Assembly: GCF_029953595.1 (NCBI RefSeq)
Contig: NZ_CP124535.1
Span: 3,703,001 to 3,767,000 of the forward strand
Length of the DNA stretch: 64,000 bases
Direction: 5' to 3'
Source of the DNA: Fuscovulum ytuae
GTDB lineage: Bacteria; Pseudomonadota; Alphaproteobacteria; Rhodobacterales; Rhodobacteraceae
Made by a program: the position numbers and the translations under genes. Positions 1-64,000 of the stretch are shown here, in pieces. Positions within the stretch are counted from its first letter, which is position 1; the number at the start of each line of letters is the position of its first letter. The notes below the pieces were generated by a model, which saw only the letters and a program-made list of their open reading frames with translations, had not been told where the DNA came from and made no database searches.

Positions 1-1
1 G

Positions 2-358
2 GGGCTGTACCGCTTGGCGTTAGACCAGATTCAGCAGAACACAGAGATTCTGCGCGCCGATATGAGCTTTGCCGAATTCAACGAGAAAAGTTGGAAAATC
101 CCTGAGGTGAACCAGCCATACCGCTATTCGCTGGCGATCCATGGTGTCGGGCTGGTGGATGAATGGCCTGTGGTGCCGTTGCATGTGGATGTGGATGGCA
201 GTTTCGGCACGCGCGAAGGGCGCTTCCACGAAAACATGGTCGTCTGTGTGGAAAGCCTGATCGCGGCACCGGGAACCGAAAGCATCAAGCTGGAGACGCA
301 GGTGCTGATTACCGCGGATGGGCCGGAACGGTTGGACAGTTTCCCATGGGAGATGTGA
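2..358 (+). CDS. M24-family metallopeptidase (Xaa-Pro aminopeptidase-like), C-terminal part
   Basis: The reading frame is open from the window edge, so the gene begins upstream and only about 118 C-terminal residues are visible. They match the end of the creatinase/aminopeptidase P fold: an IHGVGL segment with the metal-binding His, then VVCVES with a metal-ligand Glu, then a KLE motif with the last Glu, followed by QVLIT and a terminal FPWEM. These are the classical dinuclear metal ligands of M24 enzymes, which cleave Xaa-Pro bonds or creatine-like C-N bonds. The stop codon overlaps the next ATG (TGATG), so it is translationally coupled to the methyltransferase gene. Such peptidase-fold proteins often sit in methylamine/betaine catabolic operons; the substrate here is inferred only. 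Confidence 0.8.
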   Translation, partial: GLYRLALDQIQQNTEILRADMSFAEFNEKSWKIPEVNQPYRYSLAIHGVGLVDEWPVVPLHVDVDGSFGTREGRFHENMVVCVESLIAAPGTESIKLETQVLITADGPERLDSFPWEM

Positions 359-1899
359 TGGAAAGCCCACGTCGTCGCGGGCGCGAGGCACAATCCGCAG
401 CCCGAAGCGCCGCTGCCCGTCTGCCGCAGGCCGAATGGGGCAGCCCGCGCCATGCCACCGCCCCTTTGGCGCTGGTCGATGACGGGGCGCTGGAGCGGAT
501 CCATCACGCCTCGCTGAGCATTCTGGAAGAAATCGGGATGGATTTCCTGTCGCCACAGGCCCGTGCCATCGCCGTGGCCGCTGGAGCCAAGCCGGGACCG
601 GAACCGGAACGGCTTCGCTTTGACCGCGGGCTGGTGATGGACCTTGTCGCCAAGGCTCCTGCCAGTTTCACCCTTCGCGGTGGCCGCCCCGGGCGTGATC
701 TTGCCATCGGGCGAGGGTTCACCCATTGGGCCTGCGTTTCTTCCGCCCCGCAGGTGAATGATTTGGACGGTGGCCGCCGTCCCGGCACGCAAGAGGATTT
801 CCGCCGCTTTCTCCGTTTGGGCCACAGCCTTAACGTCATCAGTTTCTTCGGCGGCTATCCGGTCGAACCGCAGGACCTGCCAGCCGCCACCCGCCACCTC
901 GATTGCATCGCCGATTTCCTGACGATGACTGACAAGGTCTTTCATCCCTACTGCCTTGGCGCGACGCGCATCCGCGATGCCCTGCACCTGATCCGGCTGG
1001 CACGAGGTCTCACCGAGGACGATCTGCACCAAGGCCCGCAATGCTATACCGTCGTCAATTCCTCGTCTCCGCTGCGCTATGATGCACCGATGCTTGACGG
1101 TTTGATCGAAATGGCGCGCGCCAACCAATGCGTCTGCTTTACTCCGTTCACACTTGCCGGAGCGATGGCGCCGATAACGCTTGCCGGCGCAATTGCGCAG
1201 CAGAATGCCGAAACACTCGCGGGTATCGTCTTTGCTCAGATGGTGCGTCCGGGCGCGCCGGTGATCTATGGGGCCTATACCTCCAATGTCGATATGCGAA
1301 CAGGCGCGCCCGCTATGGGCACACCAGAGTATTTCAAGGCCGCACTGATTTCCGGTCAGCTCGCCCGGTTCTACGGCCTGCCCTACCGATCCTCCGGCGG
1401 AAATGCGTCCAACGCGCCGGATGCCCAGTCGATCTACGAGACGACTTTTGCCCTCTGGGGGGCAAAGCTTGGTCAGGCGGATATCGTGATGCATGCCGCC
1501 GGATGGCTGGAAGGAGGCCTCTCGGCCAGCCCGGAAAAGTTAATTATCGACGCCGAAATCCTGCAAGGGATCAATGCCGCGCTGTCACCCGTCGTCGTGG
1601 ATGACGCCACGCTGGGTCTGGACGCGATCCGCGAAGTGGGGCCGGGCGGGCACTTCTTCGGCGCGGCGCATACGATGGACCGCTATACCAGCGCCTTCTA
1701 CGTGCCGCTTCTGTCAGACTGGTCAAACTTCGGGGCATGGACCGCTGCCGGTTCGCGCGAGGCGCTGGCGCGGGCTCATGAAACCATGACAGCGTTGATT
1801 GCCGACTATGTGCCACCCCCGCTCGACCCTGCACGCGCCGAGGCTGTGGCCGATTTCGTCGCCCAGCGAAAGGCCGAAGGAGGCGCTTTGGATGCCTGA
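358..1899 (+). CDS. Trimethylamine methyltransferase (MttB) family protein, non-pyrrolysine type
   Basis: The product is about 513 residues, normal for the MttB superfamily. It shows the usual N-terminal helix (LERIHHASLSILEEIGMDF), the central FGGYPVEP and LGATRIRDA segments, an SSSPLRYD stretch and a C-terminal GPGGHFFGAAHT motif. Characterised archaeal MttB moves a methyl group from trimethylamine to a corrinoid protein and needs pyrrolysine; the frame here has no in-frame amber codon, so it belongs to the non-Pyl branch, members of which demethylate glycine betaine, proline betaine or carnitine. The ATG overlaps the upstream stop, and the 3' end overlaps the flavoenzyme gene by 8 bp, indicating one operon. 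No dedicated corrinoid protein gene is visible nearby. Confidence 0.88.
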   Translation: MESPRRRGREAQSAARSAAARLPQAEWGSPRHATAPLALVDDGALERIHHASLSILEEIGMDFLSPQARAIAVAAGAKPGPEPERLRFDRGLVMDLVAKAPASFTLRGGRPGRDLAIGRGFTHWACVSSAPQVNDLDGGRRPGTQEDFRRFLRLGHSLNVISFFGGYPVEPQDLPAATRHLDCIADFLTMTDKVFHPYCLGATRIRDALHLIRLARGLTEDDLHQGPQCYTVVNSSSPLRYDAPMLDGLIEMARANQCVCFTPFTLAGAMAPITLAGAIAQQNAETLAGIVFAQMVRPGAPVIYGAYTSNVDMRTGAPAMGTPEYFKAALISGQLARFYGLPYRSSGGNASNAPDAQSIYETTFALWGAKLGQADIVMHAAGWLEGGLSASPEKLIIDAEILQGINAALSPVVVDDATLGLDAIREVGPGGHFFGAAHTMDRYTSAFYVPLLSDWSNFGAWTAAGSREALARAHETMTALIADYVPPPLDPARAEAVADFVAQRKAEGGALDA

Positions 1900-3931
1900 A
1901 GTCCGCGCTGGGCTGCGGCCATTGTTCCAGCCGCTGGCCTTGCGCGGGCGGGTCCTCAAGAACCGCATCGCAAGCACCGCACATGCCCCGGGCTATGCCG
2001 AAAACGGCCTGCCCGGCCCCCGCTATCAGGCCTATCATGAAGCCAAGGCCCGGGGCGGCATCGGGCTTACAATGTTCGGCGGGTCTTCCATCGTGTCGGG
2101 GGATGTCACGTCGATCTATGGGCAAATCGACGTATCGACCGACCGTGTCATCCCTTATTTTCAGGCCTTTGCCGCCCGCATCCATGCCCATGGCACGGCG
2201 CTGATGTGCCAGATTAGCCATATGGGGCGTCGCACCGCATGGGATGCAGGCGACTGGATCGCCCCCATCGCACCGTCCGCAATCCGCGACCCCGCCCACC
2301 ACGCCATGCCCCGCGCGATGGAGGAAGAGGATATCGCCCGCGTGATCGCCGATTACATCGCCGCCGCGCGGCGCTGTGCCGAAGGCGGGCTAGATGGCTG
2401 CGAGGTGTTTGTCACTTCGCATCTGCCCGGTCAGTTCCTATCACCAGCCGCGAACCACCGGCAGGATCAGTGGGGCGGAACGCTGGAAAACCGCATGCGG
2501 TTCCTCATGGAAATCCTGCGCGGCATCCGCCTTGAGGTGCCGCAGGATTTCATCCTGTCCCTGCGCCTGAGCCCCGATGAAAGCAGCGAAGGCGGCCCCG
2601 ATGCCGCGGAATGCCTTGCCGTGGCCCGCGCCGCCCGCGACGAAGGCTTGATTGATCTGGTAAACCTGATCGGGCCTGGAGGGGCCACCAATGCCTCCAT
2701 CGCGCAGGTTATCCCCGGAATGGCCCTGCCGCTTGCGCCTTGGATGCGGATGGCCAAGGCTTTTCGCGACGGGATCGCGATGCCGGTGCTGCATGCTACG
2801 CGGGTCACAGATCTGGGCACAGCGGCGCATGCGGTGGAAAGCGGGGCGGTCGATCTGATCGGCCTGACGCGCGGGCATATCGCGGACCCTGCCATCGTGC
2901 AGAAGGCGCTGGCGGGACAGGAAGACCGCATCCGCCCCTGTGTCGGCGCCGCCTATTGCATCGACCGGGTCTATGCCGGGAAGGATGCCGTCTGTCTGCA
3001 CAATGCCGCGACGGGGCGTGAGACATGGCTGCCCCATGCGATCGTCCCAGCCCCGCAGCGCCTGAAGGCCGTGGTCGCAGGTGGTGGCCCAGCGGGGATG
3101 GAGGCCGCGCGCGTACTGGCCCTGCGCGGGCATGACGTTGTGCTGATTGAGGCATCGGGGCGGCTGGGCGGGCAAGTCCGGCTTGCCGAAAGGGCGGGAT
3201 GGCGGCGCGATATCGGCGGCGTGGCGGATTGGCTTGCGGCCGAGATCGGGCATCTTGGCGTGCGGGTGCAGTTCGACACATGGGCCGACAAGGAAAATGT
3301 GCTGGCCGAAACCCCTGACATCGTCATCGATGCAACCGGTGGACTCCCGAAATCGCTTCAGATTCCCGGTGCCGATTTGATCCTGTCCACTTGGGATGCG
3401 TTGACCACCCTGCCCGAGGCGGGTCGCGCCATTCTTATCCATGACGAGGTGGGTGGCCATCAGGCTGTCTCGCTGGCCGAGGAACTTGTCCGCCGCGGTT
3501 GCACCGTGGAAATCTGCACACCGGACCGGCTTGTCGGACGCGATCTGGGCGGGTCATCTTATCCAATCTACCTTGGCAACCTTGCCCGCGCAGGCGTGCG
3601 CCTGACCCCAGTCACCGCCATCAGTGCTGTTTTGCGAAAGGGCAACCGCTTGACCGCAAGACTTGCCCACGAATATGGCGGCCCGGGTGACGAGCGCGAG
3701 GTCGACATCGTCATCGCCGAACTGGGCACGGAACCCTTTCCCGCGCTATTCGATGCGATCAAACCCCTTTCCATGAACCAAGGCGTCACCGATCTGGCGG
3801 CGACCCTCTCCGCCACCGCCCAGCCAGCCACAACGCCCGGTCTTAGGCTCTATCGCGTGGGAGATGCCTTAGCTGGGCGCGATATCCATGCCGCCCTTCT
3901 CGATTCCCTACGCCTTTGCAAGGACCTCTGA
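1892..3931 (+). CDS. Old-yellow-enzyme/FAD oxidoreductase (demethylase-like, TMADH/2,4-dienoyl-CoA reductase architecture)
   Basis: About 679 residues with an N-terminal FMN-binding TIM barrel (residues 1 to about 340), a cysteine-bearing linker, and a C-terminal FAD/NAD(P) module starting at the dinucleotide motif AGGGPAGMEAARVLALRG. This is the layout of trimethylamine dehydrogenase, dienoyl-CoA reductase and the dimethylglycine or N-methylproline demethylases. The iron-sulfur linker is atypical: Cys350, Cys356 and Cys368 are present but Ala353 sits where TMADH-type enzymes have a cysteine. The chosen ATG is 8 bp inside the methyltransferase gene. With its MttB-like neighbour the enzyme probably oxidatively demethylates an N-methylated compound; the exact amine is unknown. 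Confidence 0.85.
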   Translation: MPEVRAGLRPLFQPLALRGRVLKNRIASTAHAPGYAENGLPGPRYQAYHEAKARGGIGLTMFGGSSIVSGDVTSIYGQIDVSTDRVIPYFQAFAARIHAHGTALMCQISHMGRRTAWDAGDWIAPIAPSAIRDPAHHAMPRAMEEEDIARVIADYIAAARRCAEGGLDGCEVFVTSHLPGQFLSPAANHRQDQWGGTLENRMRFLMEILRGIRLEVPQDFILSLRLSPDESSEGGPDAAECLAVARAARDEGLIDLVNLIGPGGATNASIAQVIPGMALPLAPWMRMAKAFRDGIAMPVLHATRVTDLGTAAHAVESGAVDLIGLTRGHIADPAIVQKALAGQEDRIRPCVGAAYCIDRVYAGKDAVCLHNAATGRETWLPHAIVPAPQRLKAVVAGGGPAGMEAARVLALRGHDVVLIEASGRLGGQVRLAERAGWRRDIGGVADWLAAEIGHLGVRVQFDTWADKENVLAETPDIVIDATGGLPKSLQIPGADLILSTWDALTTLPEAGRAILIHDEVGGHQAVSLAEELVRRGCTVEICTPDRLVGRDLGGSSYPIYLGNLARAGVRLTPVTAISAVLRKGNRLTARLAHEYGGPGDEREVDIVIAELGTEPFPALFDAIKPLSMNQGVTDLAATLSATAQPATTPGLRLYRVGDALAGRDIHAALLDSLRLCKDL

Positions 3932-4088
3932 TCCTCTACGCCGGGGCCGGGGTCACTTTTACTTGCCCTGAATCAGGATTTGTGCGGTTGCAGCATGGGT
4001 TTTCCTGACCCCACCCTGAAACTGGAAGAGCCAAAATGCCGCCATCTTCGCAACAGATGCGCCGCGCGCATCCTTCAGGGAGTTGCCA

Positions 4089-5732
4089 ATGTCCGACACC
4101 ATGCTCACCGAGCGATCCATCCACCCCCTTGCCGAGGGCACAGCGCGGGATTTCCGCGAAGGTCGCCTAAACCGGCGCGAATTCTTTGCCACCATGGCAG
4201 CGTGGGGCGTCAGCGCCGCTGGAGCCTGTGCACTTGGCGGCCTGCCGACACCTGTCGCGGCGCAGGAAACGCCAGTTAAGGGCGGGACGCTGCGTGTCGC
4301 AATGCTGGTCAAGGCCTTCCGCGACCCGCGCCTGTTCGAATGGACGGAACCCGCAAACATCGCCGCCTGCTGCAACGAATATCTCGTGCGCTGGGACAGC
4401 GACTTCACGTTCCAGCCCCAATTGCTGCAAAGCTGGGAGGCAAGCGATGACGCCAAGACCTACACATTCAACATCCGCCAAGGCGTGACATGGTCCAATG
4501 GCGATCCATTCACCGCCGATGATGTGATCTTCAACCTTACTCGCTGGGCCGACAGTTCCGTCGAAGGGAATTCCTTTGTCGCCCGCCTCGCTGCACTGAT
4601 GGATGCCGATGGCAAGGCCTTGCTTCCCAATGCCATCGAAAAGGTGGATGACCACACCATCCGCCTGAATCTGCGCCAACCTGACATCGCGCTAATTGCC
4701 AATCTCTCCGACTATCCCGCCGTGATCCTTCACCCCAGCTATGACGGCAGCGACGATCCGATGAAGGCGCTGGCCATCGGCACCGGGCCGTTTGAACTGG
4801 TCGCCTTCGAAACCGGCGTCCGGGCCGAGGTGAAGCGCCGCGAAAGCGCATGGTGGGGGGGGGAGGTCCATCTCGATGGCGTGGTCTGGACGGATTACGG
4901 CACGGATTCCACCGCGATGATCGCGGCTTTCTCAGCCGGCGAAGTGGATGCGAACTACCAGACAACGCCCGATTTCCTTGATCTGATGGAGGGGGCGGGC
5001 ACGGTGAATGAAGGCATTGCCACGGCACAGACCTTGGTCGTGCGCCTGAATCAGAAGAACGCGCCCTATGACGATGTGCGCGTCCGCCGCGCACTTCTTC
5101 TCGCGGTCGACAATCAGAAGGTCCTTGAACTCGGCTATGGCAATGCGGGTCTTGTTGCGGCCAATCACCATGTCGGCCCGATGCACGAAGATTTTGCCGA
5201 TATCGGCCCCGCCGTCCCCGACCCGTCACAGGCCGCAGCCTTAATGGCCGAGGCGGGGCAGACCGAACACGAGTTCGATCTTATCAGTCAGGAAGAGGAA
5301 TGGCAGGCCGCCTCTTGTGACGCCATCGCCGAGCAGATGCGCACCGCCGGATTGAAGGTAAAGCGCACCATGCTGCCCGGCGCGACCTTCTGGAACGATT
5401 GGGACAAGTATCCCTTCTCGGCCTCGGAATGGGCTGGCCGTCCGCTTGGCGTGCAGGTCTACATGCTGGCCTACAAATCCGGCGGCCCATGGAGCGAGAC
5501 AGCTTTCTCGAACGCCGAATTCGACACTCTGCTGGATCAGGCAACCTCCATAGCTGATGCCGGGAAACGGTCTGAGGTAATGGCAAAACTCCAGCAGATC
5601 ATGGTCGACCAAGGGGTGATCCTGCAGCCTTACTGGCGGTCGGTCTACCGGTCATATCTGCCAAAGGTGAAGGGCTACGGCGCGCATCAATCCTTCCGGC
5701 AGTTCATGGATCGGGTCTGGATCGAGGCGTGA
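4089..5732 (+). CDS. ABC transporter substrate-binding protein, family 5 (peptide/nickel type), Tat-exported
   Basis: About 547 residues. The N terminus carries a twin-arginine signal (NRREFFATMAA) followed by a hydrophobic run ending near VAAQE, so the protein is likely exported folded to the periplasm. The mature part shows typical SBP family 5 features: the TYTFNIRQGVTWSNGDPFTADDV-like segment near residue 120, a GTGPFEL segment, and VRRALLLAVDN in lobe 2. The start at ATG 4089 is preceded by AGGGAG at good spacing. No DppBCDF-like permease or ATPase genes follow, since a strong terminator lies 30 bp downstream, so it is an orphan binding protein that must use components encoded elsewhere. 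Its context suggests a betaine-like or small amine ligand (inference). Confidence 0.88.
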   Translation: MSDTMLTERSIHPLAEGTARDFREGRLNRREFFATMAAWGVSAAGACALGGLPTPVAAQETPVKGGTLRVAMLVKAFRDPRLFEWTEPANIAACCNEYLVRWDSDFTFQPQLLQSWEASDDAKTYTFNIRQGVTWSNGDPFTADDVIFNLTRWADSSVEGNSFVARLAALMDADGKALLPNAIEKVDDHTIRLNLRQPDIALIANLSDYPAVILHPSYDGSDDPMKALAIGTGPFELVAFETGVRAEVKRRESAWWGGEVHLDGVVWTDYGTDSTAMIAAFSAGEVDANYQTTPDFLDLMEGAGTVNEGIATAQTLVVRLNQKNAPYDDVRVRRALLLAVDNQKVLELGYGNAGLVAANHHVGPMHEDFADIGPAVPDPSQAAALMAEAGQTEHEFDLISQEEEWQAASCDAIAEQMRTAGLKVKRTMLPGATFWNDWDKYPFSASEWAGRPLGVQVYMLAYKSGGPWSETAFSNAEFDTLLDQATSIADAGKRSEVMAKLQQIMVDQGVILQPYWRSVYRSYLPKVKGYGAHQSFRQFMDRVWIEA

Positions 5733-5762
5733 CCGAAGACTGACCGTTTGCTCCCAGTACCT

Positions 5763-5798
5763 GGCCCGCTGCGCGTTCAGCGGGCCGTTCTTTTTTGG
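5763..5798 (+). terminator. Rho-independent terminator after the solute-binding protein gene
   Basis: A perfect 9-bp stem, GGCCCGCTG (5763-5771) pairing with CAGCGGGCC (5778-5786), with a 6-nt loop, followed by GTTCTTTTTT. It closes the plus-strand operon that starts before the window. Confidence 0.85.
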
Positions 5799-6014
5799 GC
5801 GACGACCAGCCTCTGGTGAGAATGATCCGTTTCTATCGCAACGGGAACAGCTGCGATACCTAGACGTTCCGGGCGATTGTTCTGGCAACGAATGCCCCTT
5901 CCGCCAGAGCATCAAGTGGAATGCTGTTTCCGAAAAACGGCTTTGGGGATGAACAAATGTTTCCCGTTCGCGGTGACTGCGATGAAGACCGTTTTCCGCC
6001 CGTTGCTTCAGGGC

Positions 6015-6465
6015 CTATCGGCGTCGGTCTGATTTCGCTTGGATTGCGCTCTGCACCAACTTGCCGAAGGTACGATCCTTTTCGCAGCGTTCCACGAGGC
6101 TGGCGGAGTTGAAGGCGTTCTCGGCCTGGAGTTTGTGCCAGCGGTCGAGCCGCGCAGGGGCGAGGCTGTCGTTTCCGAAGGCGGACCGGACAGCGCAGCC
6201 GGGCTCTGTCTCGTGTCGGCAATCGGTGAAGCGGCAGCGGGCGGCCAGCGCGACCATGCTGGCGCGGTCGGTGATGGAGCCGACGGAAATCTCGTCGAGG
6301 AACCATACATGGACCTCCTCGCGGGACTTGGCGCGAAGAGGCGTCTCAAGAACGGGCTGCACCGCTTGCGCGCGGTGGGTTTCCATCGGGCCGGCAGGGG
6401 AAGCACTTGCTCCGTATGGTGGGAAACAGTCGTGTGGCCCTTCCGTCCTGCGCATGGCGTCGGGG
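6015..6465 (-). pseudogene. Degraded rsgA (ribosome small-subunit GTPase) C-terminal remnant
   Basis: Reading the minus strand, residues ending at 6015 match the zinc-binding C-terminal domain of RsgA: ARCRFTDCRHETEPGCAV followed by an RLDRWHKLQAE-like helix and the basic tail. Upstream, in another frame, a KGHTT segment at about 6430-6446 resembles the switch region of the GTPase. Between these the frame shifts and the DTPG region is not recognisable; the G1 Walker motif and OB-fold domain are absent. An intact RsgA is about 290-350 residues, so this is a relic. The flanks 5799-6014 and 6466-6730 show no convincing gene. Confidence 0.65.
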
Positions 6466-6730
6466 TGAAGGAGGTCGCCGACATGGGCTGAAGGCCAAGG
6501 GAGCCGACCTTCGGCGCCTTGGCCTTGTTCGCCTTGGCGATGGGGGTGACTTCCCGCATTCGGTGAAGAAGGCGGCCGAGCGGGCAGGGCCTGCACAAGT
6601 CCGATCTTCTGGCCAGTTTCGGGGTGCTACCCGATTCAGCGCCATGACAGCAGATCGTCGACCTTGGTGGTCTTGTCGTCTGGGATGCGGATGAGCGTGT
6701 CGGCGCGTGGGGGCGGCTGACGTGCTGGGG

Positions 6731-6922
6731 TCAGGCGGCGACGGGAGTGGCGGTCAGGCGGTGCGCCGGTTCTGCGGCCTTCACGACGGGGGAAAGCAGG
6801 AGGGCCGAGAGTGCCGCGTCGCGTTCGGTGTCGGTCAAAGCGCCAAGCTCGATCTGATGAGAAAGGGCCGAGGCGCGAGCGCGGAAGGCAAGGATGTCGG
6901 CAATCTGGCGGAGAATGTTCAT
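6731..6922 (-). CDS. Small hypothetical protein, 63 aa
   Basis: A possible short gene reading MNILRQIADILAF then an Ala-rich helical middle. The frame also stays open further upstream, to about 7006, but the internal ATG at 6922 fits better because it starts a compact amphipathic helix. I recognise no family. The upstream minus-strand DNA (about 6985-7020) is A/T-richer and contains TGCAGC/GCTGCA elements, which could be promoter sequence. There is no strong ribosome binding site. It lies between the rsgA relic and the end of the large minus-strand operon. Confidence 0.3.
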   Translation of the reverse strand: MNILRQIADILAFRARASALSHQIELGALTDTERDAALSALLLSPVVKAAEPAHRLTATPVAA

Positions 6923-7045
6923 ATTGGAAACCCGTGCAGAACCCTGTCGGTGGGACAAGGTTCTGTTAGGCTTCGCCGCATTTTTCTGCAAGTGCGAAGG
7001 CTGCATAGCTGCAATGCAGCGCGCGCTTCGCTTGGCAGGGGAAGA

Positions 7046-8473
7046 TCAGGGCAGCAGCGATACCATCCGCGTGCCATCCTCGTCCTTCGTGATGGACCAG
7101 ATCGCTTCGATCAGCCGATCCTGACCTGCCCCGTCGATCACGCCATCGCAGCAGGAGCGGAGCTTTGCCTCCACCTCGGCATCGGTCATCGGGTTGTCGG
7201 GGCCGCCGCGATAGCGTTCGTCGGCCCATCCGGACACTTCGGTCCCGTTCTTGCGGCGGATGGTTATGCGCGAACGCACCTTGTCAAAGCCCATCGCCTC
7301 GATTGCGGGGTCAAACTCGGTCCGGACACGGCGCTGCATGGCCTGCATGGCGTCGGAGCCTACGAATTCGTCCGAGAATTCGCGTTTGCCCGCCTGCCGG
7401 ACCAGCGCGATCATGGACACTTCGGCGGGCAGCGAGAATTTCGCCTCCAGATGGTTGGAAGCGATGGGATAGCGGATCGGCTTCAGGATGTTGGTCCCGG
7501 CATGGATGATGATCTGGTCGATCTCTTCGGGTTTCACATCTGCCTCGGTCACAAGGCGCAGCATCAGGTCCATCGTCGGATGGGTCAGGATACCGCAGGG
7601 ATAGGGTTTGATCGACACGCCGGGATTGGTGATTGACCATGTCTTGCCAAAGCCCTGCGCCATCTTTTCGGCGCTGACCCCGCCGCCCATGACGGCGAGG
7701 AAGCCCCAAGGACCATCCAAGGCCGCCGGATCGGCCCCGAAGCCCCGCTTGGCCAAGAGGGCCGCGGTGACGCCGTTCTCGCTGGCCCTGCCGACATGCA
7801 GGGGTTTTGTCATTGTCCCGAAGTTGCAGCGGATACCTGCGGCAAGGCTTGCCGCGATGCCGAACCCTTGCCGCAGTTCCGCGCCCCGCAGGCCAAGCAA
7901 CCATGCCGCCGCCGCGAAAGAGCCAAAGGTGCCGACGGTGCCGGAAGAGTGCTTTCCACTGAGGTAATGCTGGGGCAGCATCCATTCCGAAATCTTGCTT
8001 TCCACCTCGACCCCGGTTTGGAAGGCCGTCATCACCTTGCGGCCATCGACGCCCCCCATCATCTGGCCGATGCAGAGTGCTGCGGTGAGCGGTGGGATGG
8101 TGGGATGGGTCAGAAGGCCATAGACATGGGCCGGATCAACCGACACCTGCGTGTCGTCCCAATCATGCGCATGGCCTGCAGTGCCAAGGACGCGCGCCGC
8201 GATGCCGACCGGAACCTTCATGCCCGCGCCGCCCAAGAGGCGGGCATCGGCACGCCCGCCCATCTCGCGCGCATCCTCGATCAGGATATGGACGGAATGT
8301 TCCTCGCTGCCTGCCGCATAAAGACCTGCGGCATCCAGCATGCAGCGCCGCCCGATATGCAGGGCGTCATCGGGGATACTTTCAAAGGCCACAGACTCGA
8401 TGAACCGCGCCGCATCTTCGGTGATCGTCATCCCTTCGGGAATGCGGGCGAAATCGTTATTTGTGACGGCCAT
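7046..8473 (-). CDS. MmgE/PrpD family protein, cis-aconitate decarboxylase/epimerase-like (copy 1)
   Basis: About 475 residues, the usual size for the family. The MmgE/PrpD fold includes 2-methylcitrate dehydratase, cis-aconitate decarboxylase and iminodisuccinate epimerase. Here the active-site segments GHAHDWDDT (near residue 100), NFGTMTKPLHVG (near 215) and a KPYPCGILTHPTMD motif (near 290) are all visible, and TKPLH is characteristic of the decarboxylase/epimerase side rather than true PrpD. It is the last gene of the operon starting with tctC at 14650 and follows the rhodanese gene by 2 bp. The substrate is unknown; a carboxylated, TTT-imported compound is the natural guess. Confidence 0.85.
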   Translation of the reverse strand: MAVTNNDFARIPEGMTITEDAARFIESVAFESIPDDALHIGRRCMLDAAGLYAAGSEEHSVHILIEDAREMGGRADARLLGGAGMKVPVGIAARVLGTAGHAHDWDDTQVSVDPAHVYGLLTHPTIPPLTAALCIGQMMGGVDGRKVMTAFQTGVEVESKISEWMLPQHYLSGKHSSGTVGTFGSFAAAAWLLGLRGAELRQGFGIAASLAAGIRCNFGTMTKPLHVGRASENGVTAALLAKRGFGADPAALDGPWGFLAVMGGGVSAEKMAQGFGKTWSITNPGVSIKPYPCGILTHPTMDLMLRLVTEADVKPEEIDQIIIHAGTNILKPIRYPIASNHLEAKFSLPAEVSMIALVRQAGKREFSDEFVGSDAMQAMQRRVRTEFDPAIEAMGFDKVRSRITIRRKNGTEVSGWADERYRGGPDNPMTDAEVEAKLRSCCDGVIDGAGQDRLIEAIWSITKDEDGTRMVSLLP

Positions 8474-8475
8474 TG

Positions 8476-10053
8476 TCAGGCTCCTGCGGTCTTGCGTTTG
8501 TGGGTGAAATCGGTGGTTTTGGTTGTCGGCCAGAAGGTCAAGCCAGATGCCGCAAGGCGATCGAGCAGACCTGTCTCCCAGTCCAGATAGGCGCGTGCAT
8601 CATCCAGATTGCCGCGGTGGCGACCGGCGCAGAAGCGCACGGTGTCGATGTCGCGCGCGGGGTCGTCCGGGGTATCCGTCACGATGGTCAGCCCTGCGGC
8701 CTGCCATGTGGCGGGATCGTCGGGAAGGCAGCCCATGGCAGGATGACCCGCTTGGGCCAGATCGCCGGCGACCAGTCGCGCCATTTGAGGGTCGCCCGGG
8801 ATCAATCCCACGGGCGATGCGTGCGAAAGCGGTATCCGGTCGATCCGCGCGCGGAGCGCACGTTGCGCGCCACGTGGATGCGCCGAGCGGAATGCCACGG
8901 CCGAGCGCAGGTCGAGGAGGAGCGCATCGGGTGGAAGGGTCGTGATCGTTGGCGGGAGGTCCGGAAGTTGTAGGGGAGCCACGGTGGGGAGCGCGGGGGG
9001 ATCCTCGGTCATCACATACGCTTCGATGCCCATCCGGTTCAGCCACAGCGCGGCAAAAGCCGCCCGCACCAGAAGAGGGTCCCACAGCGCCACCCTTGCC
9101 CCTTTGACCGCGATGAAACGATCAGTCTGCTGGATCAGCGTGGTGCCCGGTGCGCGGCGGAATCCAGCAGGCGCTGTCCCCTCGTCTTCGGGCCGGGGAT
9201 CGAAGAAATATGTGGTCCGGTTCCCGTCGGCGGCCCATTCGCGCACATCTGCCGCCCGTGCCGTTGGCAGCCCGAACCCAGCCATAAGGTGACGTGCGCG
9301 GGCGCGGGCCCTCTCTCGGTTGGGGCCCTCGGGCAGGGGGAGAGAGCGGTTTGCGCCCATTTCACGCTGGCGGCCAGTGAGTTCCCAGCCTTGCGTGCCG
9401 TCGCGCAGGGCCATCACCTGCCCAGCCAGCCCAAAATCGCGCAGCGTTTGCGCCCCGATGATCGACCTTGTCCGTCCCGCGCAATGCACGACGATCGGCT
9501 GGCCCGGATCGTCTGATAGGCGCAGCGCAAGTTCGGCATTCGGGCAGTTTACCGAATGCGGCAGAGTGAAGGTGCGATGCTCTGACAGGGGGCGGCCATC
9601 GATGAGCAAGGGTGCCGTGCCGGATTGCATCCGCTGGAAGAGATCATCCGGGCCGATTTCGGGCACGGCATATTCATGCTGGACCCATTCACCGAAAGCC
9701 TTGGAAAAGCTGTGTTCCCCTTTGAACAGGGGAAGGCCCTGTGCCGCCCAGCCTACCGCCCCATTGGCAACTGTCATGATGTTGCGCCAGCCTGCCTTGG
9801 CCATGTGCCGCGCAGCCCGTTCGGCAACGCCGTCGCCTGCATCAAACAGCACGACGGAGACGTCCCGCCTTGGCAGCATGACGGGAAGGTCCAGTTCAAG
9901 GCGGCCGAAGGGGATGTTAACAGAGCCGAAGGGGTGGCCTTCGGCGGCTTCGCCCGCCTCGCGCAGATCGATGAAGGCCCATTCGGGCGATCCTGCCCGC
10001 AGCCGATCCATCACGTCGTTGGGCGTTATGCTGCTATGGGGGGCCGATGTCAC
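8476..10053 (-). CDS. Multidomain rhodanese-like sulfurtransferase
   Basis: About 525 residues containing four rhodanese-homology domains. The second (roughly residues 150-240) carries an intact active-site loop HCAGRTRS with catalytic Cys. The first has VLFDAGDG at that position (Asp instead of Cys), and the third and fourth also lack an active-site Cys, so one domain is catalytic and three are probably structural or regulatory. The GTG start at 10053 overlaps the upstream prpD-like stop (GTGA), indicating translational coupling. Rhodaneses move sulfane sulfur from thiosulfate or persulfides. Its position between two MmgE/PrpD genes suggests the pathway handles sulfur, but this is inference. 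Confidence 0.8.
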   Translation of the reverse strand: MTSAPHSSITPNDVMDRLRAGSPEWAFIDLREAGEAAEGHPFGSVNIPFGRLELDLPVMLPRRDVSVVLFDAGDGVAERAARHMAKAGWRNIMTVANGAVGWAAQGLPLFKGEHSFSKAFGEWVQHEYAVPEIGPDDLFQRMQSGTAPLLIDGRPLSEHRTFTLPHSVNCPNAELALRLSDDPGQPIVVHCAGRTRSIIGAQTLRDFGLAGQVMALRDGTQGWELTGRQREMGANRSLPLPEGPNRERARARARHLMAGFGLPTARAADVREWAADGNRTTYFFDPRPEDEGTAPAGFRRAPGTTLIQQTDRFIAVKGARVALWDPLLVRAAFAALWLNRMGIEAYVMTEDPPALPTVAPLQLPDLPPTITTLPPDALLLDLRSAVAFRSAHPRGAQRALRARIDRIPLSHASPVGLIPGDPQMARLVAGDLAQAGHPAMGCLPDDPATWQAAGLTIVTDTPDDPARDIDTVRFCAGRHRGNLDDARAYLDWETGLLDRLAASGLTFWPTTKTTDFTHKRKTAGA

Positions 10054-11564
10054 CGCATCCCCCGTTCGAACAAGCCCGCCGGGCTGTCTTGCAAAGGCAC
10101 AAGGTCTGCGACGATGCCGAAGGCGAAAAGCTGTTTGGCCGAAAGCGTGGCGAGTGTCTTGGCCTGTTCGAGAAAAGCCGAACTTTGTGCTTGCGAGACG
10201 AAAGGGGCGGTCAGGGTGTTGAACTTGCCGATATAATCCTGCTGGTCCCAAGGGGCTGCGCCGCGCGGATGGGAATCGGCCACCGCCAATTCATCCTCTC
10301 GCACGTCGCCGTTGAGAAGCCGAACCACCGCCCGCGCCCCATGCGCCTTGTCGAGTGGCGCGGCGGTATCGAAACGCTGGTTCCATTCCGGGTCTTCGAC
10401 GGTTTCGACCTTGCGCCACAAGGCGACGAATTCGGGGGCGGCGATGCGGGCCGGGTCGTAGCTGTGATCGTGGTGCCAGTGGCCGTCCACCAAAGCACGC
10501 GCGAATTGGAAAGGGGCGGAATGGTCGAGCGTCTCGCGCGAGGCGGCGGGGTCCCATTTGTCAGGATCGCCAGAGCCGGAGCCCATCACCATATGGGTCA
10601 TCCGTTTTGTATGCAGCGTGATCCGGTCCACCTGTGACAGATCCGGGAGGCGGTCGCGCAGTCGGAAGGCAAGGTCGATGATGGCCTGCCCGTGATATCC
10701 TGCCGAATGCGCCTTGGGCAGCGTGTCGAGGATCGCCCGGCACGGGTCTTGGGGGGCGGGCAGCGTCACTTCGCCCCCCATTCCCTTAAGGAGAACGGCC
10801 AAGATCCCGTAGTCACCTTCATAGATGGGCGAGGGTGCGGTTTCGCCGCGCATTGCGCGATCCACGGATTCGATGGCGGTTTTGCCGATATGGCCGGGTG
10901 CGGCGGCCTTCCACGACGAAATGCGTCCCTTGCGCACCTGCCGGGTCGAGAGCGACAGATGCGCGGCAAGATTGACCGCTTCATAGATCACCGGGACGGG
11001 CAGGGCCAACATGGAACCAAGCCCCGCCGCAATCGCAGGGCCGAGATGCGCCACATGGTCGATGCGGTGATGTTGCAGGGGCAGGGCACGGACAAGTGCT
11101 GTCTGCACCTCGTATGAGGTCAGGATGCCGCGGACCAGCGCTGCGCCGTCGAGCCTCGTTTGTTGTGCCACTGCCAGAAGCGGCATGATGCAATCCGCCG
11201 GATGGCTGCTGTCCAGCGCGAAATAGCTGTCGTGAAAATCGAGTTCGCGCACGGCTGTCGCATTCGCCATGGCCGCCCAGCCACAATCCGCGCGCTGTTC
11301 GGGGGCAAGGCCGATCACGCGCGCGCCACCGGCGCGCGGATGGCAGATCGCCTGGCCGCGGGCCGCGACGACCGGCGGGCGGTTCAGTGCGGCGATGGCG
11401 ACCGCTGCGTTGTCGATCAACCGCAGGGCTGCAAGTTCTGCTGCCGCCGGATCAATGGGCCTATCGTCCGCCGCTGCCAGTTCTGCCAGTTTCCATGCCA
11501 GCTGCGCTTCGGGCGCGGGGCGGGCATCGGGGCGGCAAACTGCAACGGGGAAGACAAGGCTCAT
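10050..11564 (-). CDS. 2-methylcitrate dehydratase-like MmgE/PrpD protein (copy 2)
   Basis: About 504 residues. This paralog is closest to genuine PrpD: it has VRELDFHDSYFA then SSHPADCIMPLLAVA, the ISSWKAAAPGHIG segment, and AMRGE then SPIYEGDYG, all hallmarks of 2-methylcitrate dehydratase. PrpD dehydrates 2-methylcitrate to cis-2-methylaconitate in propionate catabolism, yet no prpB, prpC or acnD is nearby, so its substrate may be an analogue delivered by the adjacent TTT transporter. Its start overlaps the tctA stop by 4 bp (11561-11564), and its stop overlaps the rhodanese start, so it sits inside one tightly coupled operon. Confidence 0.85.
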   Translation of the reverse strand: MSLVFPVAVCRPDARPAPEAQLAWKLAELAAADDRPIDPAAAELAALRLIDNAAVAIAALNRPPVVAARGQAICHPRAGGARVIGLAPEQRADCGWAAMANATAVRELDFHDSYFALDSSHPADCIMPLLAVAQQTRLDGAALVRGILTSYEVQTALVRALPLQHHRIDHVAHLGPAIAAGLGSMLALPVPVIYEAVNLAAHLSLSTRQVRKGRISSWKAAAPGHIGKTAIESVDRAMRGETAPSPIYEGDYGILAVLLKGMGGEVTLPAPQDPCRAILDTLPKAHSAGYHGQAIIDLAFRLRDRLPDLSQVDRITLHTKRMTHMVMGSGSGDPDKWDPAASRETLDHSAPFQFARALVDGHWHHDHSYDPARIAAPEFVALWRKVETVEDPEWNQRFDTAAPLDKAHGARAVVRLLNGDVREDELAVADSHPRGAAPWDQQDYIGKFNTLTAPFVSQAQSSAFLEQAKTLATLSAKQLFAFGIVADLVPLQDSPAGLFERGMR

Positions 11565-13069
11565 GCTTGCGGCCCTTCTGCCACCGCCTTTGCTGCCTTT
11601 CGCGCCAGAAGAATGTCACGCACCGCCGATCCTGTGACAAACAGTGCGGCAAGGATGAGCAGCCAAAGCGAGATGGGCGTTTCCCAGAAGATCCGGTGAT
11701 CCCCGACCGTCAGTTCCAAGGACCGCCGATAATTCGCCTCGATCAGATAGCCAAGCACTAGTCCAAGCACGAGCGGCAGGAACGGAAAACCGAAGACCCG
11801 CAGCAGATAGCCGATGACCCCAAACAGCAGCACGAGGTAGAGGTCGTAGGTGGAGTTGTGGATCGAATAGATCCCCGAAAAGACCAACGCGAAGATCGCG
11901 GCCATCAGATAGGGCTTTGGCCGATTCACTAGCCACAAGGCCGGGGTCATCATCACGATCCCCAGAAGAAGCTGCGAGATATTGGCCACGGCCAGCCCGC
12001 CGAAGAGGCCATAGACGAAATCCGGTTCTTTCTGAAACAGCATGGGCCCCGGCGTCAGCCCATGGATCAGCATCCCGCCCATCAGGATCGCTGCCGAATT
12101 CGAACCGGGAATCCCGAAGCTAAGAACCGGGACCAGCGCCGTGCAGGCGACCGCGTTGTTTGCGGCTTCGGGGGCGGCAATGCCTTCCTCGGACCCTTTG
12201 CCGAATTTCTCTGGCTCGGAGGACCAGCGTTTGGCTTCGTTATAGGACATGAAGGCCGCGATGGACCCGCCCGCGCCCGGCATCACGCCCTCAAAGATGC
12301 CGACACCGCTACCGATCCCCTGCGCTTTCCAGAGTTTGCGCCATTTGGCAAATGAAGGCAGCTTGATCTTGGTCTGCACGTTTCCGGTTTTGCCCCAGTC
12401 GGGCGTGTTCGCGGTCATCATCAGTTCGGACATGGCGAAGACGCCGACCATCACGATGACATATTCGATCCCAGTCAGCAGTTCGGGTTCGCCGAAGGTG
12501 AAGCGGGTGACGCCTGACAGCGGATCGGTGCCTATGGTGGCGATCATCAGGCCGAGGGTTGCCGCCATCAGCCCCTTGATCAGCGAGCCGTTGGACAAGG
12601 ACACGATGACCGAAAGGCCGAGGATGCCGAGGGCGAAATAGGCCGGGAAGTTGAAGGCCAATGCCACGCGCGAAAGCGGTTCGGTGAAGACGATCAGGAA
12701 GATCAGGCCAATCAAGCCGCCGATGACGCCTGATTGCAGGGAAATCCCCAACGCCTCACCCCCGCGCCCTTCGCGGTGCATGTAGTAGCCGTCAACCACC
12801 GTTGCGGCGGCTGCGTTTGTACCGGGCGTGTTGATAAGGATCGCAGGGATTGAGCCGCCGTATTCCGCGCCCACATAGGTTGCCCCCAAGAGGACGATGG
12901 CCGTGACAGGGTCCATGCCATAGGTGAAGGGAAGCAAGAGGGCCAGCGCGATCGAGGGCGAGATGCCCGGAAGCGCCCCACCGACGATGCCCCAGGCGAC
13001 GCCACCGATTGCCGCGAAGATCGCGGGTGTGGCGGTAAGGATGTTGAAGGCGGTGGAAATGCCGTCCAT
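11561..13069 (-). CDS. tctA: Tripartite tricarboxylate transporter permease TctA
   Basis: About 502 residues, highly hydrophobic, with roughly 11-12 membrane segments. The family landmarks are clear: GGALPGISPSIA near residue 30, AILINTPGT near 80, GVMPGAGGSIAAF near 260 and LSFGIPGSN near 320. TctA is the large membrane subunit of the secondary, cation-coupled TTT system and works with TctB and a periplasmic TctC receptor in importing citrate-like di/tricarboxylates, terephthalate and related acids. It lies 47 bp after tctB and overlaps the following prpD-like gene by 4 bp. The ligand cannot be told from sequence. Confidence 0.93.
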   Translation of the reverse strand: MDGISTAFNILTATPAIFAAIGGVAWGIVGGALPGISPSIALALLLPFTYGMDPVTAIVLLGATYVGAEYGGSIPAILINTPGTNAAAATVVDGYYMHREGRGGEALGISLQSGVIGGLIGLIFLIVFTEPLSRVALAFNFPAYFALGILGLSVIVSLSNGSLIKGLMAATLGLMIATIGTDPLSGVTRFTFGEPELLTGIEYVIVMVGVFAMSELMMTANTPDWGKTGNVQTKIKLPSFAKWRKLWKAQGIGSGVGIFEGVMPGAGGSIAAFMSYNEAKRWSSEPEKFGKGSEEGIAAPEAANNAVACTALVPVLSFGIPGSNSAAILMGGMLIHGLTPGPMLFQKEPDFVYGLFGGLAVANISQLLLGIVMMTPALWLVNRPKPYLMAAIFALVFSGIYSIHNSTYDLYLVLLFGVIGYLLRVFGFPFLPLVLGLVLGYLIEANYRRSLELTVGDHRIFWETPISLWLLILAALFVTGSAVRDILLARKAAKAVAEGPQA

Positions 13070-13116
13070 GTCGTGCAGACCTCGTCAATAAGGGGGAAGA
13101 AGCGGCCAGACGTCGT

Positions 13117-13656
13117 CTAGCCGAACAGCCCCGGCCAGAAGCCGGCAGGCAGCGGTATGCCAAGAAGCTGCACGAACAGAAGATAGAAGATCACGGCGAT
13201 CACCACCGCCACACCCGCTGTGTAGGCCCCGGCACGCGCCCCGATGTAGACGGAAACGGCGAGCATCAGCAGGATCACGCTGGGGATATAGCCAAGGGTC
13301 GGTAGGATCACGAGGTAGGCGATGCCGATGGCGACGATGCCTGCCGCTTTTAGATGCTGGCGCGGGGTGAACACTTGGCCGTCCTGTGGGGGACGATCCG
13401 CTGCCGCTGCGGTCGCCCGTCGGGCGGCGCGTAGATACATCACTTCGACCAGCAGGGCGCGCAGGACGAGAAGCACGCTGAAAAGCATCATGGCGATGCC
13501 GAGCATGTGTGGAAATACGGTGGCGTTCACCACGCCATCCAGGGGGCTGATCGGAATATCGCCGGCGGCCCGCCAGTACCATGCGCCAAGGGCAAAGGCC
13601 GCAAGGCCGATCCAGACATCGCGCGGGATACGGAAACGGGGCGCCGACGATTGCAT
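13117..13656 (-). CDS. tctB: Tripartite tricarboxylate transporter small membrane subunit TctB
   Basis: About 179 residues with four predicted membrane helices, including AAFALGAWYWRAAGDIPI near the N terminus and two closely packed C-terminal helices. TctB is the poorly conserved small subunit of the TTT transporter; assignment rests on size, topology and position between tctC and tctA. The start is ATG 13656, 9 nt after a GGAGG sequence; GTG 13659 is an alternative. The spacing to tctC is about 19 bp. Confidence 0.85.
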   Translation of the reverse strand: MQSSAPRFRIPRDVWIGLAAFALGAWYWRAAGDIPISPLDGVVNATVFPHMLGIAMMLFSVLLVLRALLVEVMYLRAARRATAAAADRPPQDGQVFTPRQHLKAAGIVAIGIAYLVILPTLGYIPSVILLMLAVSVYIGARAGAYTAGVAVVIAVIFYLLFVQLLGIPLPAGFWPGLFG

Positions 13657-13675
13657 CACTTCAAACCTCCCAAGG

Positions 13676-14650
13676 TCACTGCTTCAGGATGCCGTACTGA
13701 ATCAGGAAGGCCTTTTGCTGTTCGGCGAAGGCATTCAGGAAGGGTTCGTATTCTGCGGCGGGCATCAGCGTCGGCACAAGGCTTTGCGCCTCATACCATG
13801 CCTTGAAATCCGGATCTTCGAGGACCTTGGCGATACCGACAGCCCAGAGATCCTTGATGTCCTGCGGGATGCCCTTCGGACCGGCGATGCCGCGGAACTT
13901 GGTCACCACGAGATCGATACCCTGTTCACGCGCCGTGGGCAGGTCGGGCAGGTTGCCGAGCCGCTCTTCGGTGTAAGACGCAAGCAGCCTGATCTCGCCC
14001 GCCTCAATCTGCGGGCCAAGTTCCTGAATCTCGCCGATCGCGACAGCAACGGTGCCGTTGAGAACGGAGATCAGAAGTTCCCCACCGCCGTCATGGGTGA
14101 TGACGGGCGAAGTGACGCCGGTGATCTGCTTGAACTGCTCCATCACCTGACGATCAAGCGAACCGGGGGTCGTGACGCCAAAGGGCACAGCCGTCGGATC
14201 GGCCTTCGCCGCTTCGATCAGATCGGTGAGCGACTGGAATGGGCTGTCGGCTTTTACAAAGACGATCTGCGGGTCCATGAATACGTTCACCACACCTTCC
14301 ATGTCGGTGAAGTCATATTCCGGGTTCGAAAGCAGCGAGGTGTTGATGTAGGTGGGTGTCGTTCCATAGAAGATCGACCCATCCGCAGGCGACGTGGCAA
14401 GTTTCGCCATCGCATTCGCGCCCGAACCACCGGTCACGTTTTCGACCACGAAATTCGCGCCCATCGCCTTGCCAAGGAACCCGACCATCTCGCGCAGGAA
14501 GACGTCGGTGCCGCCCCCTGCCGAGGAATGGGTGACCAGCGTCACCGTATCATGCGGGTAGTCCTGTGCGGCCACCTGTCCTGCCACGCCGAATGCCAGC
14601 CCGGCGGACAGGATCGCGGCACCCGCGATTCGCCCAAATTCAAAACGCAT
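13676..14650 (-). CDS. tctC: Tripartite tricarboxylate transporter substrate-binding protein (TctC/Bug family)
   Basis: About 324 residues with a cleavable Sec signal peptide (hydrophobic stretch ending AGQVAAQD). The mature protein shows Bug-family signatures: VTLVTHSSAGGGTDVFLREM at the start of lobe 1 and VENVTGGSGANAMAKLA near residue 80. Bug proteins capture a carboxylate ligand through two water-mediated contacts and deliver it to TctAB. A GGAGGAGA ribosome binding site sits just upstream of the ATG. This is the first gene of a six-gene minus-strand operon (tctC-tctB-tctA-prpD-like-rhodanese-mmgE-like). Its promoter shares the 14651-14838 divergent region with the next MmgE/PrpD gene and may be under the GntR operator there. 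Confidence 0.93.
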   Translation of the reverse strand: MRFEFGRIAGAAILSAGLAFGVAGQVAAQDYPHDTVTLVTHSSAGGGTDVFLREMVGFLGKAMGANFVVENVTGGSGANAMAKLATSPADGSIFYGTTPTYINTSLLSNPEYDFTDMEGVVNVFMDPQIVFVKADSPFQSLTDLIEAAKADPTAVPFGVTTPGSLDRQVMEQFKQITGVTSPVITHDGGGELLISVLNGTVAVAIGEIQELGPQIEAGEIRLLASYTEERLGNLPDLPTAREQGIDLVVTKFRGIAGPKGIPQDIKDLWAVGIAKVLEDPDFKAWYEAQSLVPTLMPAAEYEPFLNAFAEQQKAFLIQYGILKQ

Positions 14651-14802
14651 CTTTTCTCTCCTCCCATGGCACAGCGCCCCTGATCCGGCCCCTGATACGG
14701 CCCCTGTGGGCTCATTCGCGCCTGCCGCCCTTTTCGGGGATGCGGTCGCGTCCGGTTGGGCGACTGTTGCGCTTCATCCTGCATCGAACTATCAAAATGT
14801 CA

Positions 14803-14814
14803 ATCGTAGACAAT
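14803..14814. promoter_or_regulatory. Candidate FCD-GntR operator in the divergent tctC / mmgE region
   Basis: ATCGTAGACAAT, a 5-2-5 inverted repeat with one mismatch (ATCGT / ACAAT). It matches the site upstream of the local GntR gene at 10 of 12 positions and fits the TnGT-n-ACnA pattern known for FadR/FCD regulators. It lies between the tctC start and the MmgE/PrpD start at 14839. Confidence 0.5.
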
Positions 14815-14838
14815 CTGCGATCTGCAAAAGAGGCGATG

Positions 14839-16200
14839 ATGTCTTGCTCTCCGACTGAAACCATGGCTGACCACATCGCCACGGCGCTGTCGCGCCCCTT
14901 GCCGCCCGAGGTGGAGGAGAAGGCACGGCTGCATCTTCTTGATACGCTGGCCGCGATCCTTTCGGGGGCGCATCTGCCCGCGGGGCTTGCTGCGGCGCGA
15001 CTGGTTCCACGCCTTGGCGGGCCGCCGGAGGCGGTTGTCATTGCCACCGGTCAGGTGACCGGCGTGGTCACGGCGGCGCTGGCCAATGCGATGGCCGCGC
15101 ATGCCGATGAAACCGATGACAGCCATGTCGGCGGGCGCTTTCATCCCGGCTGCGCCATCGTCCCCGCCGCGCTTGCCATGGCCGAGGCAGGGGGGCGCAG
15201 CGGGACGGATCTCTTGCGCGCGATCGTGCTGGGCTATGATATCGGGGCGCGGGCGGTGATGGGCATGGGGGTGCGGTCGGCCGATACGGCCCGGTTCTCT
15301 ACCCATAGCATCGGCGGCACCTTCGGCGCGACGGCGGCCGCTGCCGCATTGGCGGGTTTGGACAGGCGCGGCGCGATGCATGCGCTGTCTTATGCGGTGC
15401 AGCAGACATCTGGTGTGCCCTATTGGCGCCGTGACGCTGACCATATCGAGAAGGCCTTCGATTTCGGCGGGATCGGGGCGCGCAATGGCACGATGGCGGC
15501 GCTGATGGTGCAATCCGGCTGGACAGCGGTTGAAGGCGTCATGACCGGCAACCCGTCTTTTCTGTCAGCCTTCGGGGAACAGCCGAACCCCGCCGCGCTT
15601 TGCGACGGGTTGGGGCAACGGTTTGAGATCATGGGGGCGGCGATCAAGAAATGGTGCGTCGGTTCGCCCATACAGGCGGCGCTCGATTCGCTTATGGCCT
15701 TGATCGAGACGCATGGCATCGGCCCGCAGGATGTGGCCGAACTTCGGGCCATCATGCCGGATGACCGGCTGCATATCGTTGATGACCGCGACATGCCCGA
15801 TGTGTGTCTTCAGCACCTTCTGGCGATCTGTCTGATTGACGGCGGCCTTGGCTTCGCGGCTGCGCATGACCGCGCGCGAATGGGGGAGCCTGCTGTTCTG
15901 GCGCTTCGCGAGCGGATAAAGGCCATTCCAAGCAAGGAGTTGACGGAGGCGCGCCCGCCTCGTCAGGCCATCATCGAGATTGACACAAGGGGTGGCCGCA
16001 CCCTGCGCCATCATACCCGCGCAGTCCTTGGAACGCCTGCAAACCCGATGTCGCGCGATCAGGTGGTGGCCAAGGCCACGGACCTGATCAGTGCCGATCT
16101 TGGGGCGGAGAGGACCGACGCGCTTATCCGCGCCATCCTTGCGATCGAGGCGATCCCGGATGTGCGCGCGCTGCGCGGTTTGCTGTCCGCGCAGCGTTAA
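14839..16200 (+). CDS. MmgE/PrpD family protein (copy 3, divergent)
   Basis: About 453 residues. The family fold is recognisable from the N-terminal helix (MADHIATALSRPLPPEVEEK), the AAHADETDDSHVGG active-site loop near residue 85 and an IKKWCVGSPIQAALDSL segment in the position of the usual KPYPC motif; it lacks a TKPLH motif and is the most divergent of the five local paralogs. The start is placed at ATG 14839 because AAAAGAGG precedes it with 5-nt spacing and the upstream frame would run through the probable operator; ATG 14836 is equally in frame. It is divergent to tctC and convergent with the SDR gene. Enzymatic role unknown. Confidence 0.8.
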   Translation: MSCSPTETMADHIATALSRPLPPEVEEKARLHLLDTLAAILSGAHLPAGLAAARLVPRLGGPPEAVVIATGQVTGVVTAALANAMAAHADETDDSHVGGRFHPGCAIVPAALAMAEAGGRSGTDLLRAIVLGYDIGARAVMGMGVRSADTARFSTHSIGGTFGATAAAAALAGLDRRGAMHALSYAVQQTSGVPYWRRDADHIEKAFDFGGIGARNGTMAALMVQSGWTAVEGVMTGNPSFLSAFGEQPNPAALCDGLGQRFEIMGAAIKKWCVGSPIQAALDSLMALIETHGIGPQDVAELRAIMPDDRLHIVDDRDMPDVCLQHLLAICLIDGGLGFAAAHDRARMGEPAVLALRERIKAIPSKELTEARPPRQAIIEIDTRGGRTLRHHTRAVLGTPANPMSRDQVVAKATDLISADLGAERTDALIRAILAIEAIPDVRALRGLLSAQR

Positions 16201-16210
16201 GCCATGCCTG

Positions 16211-16972
16211 TCAGGGCATGAACATCCCGCCGCTTACATGCACGGTCTGACCGGTCATGAAGCGTGCCTCCGGCATGCAGAGGGAGAGGATGACGAAGGC
16301 TGCCTCGGCAATTTCGCCCTCGCGTCCGACGATTGGACCGCCCACGCCCATGGCCGGTGATTCCCCCGCCGTGGCGGATCGTTTGCCACCGATCTTGCCG
16401 GGTGCGACGCAGTTCGCGGTGATGTTGCGGTCGGCAAATTCCACTGCAATGGATTTTGTCAGACCCACCAGCCCGGCTTTGCCTGTCGCCACATGCGCAC
16501 GCTTCTTTGCGCCGACATGCGCTGAGACACCGCCCAGATTGATGATGGTGCCACCGCCCCGTTCCACCATGCTGCGCAGCGCTTCGCGGCTGCAAAGAAA
16601 GGCGCCGTCGAGAATGACGGAATTCGTCGCCCGCCATTCCTCAAGTGTCATGTCGATGAAGGGTTTCTCGCCCCGGATTGCCGCGTTGTTGACAAGGATA
16701 TCCACCCCGCCAAAGGCCGTCTTCGCCGCATCGAAGAGCCCCAGAACGTCGCGCTCGACAGTCACGTCGCCAAGCGCCACTTCTGCCCGGCGCCCCATGG
16801 CGCGGATCTCGGCGGCGACGGCCTCGACCTCTTCGCGCGACTGGCGCGCATGCACCACGACATCCGCGCCCGCCTGCGCGAGACCCAGCGCAACCGCGCG
16901 CCCGATCCTGCGCGAGGCGCCCGTGACCATGGCTACCTTGCCCTGCAAGGGCATGTCGGTCCTGTTCAACAT
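16211..16972 (-). CDS. SDR-family oxidoreductase with atypical active site
   Basis: About 253 residues with a Rossmann fold: the cofactor motif TGASRRIGRAVA near residue 18, the NNAA motif near 92, and the active-site Ser in NLGGVSAH near 145. The expected YxxxK is replaced: the sequence is RAHVATGKAG, so Lys is kept but Tyr is Val (with His just before). Some SDR subgroups show a similar HVxxxK arrangement, so this is probably a natural variant rather than decay. A GGGGAGGATCAAG ribosome binding site supports the ATG at 16972. It is divergent from the gntR gene and shares its regulatory region, so it probably belongs to the same regulon. The substrate is unknown. Confidence 0.85.
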   Translation of the reverse strand: MLNRTDMPLQGKVAMVTGASRRIGRAVALGLAQAGADVVVHARQSREEVEAVAAEIRAMGRRAEVALGDVTVERDVLGLFDAAKTAFGGVDILVNNAAIRGEKPFIDMTLEEWRATNSVILDGAFLCSREALRSMVERGGGTIINLGGVSAHVGAKKRAHVATGKAGLVGLTKSIAVEFADRNITANCVAPGKIGGKRSATAGESPAMGVGGPIVGREGEIAEAAFVILSLCMPEARFMTGQTVHVSGGMFMP

Positions 16973-17033
16973 CTTGATCCTCCCCGCCTACTGCGTGTCC
17001 GACGCGTCAGGTTGCACTTGCGCATCTTTGCCA

Positions 17034-17045
17034 ATTGTTGACAAT
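17034..17045. promoter_or_regulatory. Candidate FCD-GntR autoregulatory operator
   Basis: ATTGTTGACAAT, a perfect 5-2-5 inverted repeat (ATTGT / ACAAT) located 34 bp before the gntR start and about 60 bp before the divergent SDR start. The form matches the TnGT-n-ACnA class of FadR/VanR-type operators. A closely related copy is at 14803-14814. Confidence 0.6.
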
Positions 17046-17079
17046 ATGCAATGTGGTGATCCGAAAGGAAGGAACAGGT

Positions 17080-17781
17080 ATGGTCATGCGCGGTTTGCTG
17101 GAACCTTCGGAGGCACTCGACGTTCTCCGCACCTCGTCTTTGAGTAAGGTTGTGCAGGGCGAGATCGAGAAGATCATCCTGTCCGGTGCCTATGCGCCCG
17201 GCGAGAAGCTGAACGAAAAGACCTTGGCAGACCAGCTTGGCGTCAGTCGTGGCCCGGTGCGAGAGGCCTTTCAGGCCCTTCATGCGCGCGGTTTGGTTGA
17301 GATGATTCCCAATCGCGGCGTCTTTGTTCAGCGCATTTCGCGCCATGATGCGGTTGCGATCTACGATGTGCGCGCGGGCATTTTCGGAACGGCCTGCCGC
17401 CTTTTGGCGGAACGCATCACATCGGATCAGGCCAGCGAATTGCACGCGCTGATCGCGCAGATGGACGTGGCTGGCAAAAAGCGCGATCTGGATGCCTATT
17501 TCCCGCTGAATATCGCGTTCCACACTGCCATCGTCACGGGCACCGACAATCGGATCCTTGCCGAAACCTATTTCGGCCTCGTTTCCCGGCTGCAACTGTT
17601 CCGGGCGCGTGGCCTTGTTCATGGCGGTGGTTTCGAGAGTTCCAACATCGAACATCGTGCAATCATGGCGGCGCTGGACGCGCGCGATCCGCATGGCGCC
17701 TTTGAGGCGGGCTTTGCGCATGTGCAAGCGGGTAAGGCGCGCATCCTTGCCTCGGGCGATCCGCAGCAGGGGCGGACATGA
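17080..17781 (+). CDS. GntR-family transcriptional regulator, FCD subfamily
   Basis: About 233 residues. The N-terminal winged helix-turn-helix spans roughly residues 20-85 and contains the family signature GEKLNEKTLADQLGVSRGPV; the C-terminal all-helical FCD ligand domain has the Asp and His positions (PLNIAFHTAI near 150, SSNIEHRAIMAAL near 200) that bind metal and carboxylate effectors. FCD regulators usually repress catabolic operons and respond to an organic acid. Start ATG 17080 follows GAAAGGAAGGAACAGG. The 3' end overlaps the next MmgE/PrpD gene by 4 bp (ATGA). It most likely controls the surrounding MmgE/PrpD-TTT cluster through the two inverted repeats. Confidence 0.92.
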   Translation: MVMRGLLEPSEALDVLRTSSLSKVVQGEIEKIILSGAYAPGEKLNEKTLADQLGVSRGPVREAFQALHARGLVEMIPNRGVFVQRISRHDAVAIYDVRAGIFGTACRLLAERITSDQASELHALIAQMDVAGKKRDLDAYFPLNIAFHTAIVTGTDNRILAETYFGLVSRLQLFRARGLVHGGGFESSNIEHRAIMAALDARDPHGAFEAGFAHVQAGKARILASGDPQQGRT

Positions 17782-19163
17782 CGGCAAATCTGCCTCCGCC
17801 CGGACGGGCCTTGGCCGAAATCTATTCCGACTGGCTTTCCGGGCTGCGCCTGTCGGTGCTTCCGGAACAACTGCGGCAGGTGGCAAGCCTCGATCTTATC
17901 GATGCCGCTGGTCTTTGCATCGCTGCGCGCAACGAGCCCTATATGGCGCAGATCGTTTCAGGTTGGGACAGTGAGGGGCCTTGCACGGCCTTGGGGCATG
18001 CGCGTGGGCTGGATGCTGCGGGGGCTGCGGTGGCGAATGGTATCGCCATTCATGGCGAAGATTTCGACGACACGCTTGAAGGTGCGCCGATCCGCGTCGG
18101 CGCGATGACAATCCCGGCGGCACTGGCCGCGGCGCAGCGCTGTGGCTTGTCGGGCGAGCGGGCGTTTCTTGGCGTGGTGGCAGGTTTGGAAACGGTTTGC
18201 CGTCTGAACCACATCGCCCCCGGAGCAATCCACAAGGCGGGGTTTCACCCCGTCGGAGTGATCGGTGCGCTGGGCGCGGCGGCAGCGGCGGGCGTGACCT
18301 TGGGCCTTGATGCGCGCCAGCAGGCAAGGGCCTTCGGACTTGCGGGCAGCATGGCGTCGGGCATCCTTGAATATCTGTCCGAAGGGGCTTGGACCAAACG
18401 GCTGCATCCCGGCTGGGCAGCGCAATCGGGCCTTCGTGCGGCGATACTCGCGCGGACCGAGTTCTTTGCCCCGCGCACGGTTTTGGACGGGCCGCATGGT
18501 TTCTTTCATGCCTTCGCGCCGACGGCCACGCCGGACTTTACCCATCTGACGCACCGCTTGGGGGCCGATTGGTACGCGGAGCGCATCGCCTTTAAGCCAT
18601 ATGCCTGCGGGACGATGATCCATCCCTATATCGACTGCATGATCCGCCTTGCGGCGACAGGTATCACGGCAGACGAGATCAGCGCTATCACCTGTCCCAC
18701 AGGCGAGGGTCTGGTGCATCGCCTGTGGGAACCGCTGGCAGCGAAACATAATCCGCCATCGGGCTATGCGGCGAAATTCTCTATGCCGTTCTGCATGGCG
18801 GTCGGGTTCTTCGATGGCGACGCCGGTCTGTCGCAATTCACGGATGCCCGCGCCGCCGATCCCAAGGTGCTGCAACTTGCGTCGAAGATCAGCTACGTGA
18901 TCGACCCGGAAAACGAATATCCCCGCAATTATTCCGGCCATATTCGGGTGGAAACCACAAATGGCCGCCGGATCGCGCTGGATCAGCCGCACATGCGCGG
19001 CGGTGTGCGCGAACCGCTGAGCGAAGGGGACATCCGCGCCAAGGCCATTGCCAATTGCCGCCACGGTGGCTGGCCGGAGGATCGGGCTGCCCAACTCATT
19101 GACTGGGCGGCGGATCTTTCGCGCCAGCCCGATCTTTCCGGCCTAGCGGCCTTTGCCATCTGA
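17778..19163 (+). CDS. MmgE/PrpD family protein (copy 4)
   Basis: About 461 residues, overlapping gntR by 4 bp. The active-site loop reads NGIAIHGEDFDDTLEG (near residue 90), followed by WTKRLHPGWAAQSG (near 210) and FKPYACGTMIHPYID (near 275), the equivalents of the catalytic His, TKPLH and KPYPC segments in cis-aconitate decarboxylase and iminodisuccinate epimerase. It closely resembles the next gene (same EDxDxTxEG, TKRLHxGWAAQ and ENEYPxNYxGHIR blocks), so the two are tandem duplicates. The TKRLH variant suggests a substrate different from copy 1. Confidence 0.85.
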   Translation: MTANLPPPGRALAEIYSDWLSGLRLSVLPEQLRQVASLDLIDAAGLCIAARNEPYMAQIVSGWDSEGPCTALGHARGLDAAGAAVANGIAIHGEDFDDTLEGAPIRVGAMTIPAALAAAQRCGLSGERAFLGVVAGLETVCRLNHIAPGAIHKAGFHPVGVIGALGAAAAAGVTLGLDARQQARAFGLAGSMASGILEYLSEGAWTKRLHPGWAAQSGLRAAILARTEFFAPRTVLDGPHGFFHAFAPTATPDFTHLTHRLGADWYAERIAFKPYACGTMIHPYIDCMIRLAATGITADEISAITCPTGEGLVHRLWEPLAAKHNPPSGYAAKFSMPFCMAVGFFDGDAGLSQFTDARAADPKVLQLASKISYVIDPENEYPRNYSGHIRVETTNGRRIALDQPHMRGGVREPLSEGDIRAKAIANCRHGGWPEDRAAQLIDWAADLSRQPDLSGLAAFAI

Positions 19164-19179
19164 ACCTTTGGGAACACCC

Positions 19180-20547
19180 ATGACAGAGAAAACCGTTTCT
19201 GAATGTCTTGCCGACTGGTTGGCGGGGCTGGAGCTTGATCAAGTACCCGACAACGCCCGGAGGGCGGCTGCCGATACGATCTTGGATACTGTCTGTCTTA
19301 GCGTGGCCGCGCTTGAAACAGATTACGGGCAAGCCGTGCGTGCGGCCTTTCCCGATCCGGGCACCGCCACGGTCTGGGGCCTTGCCGAAGGCCGCAGTCC
19401 AGAAGCCGCAGCCGTGATCAACGGGACCTGCGGCCATGGCGAAGATTACGACAACACCTTCGAAGGCTGCCCCGTGCATACGGGTGTGGTGATAGTCCCC
19501 GCTCTTTTGGCGGCCGCGGAACGTTATGGTCTTGGCAGCACCGATGTGGCCCGTGGGATCATCGCCGGGATCGAGGTGATGTGCCGACTTGGTCTTGTCG
19601 CCGATAAGGCGGTCCATAAGGCAGGTTTCCACCCGACTGCCGTGTTGGGCGCAATGTCGGCTGCGGCTGCCGTGGCGACTGCGCTGCGGCTGGACCGCAT
19701 TGGAATACGCAACGCGCTGGGGGTGGCGGGGTCAACCGCGTCGGGCATCATCGAATATCTGGCGGATGGCAGTTCTACCAAGCGGCTGCATGCCGGATGG
19801 GCGGCACAGGCGGGATTGCGCGCCGCCGCGCTGGGTGCTGCGGGGTTTACCGGGCCGAAGACGGTCTTTGAAGGTTCGCATGGCTTTTTCTACGCCTTTT
19901 CGACCCCCCGCGCGACGGAGTTTGCGCCATTGGTGGATGACCTTGGCACCCGGTGGGAAGCCGCACGCTTGGCCTTCAAGCCCTTTGCCTGCGGGACAAT
20001 GACCCAGCCTTATGTCGATTGCGCCATCGACCTTGCCCGCCGTGGCATTCGACCCGAACAGGTGGTCCGCATCACCTGTGATGTGGGCGAAGGCACGGTC
20101 CATCGCCTGTGGGAACCATTGGACATAAAGCGCAACCCGCCCACGCCCTATGCGGCCAAGTTTTCAGGGCCTTATTGCCTTGCGGCGGGCTGGATTTGGG
20201 GGGATGCGGGGCTGGCGCAGTTCACCGAGGCGTCGGTGCGCGATCCACGGGCGTTGGACCTGGCGGCCAAGGTGCATTTCCGCATCGACCCGGAGAACGA
20301 ATATCCTGCAAACTATACCGGCCATATCCGTGCCGAACTTTCCGATGGATCGGTGGCGGAGTCGCGTGTTCCCTGCCTACGTGGTGGCGCACGTGCGCCG
20401 CTGACGCGCGAGGAATTACTTATTAAGGCGCGGGCGAACCTTGTTTTCGCAGGCCGCGACCCAGCCTCCGCCGACAGGTTGGCGCAGTGGTCAGATGCCC
20501 TGATGGAAGGAAAAGCCCCCTTCGCGACGGACGCGCTGAGGTGCTAA
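19180..20547 (+). CDS. MmgE/PrpD family protein (copy 5), tandem paralog of copy 4
   Basis: About 455 residues, 16 bp after copy 4. It shows CGHGEDYDNTFEGCP (near residue 85), STKRLHAGWAAQAG (near 205) and FKPFACGTMTQPYVD (near 270), aligning with copy 4 throughout. One difference in the last motif is Gln for His (TQPY versus IHPY). The start is placed at ATG 19180 rather than at an upstream in-frame codon overlapping copy 4. The stop overlaps the GTG of the TauE-like gene by 7 bp, so regulator, two enzymes and exporter form a single operon. Two near-identical enzymes side by side could form a heteromer or act on successive stereoisomers; both are speculation. Confidence 0.85.
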   Translation: MTEKTVSECLADWLAGLELDQVPDNARRAAADTILDTVCLSVAALETDYGQAVRAAFPDPGTATVWGLAEGRSPEAAAVINGTCGHGEDYDNTFEGCPVHTGVVIVPALLAAAERYGLGSTDVARGIIAGIEVMCRLGLVADKAVHKAGFHPTAVLGAMSAAAAVATALRLDRIGIRNALGVAGSTASGIIEYLADGSSTKRLHAGWAAQAGLRAAALGAAGFTGPKTVFEGSHGFFYAFSTPRATEFAPLVDDLGTRWEAARLAFKPFACGTMTQPYVDCAIDLARRGIRPEQVVRITCDVGEGTVHRLWEPLDIKRNPPTPYAAKFSGPYCLAAGWIWGDAGLAQFTEASVRDPRALDLAAKVHFRIDPENEYPANYTGHIRAELSDGSVAESRVPCLRGGARAPLTREELLIKARANLVFAGRDPASADRLAQWSDALMEGKAPFATDALRC

Positions 20548-21302
20548 CCGAGGCCCAGCTCCTTGCCGGCCAGATCCCGCCCATGGTCGCCCTTGCCGGG
20601 ATGGCCGTGTGCTTTTTTGCCGGCATGCTTGGCGGCCTGTCGGGTTATGGTGCGGGGCTGCTTGTCACGCTCTTTATCGCGCCCATTGTAGGGCCGAAGG
20701 CGCTGATCCCGATGATTTCGGTGCTTATGCTTGTGAACAATGGCAGCCGTGTTTGGTTCTACCGTCACGCTCTGCATCTGCCCACGGTGTTGAAAGTGTC
20801 CGCCGTCGCAATGCCGATGTCATGGATTGGGGCAGAGCTTTACGTGCGGCTCGACTCACAGATCATCCAGACAATCCTAGGTCTTGTGTTGATCGCGTCG
20901 GTTCCCATCCGCCGCTGGATCGATCGGGCGCAGATCACGCCCGGCCCCATCGCCGTCTATGGGATAGGTGCGACCTATGGTTTTCTTGCATCGCTGATCG
21001 TTGGGGCCGGGATGCTTATCGTTCCGATGCTGATGGGGATTGGCTTTGCAGGGCCTGCGCTGCTGGCCACGGATGCGGCGATCGCGGTGGTGACGAACCT
21101 TTTCAAGGCCGTCGTCTTCGGCGCGCTAGATGCGCTGTCCATGGCGCATTTCATTCTGGCGCTTATTCTTGGATGTTGCACCATTCCCGGCACGGCCTGC
21201 GCGGCTTGGATCGTGCGCCGCACCAGCCTGCGACTTCATACGGCGCTGATTGAGGGCCTGATCTTGGTCGGGGGATTTGGCATGGTTTTGGGCTTTATCT
21301 GA
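20541..21302 (+). CDS. Sulfite exporter TauE/SafE family membrane protein
   Basis: About 253 residues with about eight hydrophobic segments and the TauE/SafE landmarks: GMLGGLSGYGAGLLVTLFI near the N terminus and the repeat-related YGFLASLIVGAGMLIVPML in the second half. Family members export sulfite, sulfoacetate or other organosulfur/carboxylate anions across the inner membrane; many are of unknown substrate. The GTG start at 20541 overlaps the preceding stop; ATG 20583 is an alternative. Its presence with a rhodanese in the same cluster is the main hint of sulfur chemistry. Confidence 0.83.
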   Translation: MLTEAQLLAGQIPPMVALAGMAVCFFAGMLGGLSGYGAGLLVTLFIAPIVGPKALIPMISVLMLVNNGSRVWFYRHALHLPTVLKVSAVAMPMSWIGAELYVRLDSQIIQTILGLVLIASVPIRRWIDRAQITPGPIAVYGIGATYGFLASLIVGAGMLIVPMLMGIGFAGPALLATDAAIAVVTNLFKAVVFGALDALSMAHFILALILGCCTIPGTACAAWIVRRTSLRLHTALIEGLILVGGFGMVLGFI

Positions 21303-21577
21303 TTGATCGTATCATCCGGCAGCGCCTTGGTCGATCGGCGCGCGGTCCAATCGTTGTCGGACCCGTCGGTGCCGACGTTCCGGTGGAGGAGGGGGCGAAG
21401 GGGGGCAGCCGTTCCCGCCGAGGGCTGTATCACTAGGGCACAGTCCCAGCGCATCTTGGCAAGGAAATCTGTGAGGGGCCAAGGGTTACGGTTCTGGGGG
21501 CAGGGGCGGTGCGTTCGACAGGCTAGATCGGGAGGGTGCGGGCCGTCGGGTGACGTGTGGCCCTTGGGGGCGCTTGC
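21303..21577. other. Intergenic region with no supported gene
   Basis: Between the TauE-like gene and the promoter of the next unit. It is G-rich, with short open frames on both strands but no ribosome binding site or recognisable domain. No terminator hairpin with a T tract was seen. Confidence 0.5.
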
Positions 21578-21609
21578 TTGACAGATGCGGTGATCTTATT
21601 ATGAGATCA
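21578..21609 (+). promoter_or_regulatory. Promoter with overlapping operator palindrome for the ApnO-like/RLP operon
   Basis: A perfect -35 TTGACA (21578-21583) and a weaker -10 TATGAG (21600-21605) with 16-bp spacing. The -10 is embedded in a 19-bp inverted repeat, TGATCTTAT-T-ATGAGATCA (21591-21609), with one mismatch in nine pairs, placed to block polymerase. It starts 45 bp before the ATG at 21636. The palindrome differs from the ATTGT/ACAAT site of the local GntR, so another regulator is likely. Confidence 0.55.
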
Positions 21610-21635
21610 TACCAGTTTGGAAAAGGATCACTTCA

Positions 21636-22466
21636 ATGACAAAGCTTGCCCTGTTTGGTGCCGGGGGAAAGATGGGCATGCGGCTGTCTGCCAATCTGGT
21701 GAAGACTGAGTATCAGGTCGCCTATGTGGAGGTCAGCCCCGAAGGCCAGAAGCGGGTGAAGGAGGCGTGGGGGGCGGACTGTTTGCCCGCCGATGCGGCG
21801 GTGGCGGATGCGGATGCGGTGATCCTTGCGGTGCCCGATACGCATATCGGGCGCGTCGCGGCAGAGGTGGTGCCGAAGCTACGTCCCGGCACCATCGTCG
21901 TGATCCTTGATGCGGCGGCACCTTATGCGGGGCATCTGCCAGAGCGGGCCGATATCACCTATTTCGTCACCCATCCCTGCCATCCGCCGATCTACAATGA
22001 CGAGGTGACGCCGGAGGCGAAGGCCGATCATTTCGGGGGGATCGCGGCCAAGCAGGCCATCGTTTGCGCTCTGATGCAGGGGCCGCGCGACCACTACGCG
22101 GTGGGTGAGGCGATTGCGCGGGCGATCTATGCCCCGGTCATGCGCAGCCATGAGGTGACGGTGGCGCAGATGGCCATGCTGGAACCGGGGCTTTCCGAGA
22201 CGGTGGCGGCCTCACTTATGACGATCCTGCGTGAGGCGATGGATGAATGCGTGCGGCGGTCTGGCGTTAGCCATGATTGCGCGCGGGATTTCCTGCTGGG
22301 GCATATGAACATCCTTGGCGCGGTGATCTTTGAAGAGCGGGTGGGGGTCTTTTCCGACGCCTGCAACAAGGCGATCCAGTTCGGGATTCCGGTTCTAATG
22401 AAGGACGATTGGAAGCGGGTCTTTGACTGGGACGAGATCAAGGCCAGTATCGAGCGCATCACCTGA
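21636..22466 (+). CDS. NAD(P)-binding dehydrogenase with PGDH_C-type domain, D-apionate oxidoisomerase (ApnO)-like
   Basis: About 276 residues. The N-terminal Rossmann fold begins LALFGAGGKMGMRL and continues to the VILAVPDTHIG strand; the second half is all-helical, with THPCHPP at the domain junction and an MLEPGLSETVAASL helix typical of the 6-phosphogluconate-dehydrogenase-like PGDH_C family. In apiose catabolism ApnO of this family oxidises and isomerises D-apionate to 3-oxo-isoapionate, and RuBisCO-like proteins act downstream. The gene is followed 11 bp later by a RuBisCO-like gene, which supports an ApnO-type role. The kinase (OiaK) and lactonase (ApnL) of that pathway are not in the window, so the exact substrate is open. 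Confidence 0.75.
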   Translation: MTKLALFGAGGKMGMRLSANLVKTEYQVAYVEVSPEGQKRVKEAWGADCLPADAAVADADAVILAVPDTHIGRVAAEVVPKLRPGTIVVILDAAAPYAGHLPERADITYFVTHPCHPPIYNDEVTPEAKADHFGGIAAKQAIVCALMQGPRDHYAVGEAIARAIYAPVMRSHEVTVAQMAMLEPGLSETVAASLMTILREAMDECVRRSGVSHDCARDFLLGHMNILGAVIFEERVGVFSDACNKAIQFGIPVLMKDDWKRVFDWDEIKASIERIT

Positions 22467-22477
22467 ACCTTGGGGGC

Positions 22478-23719
22478 ATGATGGCGCGGTTCGAGGCGGA
22501 GTATCTGCTGGAAACGGCTTGGCCTTTGGAAAAGGCGGCGGCGGTGATCGCGGGGGAGCAATCTTCGGGCACCTTTCGCCCCGTTCCGGGCGAGACGGAG
22601 GAGCTGAAGGCACGATCCGCCGCACGGGTGGAGGCGTTGGAGGATCTGGGGCCTTGCCCGGGGCCATCGCTGCCGGGGGCGGCAGAGGGGCCGTTGCGGC
22701 GGGCGCGGTTGGTGCTGTCTTGGCCGGTGGCCAATACGGGCATCAGCCTGCCCAATATCCTTGCCACCGTGGCGGGCAATCTGTTCGAGTTGAATGCCGT
22801 GGCGGGGTTGCGGCTGACTGATCTGCGTTTTCCGGCCGAGTTTGTGGCGGGCTGCCCGCGACCGGCCTTTGGGATTGACGGGACGCGGGCGCTGTCAGGC
22901 GTGGTGGGGCGGCCCTTGATCGGGACGATCATCAAACCGTCTATCGGGTTGTCGGCGGCAGAGACGGCGGCGATGGTCGATATGCTGTGTTCTGCGGGGA
23001 TCGATTTCATCAAGGATGACGAATTGCAGGCGGATGGCGCGGTCTGCCCCTTTGAAGATCGCGTGCGGGCAGTGATGGCCGTGATCCGCGATCATGCCGA
23101 GCGGACCGGGAAGAAGGTGATGTATGCCTTCAACCTAACCGGCGAAGTGGATGAGATGCGCGCGCGGCATGATCTGGTGCTGCGCGAAGGCGGGACTTGC
23201 GTGATGGCCAGCGCGAATTCCGTGGGGCTGACGGGGCTTTTGGCGCTGCGGCGGCATGCGTCCTTGCCGATCCATCTGCACCGGAACGGATGGGGGTATC
23301 TGTCGCGGCATCCCGGCCTTGGTTTCGACTATGCAGCGTGGTCCAAGCTGTGGCGGCTTGCCGGGGCGGACCACATGCATGTGAACGGGCTTGCGAACAA
23401 GTTCTGCGAAACAGATGAGAGCGTGATCGCCTCGGCGCAATCCCTGTTGCAGCCGTTGGCCGAACCGCATCCGGGCATCGCGATGCCTGTCTTTGCGTCA
23501 GGGCAGACCGCGCTGCAGGCTTTTGGCACTTGGGCGGCCTTGCAGCGGACGGACCTGATCTTTGCCGCGGGCGGGGGAATCATGGCCCATCGGGATGGAC
23601 CGGCGGCTGGGGTGCAATCGCTGCGCGATGCGTGGGAGGCGGCGATGGCGGGGCTTTCCTTGGAACAGGCGGCGCGGGACAGCGCGGCGCTGGCAGCGGC
23701 GCTGCGAACCTATGGTTGA
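22478..23719 (+). CDS. RuBisCO-like protein (form IV), OiaX/OiaC-type candidate
   Basis: About 413 residues with both RuBisCO domains. Active-site equivalents: Lys153 (K175), in GTIIKPSIGLS; Ser155 replaces K177; Lys179, Asp181 and Glu182 in DFIKDDE correspond to carbamylated K201, D203 and E204; His268-Arg269 to H294-R295; His301 and Lys308 to H327 and K334; the phosphate loop GGGIMAHRDG is kept. The metal and enolisation residues are therefore retained while a residue of the CO2-fixing set is lost, so it should be a RuBisCO-like protein, not a carboxylase. OiaX and OiaC relatives hydrolyse or decarboxylate 3-oxo-isoapionate 4-phosphate. ATG 22481 is an alternative start. Confidence 0.85.
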   Translation: MMARFEAEYLLETAWPLEKAAAVIAGEQSSGTFRPVPGETEELKARSAARVEALEDLGPCPGPSLPGAAEGPLRRARLVLSWPVANTGISLPNILATVAGNLFELNAVAGLRLTDLRFPAEFVAGCPRPAFGIDGTRALSGVVGRPLIGTIIKPSIGLSAAETAAMVDMLCSAGIDFIKDDELQADGAVCPFEDRVRAVMAVIRDHAERTGKKVMYAFNLTGEVDEMRARHDLVLREGGTCVMASANSVGLTGLLALRRHASLPIHLHRNGWGYLSRHPGLGFDYAAWSKLWRLAGADHMHVNGLANKFCETDESVIASAQSLLQPLAEPHPGIAMPVFASGQTALQAFGTWAALQRTDLIFAAGGGIMAHRDGPAAGVQSLRDAWEAAMAGLSLEQAARDSAALAAALRTYG

Positions 23720-23882
23720 AACTGGGCGGCGGAGTGCGGAAAGGCATTGGACCTAGGTCCTGCGGGGATTGACTTGCCGAAAGTATGGGGTCAATCGTCG
23801 TTGGGTGACGGTCTGTGCCTGAAGGTACGGGGCGGGTTTGCGAGTGCTGCCGGTTCCCCCCTCTTTGCCACGGTGCACCACC

Positions 23883-24563
23883 ATGAAGTCTTTCCTTGCG
23901 GCAATTCTTGTCAGCGCTGTGCTGGCGTCGGGCGCTTCGGCGGCGACGTTTACGGATGAAGCTCTGTTTGATGCGGAAGTGGCATCTTTGATGTTGGTGC
24001 AACAATCAGAAAACTTTGATGGCGAGCTGGCAAAAGGTGCATCGCTTGGGGGGGCAACGCCCCGCAGTTTTGATGGATTTACGACATCCCTGAACAGTCC
24101 ACTCGGGCTTGGCTACAACGTGGTACGCACGGGCGGCCTTTTCAATTCGGACGGCCTAGACGGAGAGCACCTTTATGTGGGTTTGCTCGGTGGCAATACT
24201 TTCACGATTACGTTCAACTCTGCAGTTAGAGCCTTTGGTGCGATGTTCGCTGGTGTGAACAACGGATTCCGTGGCACATTGCGTTCTGAGTTGCTGGTCG
24301 ATGGCGTAGTATCCGAGTGGTTAGGCCGAACAGCCAACACCGAGGAGGGCCGCACGGCGCGGTTTTTCGGGTTTGTTTCCGACACGGCGTTCACCGAGAT
24401 CACATTCCGAGGTTTTCCACGGACTGAAGCGTTTGGGATGGACAATCTCCGCTGGGCCTCTGCCCCCCCTCCGACGCCGGTTCCCGTTCCTGCCTCTGGT
24501 GTTTTGCTGATGGGGGCCATGGTGGTGGCGGGATGGTTCGGGCGGCGGCGGGCGCGGGCCTGA
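23883..24563 (+). CDS. VPLPA-CTERM sorting domain-containing secreted protein
   Basis: About 226 residues. It has a Sec signal peptide (hydrophobic run ending ASGASAATF), a beta-rich middle domain with no close family I can name, and the C-terminal tripartite tail VPVPASGVLLMGAMVV plus an Arg-rich end (GRRRARA). That tail is the VPLPA-CTERM signal, recognised by an exosortase of the XrtD type in Rhodobacteraceae and related bacteria, so the protein is probably processed at the envelope and exported. Its codon use is less GC-biased in the middle than its neighbours. The preceding 160 bp (23720-23882) holds no gene. Confidence 0.85.
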   Translation: MKSFLAAILVSAVLASGASAATFTDEALFDAEVASLMLVQQSENFDGELAKGASLGGATPRSFDGFTTSLNSPLGLGYNVVRTGGLFNSDGLDGEHLYVGLLGGNTFTITFNSAVRAFGAMFAGVNNGFRGTLRSELLVDGVVSEWLGRTANTEEGRTARFFGFVSDTAFTEITFRGFPRTEAFGMDNLRWASAPPPTPVPVPASGVLLMGAMVVAGWFGRRRARA

Positions 24564-24596
24564 CGGGCCGTTCCTAGAGCGGACGAGCGGACGAGG

Positions 24597-24634
24597 GGGC
24601 GCGGCCGAGCATGGGTTGGCGCCCTTTTCTTTTT
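24597..24634 (+). terminator. Probable terminator after the VPLPA-CTERM gene
   Basis: GGGCGC (24597-24602) pairs with GCGCCC (24619-24624) across a 16-nt loop, followed by TTTTCTTTTT. The loop is long, so confidence is moderate. Confidence 0.5.
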
Positions 24635-24635
24635 C

Positions 24636-24663
24636 TGGTCCGGCATCTTTTCATGCCGGACCA
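24636..24663. repeat. Perfect 11-bp inverted repeat
   Basis: TGGTCCGGCAT (24636-24646) and ATGCCGGACCA (24653-24663) with a 6-nt CTTTTC loop. No T tract follows on either strand, so it is either a second, bidirectional termination aid or a protein site. Confidence 0.6.
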
Positions 24664-24731
24664 CGAAGGTCACCCGAAGGTTTGCGGTGCTGCTTTGGCT
24701 ATGGCCAAGGCTGGGCGCGGGGCGCGCGTGA

Positions 24732-24920
24732 TCAGGTCATGTATTGCAGGACGGCGTAGAAGACGACGCTGCTCATGAGCGCGGTGGCCATGACCACGGT
24801 TGCATTTTCGATCTGCTGGAGGTGGCGCGGCGAGATCACCTCATCATCGATGTCGATGCGACGCAGGGTGGTGCGCGGGGCGCGGATGGGAAGGGCGGGG
24901 TTGATGTGCGGGATGGACAT
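24732..24920 (-). CDS. Small single-pass membrane protein, 62 aa
   Basis: A short gene with an excellent ribosome binding site: AGAGGAGGTGCT immediately before the ATG. The product has a polar N-terminal half (RIDIDDEVISPRHLQQIEN) and a C-terminal hydrophobic helix (TVVMATALMSSVVFYAVL). I recognise no named family. Its LQQIENA-then-helix layout matches the small protein at 25503-25673 (LLQRIEDA then helix), so the two look paralogous. Confidence 0.7.
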   Translation of the reverse strand: MSIPHINPALPIRAPRTTLRRIDIDDEVISPRHLQQIENATVVMATALMSSVVFYAVLQYMT

Positions 24921-25043
24921 AGCACCTCCTCTGTCTTGTCAAAGACCAGAACGGCTGCAATCCGGGGTTGTTTTAGGGCTGAGAGAGGCGATCCGCAAAA
25001 TTTTTTATCCTTTAGGATAGGTCGGCTCTAAGGATTTGGAAAA

Positions 25044-25079
25044 ATTAAAAAAACCCGGCGACGCTGGGCGTTGCCGGGT
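25044..25079 (-). terminator. Minus-strand Rho-independent terminator
   Basis: Read on the minus strand, ACCCGGC (25079-25073) pairs with GCCGGGT (25059-25053) across a 13-nt loop, followed by TTTTTT and TAATTTTT. It ends the minus-strand transcript of the small gene at 25153. Confidence 0.75.
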
Positions 25080-25152
25080 CAGTTTGGGGTCATTGAGGGC
25101 CGAGAAGGGGCCCCGCCGACTGGGAGGGAAACAACCGGTAGGAAAGGGGCGA

Positions 25153-25374
25153 TCAGCCTGCCATGCGATAGGCGAAGGCGATTGACCAGATGACGAAACC
25201 GACCACCACAAGCATTAGGGCAAGGTCTTCGACGGGCGGGGCCTTGCGGGTGGCCGGGCGTGGCTTCGGTAAGCTTGGACTGCGGCGCGCGCGATCTGCG
25301 GTGAAGTCGATGGCTGCGGGGCAGGCATCGGGCGGGTCGGGCAAGGCGAGGGGTGGCGTCATGTTGTGCGGCAT
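25153..25374 (-). CDS. Small single-pass membrane protein, 73 aa
   Basis: A Pro/Arg-rich cytoplasmic-type N-terminal half is followed by a hydrophobic helix near the C terminus (LALMLVVVGFVIWSIAFAY) and a short tail. A good terminator follows 74 bp downstream on the same strand, which supports expression. There is no clear ribosome binding site; ATG 25362 is an alternative start. No family recognised. It lies between two other small membrane-protein genes on the same strand. Confidence 0.5.
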   Translation of the reverse strand: MPHNMTPPLALPDPPDACPAAIDFTADRARRSPSLPKPRPATRKAPPVEDLALMLVVVGFVIWSIAFAYRMAG

Positions 25375-25502
25375 GATGGTCCACGATCTGAACGAAGTTG
25401 AAAAAATTGTCGTGCCGTCTGTCAGGCGGTGCCGACCGATCTGCCTGGCAAAGGCCAGCCGTCATGCCATCGCAGTCTGACGCGAAGTCTAAAGGGGCAG
25501 TG

Positions 25503-25673
25503 TCAGGCGGAGGCCACCATCACGGCCGATGTGGCCATGAGGGAGAGCGCCATCGCGAAAGCGCAGAACAGCGCCGCATCCTCGATCCGTTGCAGCAAGC
25601 GCGAGGCGCCGCGGTGTTCGGTCGTGGTCGTGCGGAGTGCCGGAAGGGCAGTGCGTTTGGTGTCGGTCGTCAT
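25503..25673 (-). CDS. Small single-pass membrane protein, 56 aa
   Basis: The start is ATG 25673, six nucleotides after GGAGG; an upstream in-frame ATG (25679) lies too close to that site. The product begins with a Thr/Arg-rich stretch, then RLLQRIEDAALF and a C-terminal hydrophobic helix (MALSLMATSAVMVAS). The LLQxIExA-plus-helix design is shared with the 62-aa protein at 24732-24920, suggesting a small duplicated family. Function unknown. Confidence 0.6.
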   Translation of the reverse strand: MTTDTKRTALPALRTTTTEHRGASRLLQRIEDAALFCAFAMALSLMATSAVMVASA

Positions 25674-25679
25674 TGTCAT

Positions 25680-26302
25680 CCTCCAGTTTATAAATCGGAA
25701 GAACGGATGGCCTTTGGCCTTGCTGCCTTGTCGAACCCTTGTCACCTGCACCGTCCCCACCCGGGGCACCGCCGGGGGGCGAACCCCCCACCAAATTTTG
25801 ATTCGCAGTTTTGACCCGCTTGGGTTGTGCTGCTGATGCTGCAAGATATCTTAAGATGAAGTGGCAAGAGGCGGGCGGCCAAAAGGTAAGAGTAGGGAAC
25901 CTCGGCGGTTTGAATGTGGCGCGTTGTTTCCGCACTGGAAACCAATCTTGGCCATAACCCCTGAAAACGCCTCATTTTTATTGAAATTGGAACCAATGGG
26001 TCTGTTTTGGGCCTGCCCGATGGATGCCACAATCTACCAATTCCGCCGCATTCCTATACGAACGGGGGGGAGCCCCGACCCGGTCTGGGTTGCGGTTAGA
26101 ATCGGATCGCTCTCCCTCTGGTTGCCATTGATGCGACGAGGGTGGGGACATCCGGTCGGATAGGGTCAATTGTGGCGCCATGTGGGCGCCTGTACGAAAG
26201 TAGTATACAAAAGGATGTGAGGCGGGCCTGACAGCTTGGTGTCTTTGGACAGGCTGACCGATGCCCCGGATGAAACGGGGCTTGCCTGATGGGTTTCGCC
26301 GG
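25680..26302. other. Long non-coding stretch without a supported gene
   Basis: About 620 bp of A/T-richer sequence than its surroundings, with no frame showing a plausible start plus ribosome binding site. It contains a GGCGCC-5-GGCGCC hairpin at 26174-26190 and a short stretch at 26027-26053 that, on the minus strand, resembles the D arm of a tRNA-Leu but cannot be folded into a full tRNA. It could hold the promoter for the small membrane-protein genes and an undetected small RNA. Confidence 0.45.
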
Positions 26303-26330
26303 GTTGATATATTCGCGCAATCATATCGAC
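26303..26330. promoter_or_regulatory. Inverted repeat upstream of modB, possible molybdate (Mo-box-like) operator
   Basis: GTTGATAT (26303-26310) and ATATCGAC (26323-26330) match as inverted repeats at 7 of 8 positions with a 12-bp spacer, 80 bp before the modB ATG. ATAT-containing palindromes of this size are typical of ModE/MopAB sites in front of mod genes, but the spacing is not canonical, so this is tentative. Confidence 0.35.
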
Positions 26331-26409
26331 CCCGGAGACAGGATGACCCGCCGCCACGCTATCTTGCCGTCACGGGGCCAGGGCGTGTGGGTCGAATGGG
26401 CGGCGGCGC

Positions 26410-27108
26410 ATGTTTGACAGTCTGAGTCCAGAGGAATGGCAGGCGGTGGCGCTGTCGCTGCGGGTGTCGTTTTGGGCGACGGTGGTGAGCCTGCCCTTGG
26501 GGATTTTCGTGGCCTATGCGTTGGCGCGGTGGGATTTCTGGGGCCGGCAGGTGTTGAACGGGCTGGTTCATCTGCCCTTGATCCTGCCGCCTGTCGTTAC
26601 GGGGTATCTGCTGCTGATCACTTTCGGGCGGAAGGGGTATGTCGGGCAGTTCCTTGACCAGTGGTTCGGCATCGTGCTGGCCTTTCGCTGGACGGGGGCG
26701 GCGCTGGCGGCGGGGGTGATGGCTTTTCCGCTGATGGTGCGGGCGATCCGGCTGGCGATCGAGGCGGTGGACCCGAAACTGGAACAGGCGGCGGGCACCT
26801 TGGGCGCGTCGCGGGGATGGGTGTTCCTGACGGTGACGCTGCCCCTGATCCTGCCGGGGATCGTGGCGGGGGCGATCCTTGCCTTTGCCAAGGCCATGGG
26901 GGAATTCGGGGCGACGATTACCTTCGTGTCGAACATACCGGGGCAGACGCAGACGCTGCCTTCGGCGATTTACGCCTTTCTTCAGGTGCCGGGGGGCGAG
27001 GCGCAGGCCTTTCGCCTTGTGCTGGTGTCCATCGTGGTGGCGATGGGGGCGCTGCTTCTGTCGGAATGGGTCAGCCGGGCCGTGGCGCGGAGGATCGCGG
27101 GGGCATGA
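26410..27108 (+). CDS. modB: Molybdate ABC transporter permease ModB
   Basis: About 232 residues, standard for ModB, with five to six membrane helices. The EAA loop of ABC importers is clear near residue 135 (EQAAGTLGASRGWVFLTVTLP), as is the following GAILAFAKAMGEFGATITFV stretch typical of molybdate/sulfate permeases. It works as a homodimer in the inner membrane with ModC. No modA-like binding-protein gene precedes it; instead there is a 24-codon frame (ATG 26343) with a GGAGACAGG site that overlaps the modB start. The modC ATG overlaps the stop by 4 bp. Confidence 0.92.
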   Translation: MFDSLSPEEWQAVALSLRVSFWATVVSLPLGIFVAYALARWDFWGRQVLNGLVHLPLILPPVVTGYLLLITFGRKGYVGQFLDQWFGIVLAFRWTGAALAAGVMAFPLMVRAIRLAIEAVDPKLEQAAGTLGASRGWVFLTVTLPLILPGIVAGAILAFAKAMGEFGATITFVSNIPGQTQTLPSAIYAFLQVPGGEAQAFRLVLVSIVVAMGALLLSEWVSRAVARRIAGA

Positions 27109-28193
27109 CGCTGGAGGTGGCGCTTTCGCATCGGTTTGGCGGCTTTGCGCTGGAGGTGGATTTTACCGCGCCGCCGGGGGTGACGGCGCTGTTCGGACGG
27201 TCGGGGTCGGGTAAGTCGACGGTGGTCAATGCCGTGGCGGGGCTTTTGCGCCCGGAGCGTGGGCGGATCGTTGTCGATGGAGAGGTCGTGCTGGACAGTG
27301 GCGCCGGGCGCATGCTGCCCGCGCATCGGCGGCGGATGGGATATGTGTTTCAGGATGGGCGACTGTTTCCGCATCTGACGGTGCGGCAGAACTTGCTGTA
27401 TGGCCGCTGGTTCGCGCCGAAAGGGGCGGGTGTGCCGCTCGACCGGATCGTGGATCTGTTGGGAATTGGCACGTTGTTGGAGCGTCGACCCGGCGGGCTG
27501 TCGGGGGGCGAGAAGCAGCGTGTGGCGATCGGGCGGGCGATCCTGTCGAACCCACGTCTTCTGTTGATGGATGAACCGCTGGCCGCGCTGGACGAGGCGC
27601 GCAAGGCCGAAATCCTGCCCTATCTGGAGCGGCTGCGGGACGAGCTTTCGCTGCCGATCCTTTATGTCAGCCATTCGGTGGCCGAGGTGGCGCGTCTGGC
27701 AACGACGGTGGTTCTGCTGGAGGCGGGGCGGGTGGTGACGGCGGGGGCGGTTGGGGATGTACTGGCCGATCCGGCCATCGCGCCGGTGATGGGGCTGCGC
27801 GAGGCGGGGGCGGTGCTGACGGCGCGGCTGGTGGCGCAGGAGGAGGACGGGTTGACCCGGCTTGACCATGCGGGGGGCGCGATCTTTCTGCCGCGCGTGA
27901 TGGCCCCGGCTGGGACGGAGATACGGCTGCGCATCCTTGCACGCGATGTGATGCTGGCGGTGGAGCGACCGTCGGGCATTTCGGCGCTGAACATCCTGGC
28001 CGGGGTGGTCGAGGAGGTGCGCGCTGGCGATGGGCCGGGGGCGATGGTGCGGCTGCGCGTCGGGGATGAGGCGCTTTTGGCGCGGATCACGCAGCGGTCG
28101 GCACGTATGTTGGACCTTGCGCCGGGGCGGGCGGTCTTTGCCGTGCTGAAGGCCGTTTCGGTGGCGCAGGGCGATGTCGGCGGGCGCGGATAG
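27105..28193 (+). CDS. modC: Molybdate ABC transporter ATP-binding protein ModC
   Basis: About 362 residues. The ATPase domain has Walker A GRSGSGKST near residue 33, the signature LSGGEKQRVAIGRAIL near 130 and Walker B LLLMDEPLAALDE near 150. From about residue 290 a Mop/TOBE-type domain (SALNILAGVVEEV) binds oxyanion and couples intracellular molybdate to transport, which distinguishes ModC from other importers. It overlaps modB by 4 bp. Confidence 0.92.
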   Translation: MTLEVALSHRFGGFALEVDFTAPPGVTALFGRSGSGKSTVVNAVAGLLRPERGRIVVDGEVVLDSGAGRMLPAHRRRMGYVFQDGRLFPHLTVRQNLLYGRWFAPKGAGVPLDRIVDLLGIGTLLERRPGGLSGGEKQRVAIGRAILSNPRLLLMDEPLAALDEARKAEILPYLERLRDELSLPILYVSHSVAEVARLATTVVLLEAGRVVTAGAVGDVLADPAIAPVMGLREAGAVLTARLVAQEEDGLTRLDHAGGAIFLPRVMAPAGTEIRLRILARDVMLAVERPSGISALNILAGVVEEVRAGDGPGAMVRLRVGDEALLARITQRSARMLDLAPGRAVFAVLKAVSVAQGDVGGRG

Positions 28194-28326
28194 CGCAGGC
28201 TGCCGCAAGATCGGGCATCTGACGGCATCGTGACGGCTTTTCTTGGCATTCGGGGGTTGCAGAGGGGCGCTGGCGCGTCACTGTCCTGCGGTGGAATGAT
28301 GTCGCTGGCGCGAGGATGATTTGCCC

Positions 28327-29499
28327 ATGTCGATCTGGAAGCAATCGGTGCTGAGCCTTGTCCTGATTTTGGGGGCGGGGCTGGGCATGGCGGCGCTGGT
28401 GCCGGCCGCGAACGGGGCGTTGCGGGGGATCGGGCTGGGCGCGGCGCTGGACCTCGTCGGGTTGACGGCACCGGTGGCAGAGGCCGGTCCGGCACGCGGC
28501 GCGGGCGGGCCGAGGGGCGGGCCTGCGACGGTTGTCGCGCAGCCGCCCGGCGAGGGACGGATCGCGGATCGGGTTACGGCCATCGGCGATGGCCGCGCGA
28601 TCCGGTCTGTCGTGGTGTCGCCCGAAACGCCGGGGCGGGTTGTCGAGGTGCTGATCCAATCCGGCCAGCCCGTTACGGCGGGGGATATTCTTTTGCGGCT
28701 GGACAGCGAGGCGGAAGAGATTGCCGTAGCCCGCGCGCAATTGGTGGTGGAGGATGCTCGGTCGGCCTTGGACCGGCTGAAGCAGTTGCAGGGGTCCGGT
28801 GCGAGTTCGGGGGTGCAGCTGCGCGAGGCGGAGTTCGCGCTGCGGCAGGCGGAACTGGAGTTGCGGCAGGCAGAGTTTGACCTGTCGCTGCGCGCGGTGC
28901 CTGCGCCTGTGTCGGGTTGGATCGGGATCGTGGGGGTGGAGGTTGGTGCGCAGGTGGGCACCGCGACCGAGATCGTGCAGATCGAAGACCGTTCGGTTCT
29001 GCTGGTTGATTTCCGGCTGCCGGAGCGCATGGTGGGGCGTATCGCGCCGGGGGATGCCGTGACGGCCGAGGCTTTGGCGGGTGGTTTCGGTCCGATCCCG
29101 GGCGTCGTAAGCGCGATTGACAACCGGGTTGATCCGGCCAGCCGTACCCTGCGGGTGCAGGCGCGATTGGACAATGCCGAGGACCGGTTGCGGGCGGGCA
29201 TGTCCTTTATGATCGGGATCGATCTGCCGGGAGAGCCTGCGCCGACGGTCAGCCCGCTATCGGTGCAGTGGAACCGCGATGGGGCCTTTGTCTGGGTGGT
29301 GCGTGAGGGCAAGGCGGCGCGCCTGCCGATTCGCATCCTGCAACGGTCCGAGACGGAGGTTTTGGTCGAGGCGGATTTTGCGCCCGGTGACAGGGTTGTG
29401 GTGGAGGGTGTGCAGGCCGTCCGCCCCGGGGCCGAGGTCCAGATTGCGGGGGAGGAGGCGACATCGGCCGCCGCGAAGCCTGATGCGGCAAAGCTTTAG
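28327..29499 (+). CDS. RND efflux system periplasmic adaptor (HlyD/MFP family)
   Basis: About 390 residues. An N-terminal membrane anchor (LSLVLILGAGLGMAALV) is followed by the lipoyl/biotinyl-like motif GRVVEVLIQSGQPVTAGDIL, a coiled-coil hairpin around residues 135-190 (Gln/Glu/Leu-rich), and the beta-barrel domain with AGMSFMIGIDLP near residue 290. It bridges the inner-membrane RND pump encoded next and an outer-membrane channel encoded elsewhere. The ATG lies 6 bp inside a longer frame with a TTG start. The spacing to the pump gene is 15 bp. Confidence 0.9.
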   Translation: MSIWKQSVLSLVLILGAGLGMAALVPAANGALRGIGLGAALDLVGLTAPVAEAGPARGAGGPRGGPATVVAQPPGEGRIADRVTAIGDGRAIRSVVVSPETPGRVVEVLIQSGQPVTAGDILLRLDSEAEEIAVARAQLVVEDARSALDRLKQLQGSGASSGVQLREAEFALRQAELELRQAEFDLSLRAVPAPVSGWIGIVGVEVGAQVGTATEIVQIEDRSVLLVDFRLPERMVGRIAPGDAVTAEALAGGFGPIPGVVSAIDNRVDPASRTLRVQARLDNAEDRLRAGMSFMIGIDLPGEPAPTVSPLSVQWNRDGAFVWVVREGKAARLPIRILQRSETEVLVEADFAPGDRVVVEGVQAVRPGAEVQIAGEEATSAAAKPDAAKL

Positions 29500-29514
29500 G
29501 CCGGGGTGGTGGGC

Positions 29515-32500
29515 ATGAACCGGACGCAACGGAATGCGCATCTGTCGGGCACCGCGCTGTTTGTGCGCAGGCCGATCCTTGCCTTTGTCCTGAATGCGAT
29601 GATCGTCATTGCAGGGGTGGCGGGCTATTTGGGCGGCGAAGTGCGGGAATTGCCCGAGGTGGACCGCCCCGTGATCACGGTGACGACGGATTATGCCGGG
29701 GCCGCACCGGAAACGGTTGACCGCGAGATTACGGCGGCCATCGAAGGCGCGGCGGGGCGGGTGTCGGGGGTGACGGATATATCGTCCAGTTCCCGCTTTG
29801 GCCGCAGCCGGGTGACGGTGGAGTTTTCCACCGCGACCGATCTGGATGTGGCCGCGACCGACATGCGCGACGCTATCGCGCGCATCGCCAATAACCTGCC
29901 CGATCAGGCGGATGCGCCGCGCATCGTGAAAGCCGATGCCAATGCCGATGCGGTGATGCGGTTGTCCCTGACCTCTCCCAGTCGCAGTGCCGAGGGGTTG
30001 ACGCGGATTGCCGAAGATCTGGTGCAGGACAGGCTTTTGTCGGTGGAAGGGGTGGCCGATCTGCAGATTTTCGGGGATCGGGCCGAGGTGTTCCGCATCG
30101 ATATCGACCTACGGCAACTGGCGGCGCGGGGGCTTTCTTTGGCTGATCTGCGCAATGCGGTGGCGGATGTGTCCTTCGACGCGCCCGCGGGATCGCTGGC
30201 ATCGGAGGCGCAATCGCTTGTGGTGCGGACAACGGCAGCGATCAACTCGCCCGAGGCGTTTGAGGCGATCCTCCTTGGCGACGGGGTGCGATTGGGCGAT
30301 GTGGCGCGGGTGAGCCTTGGTCCGGCACTGGGCGAGTCGATCCTGCGGGCCAATGGCGAAGCGGGGGTGGGGTTGGGCCTGATCCGGGCGGCGCAGTCGA
30401 ACACGCTGCGCATATCGGCGGGGGTGCAGGAGGCGGTGGCAGAGTTGCAACCGATCCTGCCGGATGACGTGACGCTGCGGATCACGTCGGATGATGCGAC
30501 CTTTGTGGCGGGCGCGCTGCGCGAGGTGGCGGTGACGCTGATGCTGTCGACGCTGATCGTCGTGGCGGTGATCTTTGCCTTCCTATTCGATCTGCGTGCG
30601 ACGCTGGTGCCCGCCGTTGCGATGCCCGTGGCCCTGATCGGGACGCTGGCAGCGGTCTATCTGGCAGGCTTCAGCATCAATATCCTGACGCTTCTGGCGC
30701 TGGTCCTTGCGACGGGGATGGTGGTGGATGACGCCATCGTGGTCTTGGAGAATATCGTGCGACGGCGGTCCGAGGGGATGGGCGCGCGGGCGGCGGCGGT
30801 TCTTGGCACGCAGCAGGTGTTCTTTGCGGTGGTGACGACGACGGCGACGCTGGCGGCCGTGTTCGTGCCGCTGTCCTTTCTGCCGGGTGAGGCGGGGGGA
30901 TTGTTCCGCGAGTTTGGCTTTACGCTGGCGATGGCGGTGCTGTTGTCATCGGTGGTTGCGCTGACGTTGTGCCCGGTTCTGGCAAGCCGGGTTCTGGGGG
31001 ATGCGAGGGCCACGCAGACCGGGGCGCTGGCCGGACTGGGGGCAGGGCTGTCAGGGGCCTATCGGCGGGCGCTGGAGGCGGCGCTGGCGGCCCCCATCGT
31101 GGTGGTGGCGGTATCGCTGATGCTGGCGGGGGTGGCTGCCTTGGCGCTGGGCGCGATCCGGCAGGAATTGACGCCGCCCGAGGATCGGGCCGTGGCCCTG
31201 TTGCGGGTGGAAGCGCCGCAGGGCGTTTCGCTGGATTACACCTTCGGCAAAATGCGCGAGATCGAGGACGCAGTGGCCCCTCTGGTTGACAGCGGCGAGG
31301 TGCAGAACGTCTTTTCCATCACCGGGTCGGGCGGGTCGTCTAATTCCGGTTTCATGGTCATGACGCTGGCCCCTTGGGAACAGCGGACGCGCAGCCAGCA
31401 AGAGATCGTGGGGGATGTAAACCGCGCCTTGGCGCGGGTGATCGGGGTGCGTGCCTTTGCCATCCAGCCCAACAGCCTGCGCATCCGGGGCGCGGGGCAG
31501 GGATTGAGCTTTGCCATCGTCGGGCCAAGCTATGAGGGGCTGGCGGAACAGGCGCAGGCCTTGGTGGCCGCGATGGAAGAAAACCCGGCCTTCGGGCAGG
31601 TGCGGCTGGGTTATGACACGACACAGCCCCAGCTTTTCCTTGAGGTGGACCGCGCGCGGGCGTCAGACCTTGGGGTGAGCATCGAAGGCTTGGGCGAGGC
31701 CTTGCAGGCTGTGTTGGACGGGCGGACGGTTGGCACGGTGTTCATCGGGGATCGCAGCCATGACATCCAGATGATCTCGACCACGGATCCGGTGAATGAC
31801 CCGTCTGATCTGGAACGGGTCTTCATGCGGTCAGCCAGTGGTGAGAACGTGCCGATCTCGGCCTTCGTACGGTTGGAGGAGCGGGCCGTTGCGCCAGAAC
31901 TGGGACGCGAGGCGCAGATGCGATCTGTGCCGATCACGGCGGGTTTGACGCCCGATCTGGCGCTGGGGCCTGCGCTGCAAGAGGTGGAGCGGCTGGCATC
32001 GGATATCCTGCCTGCGGGAAGCCGGGTCGTTCCCTTGGCAGAGGCAGCGGCGCTGGGTGAGACCGGGTCGGGCATTCTGCTGACCTTCGGATTCGCGATC
32101 CTGATCGTGTTCCTTGTGCTTGCCGCGCAATTCGAGAGTTTCGTTTCGGCGGTGATCGTGATGTCGACGGTGCCACTTGGATTGGCCTGCGCGGTCTTTG
32201 CACTGATCCTGACGGGGGGGAGTCTGAACGTCTATTCCCAGATCGGGCTGGTTCTTCTGGTGGGGATCATGGCGAAGAACGGCATCCTGATCGTCGAATT
32301 TGCCAATCAATTGCGCGATCAGGGCCGCGGGGTGCGTGAAGCGATCACGCAAGGCGCGGTGATCCGGTTGCGCCCGGTGATGATGACCATGGTGTCGACC
32401 GTGCTGGGAGGCGTGCCGTTGATCCTGTCTTCGGGGCCGGGGGCCGAAGCGCGCGAGGCCTTGGGCTGGGTGATCGTGGGGGGGCTTGGTCTGGCGACGC

Positions 32501-32631
32501 TGGTGACATTGTTCCTGACGCCTGTGGTCTATCTCCTACTGGCGGGTTGGTCAGTGCCGAAGGCGGCGGAAGAGGCGCGGTTGCGGCGGGAACTGGATGC
32601 GGCGACGGGCGGGCCTGTGGCTGCGGAATAG
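29515..32631 (+). CDS. RND-family efflux permease (AcrB/MexB-like, HAE1 type)
   Basis: About 1038 residues, full length for the family. It shows the N-terminal helix (RRPILAFVLNAMIVIAGVAG), a porter domain starting with VITVTTDYAGAAPETVDREI, the TM4 segment TLLALVLATGMVVDDAIVVLEN with the two essential Asp residues of the proton relay, and the symmetric second half ending with GIMAKNGILIVEFANQLRDQ and FLTPVVYLL. It pumps amphiphilic compounds out in a trimer. The ATG at 29515 is preferred over GTG 29506. The gene is immediately downstream of its adaptor and ends 4 bp from the convergent hydrolase gene. Confidence 0.93.
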   Translation: MNRTQRNAHLSGTALFVRRPILAFVLNAMIVIAGVAGYLGGEVRELPEVDRPVITVTTDYAGAAPETVDREITAAIEGAAGRVSGVTDISSSSRFGRSRVTVEFSTATDLDVAATDMRDAIARIANNLPDQADAPRIVKADANADAVMRLSLTSPSRSAEGLTRIAEDLVQDRLLSVEGVADLQIFGDRAEVFRIDIDLRQLAARGLSLADLRNAVADVSFDAPAGSLASEAQSLVVRTTAAINSPEAFEAILLGDGVRLGDVARVSLGPALGESILRANGEAGVGLGLIRAAQSNTLRISAGVQEAVAELQPILPDDVTLRITSDDATFVAGALREVAVTLMLSTLIVVAVIFAFLFDLRATLVPAVAMPVALIGTLAAVYLAGFSINILTLLALVLATGMVVDDAIVVLENIVRRRSEGMGARAAAVLGTQQVFFAVVTTTATLAAVFVPLSFLPGEAGGLFREFGFTLAMAVLLSSVVALTLCPVLASRVLGDARATQTGALAGLGAGLSGAYRRALEAALAAPIVVVAVSLMLAGVAALALGAIRQELTPPEDRAVALLRVEAPQGVSLDYTFGKMREIEDAVAPLVDSGEVQNVFSITGSGGSSNSGFMVMTLAPWEQRTRSQQEIVGDVNRALARVIGVRAFAIQPNSLRIRGAGQGLSFAIVGPSYEGLAEQAQALVAAMEENPAFGQVRLGYDTTQPQLFLEVDRARASDLGVSIEGLGEALQAVLDGRTVGTVFIGDRSHDIQMISTTDPVNDPSDLERVFMRSASGENVPISAFVRLEERAVAPELGREAQMRSVPITAGLTPDLALGPALQEVERLASDILPAGSRVVPLAEAAALGETGSGILLTFGFAILIVFLVLAAQFESFVSAVIVMSTVPLGLACAVFALILTGGSLNVYSQIGLVLLVGIMAKNGILIVEFANQLRDQGRGVREAITQGAVIRLRPVMMTMVSTVLGGVPLILSSGPGAEAREALGWVIVGGLGLATLVTLFLTPVVYLLLAGWSVPKAAEEARLRRELDAATGGPVAAE

Positions 32632-32635
32632 GCGG

Positions 32636-33622
32636 TCAGGCCAGCGCGAGGATCGGGCCATCGAGCAGGTCCATCAAGGTGCCGAAGTACCCCTCAGACC
32701 GGGCGGGCTGCGTGGGGTCTGAGGTGATGGCCACGGCGAGGCGAGCTGTGGGGTGGGACGCGATGATCTGGCCGCCAAAGCCGCGGGCGAGGGTCCAGCC
32801 TGTGGGGCTGAGGAACCAGCCAAGGCCATAGCCTAGGCCGGAGAAGGGTGAGCGGGTCTGGGGAATTTGCGAGGCGGTGATCCAGTCGGGGGGAAGCACT
32901 TCGGTGCCGTCGGCGCGGCCAGCGTCTCGCATCATCTGCGCCACGCGCAGCATGGCGCGGGGGGTGAGGGCCATTTCATTGCCGCCGAAATGAAATCCCT
33001 GCGGATCGCGTGTCCAATTGGGAATGTCGATGCCCAAGGGGCGGCCCAGCCTTTCGCGGGCGAGATCATGCAGCGTCTGGCCCGTGGCGGTTACAAGCGC
33101 CGCGCCGAGGACATGGGTGGTGCCCGTGGAATAGATCATCCGTCCGCCATTCGGGGCAATGCGGGGCTGACGTAGCGCATAGGCGACCCAGTTCCGTGAC
33201 GAAACCCAAGCGCCGTAGTTGCCCCCGGAGGTGCCTTGCAGGCCCGCGCGCAGGGTGACGAGGTGGTTCATGGTCAATTCGGCCACCCCTTCGGTGGCAT
33301 CGCGCGGGATCAGCGACGGGGCCACATCGCCAAGGCGCGAGTCGAGCGAGGGGATTTCCCCCCGCGCGATGGCGGTGCCAAGAAGGAGGGCGAGCAAGCT
33401 TTTTGAACAGGATTTGATATTGGCCGCGTGGTCCAGACCGCGCCCGCGCGGGGCTTCGGCCAAAAGAACGGCATCGCCGCGCTGCACGAGGATGGCGTGA
33501 AGCTGGGGCAGGGCGAGCGCGCGGTTACGGAGCGCATCGACGGGGTCTTGGGCGCGCGTCAGGCCGGGGGCGGCCAGAGTGGCCGCAAGGCCGAGGGTCA
33601 CATGGCGACGGGTCAGGGGCAT
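32636..33622 (-). CDS. Serine hydrolase, beta-lactamase class C/DD-peptidase family, exported
   Basis: About 328 residues. The start MPLTRRHVTLGLAATLAAPG gives a twin-arginine-type signal peptide ending at LTRAQ. The active-site SxxK motif is SCSK (KSCSKSLLALLLG), and a second motif appears as MIYSTGTTHVLG, with Tyr followed by Ser-Thr instead of the class C YxN; the C-terminal GFGGQII block resembles the HxG motif region. Family members hydrolyse beta-lactams, peptides or esters in the periplasm. The frame also extends upstream past the chosen ATG, but the Tat signal decides the start. It is convergent with the RND pump. Confidence 0.85.
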   Translation of the reverse strand: MPLTRRHVTLGLAATLAAPGLTRAQDPVDALRNRALALPQLHAILVQRGDAVLLAEAPRGRGLDHAANIKSCSKSLLALLLGTAIARGEIPSLDSRLGDVAPSLIPRDATEGVAELTMNHLVTLRAGLQGTSGGNYGAWVSSRNWVAYALRQPRIAPNGGRMIYSTGTTHVLGAALVTATGQTLHDLARERLGRPLGIDIPNWTRDPQGFHFGGNEMALTPRAMLRVAQMMRDAGRADGTEVLPPDWITASQIPQTRSPFSGLGYGLGWFLSPTGWTLARGFGGQIIASHPTARLAVAITSDPTQPARSEGYFGTLMDLLDGPILALA

Positions 33623-33773
33623 GGGCGTTGGGTGGCTGTGCGGGTCGCGCCTCAGGATGACTGTGGACAGGGAAAGGGCAAGGCAGGGGCGGGTCACGAT
33701 GCCGTCAGAGGGGCCTCGACAGTGGGGACGGGTTGGGGTTCCTTTGGCACAACAGAGCAGAAAGGGAAGACCG

Positions 33774-34169
33774 GTGGTGCATCGGATCGAAGTGCGGGTC
33801 TATTACGAGGACACCGATCTGGCAGGGATCGTCTATTACGCCAATTACCTGAAATTCATTGAGCGGGCGCGCACGGAATGGGTGCGCGGCCTTGGCATAG
33901 ATCAGGGCGCGCTGAAGCGCGGGAAGGGCATCGTCTTTGCCGTGCGACGGGTGGAGGCGGATTATCTGCGGCCTGCGGTTTTCGATGATCTGCTGGGGGT
34001 GACGACGCGGCTTCTGGCGCTGGGCGGGGCGCGGATCGAGTTGGAGCAAGAGGTTTGGCGGGGAGAGGAGCGGCTGTTCGCGGCCAAGGTGGTGCTGGTT
34101 TGCATGTCGGATGCGGGCGGACCCGCGCGCTTGCCACCTGAGGTGAGGGCAAGGCTGGAGGCGGGTTGA
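33774..34169 (+). CDS. ybgC: Tol-Pal system-associated acyl-CoA thioesterase YbgC
   Basis: About 131 residues, a single hot-dog fold. The catalytic motif is YYEDTDLAGIVYYANYLKF with the nucleophilic Asp, followed by FIERARTEW. YbgC hydrolyses acyl-CoA or acyl-ACP thioesters and is a constant neighbour of tolQ, linking lipid metabolism to envelope maintenance. The GTG at 33774 is chosen because AGGGAAG precedes it by 5-6 nt; GTG 33777 also fits. The gene begins the Tol-Pal block, separated from tolQ by 166 bp that contain a separate promoter. Confidence 0.93.
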   Translation: MVHRIEVRVYYEDTDLAGIVYYANYLKFIERARTEWVRGLGIDQGALKRGKGIVFAVRRVEADYLRPAVFDDLLGVTTRLLALGGARIELEQEVWRGEERLFAAKVVLVCMSDAGGPARLPPEVRARLEAG

Positions 34170-34255
34170 CGGCGCGGCTTTCGGCACATTCGGGGGCGAA
34201 TTGCTGCGCTGCGGCGGCGGGTTGCCGCGCAGGGGCGCGCTGTCGCGCAGATGTG

Positions 34256-34285
34256 TTGGCATTCCCCTTTGAATACGGATAGAAT
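34256..34285 (+). promoter_or_regulatory. Candidate sigma-70 promoter of tolQ
   Basis: TTGGCA (34256-34261) and TAGAAT (34280-34285) with 18-bp spacing, about 50 bp before the tolQ ATG. It would allow the tol genes to be expressed independently of ybgC. Confidence 0.5.
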
Positions 34286-34335
34286 CGCCGCTAATGGGCC
34301 ACGCCAAGGATGGCCCCGGGACAAGAGCAGGCGTA

Positions 34336-35031
34336 ATGGAAACGGAAACCCTCGCGGCGGCGCAGGAGATTGATTTCTCTGTGCTCGCGCTTTTCATGAA
34401 AGCGACCCTCACCAACAAGCTGGTGCTTGTCACCCTGCTTTTGATGAGCTTCTGGTCATGGTCGATCATCATCCAGCGCGTGCTGACCTTCCGGCGTGCG
34501 CGAGCCGAGGCTGAAGAGTTCGACCGCGCCTTCTGGTCAGGCGAACCGCTAGATGAGCTGTATGAGGCGATCGGGCCGCAGCCGCAGGGCGCGAGCGAGC
34601 GGATTTTTGTGGCTGCGATGACGGAATGGCGGCGCAGCCATCGGCAGGACGGCAAGCTGATCGCCGGCGCGCAGGCGCGCATCGACCGGGCCATGGATGT
34701 CGCCATCGCGCGCGAGAACGAGGCCTTGAACAAGGGGCTTGGCTTTCTGGCGACCACCGGGTCGACCGCGCCCTTCATCGGTTTGTTCGGGACGGTCTGG
34801 GGGATCAAGCACAGCTTTGAGCAGATCGCCATCAGCCAGAACACCAACCTTGCCGTCGTGGCACCGGGCATCGCCGAGGCGCTGCTGGCCACGGCCATCG
34901 GCCTTGTCGCCGCTATCCCGGCAGTGGTGGCCTATAACAAGCTGAACAGCGACAGCGAGCGTATCCTGAACGGGTATGAGAGTTTCGCTGACGAATTTTC
35001 CACCATCCTGTCGCGCCAGTTGGACGCCTGA
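34336..35031 (+). CDS. tolQ: Tol-Pal system protein TolQ
   Basis: About 231 residues. Three membrane helices: the first near residue 30 (LVLVTLLLMSFWSWSIII), the others in the C-terminal half, with the signature GSTAPFIGLFGTVWGIKHSF of MotA/TolQ/ExbB proton channels near residue 138. TolQ with TolR uses the proton gradient to energise TolA and maintain outer-membrane constriction at division. ATG 34336 is chosen over the upstream in-frame ATG because AGAGCAGG precedes it. tolR starts 3 bp after its stop. Confidence 0.95.
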   Translation: METETLAAAQEIDFSVLALFMKATLTNKLVLVTLLLMSFWSWSIIIQRVLTFRRARAEAEEFDRAFWSGEPLDELYEAIGPQPQGASERIFVAAMTEWRRSHRQDGKLIAGAQARIDRAMDVAIARENEALNKGLGFLATTGSTAPFIGLFGTVWGIKHSFEQIAISQNTNLAVVAPGIAEALLATAIGLVAAIPAVVAYNKLNSDSERILNGYESFADEFSTILSRQLDA

Positions 35032-35034
35032 GCC

Positions 35035-35511
35035 ATGGGGGCGGGGGTTCAAAAGGGCGGCGGGGCTGGGGGCGGGCGTCGGGGCCGCAGACGGCGCGGC
35101 AGTGGGCCGATGTCGGATATCAACGTCACGCCCTTTATCGACGTGATGCTGGTTTTGCTGATCATCTTCATGGTGGCGGCGCCCATGCTGACGGTGGGGG
35201 TGCCGATTGAGCTGCCGGAAACGGCGGCCAATGCGCTGCCATCCGAGCAAGAGGAACCGCTGGCCATCACCATGACGGCGGATGGGCGGCTGTTGATCCA
35301 GACGACAGAGACGGCACCGGAAGAACTGATCACGCGGCTGACGGCGATTGCGGCAGAGCGGACCTCGGACAAGATCTTTTTGCGGGCGGATGGGGCCATT
35401 CCCTATGCCCGCGTGGCCGAGGTGATGGGCGCGCTGAATGCGGGCGGGTTCAACAATATCGGTCTGGTCACCGATGCAGGTGGCCCGACGCTTGACGGTA
35501 ACGGCGGCTGA
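35035..35511 (+). CDS. tolR: Tol-Pal system protein TolR
   Basis: About 158 residues. A Gly/Arg-rich cytoplasmic tail leads into the family signature MSDINVTPFIDVMLVLLIIF, which contains the conserved proton-conducting Asp in the single membrane helix. The periplasmic ExbD/TolR domain follows, including IFLRADGAIPYARVAEVM. It is the partner of TolQ and is 14 bp from tolA. Confidence 0.95.
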   Translation: MGAGVQKGGGAGGGRRGRRRRGSGPMSDINVTPFIDVMLVLLIIFMVAAPMLTVGVPIELPETAANALPSEQEEPLAITMTADGRLLIQTTETAPEELITRLTAIAAERTSDKIFLRADGAIPYARVAEVMGALNAGGFNNIGLVTDAGGPTLDGNGG

Positions 35512-35525
35512 CGGCCGGGCGGGGC

Positions 35526-36698
35526 ATGGAAAAGGGCCAGATCATTTCGGGCGTCGCGCATGCGGGCGTGATCCTCTGGGTTGTCCTGGGGGATTGGCTG
35601 TTTCGTGCCGATGTGCTGCCCGAAATCCAGGTGGCTGAAGTGTCCCTTTTGTCGAGTGCGGAGTTTGACGCGATGATGGCGGCTGCGCCGCCGCCTGTGG
35701 TGGAACCCGAGCCGGTGGCAGAACCGGAGGCGGTGCAGCCCCCGGAACCGGTGCAGCCTACGGAACCACCGCCCCCTGCGGAGGAACCGCCACCCGTGGC
35801 CCCGCCAGAAGAGCCGCTGCCGGAGGAATTGCCGCAGGAAGCGGTGCCGCAACCGATCGAGACGCCAGAGCCCGTCGCCCCTATCGCCGAGATTGAGCAG
35901 CCGATCCCGGTGCCCCTGTCGGATGCCCGTCCGCGTCCGCGCCCGGTGGACCGTGTGGCGGCAACGCCGGTGGAAAGCGTCGATGCGCCCGAAGTGGCCG
36001 ATCAGGTCATCGAAGAGGTGACCGACCAGCCAACCGAAGAGACGGCGATCGTCGAGGAAGAACAGCAGGCCGCAGCCCCGGAAGAGGCCACGACGCAGAT
36101 CGTGACCGAGGCGGTGGAGACTGAAGAAAATGCGCCGCAATTGGAGATGACCTCTTCGCTCCGGCCCCGGTCGCGCCCTGCGCGCGTGGCCGAAACGCCG
36201 GTCGAGGAAGAGGTTGCGGCAACGCCCAGCGAGGCACCTGCGGAGGCGCCCGCCGAAGAGGCCGCGACGGAAGATGCGGTTGCGGCGGCCTTGGCCGAGG
36301 CGCTTGCAGAAGAGGCTGCGGCAGAGCCTGCGGCCGAGCCTGCGCAATCGGCGGCGACCGATCTGCCGGTGGGGCCGCCGATGACGGCGGGTGAAAAGGA
36401 TGCGCTTCGGGTGGCTGTGAATGCCTGCTGGAATGTGGGTGCCCTGTCTATGGAAGCGCTGCGCACCACAGTGACGGTGGGCTTTTCTGTCGGGCAGGAT
36501 GGCGTGCCGGATGCCGGCTCGATCACCCTTGTGGATTCGGCTGGTGGGTCTGATACCGCCACGCGACAGGCCTATGAGGCGGCGCGGCGGGCGATCATCC
36601 GCTGTGGCGCGCGCGGATTTCCGCTGCCGCCGGAGAAATACGAACAATGGAAGAATATCGAGATCGTCTTCGATCCCAACGGGATGCGGATGCGATGA
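35526..36698 (+). CDS. tolA: Tol-Pal system protein TolA
   Basis: About 390 residues. A short cytoplasmic start and one membrane helix (residues about 6-25) anchor it; the periplasmic part is a long Pro/Glu/Ala-rich region (residues about 55-290) rather than the Ala/Lys helix of E. coli TolA. The C-terminal domain (from about residue 295) has NACWNVGA and FPLPPEKYEQW blocks similar to other alphaproteobacterial TolA C-domains. It spans the periplasm to contact Pal and outer-membrane porins. The acidic, proline-rich middle is the main deviation from the model protein. Confidence 0.9.
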   Translation: MEKGQIISGVAHAGVILWVVLGDWLFRADVLPEIQVAEVSLLSSAEFDAMMAAAPPPVVEPEPVAEPEAVQPPEPVQPTEPPPPAEEPPPVAPPEEPLPEELPQEAVPQPIETPEPVAPIAEIEQPIPVPLSDARPRPRPVDRVAATPVESVDAPEVADQVIEEVTDQPTEETAIVEEEQQAAAPEEATTQIVTEAVETEENAPQLEMTSSLRPRSRPARVAETPVEEEVAATPSEAPAEAPAEEAATEDAVAAALAEALAEEAAAEPAAEPAQSAATDLPVGPPMTAGEKDALRVAVNACWNVGALSMEALRTTVTVGFSVGQDGVPDAGSITLVDSAGGSDTATRQAYEAARRAIIRCGARGFPLPPEKYEQWKNIEIVFDPNGMRMR

Positions 36699-36804
36699 GA
36701 TGTGAATGTAACCGGGATGGAACGATGCTCGCGCGGATGTGTGCGCAAGTTGGAGCCATTCACGGCATTTTGGAAACGATTGACCCGAGGAGCATGAGGT
36801 CGGA

Positions 36805-38145
36805 ATGACGTTGATCAGAACCCTCACCCCCGTGATTGCGCTGGCGCTTGGCCTGATGGCCGGGGCCAGTGCGCCCGTGTTGGCCCAATCGCAGGGGCCG
36901 CTGCGGATCACCATCACGGATGGTGTGATCGAACCCTTGCCCTTCGCGGTTCCGATGTTTGTGGCCGAGAATGGCGCGGCTGCGGATTATGCGGCGAATA
37001 TCACGCGGGTGATCGCTGCCGATCTGGCCGGAACGGGCCTGTTTCGGGAAATACCGGCCGAGGCCCATATCGCGCGGGTGACAAGCTTTGATGCGGGCGT
37101 GTCCTTCCCGGATTGGCAGGCGATCAATGCGCAGGCCCTGATCGTGGGCGCGGTGAGCGCGTCGGGCGGCCAGATTGTTGTGAAGTTCCGGCTGTTTGAT
37201 GTGTTCAGCGGCCAGCAAATGGGGGACGGACTGCAATTTGCCGGCACGCCCGACACATGGCGGCGGATGGCGCATAAGGTGGCGGACGCGGTCTATAGCC
37301 GGATCACGGGCGAAGGCCCCTATTTCGACAGCCGCGTCGTTTATGTTGCGGAAAGCGGGCCGAAGAACCAGCGGGTGAAGCGGTTGGCAGTCATGGATTA
37401 CGATGGGGCGAATGCGGCCTATCTGACGGATGGCGCGTCCATCGTGCTGGCACCGCGGTTTTCGCCGACGGGCAACCAGATCCTGTTCACAAGCTATGAA
37501 TCCGGCTTCCCGCGCATCTATCTGATGGATCTGGGATCTCTTTCGGTGCAGGCCTTGGCGCAGACGGAAGGCAACATGACCTTCGCGCCGCGCTTTGCCC
37601 CCGATGGGCGGACGGTGGTCTTCAGCCTTGAACGGGGCGGGAATTCGGACATCTACGCGCTGGACATCGGCAGCGGGCAGGTGCGGCAGCTGACCAATTC
37701 GCCGTCGATCGAGACGGCGCCAAGCTTTTCGCCTGATGGCAGCCAGATCGTCTTTGAAAGCGACCGGACGGGGTCCCAGCAGCTTTATGTGATGCCCGCA
37801 AGCGGGGGCGAGGGGCGGCGGATTTCCAATGGACCGGGGCGCTATGGCACGCCGGTCTGGTCGCCGCAGGGGGATTACATCGCGTTCACCAAGCAGAATG
37901 CGGGGCGGTTCCATATCGGCGTCATGCGGACGGATGGCAGCGAAGAGCGGCTTTTGACGGCGTCCTTCCTTGATGAAGGCCCGACTTGGGCACCGAATGG
38001 CCGCGTGATCATGTTCACCCGCGAAAGCGCAGGTGCGGGCGGGCAGGCAGCGCTGTTCAGCGTGGACATCTCGGGGCGGAACCTTCGGCAGATTCCCACC
38101 GATGGCCCGGCTTCGGACCCGGCATGGTCGCCGCTTCTGCCCTAA
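36805..38145 (+). CDS. tolB: Tol-Pal system protein TolB
   Basis: About 446 residues. It has a Sec signal peptide (hydrophobic run ending APVLAQS), an N-terminal D1 domain with [12 protein letters not shown], and a six-bladed propeller carrying TolB/WD40-like repeats (e.g. [44 protein letters not shown]). TolB is the periplasmic partner that shuttles between Pal and TolA. It follows tolA after 106 bp without a visible terminator, and pal comes 90 bp later. Confidence 0.96.
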
Positions 38146-38235
38146 GGAATGTTGCGCCGCCGATTCACATGGCGGCGCGAAGATGCTATGGTTTCGGCCA
38201 ATCGAGCCAAGAACACCAAAAAGGAACACTGAACC

Positions 38236-38769
38236 ATGACGCTTCTACCCAAGGCCCTTCTCGTGGTCGCCGTCCTTGGACTGGCGGCTTGCAATAATCC
38301 TGACCGTTTCGGCGCGGGCGGTGCCGGTGGCGCCGGTGGCGCGGGTGGTCTGGGAGCGGGCGGCATCGGCACATCGGGCCTTGGTGACCCGAGCGATCCG
38401 CGGTCTATCGCCTATTTCAATCAGGCCGTGGGTGACCGCGTGCTGTTCGCGGTGGATCAATCCACCCTGTCGCCCGAGGCGCGGATGGTGCTGCAGGGGC
38501 AGGCGCAGTGGCTGAACGCCAATGCGTCCTATGCGATCATCATCGAAGGCCATGCCGACGAGCAGGGCACGCGGGAATACAACCTTGCGCTGGGCGCGCG
38601 GCGGGCAAGCGCGGTGCAGGATTTCCTGATCTCGCAGGGCGTGGCCCCGAACCGGATGCGGACCGTGTCTTACGGCAAGGAACGCCCGATCGAGGTGTGT
38701 TCGGATGAGGCCTGCTATTCCCAGAACCGTCGTGCGGTGACGGTCCTGTCGATGGGGGCGGGGGTCTGA
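38236..38769 (+). CDS. pal: Peptidoglycan-associated lipoprotein Pal
   Basis: About 177 residues. A lipoprotein signal with lipobox LAAC (Cys about residue 19), a Gly/Ala-rich flexible linker (GAGGAGGAGGAGGLGAGG), and an OmpA-like peptidoglycan-binding domain with IIIEGHADEQGTREYNLALG and RMRTVSYGKERP. It links the outer membrane to peptidoglycan. The glycine-rich linker is unusually repetitive. Confidence 0.96.
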   Translation: MTLLPKALLVVAVLGLAACNNPDRFGAGGAGGAGGAGGLGAGGIGTSGLGDPSDPRSIAYFNQAVGDRVLFAVDQSTLSPEARMVLQGQAQWLNANASYAIIIEGHADEQGTREYNLALGARRASAVQDFLISQGVAPNRMRTVSYGKERPIEVCSDEACYSQNRRAVTVLSMGAGV

Positions 38770-38773
38770 CGTG

Positions 38774-39613
38774 ATGCGGGCGCTTCGCCTTCTGGCCCTT
38801 GCGGCCTTTTTTCCGGTGGCAGGGTTTGCGCAGGACGCGCAGACCCTTGCCGATATCCGAGCCGAGATCGCGGCGCTTCAGGCCGAGTTCAACGCTCTGA
38901 AATCCGAGCTGGTCAGCACCGGGGCGGCGGCGACGGGCGTCGCGGGTGGCGATGCCTTGCAACGGATGGATGCCATTGAGGCCGCGCTGATGCGGTTGAC
39001 GGGAAAGACGGAAGAGGTGGAGTTGAAGCTGAACCGGGTGGTGGCCGACGGGACGAACCGTATCGGCGATCTGGAGTTCCGGTTGTGCGAATTGGAAGAG
39101 GGCTGCGATATCGCGGCCCTTGGTGATACGGCCCCGTTGGGCGGCGCGGGCGGAGGGGCGGTGGCCCCCATTGCCCCCGTGGTGACCGACCCGGCGTCAG
39201 GCGGTGCGGTGGCAGGGGGGCCGGAACTGGCCATCGGCGAACAGGCGGATTTCGACCGGGCCAAGGAGGTGCTCGGTCAAGGTGACTTTCGCACCGCTGC
39301 AGACCTCTTTGCGACCTTTACCCAATCCTACCCGGGTGGCCCCCTGACGCAGGAAGCGCATTACCTGCGCGGCGATGCGCTGAGCCAAGTGGGCGATACG
39401 GCGGGCGCGGCGCGCAGCTATCTTGAGGCCTTTTCGGGCCAACCTTCGGGACCGCAGGCGGCGCCTGCGCTGTTGAAACTGGGTCAGGCGCTTGGGGCCT
39501 TGGGGCAGACGCCCGAGGCATGTGTGACCTTGCAAGAGGTGGGCACACGGTTCCCCGGATCGGCGGAGGCCGCATCGGCCGCGTCGGCCATGGCGGGGCT
39601 TGGCTGCACCTGA
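38774..39613 (+). CDS. cpoB: Tol-Pal system protein YbgF/CpoB
   Basis: About 279 residues. A signal peptide (ALAAFFPVAGFAQD), a coiled-coil N-terminal trimerisation region (residues about 20-110, LAD...EIAALQAEFNALKSE), an Ala/Gly-rich linker, and a C-terminal TPR domain (residues about 155-270). CpoB coordinates Tol with peptidoglycan synthases. ATG 38774 is preferred to the adjacent GTG 38771. It follows pal by 4 bp. Confidence 0.92.
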   Translation: MRALRLLALAAFFPVAGFAQDAQTLADIRAEIAALQAEFNALKSELVSTGAAATGVAGGDALQRMDAIEAALMRLTGKTEEVELKLNRVVADGTNRIGDLEFRLCELEEGCDIAALGDTAPLGGAGGGAVAPIAPVVTDPASGGAVAGGPELAIGEQADFDRAKEVLGQGDFRTAADLFATFTQSYPGGPLTQEAHYLRGDALSQVGDTAGAARSYLEAFSGQPSGPQAAPALLKLGQALGALGQTPEACVTLQEVGTRFPGSAEAASAASAMAGLGCT

Positions 39614-40851
39614 CCCGGGATATCGGGCATATCTTTCGCGCAGCGCTTGGCCCTGCGGCGCGCCAGCCCTTGGGTCTGGCGGTTTCGGGCGGTGGAGACA
39701 GCGTCGCCCTTCTGCATCTGGCGGTGGAGGCGGGCTGCAAGGTCGCCGTGGCGACCGTGGATCATGGCTTGCGCGAAGAGGCGGCGGCAGAGGCCGCGGC
39801 TGTGGCTGCGCGGTGCGAAGCGCTTGGGGTTCCGCATCGCGTTCTGGAATGGCGCTGGAACGGGCGGGGCAATCTGTCGGATGCGGCGCGGCGGGCGCGT
39901 ATGACGCTGCTGGCCGACTGGGCGCGGGGTGCCGGGCTGGCGGCGGTGGCACTGGGCCATACGCAGGATGATGTGGCCGAAACTTTTCTGATGCGGTTGG
40001 CTCGGGATGCCGGAGTGGACGGCTTGGCGGCGATGGCCGCACGGCGCGAGGTGGCGGGTATGGTCTTTCTGCGGCCCCTTATGGGGGTGGGGCGGGCGGA
40101 ATTGCGTGGCTGGCTTTTGTCGCGCGGGCTGGATTGGGTGGACGACCCGACGAATGAGGATGCGCATTTTGCCCGCGTCCGGGCGCGGCGGGCGATTGCG
40201 GCTATGGCCGATGCGGGCGTGGGGGCCGATCAGATCGCCGCGCTGGCCGGGCGGATGACGGATGTCCGCGAGGCGCTGGACGGGTCTGTTGCAGAGGCGG
40301 CGGCGCGGATCGCGCGGCTTGACCGGGGGGATGTGATCCTTGAAGGGGCGGGTCTGGCGCAATTGCCCGTGGAAATCCGGCGACGGCTGATGCGCGACGT
40401 GGTGATGTGGATTGGATCGGCGGAATATGGCCCACGTGGTGCAGAACTGGAGCGGTTCATCGCGGCGGCTTTGGAGGGGCGGGCGGCCACGCTGGGCGGC
40501 TGCCGGATGACGCCGGGGCGCGGGCGATTGCGCATCACCCGCGAGATGCGGGCGGTGGCGGGGCTGGAATGCGCGACGGATCAGGTCTGGGATGGGCGCT
40601 GGCGGGTGACGGGGCCGGAAATCGACGGCGATAACAGCGGCTTGACCATCCGTGCGCTGGGCATTGAGGGGCTGGCGCAGATCGCAGGCGCAGAGGCCGC
40701 GACGATGCCGCGGCTGTCGCTTTTGGCATCTCCGGCGGTCTGGCGGGGCGACATGCTGGTGGCGGCCCCCTTGGCCGGGCAGGGCGCGGGGTGGAGTGCG
40801 GCCTGTGCTGCGCCATTTGGCCCACTGTCTGCGGCACCTTTATCGCATTGA
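39520..40851 (+). CDS. tilS: tRNA(Ile)-lysidine synthetase TilS
   Basis: Up to 443 residues. The PP-loop ATPase motif SGGGDSVALLHLAV near residue 54 is definitive, with DHGLREEAAAEA and GHTQDDVAETFLMRLARD following. TilS converts C34 of the tRNA-Ile CAU anticodon to lysidine, an essential modification. The start is uncertain: the only in-frame ATG (39520) would overlap cpoB by about 94 bp, whereas conserved sequence begins near WLHLTRD at about 39600, where only rare start codons are available. The C-terminal substrate-binding domain is short. Confidence 0.9.
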   Translation: MCDLARGGHTVPRIGGGRIGRVGHGGAWLHLTRDIGHIFRAALGPAARQPLGLAVSGGGDSVALLHLAVEAGCKVAVATVDHGLREEAAAEAAAVAARCEALGVPHRVLEWRWNGRGNLSDAARRARMTLLADWARGAGLAAVALGHTQDDVAETFLMRLARDAGVDGLAAMAARREVAGMVFLRPLMGVGRAELRGWLLSRGLDWVDDPTNEDAHFARVRARRAIAAMADAGVGADQIAALAGRMTDVREALDGSVAEAAARIARLDRGDVILEGAGLAQLPVEIRRRLMRDVVMWIGSAEYGPRGAELERFIAAALEGRAATLGGCRMTPGRGRLRITREMRAVAGLECATDQVWDGRWRVTGPEIDGDNSGLTIRALGIEGLAQIAGAEAATMPRLSLLASPAVWRGDMLVAAPLAGQGAGWSAACAAPFGPLSAAPLSH

Positions 40852-40874
40852 ACCCTTGGGGTTTATCTCTATCT
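40848..40874 (+). promoter_or_regulatory. Candidate heat-shock (RpoH-type) promoter of ftsH
   Basis: TTGAAC (40848-40853) and CTATCT (40869-40874) with 15-bp spacing, about 60 bp before the ftsH start and overlapping the tilS stop. The CTATnT -10 agrees with alphaproteobacterial RpoH promoters, and ftsH is a known heat-shock gene. Confidence 0.4.
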
Positions 40875-40932
40875 TACACAACAACGGGTCACGGGCCGTT
40901 TCTGGTGCTGTGGCGTTATGAGGAGGCATTTC

Positions 40933-42843
40933 GTGGGCAACGCACGAAACATCGCATTCTGGGTCGTTCTTTTCCTGCTGATACTGGCCCTGTTCAACCT
41001 GTTCAGTGGGAACCAGTCGACGATGTCGTCGCGGACCCTGTCTTATTCGGAATTCATCAGCCGCGTCGATGCGGGTGAGGTGCAGAGCGTTACGCTGGAT
41101 GGCGAGCGCGTGCTGGTGCGGGCGCGGGACGGGTCGCAATATGTGACGATCAAGCCGGATGGCGAAACGCTGACCGACCGCCTGATCGACAAGGGCGTCG
41201 AGGTGAAGGCCGAGGCGCAGGAACAATCGGGCTTCATGTCTGTGCTGGGCATCTGGTTGCCCTTCCTTGTGCTGATCGGTGTCTGGATCTTCTTTATGAA
41301 CCGCATGCAGGGCGGCGGACGGGGCGGCGCGATGGGCTTTGGCAAGAGCCGTGCGAAACTGCTGACCGAAAAGCATGGCCGCGTGACCTTTGACGATGTC
41401 GCTGGCATCGATGAGGCCAAGGAAGAGCTGGAAGAGATTGTCGAATTTCTGCGCAATCCGCAGAAGTTCAGCCGTCTGGGCGGCAAGATTCCCAAAGGCG
41501 CGCTGCTGGTTGGCCCGCCCGGCACCGGAAAGACGCTGCTGGCGCGCGCGATTGCGGGCGAGGCAGGGGTGCCGTTTTTCACCATCTCGGGTTCCGACTT
41601 TGTCGAGATGTTCGTGGGTGTGGGTGCGTCCCGTGTGCGCGACATGTTCGAGCAGGCGAAGAAGAACGCGCCCTGTATCGTTTTCATCGACGAGATCGAT
41701 GCCGTGGGCCGTGCCCGTGGTGTTGGCATCGGCGGCGGGAATGACGAGCGCGAGCAGACCCTGAACCAGCTTCTGGTGGAGATGGACGGGTTTGAGGCGA
41801 ATGAAGGCGTGATCATTGTCGCAGCCACGAACCGCAAGGACGTGCTGGACCCCGCGCTGCTGCGCCCCGGTCGTTTCGACCGCCAGATTCATGTGCCGAA
41901 CCCCGATATCAAGGGACGGGAAAAGATTCTTGGCGTGCATGCGCGCAAGGTTCCGCTGGGGCCGGATGTGGACCTGCGGACGATTGCGCGGGGGACGCCG
42001 GGCTTTTCGGGGGCCGATCTGATGAACCTTGTTAACGAAGCGGCGCTGATGGCGGCGCGCGTGGGTCGGCGGTTCGTCACGATGGAAGATTTCGAAAACG
42101 CCAAGGACAAGGTGATGATGGGGGCCGAGCGTCGGTCCATGGTGCTGACGCCGGACCAGAAGGAAAAGACCGCCTATCACGAGGCCGGACATGCCATCGT
42201 CGGGTTGAACATGCCAAAATGCGACCCTGTCTACAAAGCCACGATCATCCCGCGTGGCGGTGCGCTTGGCATGGTGGTCAGCCTGCCCGAGATGGACCGG
42301 CTGAACATGCATAAGGACGAGGGCAAGCAGAAGATCGCCATGACCATGGCCGGCAAGGCGGCCGAGATCATCAAATATGGTGAGGAAGGCGTGTCGTCCG
42401 GCCCGGCTGGGGATATCCAGCAGGCGTCCTCTCTGGCTCGCGCGATGGTGATGCGCTGGGGCATGTCGGACAAGGTTGGCAATATCGACTATGCCGAGGC
42501 GCATGAAGGCTATCAGGGGAATACCGCCGGGTTCTCGGTTTCGGCCCATACGAAGGAGCTGATCGAGGACGAGGTGAAAAAGCTGATCGACGAAGGCTAT
42601 GAAACCGCGCGGCGCATCCTTCTGGAAAAGGCCGAAGATTTCGAACGGCTGGCGAAGGGTCTTCTGGAATATGAGACGCTGACGGGTGACGAAATCCGCA
42701 AGGTGATCGCGGGTGAGGCACTTGGCGGTGATGACGATGCCGACAAGCCTGCGTCGGGTGGTGGCACCACATCCATCGCGGCGATCCCGAAGACGCGGCC
42801 CAAGGCGCCGAAGGCTGGCCCGGAGCCGGAGCCCATCGTCTAG
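40933..42843 (+). CDS. ftsH: ATP-dependent zinc metalloprotease FtsH
   Basis: About 636 residues. The GTG at 40933 is preceded by AGGAGG (40921-40926), which decides it over ATG 40918. Features in order: N-terminal membrane helix ([19 protein letters not shown]), a small periplasmic domain, a second helix ([12 protein letters not shown]), AAA domain with Walker A GPPGTGKT and Walker [12 protein letters not shown], the SRH with [20 protein letters not shown], and the protease motif HEAGH. It degrades membrane and regulatory proteins such as RpoH. The C-terminal tail is Gly/Pro/Lys-rich. Confidence 0.97.
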
Positions 42844-42867
42844 ACTTGGCTGATTGGTAATTGAATA

Positions 42868-42906
42868 AAGGCCCCGGAACCGAGAGGTTTCCGGGGCCTT
42901 ACCTTT
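42868..42906 (+). terminator. Strong terminator after ftsH
   Basis: AAGGCCCCGGAA (42868-42879) pairs perfectly with TTCCGGGGCCTT (42889-42900) around a 9-nt loop, followed by ACCTTTTC. The 12-bp stem makes it a strong stop for the Tol-tilS-ftsH block; the A/T flanks could allow some bidirectional action. Confidence 0.85.
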
Positions 42907-43003
42907 TCAACCCGCCTGAGGGACTTGCGGTGGCCCGTCCCGCGATGGAGGATGGTCGTTGCCAGGTCCCGTTTGGGCGGGACGTCCTTATGCCGAGGGT
43001 CTG

Positions 43004-43603
43004 ATGCCTGTTCTGAAACCGACTGACTTTGCTGCCCGTATCGTCTGGCTTGGTCTTGTGCGTGACCGGGATGCCGCTTTGGAGGCGGTATCGGTGGAGC
43101 ATGTGATGGCCAGCTTCGCGGGGCCGGAAGGCGATGCCCATGCGGGCGTGACGCGGCCGTCCTGCAGTCGGGTGACGGCGCAGTATCCGAAGGGGACCAC
43201 GATCCGCAACACGCGGCAGTTTTCCATCCTGTCAGCAGAAGAACTGGCCCAGATCGCGGCGCGGATGGGGGTGGAGCGGCTGGACCCTGCGCTGGTGGGG
43301 GCGACGATGGTGGTCGAGGGGATCCCTGATTTCAGCCATGTTCCGCCCGGTAGCCGCTTGCAGGCGGCGGGAGGGGCGACGCTGGTGGTGGATATCGAGA
43401 ACCGCCCCTGCACCCTGCCTGCCCGCCCCATCGAAGGGCGGCATCCGGGTTTCGGGGCGAAATTCAAGGCGGCGGCGGTGGGGCGGCGGGGCATCACCGC
43501 GTGGGTAGAGCGTGAGGGCAGCCTGCAAGTCGGCGAGGCGCTGCGCCTGCATATCCCCGATCAGCCGGTCTGGGCGCATCTGGAGGCGGTTCGGGGTAAG
43601 TGA
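43004..43603 (+). CDS. MOSC domain-containing protein
   Basis: About 199 residues covering a single MOSC beta-barrel (the C-terminal fold of Mo-cofactor sulfurases). Visible landmarks are GDAHAGVTRPSCSR and the later VDIENRPCTLPARPIE with a Cys that could carry sulfur. MOSC proteins may bind sulfane sulfur or act in molybdenum-cofactor-dependent reductions; function here is not known. The start at ATG 43004 lacks a strong ribosome binding site, and an upstream in-frame start near 42959 exists. No functional link to its neighbours is evident. Confidence 0.83.
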   Translation: MPVLKPTDFAARIVWLGLVRDRDAALEAVSVEHVMASFAGPEGDAHAGVTRPSCSRVTAQYPKGTTIRNTRQFSILSAEELAQIAARMGVERLDPALVGATMVVEGIPDFSHVPPGSRLQAAGGATLVVDIENRPCTLPARPIEGRHPGFGAKFKAAAVGRRGITAWVEREGSLQVGEALRLHIPDQPVWAHLEAVRGK

Positions 43604-43659
43604 TTTCCCAATGGTGAATTTAGTTTCATCAAGGCAAATTCCGCGCTTCGGCCCCTAGG

Positions 43660-43675
43660 GTTTCCGATCGGAAAC
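43660..43675. repeat. Perfect 16-bp palindrome upstream of fhs
   Basis: GTTTCCGATCGGAAAC, identical to its own reverse complement, 127 bp upstream of the fhs ATG. Its TCGGAAAC half recurs at 43747-43754, and a variant TCGGAAAA is at 43705-43712, giving three direct repeats 37 and 42 bp apart. This resembles a multi-site regulator binding region. Confidence 0.55.
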
Positions 43676-43725
43676 GCCATTTGGCGAATCCGGGGGCAAA
43701 AATGTCGGAAAAGCCACTCGCATAG

Positions 43726-43757
43726 CCCGTTTCCCCCGGTATCACGTCGGAAACGGG
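43726..43757. promoter_or_regulatory. Long inverted repeat immediately before fhs
   Basis: CCCGTTTCC (43726-43734) and GGAAACGGG (43749-43757) are perfect 9-bp inverted repeats separated by 14 bp and end 29 bp before the start codon. The core GTTTCC/GGAAAC is the same as in the 43660 palindrome. It could be an operator or an mRNA leader hairpin controlling a C1-metabolism gene. Confidence 0.5.
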
Positions 43758-43786
43758 ATCGAGACCCCGCCAAGGGAGCATGGGAC

Positions 43787-45463
43787 ATGGCCTTCAAGAC
43801 CGATATCGAGATTGCGCGTGAAGCGAAGAAGAAGCCGATCATGGAGATCGGGGCAAAGCTGGGCATTCCGTCCGAGCATCTGCTGCCCTATGGCCATGAC
43901 AAGGCAAAGGTGAGCCAGGATTTCATCAAGAGCCTTGCGGGCAAGCCGGATGGAAAGCTGATCCTTGTCACCGCGATCAACCCGACGCCTGCAGGCGAAG
44001 GCAAGACGACGACAACGGTGGGTCTGGGCGATGGCCTGAACCGGATCGGCAAGAAAGCGGTGATCTGCATCCGCGAAGCGAGCCTTGGCCCGAATTTCGG
44101 GATGAAGGGCGGCGCCGCGGGCGGCGGTTATGCGCAGGTCGTGCCGATGGAGGAAATGAACCTTCACTTCACCGGCGATTTCCATGCGATCACCTCGGCG
44201 CACAACCTGCTGTCGGCGATGATCGACAACCATATCTACTGGGGCAATAGCCTTGATATCGACGAGCGCCGCGTGTCGTGGCGCCGCGTGATGGATATGA
44301 ATGACCGTGCCCTGCGCGACATCGTCGTCAGCCTTGGCGGCGTGGCGAACGGCTTCCCGCGTCAGACGGGTTTCGACATCACGGTGGCGTCCGAGGTGAT
44401 GGCGATCCTGTGCCTGTCGAACGATCTGGAAGACCTGCAAAAGCGGTTGGGCGATATCGTCGTGGCCTATACCCGGGACAAGAAGCCGGTTTATTGCCGC
44501 GACATCAAGGCCGATGGCGCGATGACGGTGCTTCTCAAGGATGCGATGCAGCCGAACCTTGTGCAGACGCTGGAAAACAACCCCGCCTTTGTGCATGGCG
44601 GTCCCTTTGCCAATATCGCCCATGGCTGCAACAGCGTGATCGCCACCAAGACGGCGCTGAAGCTGGGGGAATATGTGGTGACCGAGGCGGGCTTTGGTGC
44701 CGACCTTGGGGCCGAGAAGTTCTTTGACATCAAGTGCCGCAAGGCCGGGTTGAAGCCTTCGGCGGCGGTCATCGTGGCCACGGTGCGCGCGATGAAGATG
44801 AATGGTGGCGTGGCTAAGGCCGATCTGGGGGCCGAGAATGTCGATGCGGTCAAGAAGGGCTGCCCGAACCTTGGCCGCCATATCGCCAATGTGAAATCCT
44901 TTGGCGTGCCGGTGGTGGTGGCGATCAACCACTTCTACAGCGACACGGATGCCGAGATTGCCGCCGTGAAGGCCTATGTGGCCGAACAGGGCGCGGAAGC
45001 CATCCTTTGCAAGCACTGGGCGAACGGTTCGGCAGGGATTGAAGATCTGGCGCATAAGGTCGTGCAACTGGCGGAGTCGGGTGCCGCGAATTTCGCGCCG
45101 CTCTATCCCGACGAGATGCCGCTGTTCCAGAAGCTGGAGACCATCGCCAAGCGCATCTATCATGCGGATGAGGTGATTGCCGACAAATCGATCCGGGATC
45201 AGCTGAAGGCGTGGGAAGCGGCGGGCTACGGCCATCTCCCGATCTGCGTGGCGAAGACGCAGTATTCCTTCACGACCGATCCGTCCGTGCGCGGTGCGCC
45301 CACGGGCCATTCGGTGCCGGTGCGGGAAGTGCGGCTGTCGGCTGGCGCAGGGTTCATCGTCGCCATCTGCGGTGAGATCATGACGATGCCCGGTCTGCCC
45401 AAGGTGCCGTCGGCCGAGGTGATCCGTCTGAATGATCAGGGCCATGTCGAGGGGCTGTTCTGA
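43787..45463 (+). CDS. fhs: Formate-tetrahydrofolate ligase
   Basis: About 558 residues, the normal length. It contains the phosphate-binding motif [11 protein letters not shown] near residue 65, [18 protein letters not shown] near residue 190, and the C-terminal [12 protein letters not shown]-type end. The enzyme makes 10-formyl-THF from formate, ATP and THF, feeding or draining the one-carbon pool together with FolD, which is encoded just downstream. The upstream region holds two palindromes with a shared GTTTCC/GGAAAC core, pointing to specific regulation. In this genome it could also process formaldehyde-derived C1 units from N-demethylation, though this is inference. Confidence 0.96.
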
Positions 45464-45532
45464 TCTGATCTGTCGCGTTGCCCTTTCGGGTTGGCGCCCT
45501 TACATGGGGGCCATCCTGAAAGGGGGCGAGGC

Positions 45533-45829
45533 ATGAAGAGGCCGGAAGACTGCAACACGATGGCCGATATCCGGGCCGAGATCGACAGGCTGGACGAGGC
45601 GCTGGTGGCGATGTTCGCGGAGCGGACCGCCTATATCGACCGTGCGGCGGCGATCAAGGAAGAGATCGGCTTGCCCGCGCGGATCGAGGATCGGGTGGAG
45701 CAAGTCGTGGCCAATGTGCGGCGTCATGCGGTGGCCCATGGGTTGCCGCCGGACAAGTTGGAAAAGCTGTGGCGCAAGCTGATCGACTGGTCGATCGAGC
45801 GCGAGGAAGACCATTTGCGGAAGGGATGA
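45533..45829 (+). CDS. Chorismate mutase (AroQ class, monofunctional)
   Basis: About 98 residues, an all-helical AroQ fold. The N-terminal helix has RAEIDRLDEALVAMFAER and the following AAAIKEEIGLPARI and ARIEDRVEQVVANVR match the active-site Arg/Lys/Glu pattern. It converts chorismate to prephenate for Phe/Tyr synthesis; single-domain versions are common in Rhodobacteraceae between fhs and folD. The start at ATG 45533 follows AAAGGGGGCGAGG. folD begins about 50 bp later on the same strand. Confidence 0.88.
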   Translation: MKRPEDCNTMADIRAEIDRLDEALVAMFAERTAYIDRAAAIKEEIGLPARIEDRVEQVVANVRRHAVAHGLPPDKLEKLWRKLIDWSIEREEDHLRKG

Positions 45830-45877
45830 GGCCGGCGCCTACCCGACCGCTTCGGGCAAAGGGAAGGGATGGGCGCG

Positions 45878-46768
45878 ATGGGTGCCAAGGTGATCGACGG
45901 CAAGGCCTTTGCGGCGGATGTGCGGGCGCGCGTGGCGGCCCATGTGGCGCGGCTGAAAGAAGAGCAAGGCATCGTGCCGGGACTGGCCGTGGTGCTGGTG
46001 GGTGAGGATCCGGCCAGCAAGGTCTATGTGCGCAACAAGCATGCTTCGACCATCGAGGTGGGCATGGCGAGCTTTGAGCATCGCCTGCCTGCTGAAACGG
46101 GCGAGGCGGAGTTGCTGGCCCTGATCGACAAGCTGAACGGCGATCCGGCGGTGCATGGCATTCTTGTGCAATTGCCGCTGCCGGGGCATTTGAATTCCGA
46201 ACTGGTGATCAACCGGATCGATCCGGCGAAGGATGTGGATGGGTTCCATATCTCGAATGTCGGGCTTTTGGGCACGGGGCAGAAGTCGATGGTGCCCTGC
46301 ACGCCGCTTGGCTGTCTGATGATGCTGCGGGATCATCATGGGAAGCTTGCCGGGTTGAATGCGGTGGTTGTGGGGCGGTCGAACATCGTGGGCAAGCCGA
46401 TGGCGCAGCTTTTGCTTGGCGATAGCTGCACGGTGACCATTGCGCATAGCCGGACGCAGGATTTGGCCGAGGTGTGCCGCCGCGCAGATATCCTTGTGGC
46501 GGCGGTGGGTCGGCCCGAGATGATCACGGGCGATATGGTCAAGCCGGGTGCGACGGTCATCGACGTGGGCATCAACCGCATCGAACGGGATGGTAAGGCC
46601 AAGCTGGTAGGGGATGTGCATTACGACAGCGCCGCCGCCGTGGCGGGTGCGATCACCCCGGTGCCCGGGGGCGTGGGGCCGATGACCATTGCCTGTCTGT
46701 TGGCCAATACGCTGACGGCCTGCTGCCGCGCGAATGGCCTGCCGGAACCGGAAGGATTGACGGCCTGA
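45878..46768 (+). CDS. folD: Bifunctional methylenetetrahydrofolate dehydrogenase/cyclohydrolase FolD
   Basis: About 296 residues. The catalytic region is [17 protein letters not shown] with the YxxxK-type active-site Lys, then [10 protein letters not shown], the NADP-binding [13 protein letters not shown] and the terminal [10 protein letters not shown] signature. It interconverts methylene-, methenyl- and 10-formyl-THF. ATG 45878 gives the usual [11 protein letters not shown] start; ATG 45869 is an alternative in the same frame. It lies in the same direction as fhs, so both C1 genes may be co-expressed. Confidence 0.95.
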
Positions 46769-46888
46769 ACTTGGATGGAACGGCAAGAAATTGCATAATG
46801 GGGGAAATCCCCGACCCGTTCCAACACAAGGAATTGCCCTAAGCCTGCCGCGCTGTTAACCTTTCTTGGGGTTGAGGACTGTGGGGAC

Positions 46889-47734
46889 ATGTCCGCATTC
46901 TGGAGTGAATGGAAGCGTGAGCTGATTTCTCAGCGAACCGCGGCGATGTGGGGTTTCGCGACATTGATTGCCGCGATCCTTGGACCGATGGGAAGCTATG
47001 AGAACTGCACTTTCGACCATCGGTTGTGGCTGTGGGGGATGTGGATCGGGCTTTTTGCAGTGATCGGCACAGGTGTGCGGTCTTTCGTGCATAACGTCCT
47101 GCGTCTGAGGGATTTTCATCGCGGCGGGCTATTGACGGCGGTTCTTGTGGCCTGTGGCGTCGGCTTTCCGGTGAATGCGATGAACCTGCTGGCGGTGCTG
47201 CCGGATGTGGGCGGGCCTTATCTGAACGCCGACCTGCCCGAAATCGCGGCGATGGTCTTTGTGTTCAGTCTGGCGATCGTTGCGCATCACCATTTTTGGC
47301 CTGTGCCAGCAGGGGCAGGGGTGCAGGCGGGGCCGATCCGTGTGAAGCCCGTGCCGCCCACGCCTGTGTCGGCCGTTCCCGAGGCGTTGGTTGAGCCGCA
47401 GGTGGTGGCAGAGGTGGCGACGCTGCCGCGGATCGTGGCGCGGCTGGAAGACGGATTGCGCGGGCCGCTGGTCGCGCTTTCGGTGCGCGATCACTATGTC
47501 GATGTGCAGACCACTTTGGGCCGTGGCACTGTGCTGATGCGGTTGGGTGACGCTGTGGAAGAGGTAGGCCCGGTGCCGGGGGCGCAGGTGCACCGATCGC
47601 ATTGGGTGGCATGGGATCAGGTCATCGGCGTAGAGCGAGAGCAGGGTCGGCTGTTCCTGCGCATGGCGGCGGGGCCGAATATCCCGGTCAGCCGCAACAA
47701 CCGTGACAGGTTGGTGGAGCGCGGACTTATCTGA
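46889..47734 (+). CDS. Membrane-bound LytTR DNA-binding protein
   Basis: About 281 residues. Four hydrophobic segments occupy residues about 20-140 (including WLWGMWIGLFAVIGTGV and AAMVFVFSLAIVAHH). After a Pro/Val linker the C-terminal ~100 residues form a LytTR domain: ALSVRDHYVDVQTTLGRGTV, then VHRSHWVAWDQVIGVER and NIPVSRNNRDRLVERGLI. Such membrane-anchored LytTR proteins act as transcription factors without a response-regulator receiver, possibly sensing a membrane signal. No obvious target or partner is adjacent; PdeM is convergent and overlaps by 8 bp. Confidence 0.85.
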   Translation: MSAFWSEWKRELISQRTAAMWGFATLIAAILGPMGSYENCTFDHRLWLWGMWIGLFAVIGTGVRSFVHNVLRLRDFHRGGLLTAVLVACGVGFPVNAMNLLAVLPDVGGPYLNADLPEIAAMVFVFSLAIVAHHHFWPVPAGAGVQAGPIRVKPVPPTPVSAVPEALVEPQVVAEVATLPRIVARLEDGLRGPLVALSVRDHYVDVQTTLGRGTVLMRLGDAVEEVGPVPGAQVHRSHWVAWDQVIGVEREQGRLFLRMAAGPNIPVSRNNRDRLVERGLI

Positions 47735-48371
47735 TCGGAACCGGAATCGCCCGCGGGCCAGTCAGGATGGCCAGTGCGGGGGCCTGTATCAGGGGCCGCA
47801 GCGCCGGGTCGTCGGCGTGAAGCCCGCCTGTGTAAAGACCGAAAGCGGGCAGGATCAGGCGATCTTGATCAAGCAGAAAACAGGGGCGCGCGGCGCCTTT
47901 CAGGCGCAGCTTCGGGTGGTAATGCCCTGAGATTTCTGCCTTTTCCTGTGGGTCCGCGATATGGCGAAAGGTCAGGGGGCCAAGGGTCAGCTGCGCGCGG
48001 TGGGTGCCGCCGATTTCCACCGGGCCTGCGTCATGATTGCCTTCGATCCATGTCCAGTCGCGCCCCGCCATCAGGCGGGCGAGGCGCAGGCGGGCCTCTT
48101 CCTCTAACCCCCGTGCGGCGGCGAGGTCGTCGAAACTGTCGCCGAGGCACAGGACATGGGCGGGGGTGGTGCGGTCCACCTCGGCCTCTAACCTATGCAG
48201 GGTTTCCCTTGTTTCATAGGGGGGAAGCAGCGCGCCGCCGCGCCGGGCGAGGCGTTCGGATTTGCCGAGATGCAAGTCCGAGACGCAGAGAAGCCGCTGC
48301 GCAGGCCAATAAAGCGCGCCAGAGGGCAGGGCGTGAAGCATTTCGCCGGACAGGGTGAAGGCGTGGTGCAT
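47727..48371 (-). CDS. pdeM: Ligase-associated DNA damage response endonuclease PdeM
   Basis: About 214 residues, a calcineurin-like metallophosphoesterase with the metal motifs CVSDLHLGK near residue 29, LGDSFDD near 75, GNHD near 112 and GHYHPK near 150. In many bacteria PdeM is co-encoded with an Lhr-type helicase, an MBL-fold exonuclease and an ATP-dependent DNA ligase as a DNA repair module. Here it lies 40 bp downstream of the helicase gene on the same strand, but the other two genes are not in the window. Confidence 0.92.
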   Translation of the reverse strand: MHHAFTLSGEMLHALPSGALYWPAQRLLCVSDLHLGKSERLARRGGALLPPYETRETLHRLEAEVDRTTPAHVLCLGDSFDDLAAARGLEEEARLRLARLMAGRDWTWIEGNHDAGPVEIGGTHRAQLTLGPLTFRHIADPQEKAEISGHYHPKLRLKGAARPCFLLDQDRLILPAFGLYTGGLHADDPALRPLIQAPALAILTGPRAIPVPIR

Positions 48372-48411
48372 GGGCGAGGTTTGCCCTGTGGCGCAAGGGG
48401 TTGCAAGCGGG

Positions 48412-50805
48412 TCAGGCGAGGCCCGCCTCGGCCATCAGGCGCATGGCCGCCTCTTCCAGCATGCGTTCGCGGCCTGTGCCATGGACGGGGATGCGGCCCG
48501 GTTCAAGGAAGAGGGGGGCGGCAAGGGGCGTGACGCGGGGCAGGCGGATCAGGTCGATCCGGCCCTCGACGCGGAAAAGCATGTCTTCGATGCGCGAGAA
48601 ATCGACGAGGCCGCGTTCGGCCTCTTCCCGCGTGACCTGCAAGAGCAGGTGGTCGGGGTCGTATTTTCTGAGCGTGTCATAGAGGATGTCGGAGGAGAAG
48701 GTGGCCTGCCTGCCTGTCTTGCGGCGGCCTTGGTGCGCGCGTTCGATCAGGCCTGCGATGATGGCGGTGGCGCGGAAGGTGCGTTTCATCACGGCATTGC
48801 CGGACAGCCATGTTTCCAGCCCTTCGCGCAGTTTGGCGAGGTTGAAGAGGGGCGCGGCATTGGTGACGGGATCGAGGCCCCAGATCAGTGTGGCATAATC
48901 GGTGGCGACAAAGCCCAAGGGAGCAAGCCCTTGTTCCTCCATCCTTTTTGTCACGAGTAGGGCCAGGGTCTGCATCGCGTTGCGGCCTGCAAATCCATAG
49001 ATGCAAAGATGTTCGCGCCCGTCATGGGGGAAGCTTTCGACCAGAAGGCGGTCGGGCTGTGGCAGGCGGCTGACATCGCGTTGCAGGGCAAGCCACTGGG
49101 CCGTGTGGGCAGGCAGGTCTGGCCAGCTATCGGATTGTAAAAGTTCGAGAATGCGTTGCGTGAGAAGGGTTGAGGTGGCGAATTTCGTGCCGTTGAAAGT
49201 GGCCACTTTCGGGTCGCGACCGGGTTGGCGGGTGACCTCGACCGTCATTTCGCGCAGGCCTTCGTAACGGACAATCTCGCCGCCGATGAGGAAGGTGTCG
49301 CCGGGGGTGAGGGTGGCGGCGAAGCCTTCCTCGACCTCTCCTAATGGGGTGCCGCCGGGGCGGTTCTTGAGGCGGACCTTCAGGGTTTCGGTGTCGATGA
49401 TGGTGCCGAGGTTCTGGCGGATCAGGGCGGCGGTGCGGGGATCGCGCAGCTGCCATTTTCCGGATTTCTCTTGCAATCTCTGCCACTTATCATAAGCGCG
49501 CAGGGCATAGCCGCCGGTGGCGCAGAAGTCGAGGCAGGCATCGAACTGGGGGCGTGTCAGCGTGGCATAGGGGCCGGCGCGGGTCACTTCGGTAAACAAA
49601 TCATTAGCGTCGAACGACCCGGAGGCCGCGGTCATCAGGATATGCTGACAAAGCACGTCGCGTGGGCCGGGGCCGCGCGGTTCGCCGTCAAGGGTGTGGT
49701 CGCGGACGGCATCAAGGGCGGCGCGGCATTCAACCACCTCAAACCGGTTGGCGGGAAGGATGAGGGCCTTCGATGGGGCGTTGTAGCGGTGATTGGCACG
49801 GCCGATCCTTTGCACGAGGCGTTTGACGTTCTTTGGCGCACCAACCTGAATCACCAGATCGACATCGCCCCAGTCGATGCCGAGGTCGAGCGAGCCGGTG
49901 CAGACCACGGCGCGGAGCTTTCCCTCTGCCATCGCGGCCTCCACCCTTTCGCGCTGTTCGCGGGCGAGGGAGCCGTGGTGGATGCCGATGGGCAGCCCGT
50001 CGTCGTTCTGTAGCCAGAGATCGTGAAAGAAGAGTTCCGCCTGCGCCCTTGTGTTGTGGAAGATGAGCGTGGTGCGGTGGCGGCGGACTTCGTCAAGGAT
50101 TGCGCGCATGGCGTAGCGGCCGCCGCCGCCTGACCAGGGCGGGGGGGCGTCGGTTTCCAGCATGGAGATATCGGGGTCGGGGCCGGGGTCTGCCTCTAGG
50201 ATCTCGCAGCCTGTAGGGCCGAGGTAGCGGGCCAGCGCAGGCGGGTCTTCGACCGTGGCGGAAAGGCCCACGCGGCGCAGGCCGGGGGCGAGGCTTTCGA
50301 GGCGGGAGAGGAGCAGCATGAGCTGATCGCCGCGTTTGGATTCGGCCAGCGCATGCAATTCGTCGATCACAACCCTTTGGAGGGATTGGAAAATGCGTGG
50401 CGCATCTTCGTAGGAAAGAAGGAGGGCGAGCGATTCCGGCGTGGTGAGCAGGATATGCGGTGGGTCGGCGCGTTGGCGGCGACGCTGGGTGTAGGAGGTG
50501 TCACCCGTGCGGTCTTCGATGCGGATGGGAAGGTGGGCGCCTTCGACAGGGGTGCGGAGGTTCCTGCGGATGTCGGCGGTGAGTGCCTTGAGGGGCGAGA
50601 TGTAGAGCGTGTGCAGGCCGGGGGGCGGGGTTTGCCCCAGTTCCGCCAGCGTCGGGAGGAAGCCCGCCAGCGTCTTGCCGCCGCCCGTGGGCGCAATGAG
50701 AAGGGTGGCGGGATGCGCCGCGCGGGCCAGCATCTGCTGCTGATGCGGGTGGAGGGTCCAGCCCTTTTGGGACAGCCAATCTGTGAGGGGGTGCGGGAGG
50801 TGCAT
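48412..50805 (-). CDS. Ligase-associated DNA damage response DEXH-box helicase (Lhr type)
   Basis: About 797 residues. Superfamily 2 helicase with Walker A APTGGGKTLAG near residue 39, the DEXH motif VIDELHALAESKRGDQL near 146, and RecA2 motifs VCTGSLDLGIDWGDVDLVIQ and QRIGRANHR. The C-terminal part has an Lhr-like DUF4145/winged-helix region. It unwinds DNA in the repair module with PdeM. It is divergent from the YmdB gene, with a 385-bp region between. Confidence 0.93.
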   Translation of the reverse strand: MHLPHPLTDWLSQKGWTLHPHQQQMLARAAHPATLLIAPTGGGKTLAGFLPTLAELGQTPPPGLHTLYISPLKALTADIRRNLRTPVEGAHLPIRIEDRTGDTSYTQRRRQRADPPHILLTTPESLALLLSYEDAPRIFQSLQRVVIDELHALAESKRGDQLMLLLSRLESLAPGLRRVGLSATVEDPPALARYLGPTGCEILEADPGPDPDISMLETDAPPPWSGGGGRYAMRAILDEVRRHRTTLIFHNTRAQAELFFHDLWLQNDDGLPIGIHHGSLAREQRERVEAAMAEGKLRAVVCTGSLDLGIDWGDVDLVIQVGAPKNVKRLVQRIGRANHRYNAPSKALILPANRFEVVECRAALDAVRDHTLDGEPRGPGPRDVLCQHILMTAASGSFDANDLFTEVTRAGPYATLTRPQFDACLDFCATGGYALRAYDKWQRLQEKSGKWQLRDPRTAALIRQNLGTIIDTETLKVRLKNRPGGTPLGEVEEGFAATLTPGDTFLIGGEIVRYEGLREMTVEVTRQPGRDPKVATFNGTKFATSTLLTQRILELLQSDSWPDLPAHTAQWLALQRDVSRLPQPDRLLVESFPHDGREHLCIYGFAGRNAMQTLALLVTKRMEEQGLAPLGFVATDYATLIWGLDPVTNAAPLFNLAKLREGLETWLSGNAVMKRTFRATAIIAGLIERAHQGRRKTGRQATFSSDILYDTLRKYDPDHLLLQVTREEAERGLVDFSRIEDMLFRVEGRIDLIRLPRVTPLAAPLFLEPGRIPVHGTGRERMLEEAAMRLMAEAGLA

Positions 50806-51190
50806 GGGCGGATGGTAGGGCGCGAGGTTGGGCGGGGGAAGGGCGTGATTTCAGAGGCTTGGCCGAAAACGGCTGTGCCCTGTTTTGTGCCGCCTTTTGT
50901 GCAGCAAAGTGTTCATACAAATTTCGAGAGGGATGTCGGGATTTCTCTTGGTTCTGTGCGCTGGTGTGGAGGTTCCGCCTTCTCGCCTCCCCTCTCCTCC
51001 CCCAGAAGGTTTGGGGGAGCGGGGAGGCGGTTATCCTGCGGCCTTGGGTCAGGCTGGGGGCGGTGTTTGAGTATTTGGGCCAAGGTGAAAGGGCAGGGGA
51101 AGGGGGGAATTGCAGCACGGCGCGGGATTTGCGACGGGCGGCGTCGGGAACGGGATTGCCGTTTGCCGTGGCAGGGCTTAGGGCGAAGGG
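50806..51190. other. Non-coding divergent region with a strong GC-rich hairpin
   Basis: Between the helicase (minus) and YmdB (plus) starts. It holds a large imperfect hairpin: CGCCTCCCC (50984-50992) pairs with GGGGAGGCG (51021-51029), extended inward by a CCCCCA/TGGGGG stem (7-nt loop). Just after it is GTGTTTGAGTATTTGGGCC (51064-51082), a type of sequence I believe recurs in Rhodobacteraceae intergenic DNA. No coding capacity seen. Confidence 0.5.
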
Positions 51191-52003
51191 ATGCGGATCC
51201 TTTTTCTTGGCGATGTGATGGGGCGGGCGGGGCGTGCGGCGATCACCGCGCGGCTGCCGGCTTTGCGGGCGGACTGGACGCTCGATTTCATTGTGGTGAA
51301 TGGCGAGAATGCCTCATCCGGGGCGGGGCTGACGCCGGATCATGCCAAGGCGATCCTTGCGGCGGGGGCGGATTGCATCACGCTGGGCGATCATGCCTTT
51401 GACCAGAAGGACATGCTGTCTTTCATCGAGACGGAGCCGCGGATCATCCGGCCAATCAACTTTTCCAAGGTCGCGCCGGGGAAGGGGTTTCGGGTCTTTA
51501 CCGCGACGCAGGGGCGCAAGGTTCTGGTGGCACAGGTTCTGGGGCAGGTTTTCATGAAGCGGCCCTTCGATGACCCGTTTTCGGCCATTGAGGGGGTGTT
51601 GAAGACTCATGCTCTTGGCGCGGCTGTGCAGGCGGCGGTGGTGGATGTGCATGCCGAGGCCACGTCCGAGAAGATGGGCATGGGGCATTGGTGCGATGGG
51701 CAGGCGAGCCTTGTGGTGGGGACACATACCCACGTGCCGACGGCGGATGCGATGATCCTGAAAGGGGGCACGGCCTATCTGACCGATGCGGGCATGTGCG
51801 GGGATTATGACAGCGTCATCGGGATGGAGAAGATGGAACCCCTGCGCCGTTTCGTGACCGGCATGGCCAAAGGGCGGTTCGAACCGGCGGAGGGAGAGGC
51901 CACGCTGTCGGGGGTGTTCGTCGAGACGGATGACCGGACGGGCAAGGCCCTGCGGGTGGCCCCCGTGCGGGTGGGCGGCAAGCTGATGGAGAGCGCACCT
52001 TGA
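51191..52003 (+). CDS. YmdB-family metallophosphoesterase (TIGR00282)
   Basis: About 270 residues. The metal-binding motifs are at the start (MRILFLGDVMGRAGR), VVNGENAS near residue 37, LGDHAFDQ near 65, and GTHTHVPTADAMIL near 180 with GMCGDYDSVIGM after it. Family members such as YmdB hydrolyse 2',3'-cyclic nucleotides and affect gene expression. The downstream DMT gene starts on TTGA overlapping the stop, so the two are coupled. Confidence 0.9.
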   Translation: MRILFLGDVMGRAGRAAITARLPALRADWTLDFIVVNGENASSGAGLTPDHAKAILAAGADCITLGDHAFDQKDMLSFIETEPRIIRPINFSKVAPGKGFRVFTATQGRKVLVAQVLGQVFMKRPFDDPFSAIEGVLKTHALGAAVQAAVVDVHAEATSEKMGMGHWCDGQASLVVGTHTHVPTADAMILKGGTAYLTDAGMCGDYDSVIGMEKMEPLRRFVTGMAKGRFEPAEGEATLSGVFVETDDRTGKALRVAPVRVGGKLMESAP

Positions 52004-52926
52004 GCGACATGCCGGTGGCCGTTCCGGTGACCGGTCGGAGATGGTTTCATCTGGCGGTGCTGCTTTGCCTTGGGCTGGGCTGGGGGATGACGCAGCCCTT
52101 GGGCAAGATGGCGACGGCAGAGGGGCATGGGCCTTTCGGATTGATCTTCTGGCAACTGGTGGTCTGCGTTCTGGTCCTTGGCGCGCTGTGCCTGCCACGG
52201 CGGAAGGGGCTGGTGTTCAGCAGGCCTGCGCTGCGTTTTTATGTCGTCGTGGCGGCCTTGGGGACGTTGATCCCGAATGCCACTTTTTACCTTTCGATCG
52301 CGCGGCTGCCTTCGGGGGTGATGTCGATGATCATTTCGGCGGTGCCGATGATTGCTTTTCCCTTGGCCGTGATCCTTGGGATGGAGCGGTTTGGTTGGCT
52401 GCGGCTTTTGGGCCTGTGCCTTGGGCTGGTTTCGGTGCTGCTTTTGGCGGCACCGGGGGCGGTGCTGCCCGATGCGGCGATGGCGGCCTTTCTGCCTTTG
52501 GCGATGGTGGGGCCGCTTTGCTATGCGCTGGAGGGGCTGTATGTGGCGCGTTATGGCACGGCGGGAATGGACCCGGTGCAGGCCATGTTCGGGGCATCGG
52601 TGGCGGGGCTGATCGGGGTCTTTCCGGTGGCGATGCTGACGGGGCAGTTCTTTGACCCCTTTGCCGATTTCGGGCAGGCAGAGGCGGCTTTGGCGGGGTC
52701 TTCGGCGCTGCATGCAGTGATTTACGCGGCCTATGTCTGGCTGGCGTTCCGGGCGGGTGCGGTCTTTGCCTCACAATGTTCCTATATCGTGACGGGGGCG
52801 GGAATTTTCTGGGCGATGCTGCTTTTGGGGGAGAGATTTCCTCCTTCTCTTTGGCTGTCCCTTGTTTTGCTTCTGTCCGGTGTGGCATTGGTCAGCCCAC
52901 GGGCGCGGGAGGGGCGGCGGGGGTGA
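52000..52926 (+). CDS. DMT-family transporter (EamA-like)
   Basis: About 308 residues, ten hydrophobic segments in two EamA halves. The N-terminal half begins LAVLLCLGLGWGMTQPLGK, and SIARLPSGVMSMIISAVPM near residue 105 is typical of the first repeat. The TTG at 52000 is chosen because GGAGAG lies 6 nt before it and it overlaps the upstream stop (TTGA); ATG 52009 is the alternative. Members export amino acids or metabolites. Substrate unknown. Confidence 0.85.
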   Translation: MSDMPVAVPVTGRRWFHLAVLLCLGLGWGMTQPLGKMATAEGHGPFGLIFWQLVVCVLVLGALCLPRRKGLVFSRPALRFYVVVAALGTLIPNATFYLSIARLPSGVMSMIISAVPMIAFPLAVILGMERFGWLRLLGLCLGLVSVLLLAAPGAVLPDAAMAAFLPLAMVGPLCYALEGLYVARYGTAGMDPVQAMFGASVAGLIGVFPVAMLTGQFFDPFADFGQAEAALAGSSALHAVIYAAYVWLAFRAGAVFASQCSYIVTGAGIFWAMLLLGERFPPSLWLSLVLLLSGVALVSPRAREGRRG

Positions 52927-52971
52927 CCCCGGCCCATCGCAGCGCGGATCGGGTGCGGTGATGGGGGCGGG

Positions 52972-54750
52972 ATGTTCGGTTGGGAACTGGCGGCGGACTG
53001 GCAGCCTTGGGTGGCGATGGGCATCCTGGCGGGGATGTTCGTGCTGTTCGTGCGGGAGAGCTATCCTGTTGAGGTGACGGCGCTGGGCGGGGCGGCGATG
53101 ATGCTGATGCTGGGCATCCTGCCGGTTCGGGATGCGACAGCGGTGCTGGCCAATCCCGCGCCATGGACGATCATGATGATGTTTCTGGTCATGGGCGGGC
53201 TGGTCCGAACGGGCGCGGTGGAAAGCGTCGTGCGGATGGCCGAACGGCATGTGGGCGGGCGGCCCAAGACGACCGTGGTGGTCCTGTTCGGCACGATTGC
53301 GGTGGCGTCGGGCTTTATGAACAACACGCCCCTTGTGGCGGTGATGATCCCGGTGGTGATGCAGATTGCGGTGAAGTTGCGGACCGCGCCGTCGAAGTTG
53401 TTGATCCCCTTGTCCTATATGACCGTTCTGGGTGGCATGATCACGCTGATCGGGACATCGACGAACCTTCTGGTCGATGGCGTGGCGGCCAAGGCGGGGC
53501 TGGAGCATTTCGGGATTTTTGAGATCGCGCCCTTGGGGATCGTCTTGATGATCGCGGGGGGGCTGTTTCTTGCGCTGACGGCAGAGAAGCTTTTGCCCGT
53601 GCGGCAGAGCATGGGCGTTTTGCTGAGCGACCGGCGCAAGATGAAGTATTTCACGGAAGTGGCGATTCCCGAGGACAGCCCGCTGATCGGGCAGGCGGTG
53701 CTGGAGATCGATCTCTTCAAGCGGGATGGCGTACGGTTGATCGACGTCTTGCGGGGGGATGCGTCGCTGCGGCGGGATCTTGCGCCTGTCGTGCTGGAAG
53801 CGGGGGACCGGGTGGTTCTGCGCACGGAGATGACCGAGCTTCTTGGCTTGCAGGGCCGCAAGGACCTGCATCTGGTCGACAAGCTGTCCTCGACCCAGAC
53901 CGAGACGGTGGAGGTGCTGATCTCGCCCGGTTGCCGGATGGAGGGGCGTCGTCTGGGCGAGCTGCGGTTGCGGCGGCGCTATGGCGTCTATGTGCTGGCG
54001 GCGCATCGGCGGAACCAGAATATCGGGCGGCAGCTGGATGATCTGATCGTGCGGGTGGGGGATACGCTGCTTTTGGAAGGGGCGGTGGAGGATATCCAGC
54101 GACTGGCGGCGGATATGGATCTGGTGGATATCAGCCGGCCGTCGATCAAGCCCTTCCGGCGGACGAAGGCGCCCATCGCGGTGGCGGCGCTGGCGGGGAT
54201 TGTGGTTCTGTCGGCGCTTGATGTCGCGCCGATCCTGCCCTTGGGCCTTTTTGCGGTGGCGGTGATCCTGATCACGCGCTGCGTGGATGCGGAAGAGGCG
54301 TTTTCCTTCGTGGATGGGCGGCTTTTGGCGATGATCTTCGCCATGCTGGCGGTCGGCGAGGGGCTGAGCCAGTCCGGCGCTGTGGCCCTGATGGTGGAGG
54401 TGGTGGCGCCCTGGCTGGCAGAGTTGTCGCCGTTCTTCCTTGTGCTTTGCGTCTATTTCCTTGGGCTGGCGCTGACGGAGTTTCTGTCGAACAATGCGGT
54501 GGCGGTGATCTATACGCCCATCGTCATTGAATTGGGCCAATCGCTGGGGGTGGACCCGCGGCCCTTGGTGGTGGCGGTGATGTTCTCGGCCTCGGTGGCC
54601 TTTGCGACGCCGGTGGGGTATCAGACCAATATGATGGTCTATGGACCCGGCGGTTATCGGTTTTCAGACTTCATGCGGGTGGGGATACCGCTGAACATCC
54701 TGACGGGATTGCTGGCTTCGGCACTGATCCCGGTGATCTGGCCTTTGTGA
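52972..54750 (+). CDS. SLC13-family permease with RCK_C/TrkA-C domains
   Basis: About 592 residues. N-terminal and C-terminal halves are membrane domains; two RCK_C (TrkA-C) domains lie between (residues about 215-300 and 305-390, e.g. IPEDSPLIGQAVLEID and LISPGCRMEGRRLGEL). The conserved SNT-like motifs appear as GTSTNLLVDG near residue 165 and LSNNAVAVIY near 505. Family members carry di- and tricarboxylates, sulfate or phosphate. ATG 52972 is used; ATG 52961 is out of frame. It lies 8 bp upstream of the lipoprotein gene. Confidence 0.88.
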   Translation: MFGWELAADWQPWVAMGILAGMFVLFVRESYPVEVTALGGAAMMLMLGILPVRDATAVLANPAPWTIMMMFLVMGGLVRTGAVESVVRMAERHVGGRPKTTVVVLFGTIAVASGFMNNTPLVAVMIPVVMQIAVKLRTAPSKLLIPLSYMTVLGGMITLIGTSTNLLVDGVAAKAGLEHFGIFEIAPLGIVLMIAGGLFLALTAEKLLPVRQSMGVLLSDRRKMKYFTEVAIPEDSPLIGQAVLEIDLFKRDGVRLIDVLRGDASLRRDLAPVVLEAGDRVVLRTEMTELLGLQGRKDLHLVDKLSSTQTETVEVLISPGCRMEGRRLGELRLRRRYGVYVLAAHRRNQNIGRQLDDLIVRVGDTLLLEGAVEDIQRLAADMDLVDISRPSIKPFRRTKAPIAVAALAGIVVLSALDVAPILPLGLFAVAVILITRCVDAEEAFSFVDGRLLAMIFAMLAVGEGLSQSGAVALMVEVVAPWLAELSPFFLVLCVYFLGLALTEFLSNNAVAVIYTPIVIELGQSLGVDPRPLVVAVMFSASVAFATPVGYQTNMMVYGPGGYRFSDFMRVGIPLNILTGLLASALIPVIWPL

Positions 54751-54759
54751 GGGGCTTTC

Positions 54760-55134
54760 ATGCGGGGGCGAGCGATGCGGTGGGCGGTTCTGGCGGTAGG
54801 GGTTCTGGCTCTGGCGGGCTGTGCGGGGATCATGCAAGCGCCGGTGCCGCAGGCGGCGCGGCTGTCGGCAGAGGTTCTGACGGTGTCGCTGGCGGATGGC
54901 ACCGTCTGCCGCGCGGATTGGGCGGCGGCGGGCGGGTCCGGTCGGCTGGAGCCTTGCGGGCCGGGCTATGCGTATCGCGTCACGGTGGTGGAGCGGCCAA
55001 ACCTTTTGCGGCAGTTCTGGACCGGGTTGACGCAGGCCTTGGGCGCGGAGGGCGTGGTGCCCCCAATGGCCAAGGTGGAGATTACGGGCGAGGGACGCAG
55101 CTGGACCTTCGTATCGCCGCCTACTGTGGAGTGA
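54760..55134 (+). CDS. Small lipoprotein, 124 aa
   Basis: The start ATG 54760 follows GAGGGG by 5 nt. A lipoprotein signal sequence ends in the lipobox LAGC, giving a mature protein of about 100 residues with two Cys residues (VCRADWA and LEPCGPG) that could form a disulfide. No family recognised. It is probably anchored in the envelope. ATG 54775 is a possible alternative start. Confidence 0.75.
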   Translation: MRGRAMRWAVLAVGVLALAGCAGIMQAPVPQAARLSAEVLTVSLADGTVCRADWAAAGGSGRLEPCGPGYAYRVTVVERPNLLRQFWTGLTQALGAEGVVPPMAKVEITGEGRSWTFVSPPTVE

Positions 55135-55145
55135 TCCGGCGGGTG

Positions 55146-55165
55146 GATGGGCAGCACTGCCCATC
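55146..55165. repeat. REP-like palindrome
   Basis: GATGGGCAG-CA-CTGCCCATC, a perfect 9-bp inverted repeat with a 2-nt centre between two genes. A related GGATGG-C-CCATCC is at 55782-55794. Both have the GGATGGGC...GCCCATCC design. Confidence 0.6.
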
Positions 55166-55237
55166 TTATGGGTGGCGACGACGGAAAAATAAGACGGTGG
55201 CGTTGAACGGGACGATACCCGTTTGCAGGAGCCAATC

Positions 55238-55765
55238 ATGTCTGTTTTTTCTGTGCCGCGCCGTGATCTTTCGCTTCGGTCATGGGCGACGCCCCTTGTC
55301 GTTGGGTCTTTCCTTTTGATGGGGGCGACCGGGGTGGCGATGTTCTTCCATGTGGAAACGCCCTTGATGAAGGGCCTGCATGAATGGGCGGGTTGGGCCA
55401 TGCTGGCCGGGGGCGGGGCGCATCTGGTGCTGAACTGGCGGGGCTTCACGACCTATTTCCGGCGGCCTTTGGCGGGTGGGATCATGGGGGTGGGGGTTGT
55501 GCTGCTTGGGTTGAGCCTTTTGCCCTTGGCGCCGGAGGGTGGCCCCTCTGCCACGATTGAGGCGATGATCGGGGCGGTGGGGACGGCCCCTGTGACGGTG
55601 CTGGCCGAGTTGACCGGGCAGGAGGTGGCGGCGGTCGTGGCCGAATTGGCCGAGGCCGGGTTGCCGGGGGCGGGACCGTACAGCACGGTGGCGGGTCTGG
55701 CGGGCGGCGATCGGGACCTGCAATTCGCGGGGCTTGCGGCGGTTCTTGCCCCCCTTGATGACTGA
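55238..55765 (+). CDS. DUF4405 domain membrane protein
   Basis: About 175 residues. The N-terminal part has three membrane helices with FFHVETPLMKGLHEWAGWA and GGGAHLVLNWRGF, whose His residues suggest haem ligation as in cytochrome b-like DUF4405 proteins. The C-terminal half is a soluble Ala/Val/Glu-rich domain. AGGAG is 6 nt before ATG 55238. The role is unknown; a redox function is inferred only from the histidines. Confidence 0.82.
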   Translation: MSVFSVPRRDLSLRSWATPLVVGSFLLMGATGVAMFFHVETPLMKGLHEWAGWAMLAGGGAHLVLNWRGFTTYFRRPLAGGIMGVGVVLLGLSLLPLAPEGGPSATIEAMIGAVGTAPVTVLAELTGQEVAAVVAELAEAGLPGAGPYSTVAGLAGGDRDLQFAGLAAVLAPLDD

Positions 55766-55781
55766 GTGCTGGGCGTGGGCT

Positions 55782-55794
55782 GGATGGCCCATCC
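55782..55794. repeat. REP-like palindrome, second copy
   Basis: GGATGG-C-CCATCC, a perfect 6-1-6 inverted repeat shortly after the DUF4405 stop, followed by TACGAC. It resembles the palindrome at 55146-55165. Confidence 0.55.
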
Positions 55795-55891
55795 TACGAC
55801 AAAGCCGCGCCCTTGCCGCACGGGGTTGCCGTTCCCCTTCTGCCTTGTGTATAGGACGCCATCACCCCGCAGGGATATCGGAGCAAGGGTC

Positions 55892-56635
55892 ATGGCAGGC
55901 CATTCGAAATGGGCGAACATCCAGCACCGCAAGGGCAAGCAGGATGCGATCCGGTCAAAAATGTTTTCCAAGCTGGCGAAGGAGATCACCGTCTCGGCCA
56001 AGATGGGTGATCCTGACCCAGAGAAGAACCCGCGTCTGCGTCTGGCGGTGAAGGCCGCCAAGGCGGTGTCGATGCCCAAGGACGTGATCGAGCGCGCGAT
56101 CAAGAAATCGCAGGGCGGCGATGCGGCGGATTACACGGAAATCCGCTATGAGGGTTATGGGCCGAACGGGATTGCGATCATCGTCGAGGCGATGACGGAT
56201 AACCTGAACCGCACCGCATCCAACGTGCGGTCCTATTTCACCAAATGCGGCGGCAATCTGGGGCAGACCGGATCGGTCAGCCATGGCTTTGATCGGGTGG
56301 GCGAGATTTCCTATCCCGCCAGCGCCGGATCGGCGGATGACGTGATGATGGCCGCGCTGGAGGCCGGGGCGGATGATGTGGAATCCGATGACGAGGGGCA
56401 TTGGATTTATTGCAGCGTCGAGGCGTTGTCGGATGTTTCGGATGCCTTGGAAAAGGGTTTGGGGGAATCGACGGAGTCAAAGCTGATCTGGCGGCCGCAG
56501 ACGCGGACCGAGGTCGATCTGGAGACGGCGACCAAGCTGATGCGTCTGATCGACATGCTGGAAGAGGATGACGATGTGCAGACAGTAACGCATAATTTCG
56601 ACATCCCCGATGCGGTGGCGGCACAGCTGGGCTGA
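55892..56635 (+). CDS. YebC/PmpR-family transcription regulator
   Basis: About 247 residues. It starts with the signature [19 protein letters not shown] and continues with [20 protein letters not shown] and [12 protein letters not shown] blocks. YebC proteins bind DNA as a regulator and also assist ribosomes at proline-rich stretches. Start ATG 55892 is preceded by GGAGCAAGG. A terminator follows directly. The upstream 55795-55890 region holds a promoter-like TTGTGTATAGGA stretch. Confidence 0.95.
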
Positions 56636-56662
56636 TTGCCCCGCGCGCAGGGTTCGGGAAAG

Positions 56663-56687
56663 GGCGGTCCTTCGGGGCCGCCTTTTT
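56663..56687 (+). terminator. Rho-independent terminator after yebC
   Basis: GGCGG (56663-56667) pairs with CCGCC (56678-56682), extended by a T-G wobble and two C-G pairs around a TTCG tetraloop, then TTTTT. Confidence 0.8.
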
Positions 56688-56695
56688 CCTTTTGG

Positions 56696-57223
56696 TCAGC
56701 GCGATTGCATGCGGCCGAAGCGGGATTCGTGCCATTGGTCGTGGTTTTCCACGGCGACGGCCAGCGCGTCGAGGAGGGTGGATGCCGTCAGCGGGGTGCG
56801 GAGGGTGACATCGCAGATGGCCATGCGTTCGGTGGAATAGTCGGACCGCGTCACCCGCGAGGACAGGACGATGATCGGCAGATAGGGGGCGAAGCGGCGC
56901 AGGCGGAGGCCGAAATCGATCATCGTGCCGTCATCGCCAAGGAAATCGGCATCGATCAGGGCGGCGTCGAAGCTGTTGGCATAGCGGTCAAACCATTCGA
57001 GCGACAGGCTGCGGATCGGCATCGCCGTGAGCTTTGCGCCGCGACTGGCCAACCAATCGAGGAGCGTATCGAAAGGGCCACCGGGCAGGAGGCAGAAGGC
57101 AACGATCCGCGCAGGGGCAGGCGTCGCGCGGGTGCGGGCGGCGATTGGCGGGGTGGCAAGGCTGGTGTCAGAGGTATCAGACAGGGGGATGCCATAGCGA
57201 AAGGAGGCCGGAACAGGGATCAC
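56696..57223 (-). CDS. Receiver-like conserved protein with degenerate phospho-acceptor set
   Basis: About 175 residues from a GTG at 57223; the start is uncertain because no good ribosome binding site is seen. The middle and C-terminal parts look like a response-regulator receiver: a hydrophobic strand with FDAALIDADFLGDDGTMID, where the phospho-acceptor Asp could be in LIDADF, then YLPIIVLSSRVTRSD, and finally LRTPLTASTLLDAL, in which the usual Lys of the KP motif is Arg. No output domain is present. It could be a pseudo-receiver that only binds proteins. It is divergent from the small winged-helix gene at 57478. Confidence 0.6.
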   Translation of the reverse strand: MIPVPASFRYGIPLSDTSDTSLATPPIAARTRATPAPARIVAFCLLPGGPFDTLLDWLASRGAKLTAMPIRSLSLEWFDRYANSFDAALIDADFLGDDGTMIDFGLRLRRFAPYLPIIVLSSRVTRSDYSTERMAICDVTLRTPLTASTLLDALAVAVENHDQWHESRFGRMQSR

Positions 57224-57396
57224 CGGAACGTCACAGGGGCTATGGCGCTAGTCCCATCAGAGGCGGGAAATGGGGTATTTCCGCATCCTTATGCACGCAA
57301 GAGTTGTACGGATTGGCGGTTTGGTCAAGTCTTTTGCGGGGGACAGCGTGAAACCGTTTCGGCTTGGGTCCTGAGAGCCAGAATGAAATGAAAAAG

Positions 57397-57424
57397 TTGC
57401 GAGGCAGTGTTGGAGCGCTATAAT
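57397..57424 (+). promoter_or_regulatory. Promoter of the small winged-helix gene
   Basis: TTGCGA (57397-57402) and a perfect TATAAT (57419-57424) with 16-bp spacing. Transcription would start near 57431. Confidence 0.6.
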
Positions 57425-57437
57425 ACATACTAAGGTA

Positions 57438-57459
57438 TGGCCTCCAGCTGAGGAGGCCA
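57438..57459 (+). promoter_or_regulatory. 5' leader hairpin
   Basis: TGGCCTCC (57438-57445) pairs perfectly with GGAGGCCA (57452-57459) across AGCTGA, starting about 7 nt after the predicted transcription start and 18 nt before the GTG start. A 5' stem-loop this close to the start of transcription could protect the mRNA or sequester ribosome-binding sequence. Confidence 0.45.
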
Positions 57460-57477
57460 CGAGGGGACAACAGGGCT

Positions 57478-57777
57478 GTGGTGAACATAAAGAGCGTTGC
57501 GCAATTGCGGGCTTTGCTTTTCGACATGGAAAAGTCGCTGGGTCTTGTGGACCTTTCGTCGAATGAGCGGGATGTCCTTTACGCCATCAATGAAGTGTCG
57601 AGCGGGTCGCCGAAAAAGGCCCGGTCGGAGGCGATCCGAAATCATCCCTTGGCCGCAGCCATCCCGCAGGCGACCTATCACCGTGCCTTGAAGAGCCTTG
57701 TGCAGCGTGGGCTTGTGGCGCACGCTCCGGATACGCGGGCGGGGCATTACGTGCTGCGCGAAAGCGACGAGGCATGA
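57478..57777 (+). CDS. Small winged-helix DNA-binding protein, MarR-like, 99 aa
   Basis: About 99 residues from GTG 57478 (or GTG 57481), preceded by GAGGGGACAACAGGG. The helix-rich part ends with AATYHRALKSLVQRGLVAHA-like recognition helix and a wing (ATYHRALKSLVQRGLV then GHYVL). It lacks a separate effector domain, so it may be a stand-alone DNA-binding regulator. Conserved short proteins of this type occur in Rhodobacterales. Its own promoter with a consensus -10 lies upstream. Confidence 0.72.
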   Translation: MVNIKSVAQLRALLFDMEKSLGLVDLSSNERDVLYAINEVSSGSPKKARSEAIRNHPLAAAIPQATYHRALKSLVQRGLVAHAPDTRAGHYVLRESDEA

Positions 57778-57810
57778 CGGAATAAGGCTTTCTCAGGCCT
57801 TGAAGGGGGG

Positions 57811-58380
57811 ATGATGGGCCTTCAGGCGGCGCAGGGTGCTTTGCATTTCGGCGCAACATCGGCGGCGATGCTGGTGGCTTTTGCGGTCTGCGAGGGGATT
57901 AATGATGTGATGCGGGTTGGGCAGACGATGCTGCCCGCACCGCATGCCTTGTTTCTGCCCTATGGTGTTTTGGTCATTTGCGCATGGATGTATGGCTGGG
58001 CTGCGCTGCCCTTGCTGTTTCCGGCGGCGCTGTTGTCGGTGTTCCTGATGGCAGGCGGCATTGCCTTTGAACCTTTGATCATGGTGTTGCTGCTGGCCAA
58101 GATGATTGCGGTTCCGGTGGCCTTTGATGTGCTGCGCTGGGTGGGGCGGGATGCACGTGGGGCCGGGACAGCGGCGAATTGGAAGATGCTGATGGTGTTG
58201 GGGCTGATCGGGTCGGTTCTGGGCAATGTGCCGCGTGTGGCTTATGGCCCTTGTTGCGGGGGGATGGACCTTACCGGGATGCTGCAGACCTATGCCAATG
58301 TGGTGGCTTCTGACATGGCGGGGCTGTTGGGTGTGCTGGTGGTTGTGATGCTGTTCTTCCGGGTTCTGCGTCACGGCTGA
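57811..58380 (+). CDS. Hypothetical integral membrane protein, 189 aa
   Basis: About 189 residues with five to six hydrophobic segments (for example ALPLLFPAALLSVFLMAGG and MLMVLGLIGSVLGNVP). No family recognised. A two-Cys CCGG motif is near residue 150. The start follows GAAGGGGGG; ATG 57814 gives better spacing than 57811. It is convergent with the argP gene and overlaps its 3' end by 10 bp. Confidence 0.65.
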   Translation: MMGLQAAQGALHFGATSAAMLVAFAVCEGINDVMRVGQTMLPAPHALFLPYGVLVICAWMYGWAALPLLFPAALLSVFLMAGGIAFEPLIMVLLLAKMIAVPVAFDVLRWVGRDARGAGTAANWKMLMVLGLIGSVLGNVPRVAYGPCCGGMDLTGMLQTYANVVASDMAGLLGVLVVVMLFFRVLRHG

Positions 58381-59258
58381 CGCAGGCTGAGGCGCGCAGC
58401 GGCAAGCAGGGCGCGGGTGAGGGGCGCTGTTGCGGGTGCGGTGAGGCGCGCGAATTGCCAGTAAAGCGCCACATCCAGCGGGTGGTCGGGGGCGAGGTCA
58501 GCCAAGCTGCCATCGGCCAGATAGGGGGCGGCCAGAACCTCAGGATTGAGGCACCAGCCAAGGCCCGCGCGGCAAGCGTCGACAAAGCCATGCGATGAGG
58601 CAAGGCGATGCGAGGGAAAGCCTGCGCGGCTGGCCTGACCGTCGGTGAGGCGATCGACCCAGTGGTGCTGAAGCCGGTCTTTGTCCGAAAAGGTAAGGGC
58701 TGGGGCTTGGGCAAGGGCCAACGGGGTGGGGCCTTGAGGCATCCACCGTTCGATAAAGGCAGGTGAAGCCGTCGCGCGATAGCGCAGCGCCCCCAGCGCC
58801 ACGGTTTCGCAACCTTGAAGTGGGCCGGGGTGGGAGGTGATGGCGGCTGCCACCTCGCCCCGACGGAGCCATTCTTGCGAGACGTCCTGATCATCAATGA
58901 CGATGTCGTAAAGAAAGCCCGGTGTGGCGGCGAGCGCGGGGATGACCCAAGTGGCAAGGCTGTCGGCATTGACGGCGATGCGCAGGCTTGCGGGGCCGGG
59001 CGCAATGCCCGGCAGATCGGCCGAGAGCGCCTGTTCGAGCAGCACAACCTCATCATGGTGGCGGATGAGGCGGAGGCCTGCCTCGGTCGCGGTGCAGGGT
59101 GTGCCGCGGCGGATGAGAAGCGTGCCGATGCGTTCTTCAAGCGCTTTGAGGCGTTGGGACAGGGCGGAGGGTGTAACATGCAGTTCCGCCGCCGCCCGTT
59201 CGAAAGAGCCGCGCCTGTGGATGGCGGCGAGGGCGGCGAGTTGGGCGGGATCAAGCAT
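58371..59258 (-). CDS. argP: LysR-family transcriptional regulator ArgP
   Basis: About 295 residues. The N-terminal HTH is ALAAIHRRGSFERAAAELHVTPSALSQRLKALEE, followed by a LysR effector domain. Similarity in this HTH and the neighbouring LysE/ArgO gene indicate ArgP, which activates export of lysine/arginine. It is divergent from an ACT-domain gene, about 90 bp apart, so the intergenic region should hold the operator. Confidence 0.88.
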   Translation of the reverse strand: MLDPAQLAALAAIHRRGSFERAAAELHVTPSALSQRLKALEERIGTLLIRRGTPCTATEAGLRLIRHHDEVVLLEQALSADLPGIAPGPASLRIAVNADSLATWVIPALAATPGFLYDIVIDDQDVSQEWLRRGEVAAAITSHPGPLQGCETVALGALRYRATASPAFIERWMPQGPTPLALAQAPALTFSDKDRLQHHWVDRLTDGQASRAGFPSHRLASSHGFVDACRAGLGWCLNPEVLAAPYLADGSLADLAPDHPLDVALYWQFARLTAPATAPLTRALLAAARLSLRQP

Positions 59259-59349
59259 TAGAAAATCTAATCCGTATGCAGGATGTTTAATTGGATTGTT
59301 CCCGTTTCGGGCGATAGGTCAAGTGCGGGGTTTGTAGCCGGGGCGGAGA

Positions 59350-59733
59350 ATGGCGGAACGGGATATTGATCGGCTGTTGCGGGGCATGGAGCCGGTGCTG
59401 CATGAGGCGGCCTATGGCTTTGCGGTCTGGGACGGTGGCGTGATGCCATTCTTGCCCTTTGCCACGGTAGCCGAGACCGAGGGGATGACCGTCGTGGCCC
59501 TGCTGGAGGAGATGGCCAAGGCGGGGCTGGCCTCGGAGCAGTGGGCGCGGATCAGTCTGACCATACACAGCGATCTGGCGGCGGTCGGTCTGACGGCGGC
59601 CTTTTCGGCGGCGCTGGCGGCGGAGGGGATCAGTTGTAACGTGGTGGCGGGGTTCCACCACGATCATCTTTTCGTGCCATGGGCGCGGCGCTTTGATGCG
59701 TTGGCCGCGCTGGAGCGGTTTGCCCATGGTTAG
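59350..59733 (+). CDS. ACT domain-containing protein, 127 aa
   Basis: About 127 residues. It shows the duplicated ACT-like layout: an N-terminal part ending MPFLPFATVAETEGMTVV and a C-terminal part with WARISLTIHSDLAAVGLTAA and ISCNVVAGFHHDHLFVPW, conserved in small ACT proteins of the DUF2241 group. ACT domains bind amino acids, so it may sense lysine or arginine. The lysE ATG overlaps its last codons by 8 bp, and argP is divergent, which makes an amino-acid-sensing and export locus likely. Confidence 0.83.
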   Translation: MAERDIDRLLRGMEPVLHEAAYGFAVWDGGVMPFLPFATVAETEGMTVVALLEEMAKAGLASEQWARISLTIHSDLAAVGLTAAFSAALAAEGISCNVVAGFHHDHLFVPWARRFDALAALERFAHG

Positions 59734-60331
59734 TGTTGCGGGGGCGGGATTTCTTGTTGCGATCAGCCTGATCGCGGCGATTGGGGCGCAGAATGCCTTT
59801 GTGCTGCGGCAGGGCATCCGGCGCGAGCATGTGCTGGCGGTGGTGGCGACCTGTGCATTGTCGGATGCCATATTGATCGCGGCAGGGGTCGGGGGCTTTG
59901 GCCTTGTTTCGGGGGCCGTGCCGTGGCTGGCCGATGTGATGCTGTGGGGCGGCGTGGCCTTCCTTGTGGTCTATGGGGCGATGCGCTTTCGCGCAGCGTG
60001 GCGGGGGGGTGAGGCCTTGATGCCCGCGCCGGGCGGGGCGGCCCCCTTGGGGCAGGTACTGGCGACCTGTCTTGTGCTGACTTGGGCCAATCCGCATGTC
60101 TATCTGGATACGGTGGTGCTGCTGGGATCGATCAGCGCGCAATATGCGCCGCATGGGGCGGCCTTTGGCATCGGGGCGGCGATGGGGTCGGTCGTGTTCT
60201 TCAGCGCGCTTGGCTTTGGCGCGCGGCTCTTGGGGCCGATTTTTGCCAAACCGCGGGCTTGGGTTGTGCTGGAAGTCGTGGTGGGATGCACCATGTGGGC
60301 GATTGCGGCAAAGCTGGCTTTGACGGCCTGA
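59726..60331 (+). CDS. LysE/ArgO-family amino acid exporter
   Basis: About 201 residues with six membrane helices. The signature GAQNAFVLRQGIRREHVL near residue 20 and TWANPHVYLDTVVLLGS near 115 define the LysE/ArgO group, which exports lysine or arginine. ATG 59726 lies 8 bp before the end of the ACT gene. Regulation by ArgP encoded divergently is expected from characterised systems. Confidence 0.9.
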   Translation: MVSVAGAGFLVAISLIAAIGAQNAFVLRQGIRREHVLAVVATCALSDAILIAAGVGGFGLVSGAVPWLADVMLWGGVAFLVVYGAMRFRAAWRGGEALMPAPGGAAPLGQVLATCLVLTWANPHVYLDTVVLLGSISAQYAPHGAAFGIGAAMGSVVFFSALGFGARLLGPIFAKPRAWVVLEVVVGCTMWAIAAKLALTA

Positions 60332-60387
60332 GACTGTTCTGCGGTGCGGGCCTTGCGGGCGGCGCGGGGATCGGGTTCTGTGGCCCA

Positions 60388-61299
60388 ATGACGACTGCGC
60401 CTTCCGATCTTGGCCGCCCCTTGGAAGGGGTTCTGTGGATGCTGCTGACGGGGCTGTGCTTTGTCGCGGTGAACGGGATCGTGCGGCATCTGGGGACGGA
60501 ACTGCCCGCGGCGCAATCCGCCTTTGTCCGCTTTGCCTGGGGCGTGGTGTTTCTGGCACCAAGCCTGTGGATGCTGGCGCGGAAGGGCCTGCCCGCGGGG
60601 GCGGCGCGGCTGTTTGGATGGCGCGGGCTGGTGCATACGGCGGCAGTGGTGCTGTGGTTCTATGCCATGGCGCGTATCCCGATCGCCGAGGTGATCGCCA
60701 TCGGCTATTTGAACCCGGTGGTGGTGACGATCGGGGCGGCGCTGTTCTTTGGCGAGGCCTTGGCGGCGCGGCGGATCGCGGCGGTTCTGGTGGCGCTGAT
60801 TGGCGCGATGATCGTGCTGCGCCCGGGCTTGCGTGTGTTGGGCATGGGCCATCTGGCACAGCTTGGCGCGGCGGTGTTCTTCGCGGCCTCATACCTTTAT
60901 GCCAAGCGGCTGAGTCAGATCGCCCCGGCAGGAACGGTGGTGGCGATGCTGTCCTTGACGGTGACGGTGGGGCTGTTGCCGCTGGCCATCTGGGTCTGGG
61001 TGCCGATGAGCCTTGTGCAACTGGGTTGGCTGGGGCTGGTGGCAGGGTTTGCCACGGCGGCGCATTACTGCATGACGCGGGCCTTCCGGGCGGCCCCCTT
61101 GGCGGTGACGCAGCCGGTTACTTTCCTACAACTGGTCTGGGGCACGGTTCTGGGGGCGTCGCTTTTTGGCGAGGCCGTCGATCCTTGGGTGATTGCCGGG
61201 GGGGCGGTGATCATCGGGGCGATCAGCTATATCACTTGGCGCGAGACGGTGATCAAACGGCGGCAGGTGACGCCCGCCGAGGGTGCGGCGACATTGTGA
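60388..61299 (+). CDS. DMT-family transporter (EamA)
   Basis: About 303 residues with ten membrane helices in two EamA repeats; FYAMARIPIAEVIAIGYLNP near residue 90 and FRAAPLAVTQPVTFLQLVWG near 235 are the paired repeat motifs. It could be an exporter of amino acids, nucleosides or other metabolites. It begins 56 bp after lysE on the same strand. Confidence 0.85.
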   Translation: MTTAPSDLGRPLEGVLWMLLTGLCFVAVNGIVRHLGTELPAAQSAFVRFAWGVVFLAPSLWMLARKGLPAGAARLFGWRGLVHTAAVVLWFYAMARIPIAEVIAIGYLNPVVVTIGAALFFGEALAARRIAAVLVALIGAMIVLRPGLRVLGMGHLAQLGAAVFFAASYLYAKRLSQIAPAGTVVAMLSLTVTVGLLPLAIWVWVPMSLVQLGWLGLVAGFATAAHYCMTRAFRAAPLAVTQPVTFLQLVWGTVLGASLFGEAVDPWVIAGGAVIIGAISYITWRETVIKRRQVTPAEGAATL

Positions 61300-61412
61300 C
61301 CCTTGGCGAGAATGCGCGGGGAATGCCCGTGTCCTGCCCGAATTCCTGAAGAAACCCATAACCTTGCATCGTCAATCTGACCCGTGGCTACAGGCTTTGG
61401 GTGGGTCGGGCT

Positions 61413-64000
61413 ATGCTGGAATTCCTTCGGGTCGGGGTGACCCTTGGCGCGCGTTTCGCGCAGCCATTCACGCGGGGCGAGATGGGGCTGACCGGAGGGG
61501 CGGCCCCCGTGCTGCGCGTGTTCAATCCGGTGCAGAATGAGATGGTGGTGGTGTCGATCGGCGGCACGGGCGCGGCGGTGACCGCGGTTGTCCCCGAGGC
61601 GCGGGTGGGGGTGGAGGTGGGAGCTATGGCGGGTAGCCTGCCCGCCGACCTGATTGCCGCCGCACGGGCCGAGGTGGGGCGGTCCTTCACCGCATATCTT
61701 GCGCCCAGCACGGCCTTGCAGGTGCAGGCGGTGGAGGTCATGGCGCTGGTGGCGGGGGGGCAGGATTGGCTGCTGGCTGCGCGCAGTGATGGCGCGGGGG
61801 TGGAGGCGTTTCGCATCGCGGCCAATGGCGCCTTGACGCGCAGCGGGGCGGTGGCGGATGCGCGCGATCTGCCACTTGCGGGTGTTTCGGCGCTGGCGGG
61901 GGCGGTGTTGGGCGGGGTGGCCTATGTCTTTGCCGCCTCGGCGCGCGAGGATGGGGTTTCGGTTCTGGCGCTGTCGCCCACGGGGACCTTGGCGCGGGTG
62001 GGGCAGATGGGGGTGGCAGAGGGGCTGCCCGTCGACACGCCGACCGCCCTGCGGGTGGTGGAGGCCTATGGGCAACACTGGTTGATCGTGGCGGCGGCGG
62101 GGACCTCTAGCCTGTCGGTGCTGCGGATCGGGCCGGGGGGCAGCCTGACCCCAGCGGATCATGTGATGGACGGGCTGGTTACGCGCTTTGACGGGGTCAC
62201 GGTCATCGAGACGGTGGCTTATGGCGGCTGGACCTTCGTCATCGCGGCGGGGGCGGATGCGGGGCTTTCGGTGTTGGCGCTGTTGCCGGGGGGGCGGCTG
62301 GTGCATCTGGCGACGCTGGCCGATCGGGGGGATGTGACGCTGGCCGACATAACCGCGCTGCGGGCGGTGGTGGTGGGCGACCAGATGCAGATCATGATCC
62401 TATCGGGGGGCGAGGCGGGGCTGACGCAGCTTGCCTTACCGCTGGCCGCTTTGGGGGCCGTGGGGGTGGCCGGGGGCGCGGGGCGGGATGTGGTGCTGGA
62501 CGGGGTGGGCGCGGATACGCTGGTCGGTGGGGCGGGGGCCGATCTGTTCATGATGCGCGCCGATGGGCAGCGAGATGTGATCGTCGATTTCGAACCGGGG
62601 GTAGATCGGATTGATCTGACAGGGTGGACCTTTTTCCGCAATTCCGGGCAGTTGACCCTGACACCGACGGCGGGCGGGCTGGTGTTGCGTTTCTGGGTCG
62701 AGGAGTTGGAGATCCGCGCGGCGGCGGGGCGCAGCCTGACGCTGGCCGATCTGCGCGGGATGGTCTTTGCCGAGATGGACCGCGCGTTGTTCGAGGCGCT
62801 GGTTGACTTGCCGCCCGATCCCGGCCCCGCGCCGGAGCCTCCTAGAGACCCGCAAAATCCGACCCCGCCCCCGGCGCCGGAGGACCCGGTGGCGCCGGAG
62901 GACCCCGGTCCGCCCACAACTGGCCCGCGTCCCATCGAGGGCGGCACGGCTGCCGATACCCTAAGGGGGGGCGTGGACAATGACCGGATCTTTGGCGGCG
63001 GTGGCGATGACAGCCTTCTGGGCGAAGCGGGGTCCGATAACCTGCTTGGTGAGGACGGTGCGGATCGTCTGGAAGGGGGGGAAGGGGCCGATACGCTGGA
63101 CGGGGGCGCGGGGAATGATGTGCTGCTTGGCGAGGTGGGGGATGACAGCCTAATCGGCGGTGCCGGGGATGATGGGCTGTTCGGGGGCGATGGTTCGGAT
63201 CGTCTGGAAGGAGGAGAGGGGGCCGATACGCTGGAAGGGGGCGCGGGGAATGATGTGCTGCTGGGCGCGGTTGGGGATGACCGGGTCTTTGGCGGTTTGG
63301 GGGATGATCTGATCGAGGGCGGTGCAGATCAGGATTCCCTTTGGGGCGGCGTGGGCCGTGATCGTCTGATCGGCGGAGATGGGAATGATTGGCTGTTGGG
63401 CGCGTCGGGTGCTGATGTTTTGGAGGGAGGGGGAGGTCGGGATGTCCTCTTTGGCGGCGACGACGCCGATATCTTGGACGGCGGAACCGGGAATGACACG
63501 CTGCATGGAGAGAGCGGGGATGACCGACTGACGGGTGGGCTGGGGAATGATCTGCTTTACGGTGGAGCGGGCACAGATCGTTTGGAAGGCGGTGAGGGCA
63601 CCGACACTTTGAACGCCGAAGCGGGAAATGACCTGCTGCTGGCCGAGGCGGGGAATGACAGGCTTTTTGGCGGAGATGGCGATGATCTGATCGATGGCGG
63701 CACAGATCAGGATTCGCTCTGGGGCGGAATTGGCCGTGATCGGTTGCTTGGCGGTGATGGAGATGACTGGCTTCTCGGAGCGTCGGGCAGTGACGTCCTA
63801 GAGGGGGGTAATGGAAGGGATGTCCTTTATGGCGGAGACGATGCCGATACCTTGGACGGCGGGGGCGGGAATGACACGCTTTACGGTGAAATGGGCAATG
63901 ACAGTCTGATCGGCGGTCTTGGATCGGATCGATTGGCGGGTGGAGACGGAGCCGACTCGCTGGATGGTGGCGTGGGTGGTGATGTGCTTCAGGGCGACGC
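61413..64000 (+). CDS. RTX-type calcium-binding secreted protein (3'-truncated by window end)
   Basis: Open to the window end, at least 862 residues, no stop seen. Residues about 60-350 hold at least four repeats of about 48 residues with a pattern like WLIVAAAGTSSLSVLRIGPG and VFAASAREDGVSVLALSP, suggesting a beta-propeller. Then a serralysin-like segment (GADTLVGGAGADLF then VIVDFEPGVDRIDLTGW), a Pro/Asp-rich linker near residues 470-505, and a long array of GGxGxDxLx nonapeptides. Such arrays fold as calcium-binding beta-rolls after type I secretion. No secretion ATPase or HlyD gene is nearby. The start at ATG 61413 has only a weak ribosome binding site. Confidence 0.85.
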   Translation, partial: MLEFLRVGVTLGARFAQPFTRGEMGLTGGAAPVLRVFNPVQNEMVVVSIGGTGAAVTAVVPEARVGVEVGAMAGSLPADLIAAARAEVGRSFTAYLAPSTALQVQAVEVMALVAGGQDWLLAARSDGAGVEAFRIAANGALTRSGAVADARDLPLAGVSALAGAVLGGVAYVFAASAREDGVSVLALSPTGTLARVGQMGVAEGLPVDTPTALRVVEAYGQHWLIVAAAGTSSLSVLRIGPGGSLTPADHVMDGLVTRFDGVTVIETVAYGGWTFVIAAGADAGLSVLALLPGGRLVHLATLADRGDVTLADITALRAVVVGDQMQIMILSGGEAGLTQLALPLAALGAVGVAGGAGRDVVLDGVGADTLVGGAGADLFMMRADGQRDVIVDFEPGVDRIDLTGWTFFRNSGQLTLTPTAGGLVLRFWVEELEIRAAAGRSLTLADLRGMVFAEMDRALFEALVDLPPDPGPAPEPPRDPQNPTPPPAPEDPVAPEDPGPPTTGPRPIEGGTAADTLRGGVDNDRIFGGGGDDSLLGEAGSDNLLGEDGADRLEGGEGADTLDGGAGNDVLLGEVGDDSLIGGAGDDGLFGGDGSDRLEGGEGADTLEGGAGNDVLLGAVGDDRVFGGLGDDLIEGGADQDSLWGGVGRDRLIGGDGNDWLLGASGADVLEGGGGRDVLFGGDDADILDGGTGNDTLHGESGDDRLTGGLGNDLLYGGAGTDRLEGGEGTDTLNAEAGNDLLLAEAGNDRLFGGDGDDLIDGGTDQDSLWGGIGRDRLLGGDGDDWLLGASGSDVLEGGNGRDVLYGGDDADTLDGGGGNDTLYGEMGNDSLIGGLGSDRLAGGDGADSLDGGVGGDVLQGD
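63198..64000 (+). repeat. Tandem 378-bp super-repeats within the RTX array
   Basis: The segment that starts GATCGTCTGGAAGG at 63198 recurs in related form at 63576, exactly 378 bp later (126 residues, 14 nonapeptides), and the next unit begins at 63954. Within each unit the same non-consensus marks recur (DQDSLWGG at 63327 and 63705, then WLLGAS and GGDDAD). A shorter related unit starts at 63063, 135 bp before the first. Confidence 0.75.

Follow-up and report, generated by a model that had tools for sequence, protein, structure and literature searches.

Five MmgE/PrpD paralogs in one island of Fuscovulum ytuae: a candidate regulon for a substituted succinate-type acid that includes a conserved arginine-for-histidine copy

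Why does a genome of 4,185,011 bases hold all of its MmgE/PrpD genes side by side? In this study, we analysed a 64,000-nucleotide stretch of the Fuscovulum ytuae chromosome (NZ_CP124535.1, positions 3,703,001 to 3,767,000, hereafter the window) for which an earlier note, made from the sequence alone, had claimed a cluster of five such genes mixed with transport and regulatory genes. A whole-genome search confirmed that there are exactly five MmgE/PrpD genes, all at 7046-20547 of the window, and copies A, B, C, D and E each matched both PF03972 and PF19305 far above the curated Pfam cut-offs. As these are the genome's only five members, clustering by chance is not credible. The accessory genes interleaved with them (TctABC, rhodanese, SDR, FCD-GntR and TauE) were likewise each supported by Pfam. 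According to a 2025 paper, only four reactions have been assigned to MmgE/PrpD proteins, homologs of which occur in 19.2% of species (PMC12290011), and an island of four to five adjacent paralogs with an importer, an exporter and a regulator offers a tractable route to several new activities, since a single ligand identified for the importer would indicate what the entire paralog set acts on. The features of the block are as follows, in window coordinates.

7046..8473, minus strand: MmgE/PrpD copy B, two-base epimerase/decarboxylase type (His, Tyr, TKPLH; Pfam)
8476..10053, minus strand: multidomain rhodanese-type sulfurtransferase, start inferred, PF00581 in two stretches
10050..11564, minus strand: MmgE/PrpD copy A, PrpD (dehydratase) type
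11561..13069, minus strand: TctA, large membrane subunit of the TTT importer, PF01970
13117..13659, minus strand: TctB, small membrane subunit, PF07331
13676..14650, minus strand: TctC, periplasmic binding protein, PF03401
14802..14818, no strand: operator-like site AATCGTAGACAATCTGC between tctC and copy C, at the same place in Gemmobacter aestuarii (G198) and loci L042, L043 and L045
14836..16200, plus strand: MmgE/PrpD copy C, divergent, EKAFDFGG motif, start inferred inside the ORF 14566-16200
16211..16972, minus strand: SDR-family oxidoreductase, PF13561 and PF00106
17033..17049, no strand: operator-like site AATTGTTGACAATATGC between SDR and GntR, at the same place in G198, L043 and L045, variant in L042
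17035..17781, plus strand: GntR regulator with an FCD domain, PF07729 and PF00392; the start given is that of the ORF, and the true one probably lies near 17080
17778..19163, plus strand: MmgE/PrpD copy D, catalytic His replaced by Arg106
19153..20547, plus strand: MmgE/PrpD copy E, which retains the catalytic His; the ORF begins with TTG, and an ATG near 19180 is the likely start
20541..21302, plus strand: predicted anion exporter of the TauE/SafE family, PF01925, with an inferred start that overlaps the end of E

The TctA, TctB and TctC homologs lie side by side, the arrangement by which a tripartite tricarboxylate transporter is recognised. The TauE protein scored 72.7 bits against PF01925 (cut-off 32.6), a family whose members also move anions other than sulfite and sulfonates, and the rhodanese-type protein matched the sulfurtransferase 1yt8 (E 1.5e-65) over residues 88-571 of its 591-residue ORF. 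No C-C lyase, CoA ligase or CoA transferase is present among the annotated genes of the block, which leaves the entry of its product into central metabolism unaccounted for. Scans for promoters and terminators gave no signal beyond chance, and no tRNA was found in the window.

The 64 kb contain two perfect matches to the operator pattern, one in each divergent junction (tctC/C and SDR/GntR), the pattern having been derived from the same two sites that the search returned. Outside the window, no such site was seen at the corresponding junctions of L044, L047, L048, L050, L064, L036 or L023. Its presence in both junctions here and its conservation in four loci together with the adjacent GntR point to the block being a single regulon, as judged from these shared sites.

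The active-site motifs fell into the classes that had been proposed from the sequence: copy A is of the PrpD type, B carries TKPLH, D and E carry TKRLH, and C is divergent. Copies A, B and E retain the catalytic His and Lys residues, and C largely does. Copy A reached 585.9 bits against the PrpD model NF042438, below the equivalog cut-off of 950, and only 66.6 and 52.5 bits against two other PrpD models (cut-offs of 575 and 458, respectively). The closest solved relative of copy B is the iminodisuccinate epimerase of Agrobacterium tumefaciens BY6 (2hp0, E 2.8e-47), which is also the best solved match by sequence for C and D. Both bases proposed for that enzyme, His99 and Tyr145, are retained in copy B, and all 24 members of the B clade have the His/Tyr pair and the conserved carboxylate ligands expected of the iminodisuccinate epimerase or methylsuccinate isomerase type. 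Copy D, in contrast, lacks the His, and the Tyr position is occupied by His in both D and E.

The two TKRLH copies had been described as a tandem pair of one type; the shared motif holds, but loss of the catalytic His in D sets the two apart. At the position of His99 in iminodisuccinate epimerase and His103 in human IRG1, D has Arg and the other four copies have His. Arg was found in 24/24 members of the D clade and His in 86/86 of the sister copies, and, as judged from this alignment, the Arg-for-His clade is newly recognised here. The other listed ligands are present in all 24 D members, whose active-site loop is itself nearly invariant. The predicted structure of D (mean pLDDT 87.1) has the MmgE/PrpD fold, its best Foldseek match being 6r6t (TM 0.85, E 5.2e-25), and by E-value its fold is slightly nearer to cis-aconitate decarboxylase than to iminodisuccinate epimerase. 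Comparison of the window with G198 gave dN/dS values of 0.075 for D and 0.072 for E, from which we infer that copy D is under purifying selection. A decaying pseudogene was ruled out by that value, the pLDDT and the invariant Arg. A second alignment column, with His282 in D and Gln in 81 of the 86 sisters, had suggested a reciprocal loss of catalytic His in D and E; that idea was withdrawn, as the column lies nine residues past the conserved lysine. By our own residue count we take it not to be His277 of human IRG1, and for both reasons no catalytic role is claimed for it. Support is weak for clades F (0.34) and G (0.78). A paralog that carries this replacement and is nevertheless as strongly conserved as its sister provides a test of the single histidine-based mechanism proposed for all MmgE/PrpD proteins.

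Conservation was assessed in 80 named loci, each covering at most 10 kb either side and found by a genome-collection scan with a D/E alignment, with a survey depth for A, B and C lower than that for D and E. The search for regions with at least four MmgE/PrpD genes, which had been suggested as a check, returned 13 of the 80 loci (12 of 81 with a 330-residue length filter), with neighbours typed not from a tree but by their best BLAST hit in a reference set assembled by hand, and with an overlap filter that hid copy D of L041 (an over-long ORF) and the copy of G527. Scattering of the genes in related genomes, named beforehand as the outcome that would count against a unit, was not seen in the closest relatives. 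Gemmobacter aestuarii has an identical gene order with 81-93% protein identity and a block without rhodanese; its 38% rhodanese homolog adjoins a second module outside the block. Among the 22 loci with D, several of which are cut by contig ends, A is present in six, C in ten and both in only six. TauE is the next gene after E in eight of the 22, and copy B is absent or elsewhere in several loci. In an empty-site comparison with the same-genus genome G104, the flanks were not collinear with those of the block.

Several neighbours lacked support as members of the unit. The rhodanese is not supported as a core part, given its absence from the G198 block and its occurrence in 5/22 D loci and 6/58 others. 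Downstream, neither the RuBisCO-like protein nor the PF16896 gene was matched by BLAST in any of the 80 named loci or in the G198 stretches. Upstream, the MttB-like gene had no match in the named loci, the solute-binding protein had matches of only 22-25% identity in four loci, and the FMN oxidoreductase had none in a comparison that included G198.

We consider it likely that the block is one substrate-inducible regulon for the uptake and catabolism of a substituted succinate-type di- or tricarboxylate. TctC with TctAB would import such an acid, and the FCD-GntR protein would sense it or an intermediate and act through the near-identical sites upstream of tctC/C and of SDR/GntR-D-E-tauE. The several MmgE/PrpD enzymes would then transfer protons in one step after another, each on a succinate (1,4-dicarboxylate) backbone that bears a substituent. 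Copy A would probably dehydrate or hydrate in the manner of PrpD and B would epimerise or isomerise with its two bases, while C and the D/E pair would add further steps of epimerisation, elimination or decarboxylation, with D and E cooperating as partners or consecutive enzymes. The SDR may oxidise or reduce a hydroxyl or keto group, and TauE may export an anionic by-product. Gene content, its conservation, the pattern of catalytic residues and the recurrent operator-like site were observed directly, whereas the order of steps, the individual reactions, the regulation and the substrate class are inferred. In favour of the reading, a 1,4-dicarboxylate backbone is common to known MmgE/PrpD substrates (PMC12290011), and the substrates of characterised TTT systems with one exception carry two acidic or similar groups (PMC5812351). 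No description of a cluster of this kind was found in the open-access PMC literature. The earlier interpretation is partly supported: an undescribed multistep carboxylate route is backed by gene order conserved in other genomes, the TTT importer, the operator-like site, the lack of PrpB and the lack of a published description. Support for its organosulfur part is indirect, in that TauE and ComA-like genes track D and the rhodanese does not. The accompanying list of three known reactions omitted the (S)-(R)-methylsuccinate isomerase published as the fourth (PMC12290011).

It is very improbable that the cluster is instead an itaconate/methylsuccinate locus, or one of the methylcitrate cycle, enlarged by gene duplication. 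Family members do occur in both pathways (PMC12290011), and copy A resembles the PrpD-type dehydratase of the methylcitrate cycle (prpBCDE), but it falls below the PrpD cut-off and, as had been claimed for prpB, the genome has no match to TIGR02317; on these grounds the methylcitrate cycle was rejected, from which the block also differs in its five paralogs, TTT importer and FCD-GntR regulator. The pseudomonad itaconate/methylsuccinate cluster is likewise catabolic, acts on a C2-substituted succinate with an MmgE/PrpD isomerase (PMC12290011) and in P. aeruginosa has a putative adjacent transporter (PMC9875883), as here. However, it has one MmgE/PrpD gene rather than five and needs a CoA transferase, dehydrogenase, hydratase and lyase (PMC12290011), and no CoA transferase, acyl-CoA dehydrogenase, enoyl-CoA hydratase or citramalyl-CoA lyase is among the annotated genes of this block. 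That lateral transfer loosely brought together five paralogs serving one pathway each would fit the single B-type and E-type copies found beside other TTT operons, the 35 of 80 named loci with one copy only, and genome G104, which lacks the block and has one MmgE elsewhere. We regard it as improbable in view of the A-TctABC-C/SDR/D-E order kept across different families (L041, L042, L044, L045, L047, L064) and the recurrence of the operator-like site at both junctions in some loci.

Two further alternatives concern copy D and the substrate. D may be a catalytically dead or regulatory partner in a heterodimer with E, like other enzyme/pseudoenzyme pairs, a possibility we lean against. The Arg/His partition of D and its sisters and the similar dN/dS of D and E would suit it, as would the dimeric IRG1 of mouse and of B. 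subtilis (PMC7707506, PMC7347537). A His copy lies within about 3 kb in 22/22 D loci, a figure biased because E led the alignment by which these loci were collected, and also near in 4/4 Arg-type genomes of a D-led sample. Yet the retained ligands and near-invariant loop also fit a new activity, and D and E are more than one gene apart in seven of the 22 loci, on opposite strands in three of those. It is rather unlikely that the block acts on a succinate or related acid bearing a sulfonate or thio group (e.g., sulfosuccinate, mercaptosuccinate or a sulfolactate relative), with the Arg of D binding the sulfonate or replacing the general base in sulfite elimination and TauE exporting sulfite. 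In its favour, mercaptosuccinate dioxygenase clusters with a rhodanese-domain gene and with TauE as the proposed sulfite exporter (PMC5373536), and TTT systems serve sulfolactate and dithiodipropionate (PMC5812351). The former include SlcHFG of Roseovarius nubinhibens and Chromohalobacter salexigens, which, like the present importer, is a TTT system and which serves organosulfonate catabolism; the passages of PMC5812351 on it mention no MmgE/PrpD cluster. TauE was found in 14/22 D loci versus 2/58 without D, and a ComA-like protein ((2R)-phospho-3-sulfolactate synthase family) in 9/22 versus 0/58, an association phylogenetically uncorrected and, because the loci are related, not from independent samples. 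Against it, TauE-family proteins are common, with seven in this genome, the rhodanese does not track D, this genome lacks ComA, Paracoccus versutus has ComA without D, and the one ComA-like protein scored against an NCBIfam model reached 120 bits (cut-off 280). Thiol dioxygenase, sulfite dehydrogenase and sulfonatase were absent among the few neighbour proteins scanned with Pfam. More speculatively, and with little confidence, the D/E tandem could be a new MmgE/PrpD unit acting on a substituted succinate that is sulfonated or dianionic in some other way. In such a unit the ligand-retaining Arg paralog would be either an obligate partner of its His sister or the enzyme of a consecutive step, and would catalyse a fifth reaction type such as sulfite elimination in a pathway made mostly of one family's paralogs.

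Counting against the favoured reading of a carboxylate regulon, neighbour genes vary by locus (IPMDH, PdxA, TcuA, ComA, an enolase-superfamily pair), and the substrate may therefore differ from one related island to another. Composition varies too, D being absent from the block on plasmid pDY25-A of Pacificitalea manganoxidans. In favour of that reading, blocks rich in these paralogs recur: the Pacificitalea plasmid has five copies in 13 kb, and G074 has seven in about 28 kb.

Gene calls and Pfam scans bore out the cluster of five MmgE/PrpD paralogs that the earlier note had described (7046–20547 of the window; copies A to E here), and a genome-wide search found five genes of this family in the whole genome, all of them in this block. 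The block is real and conserved, and is without a known pathway to explain it. On the minus strand tctC-tctB-tctA-A-rhodanese-B are tightly packed, with tctA overlapping A, and A overlapping the rhodanese gene given the inferred start of the latter. The plus strand carries C, divergent from tctC, and GntR-D-E-tauE, in which GntR and D overlap at 17778–17781; the SDR gene points away from GntR.

Comparison with other genomes revealed that the unit is conserved but patchy. In G198, from the same family and another genus, the gene order (TauE, E, D, GntR, SDR, C, TctCBA, A, B) is that of the window and the block proteins are 81–93% identical to their counterparts; no rhodanese gene lies between A and B there, and a 38% rhodanese homolog is found on another contig, next to a second module with three copies. 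The genome G074 has seven MmgE/PrpD copies within about 28 kb, comprising a first module (E, D, SDR, C, TctCBA, A) and, 9–10 kb off, three more copies beside IPMDH-type, FCD and AbrB genes. A second module recurs in loci L027, L038 and L023; it combines genes for an FCD regulator, an AbrB-type membrane protein and an IPMDH-type dehydrogenase with two or three additional MmgE/PrpD copies. Plasmid pDY25-A of Pacificitalea manganoxidans (175 kb) has five copies in 13 kb, three of them of types E, C and A, accompanied by TctABC and SDR, and two belonging to the second module; D is absent from that block, and the plasmid has a B-type copy at another position.

In a genome-collection scan queried with a D/E alignment, 13 of the best 80 loci among the matches listed have at least four copies, 11 have three, 21 two and 35 one. 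Within the set L041–L048 and L064, complete or near-complete blocks occur in loci labeled Gemmobacter aestuarii, two Rhodobacteraceae MAGs, Silicimonas (truncated by the contig end), Kiloniellaceae, Aurantimonas and Albidovulum, and rearranged or partial blocks in Pseudorhodobacter and Rhodoferax MAGs. Six of the 22 D-bearing loci show A as well as C. When D was the query against a same-order sample of 292 genomes (E-value up to 1e-90), four matched: this genome and G198 with D, and G389 and G307 with a copy like that of Paracoccus versutus, the G389 copy being identical to the P. versutus one, which has His at the catalytic position. The block is absent from the same-genus genome G104.

A 17-base pattern built from the two divergent junctions of the window (tctC/C and SDR/GntR), then searched in the window, gave two perfect matches (14802 and 17033) and one more with three mismatches; 100 shuffled controls averaged 0.34 matches when up to three mismatches were allowed. 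FCD-GntR proteins bind this kind of motif. G198, L043 and L045 carry the sites at the corresponding positions; in L042 the tctC-C site is present and the SDR/GntR junction has a version that differs by one base. None was seen at these junctions in L044, L047, L048, L050, L064, L036 or L023; among the five named loci of this set, L044, L047, L050 and L064 had no GntR neighbor in view and L048 had one at a different place. A pair of adjoining enolase-superfamily genes recurs near MmgE/PrpD islands (L036 at 4751–7283, L056, L108), and the first of the two ORFs in L036 has an operator-like site (4935) close to its start.

In PMC7347537 and PMC12290011, the catalytic His is assigned as His99 in IDS epimerase and His103 in IRG1, the second base is Tyr in the epimerase and isomerase, and the carboxylate ligands are conserved. 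On an alignment of 205 sequences, B has the His, Tyr and all carboxylate ligands, and A follows E. coli PrpD. C retains the His and departs in the TKPxH region, where its alignment is uncertain; E retains the His and has a second His where Tyr is expected. D has Arg106 at the catalytic His position.

The 24 Arg-type sequences all group in a single clade (support 0.991). Comparison with 86 His-type sisters identified 15 columns in which a residue shared by at least 95% of D sequences is found in no more than 10% of the sisters; five of these columns lie in the catalytic-His loop (100, 105, 106, 107 and 110) and two (159 and 160) directly after the conserved His157-Pro; the remaining ligands examined are retained in 24 of 24 D sequences. 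Comparing the window with G198 gave D a dN/dS of 0.075 and E one of 0.072. The AlphaFold model of D (mean pLDDT 87.1, pTM 0.89) matched cis-aconitate decarboxylase, IRG1 and IDS epimerase in Foldseek, with TM-scores of 0.83–0.86 on the query. A His-type sister lies at most about 3 kb from D in 22 of 22 loci (single-gene spacing in 15, opposite strand in three), a count biased by the E-led alignment that retrieved them. When 385 genomes of the class were searched with D in the lead (E-value up to 1e-150), 16 matched, with the motif readable in 15 and not found in the G518 match. The Arg type is present in four of the 15 (this genome, G742, G709 and G442), and in each of these a His-type copy lies no more than about 3 kb away; the other 11 have only the His type. 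The contigs of G742, G709 and G442 are equal in length to loci that the set of 80 already contains.

Profile searches over all ORFs, with profiles built from these same loci, placed TauE in 14 of 22 D loci versus 2 of 58 others (Fisher 2e-8), a ComA-like gene in nine versus none (2e-6) and rhodanese in five versus six (0.16), the tests treating loci as independent though they are related. Among loci of at least 15 kb the counts are 12 of 17 versus 2 of 40 for TauE and 7 of 17 versus 0 of 40 for ComA. Both occur in several distinct gene arrangements, TauE directly following E in eight D loci. Counter-examples are P. versutus, with ComA and no D, and Thioclava, with TauE near a B copy and no D. 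The ComA-like gene (phosphosulfolactate synthase family) was found in L053, L054, L055, L056, L058, L062, L063, L066 and L067, immediately ahead of D in at least six of them. Ten neighbor proteins scanned (nuclease, glycosyltransferase, ABC transporter, kinase, aconitase family, amidase and others) included no sulfur enzyme.

With its TTT importer, SDR, exporter and one regulator, the block is best read as a regulon that handles a substituted di- or tricarboxylate. Substrates known so far for the family share a succinate backbone (PMC12290011). The second-module genes of relatives include IPMDH, tartrate dehydrogenase and PdxA types, which suggests oxidative decarboxylation of hydroxy acids as the final step in related islands. 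In the present genome the sole match to the IPMDH-type protein (E-value up to 1e-10) has 35% identity and lies away from the block, so the suggestion bears on the relatives' islands. Literature searches, largely in open-access papers and mostly judged from listings, found no published account of such a cluster.

Just downstream (21636–23719) lie genes for a PF16896-type dehydrogenase and for a RuBisCO-like protein with a relationship to OiaX (432 bits versus a cut-off of 700), a pair not found beside the block in the relatives examined. Upstream, 163–5732 holds an FMN oxidoreductase fusion, a family 5 solute-binding protein and a further ORF, which we take to be an MttB-like methyltransferase.
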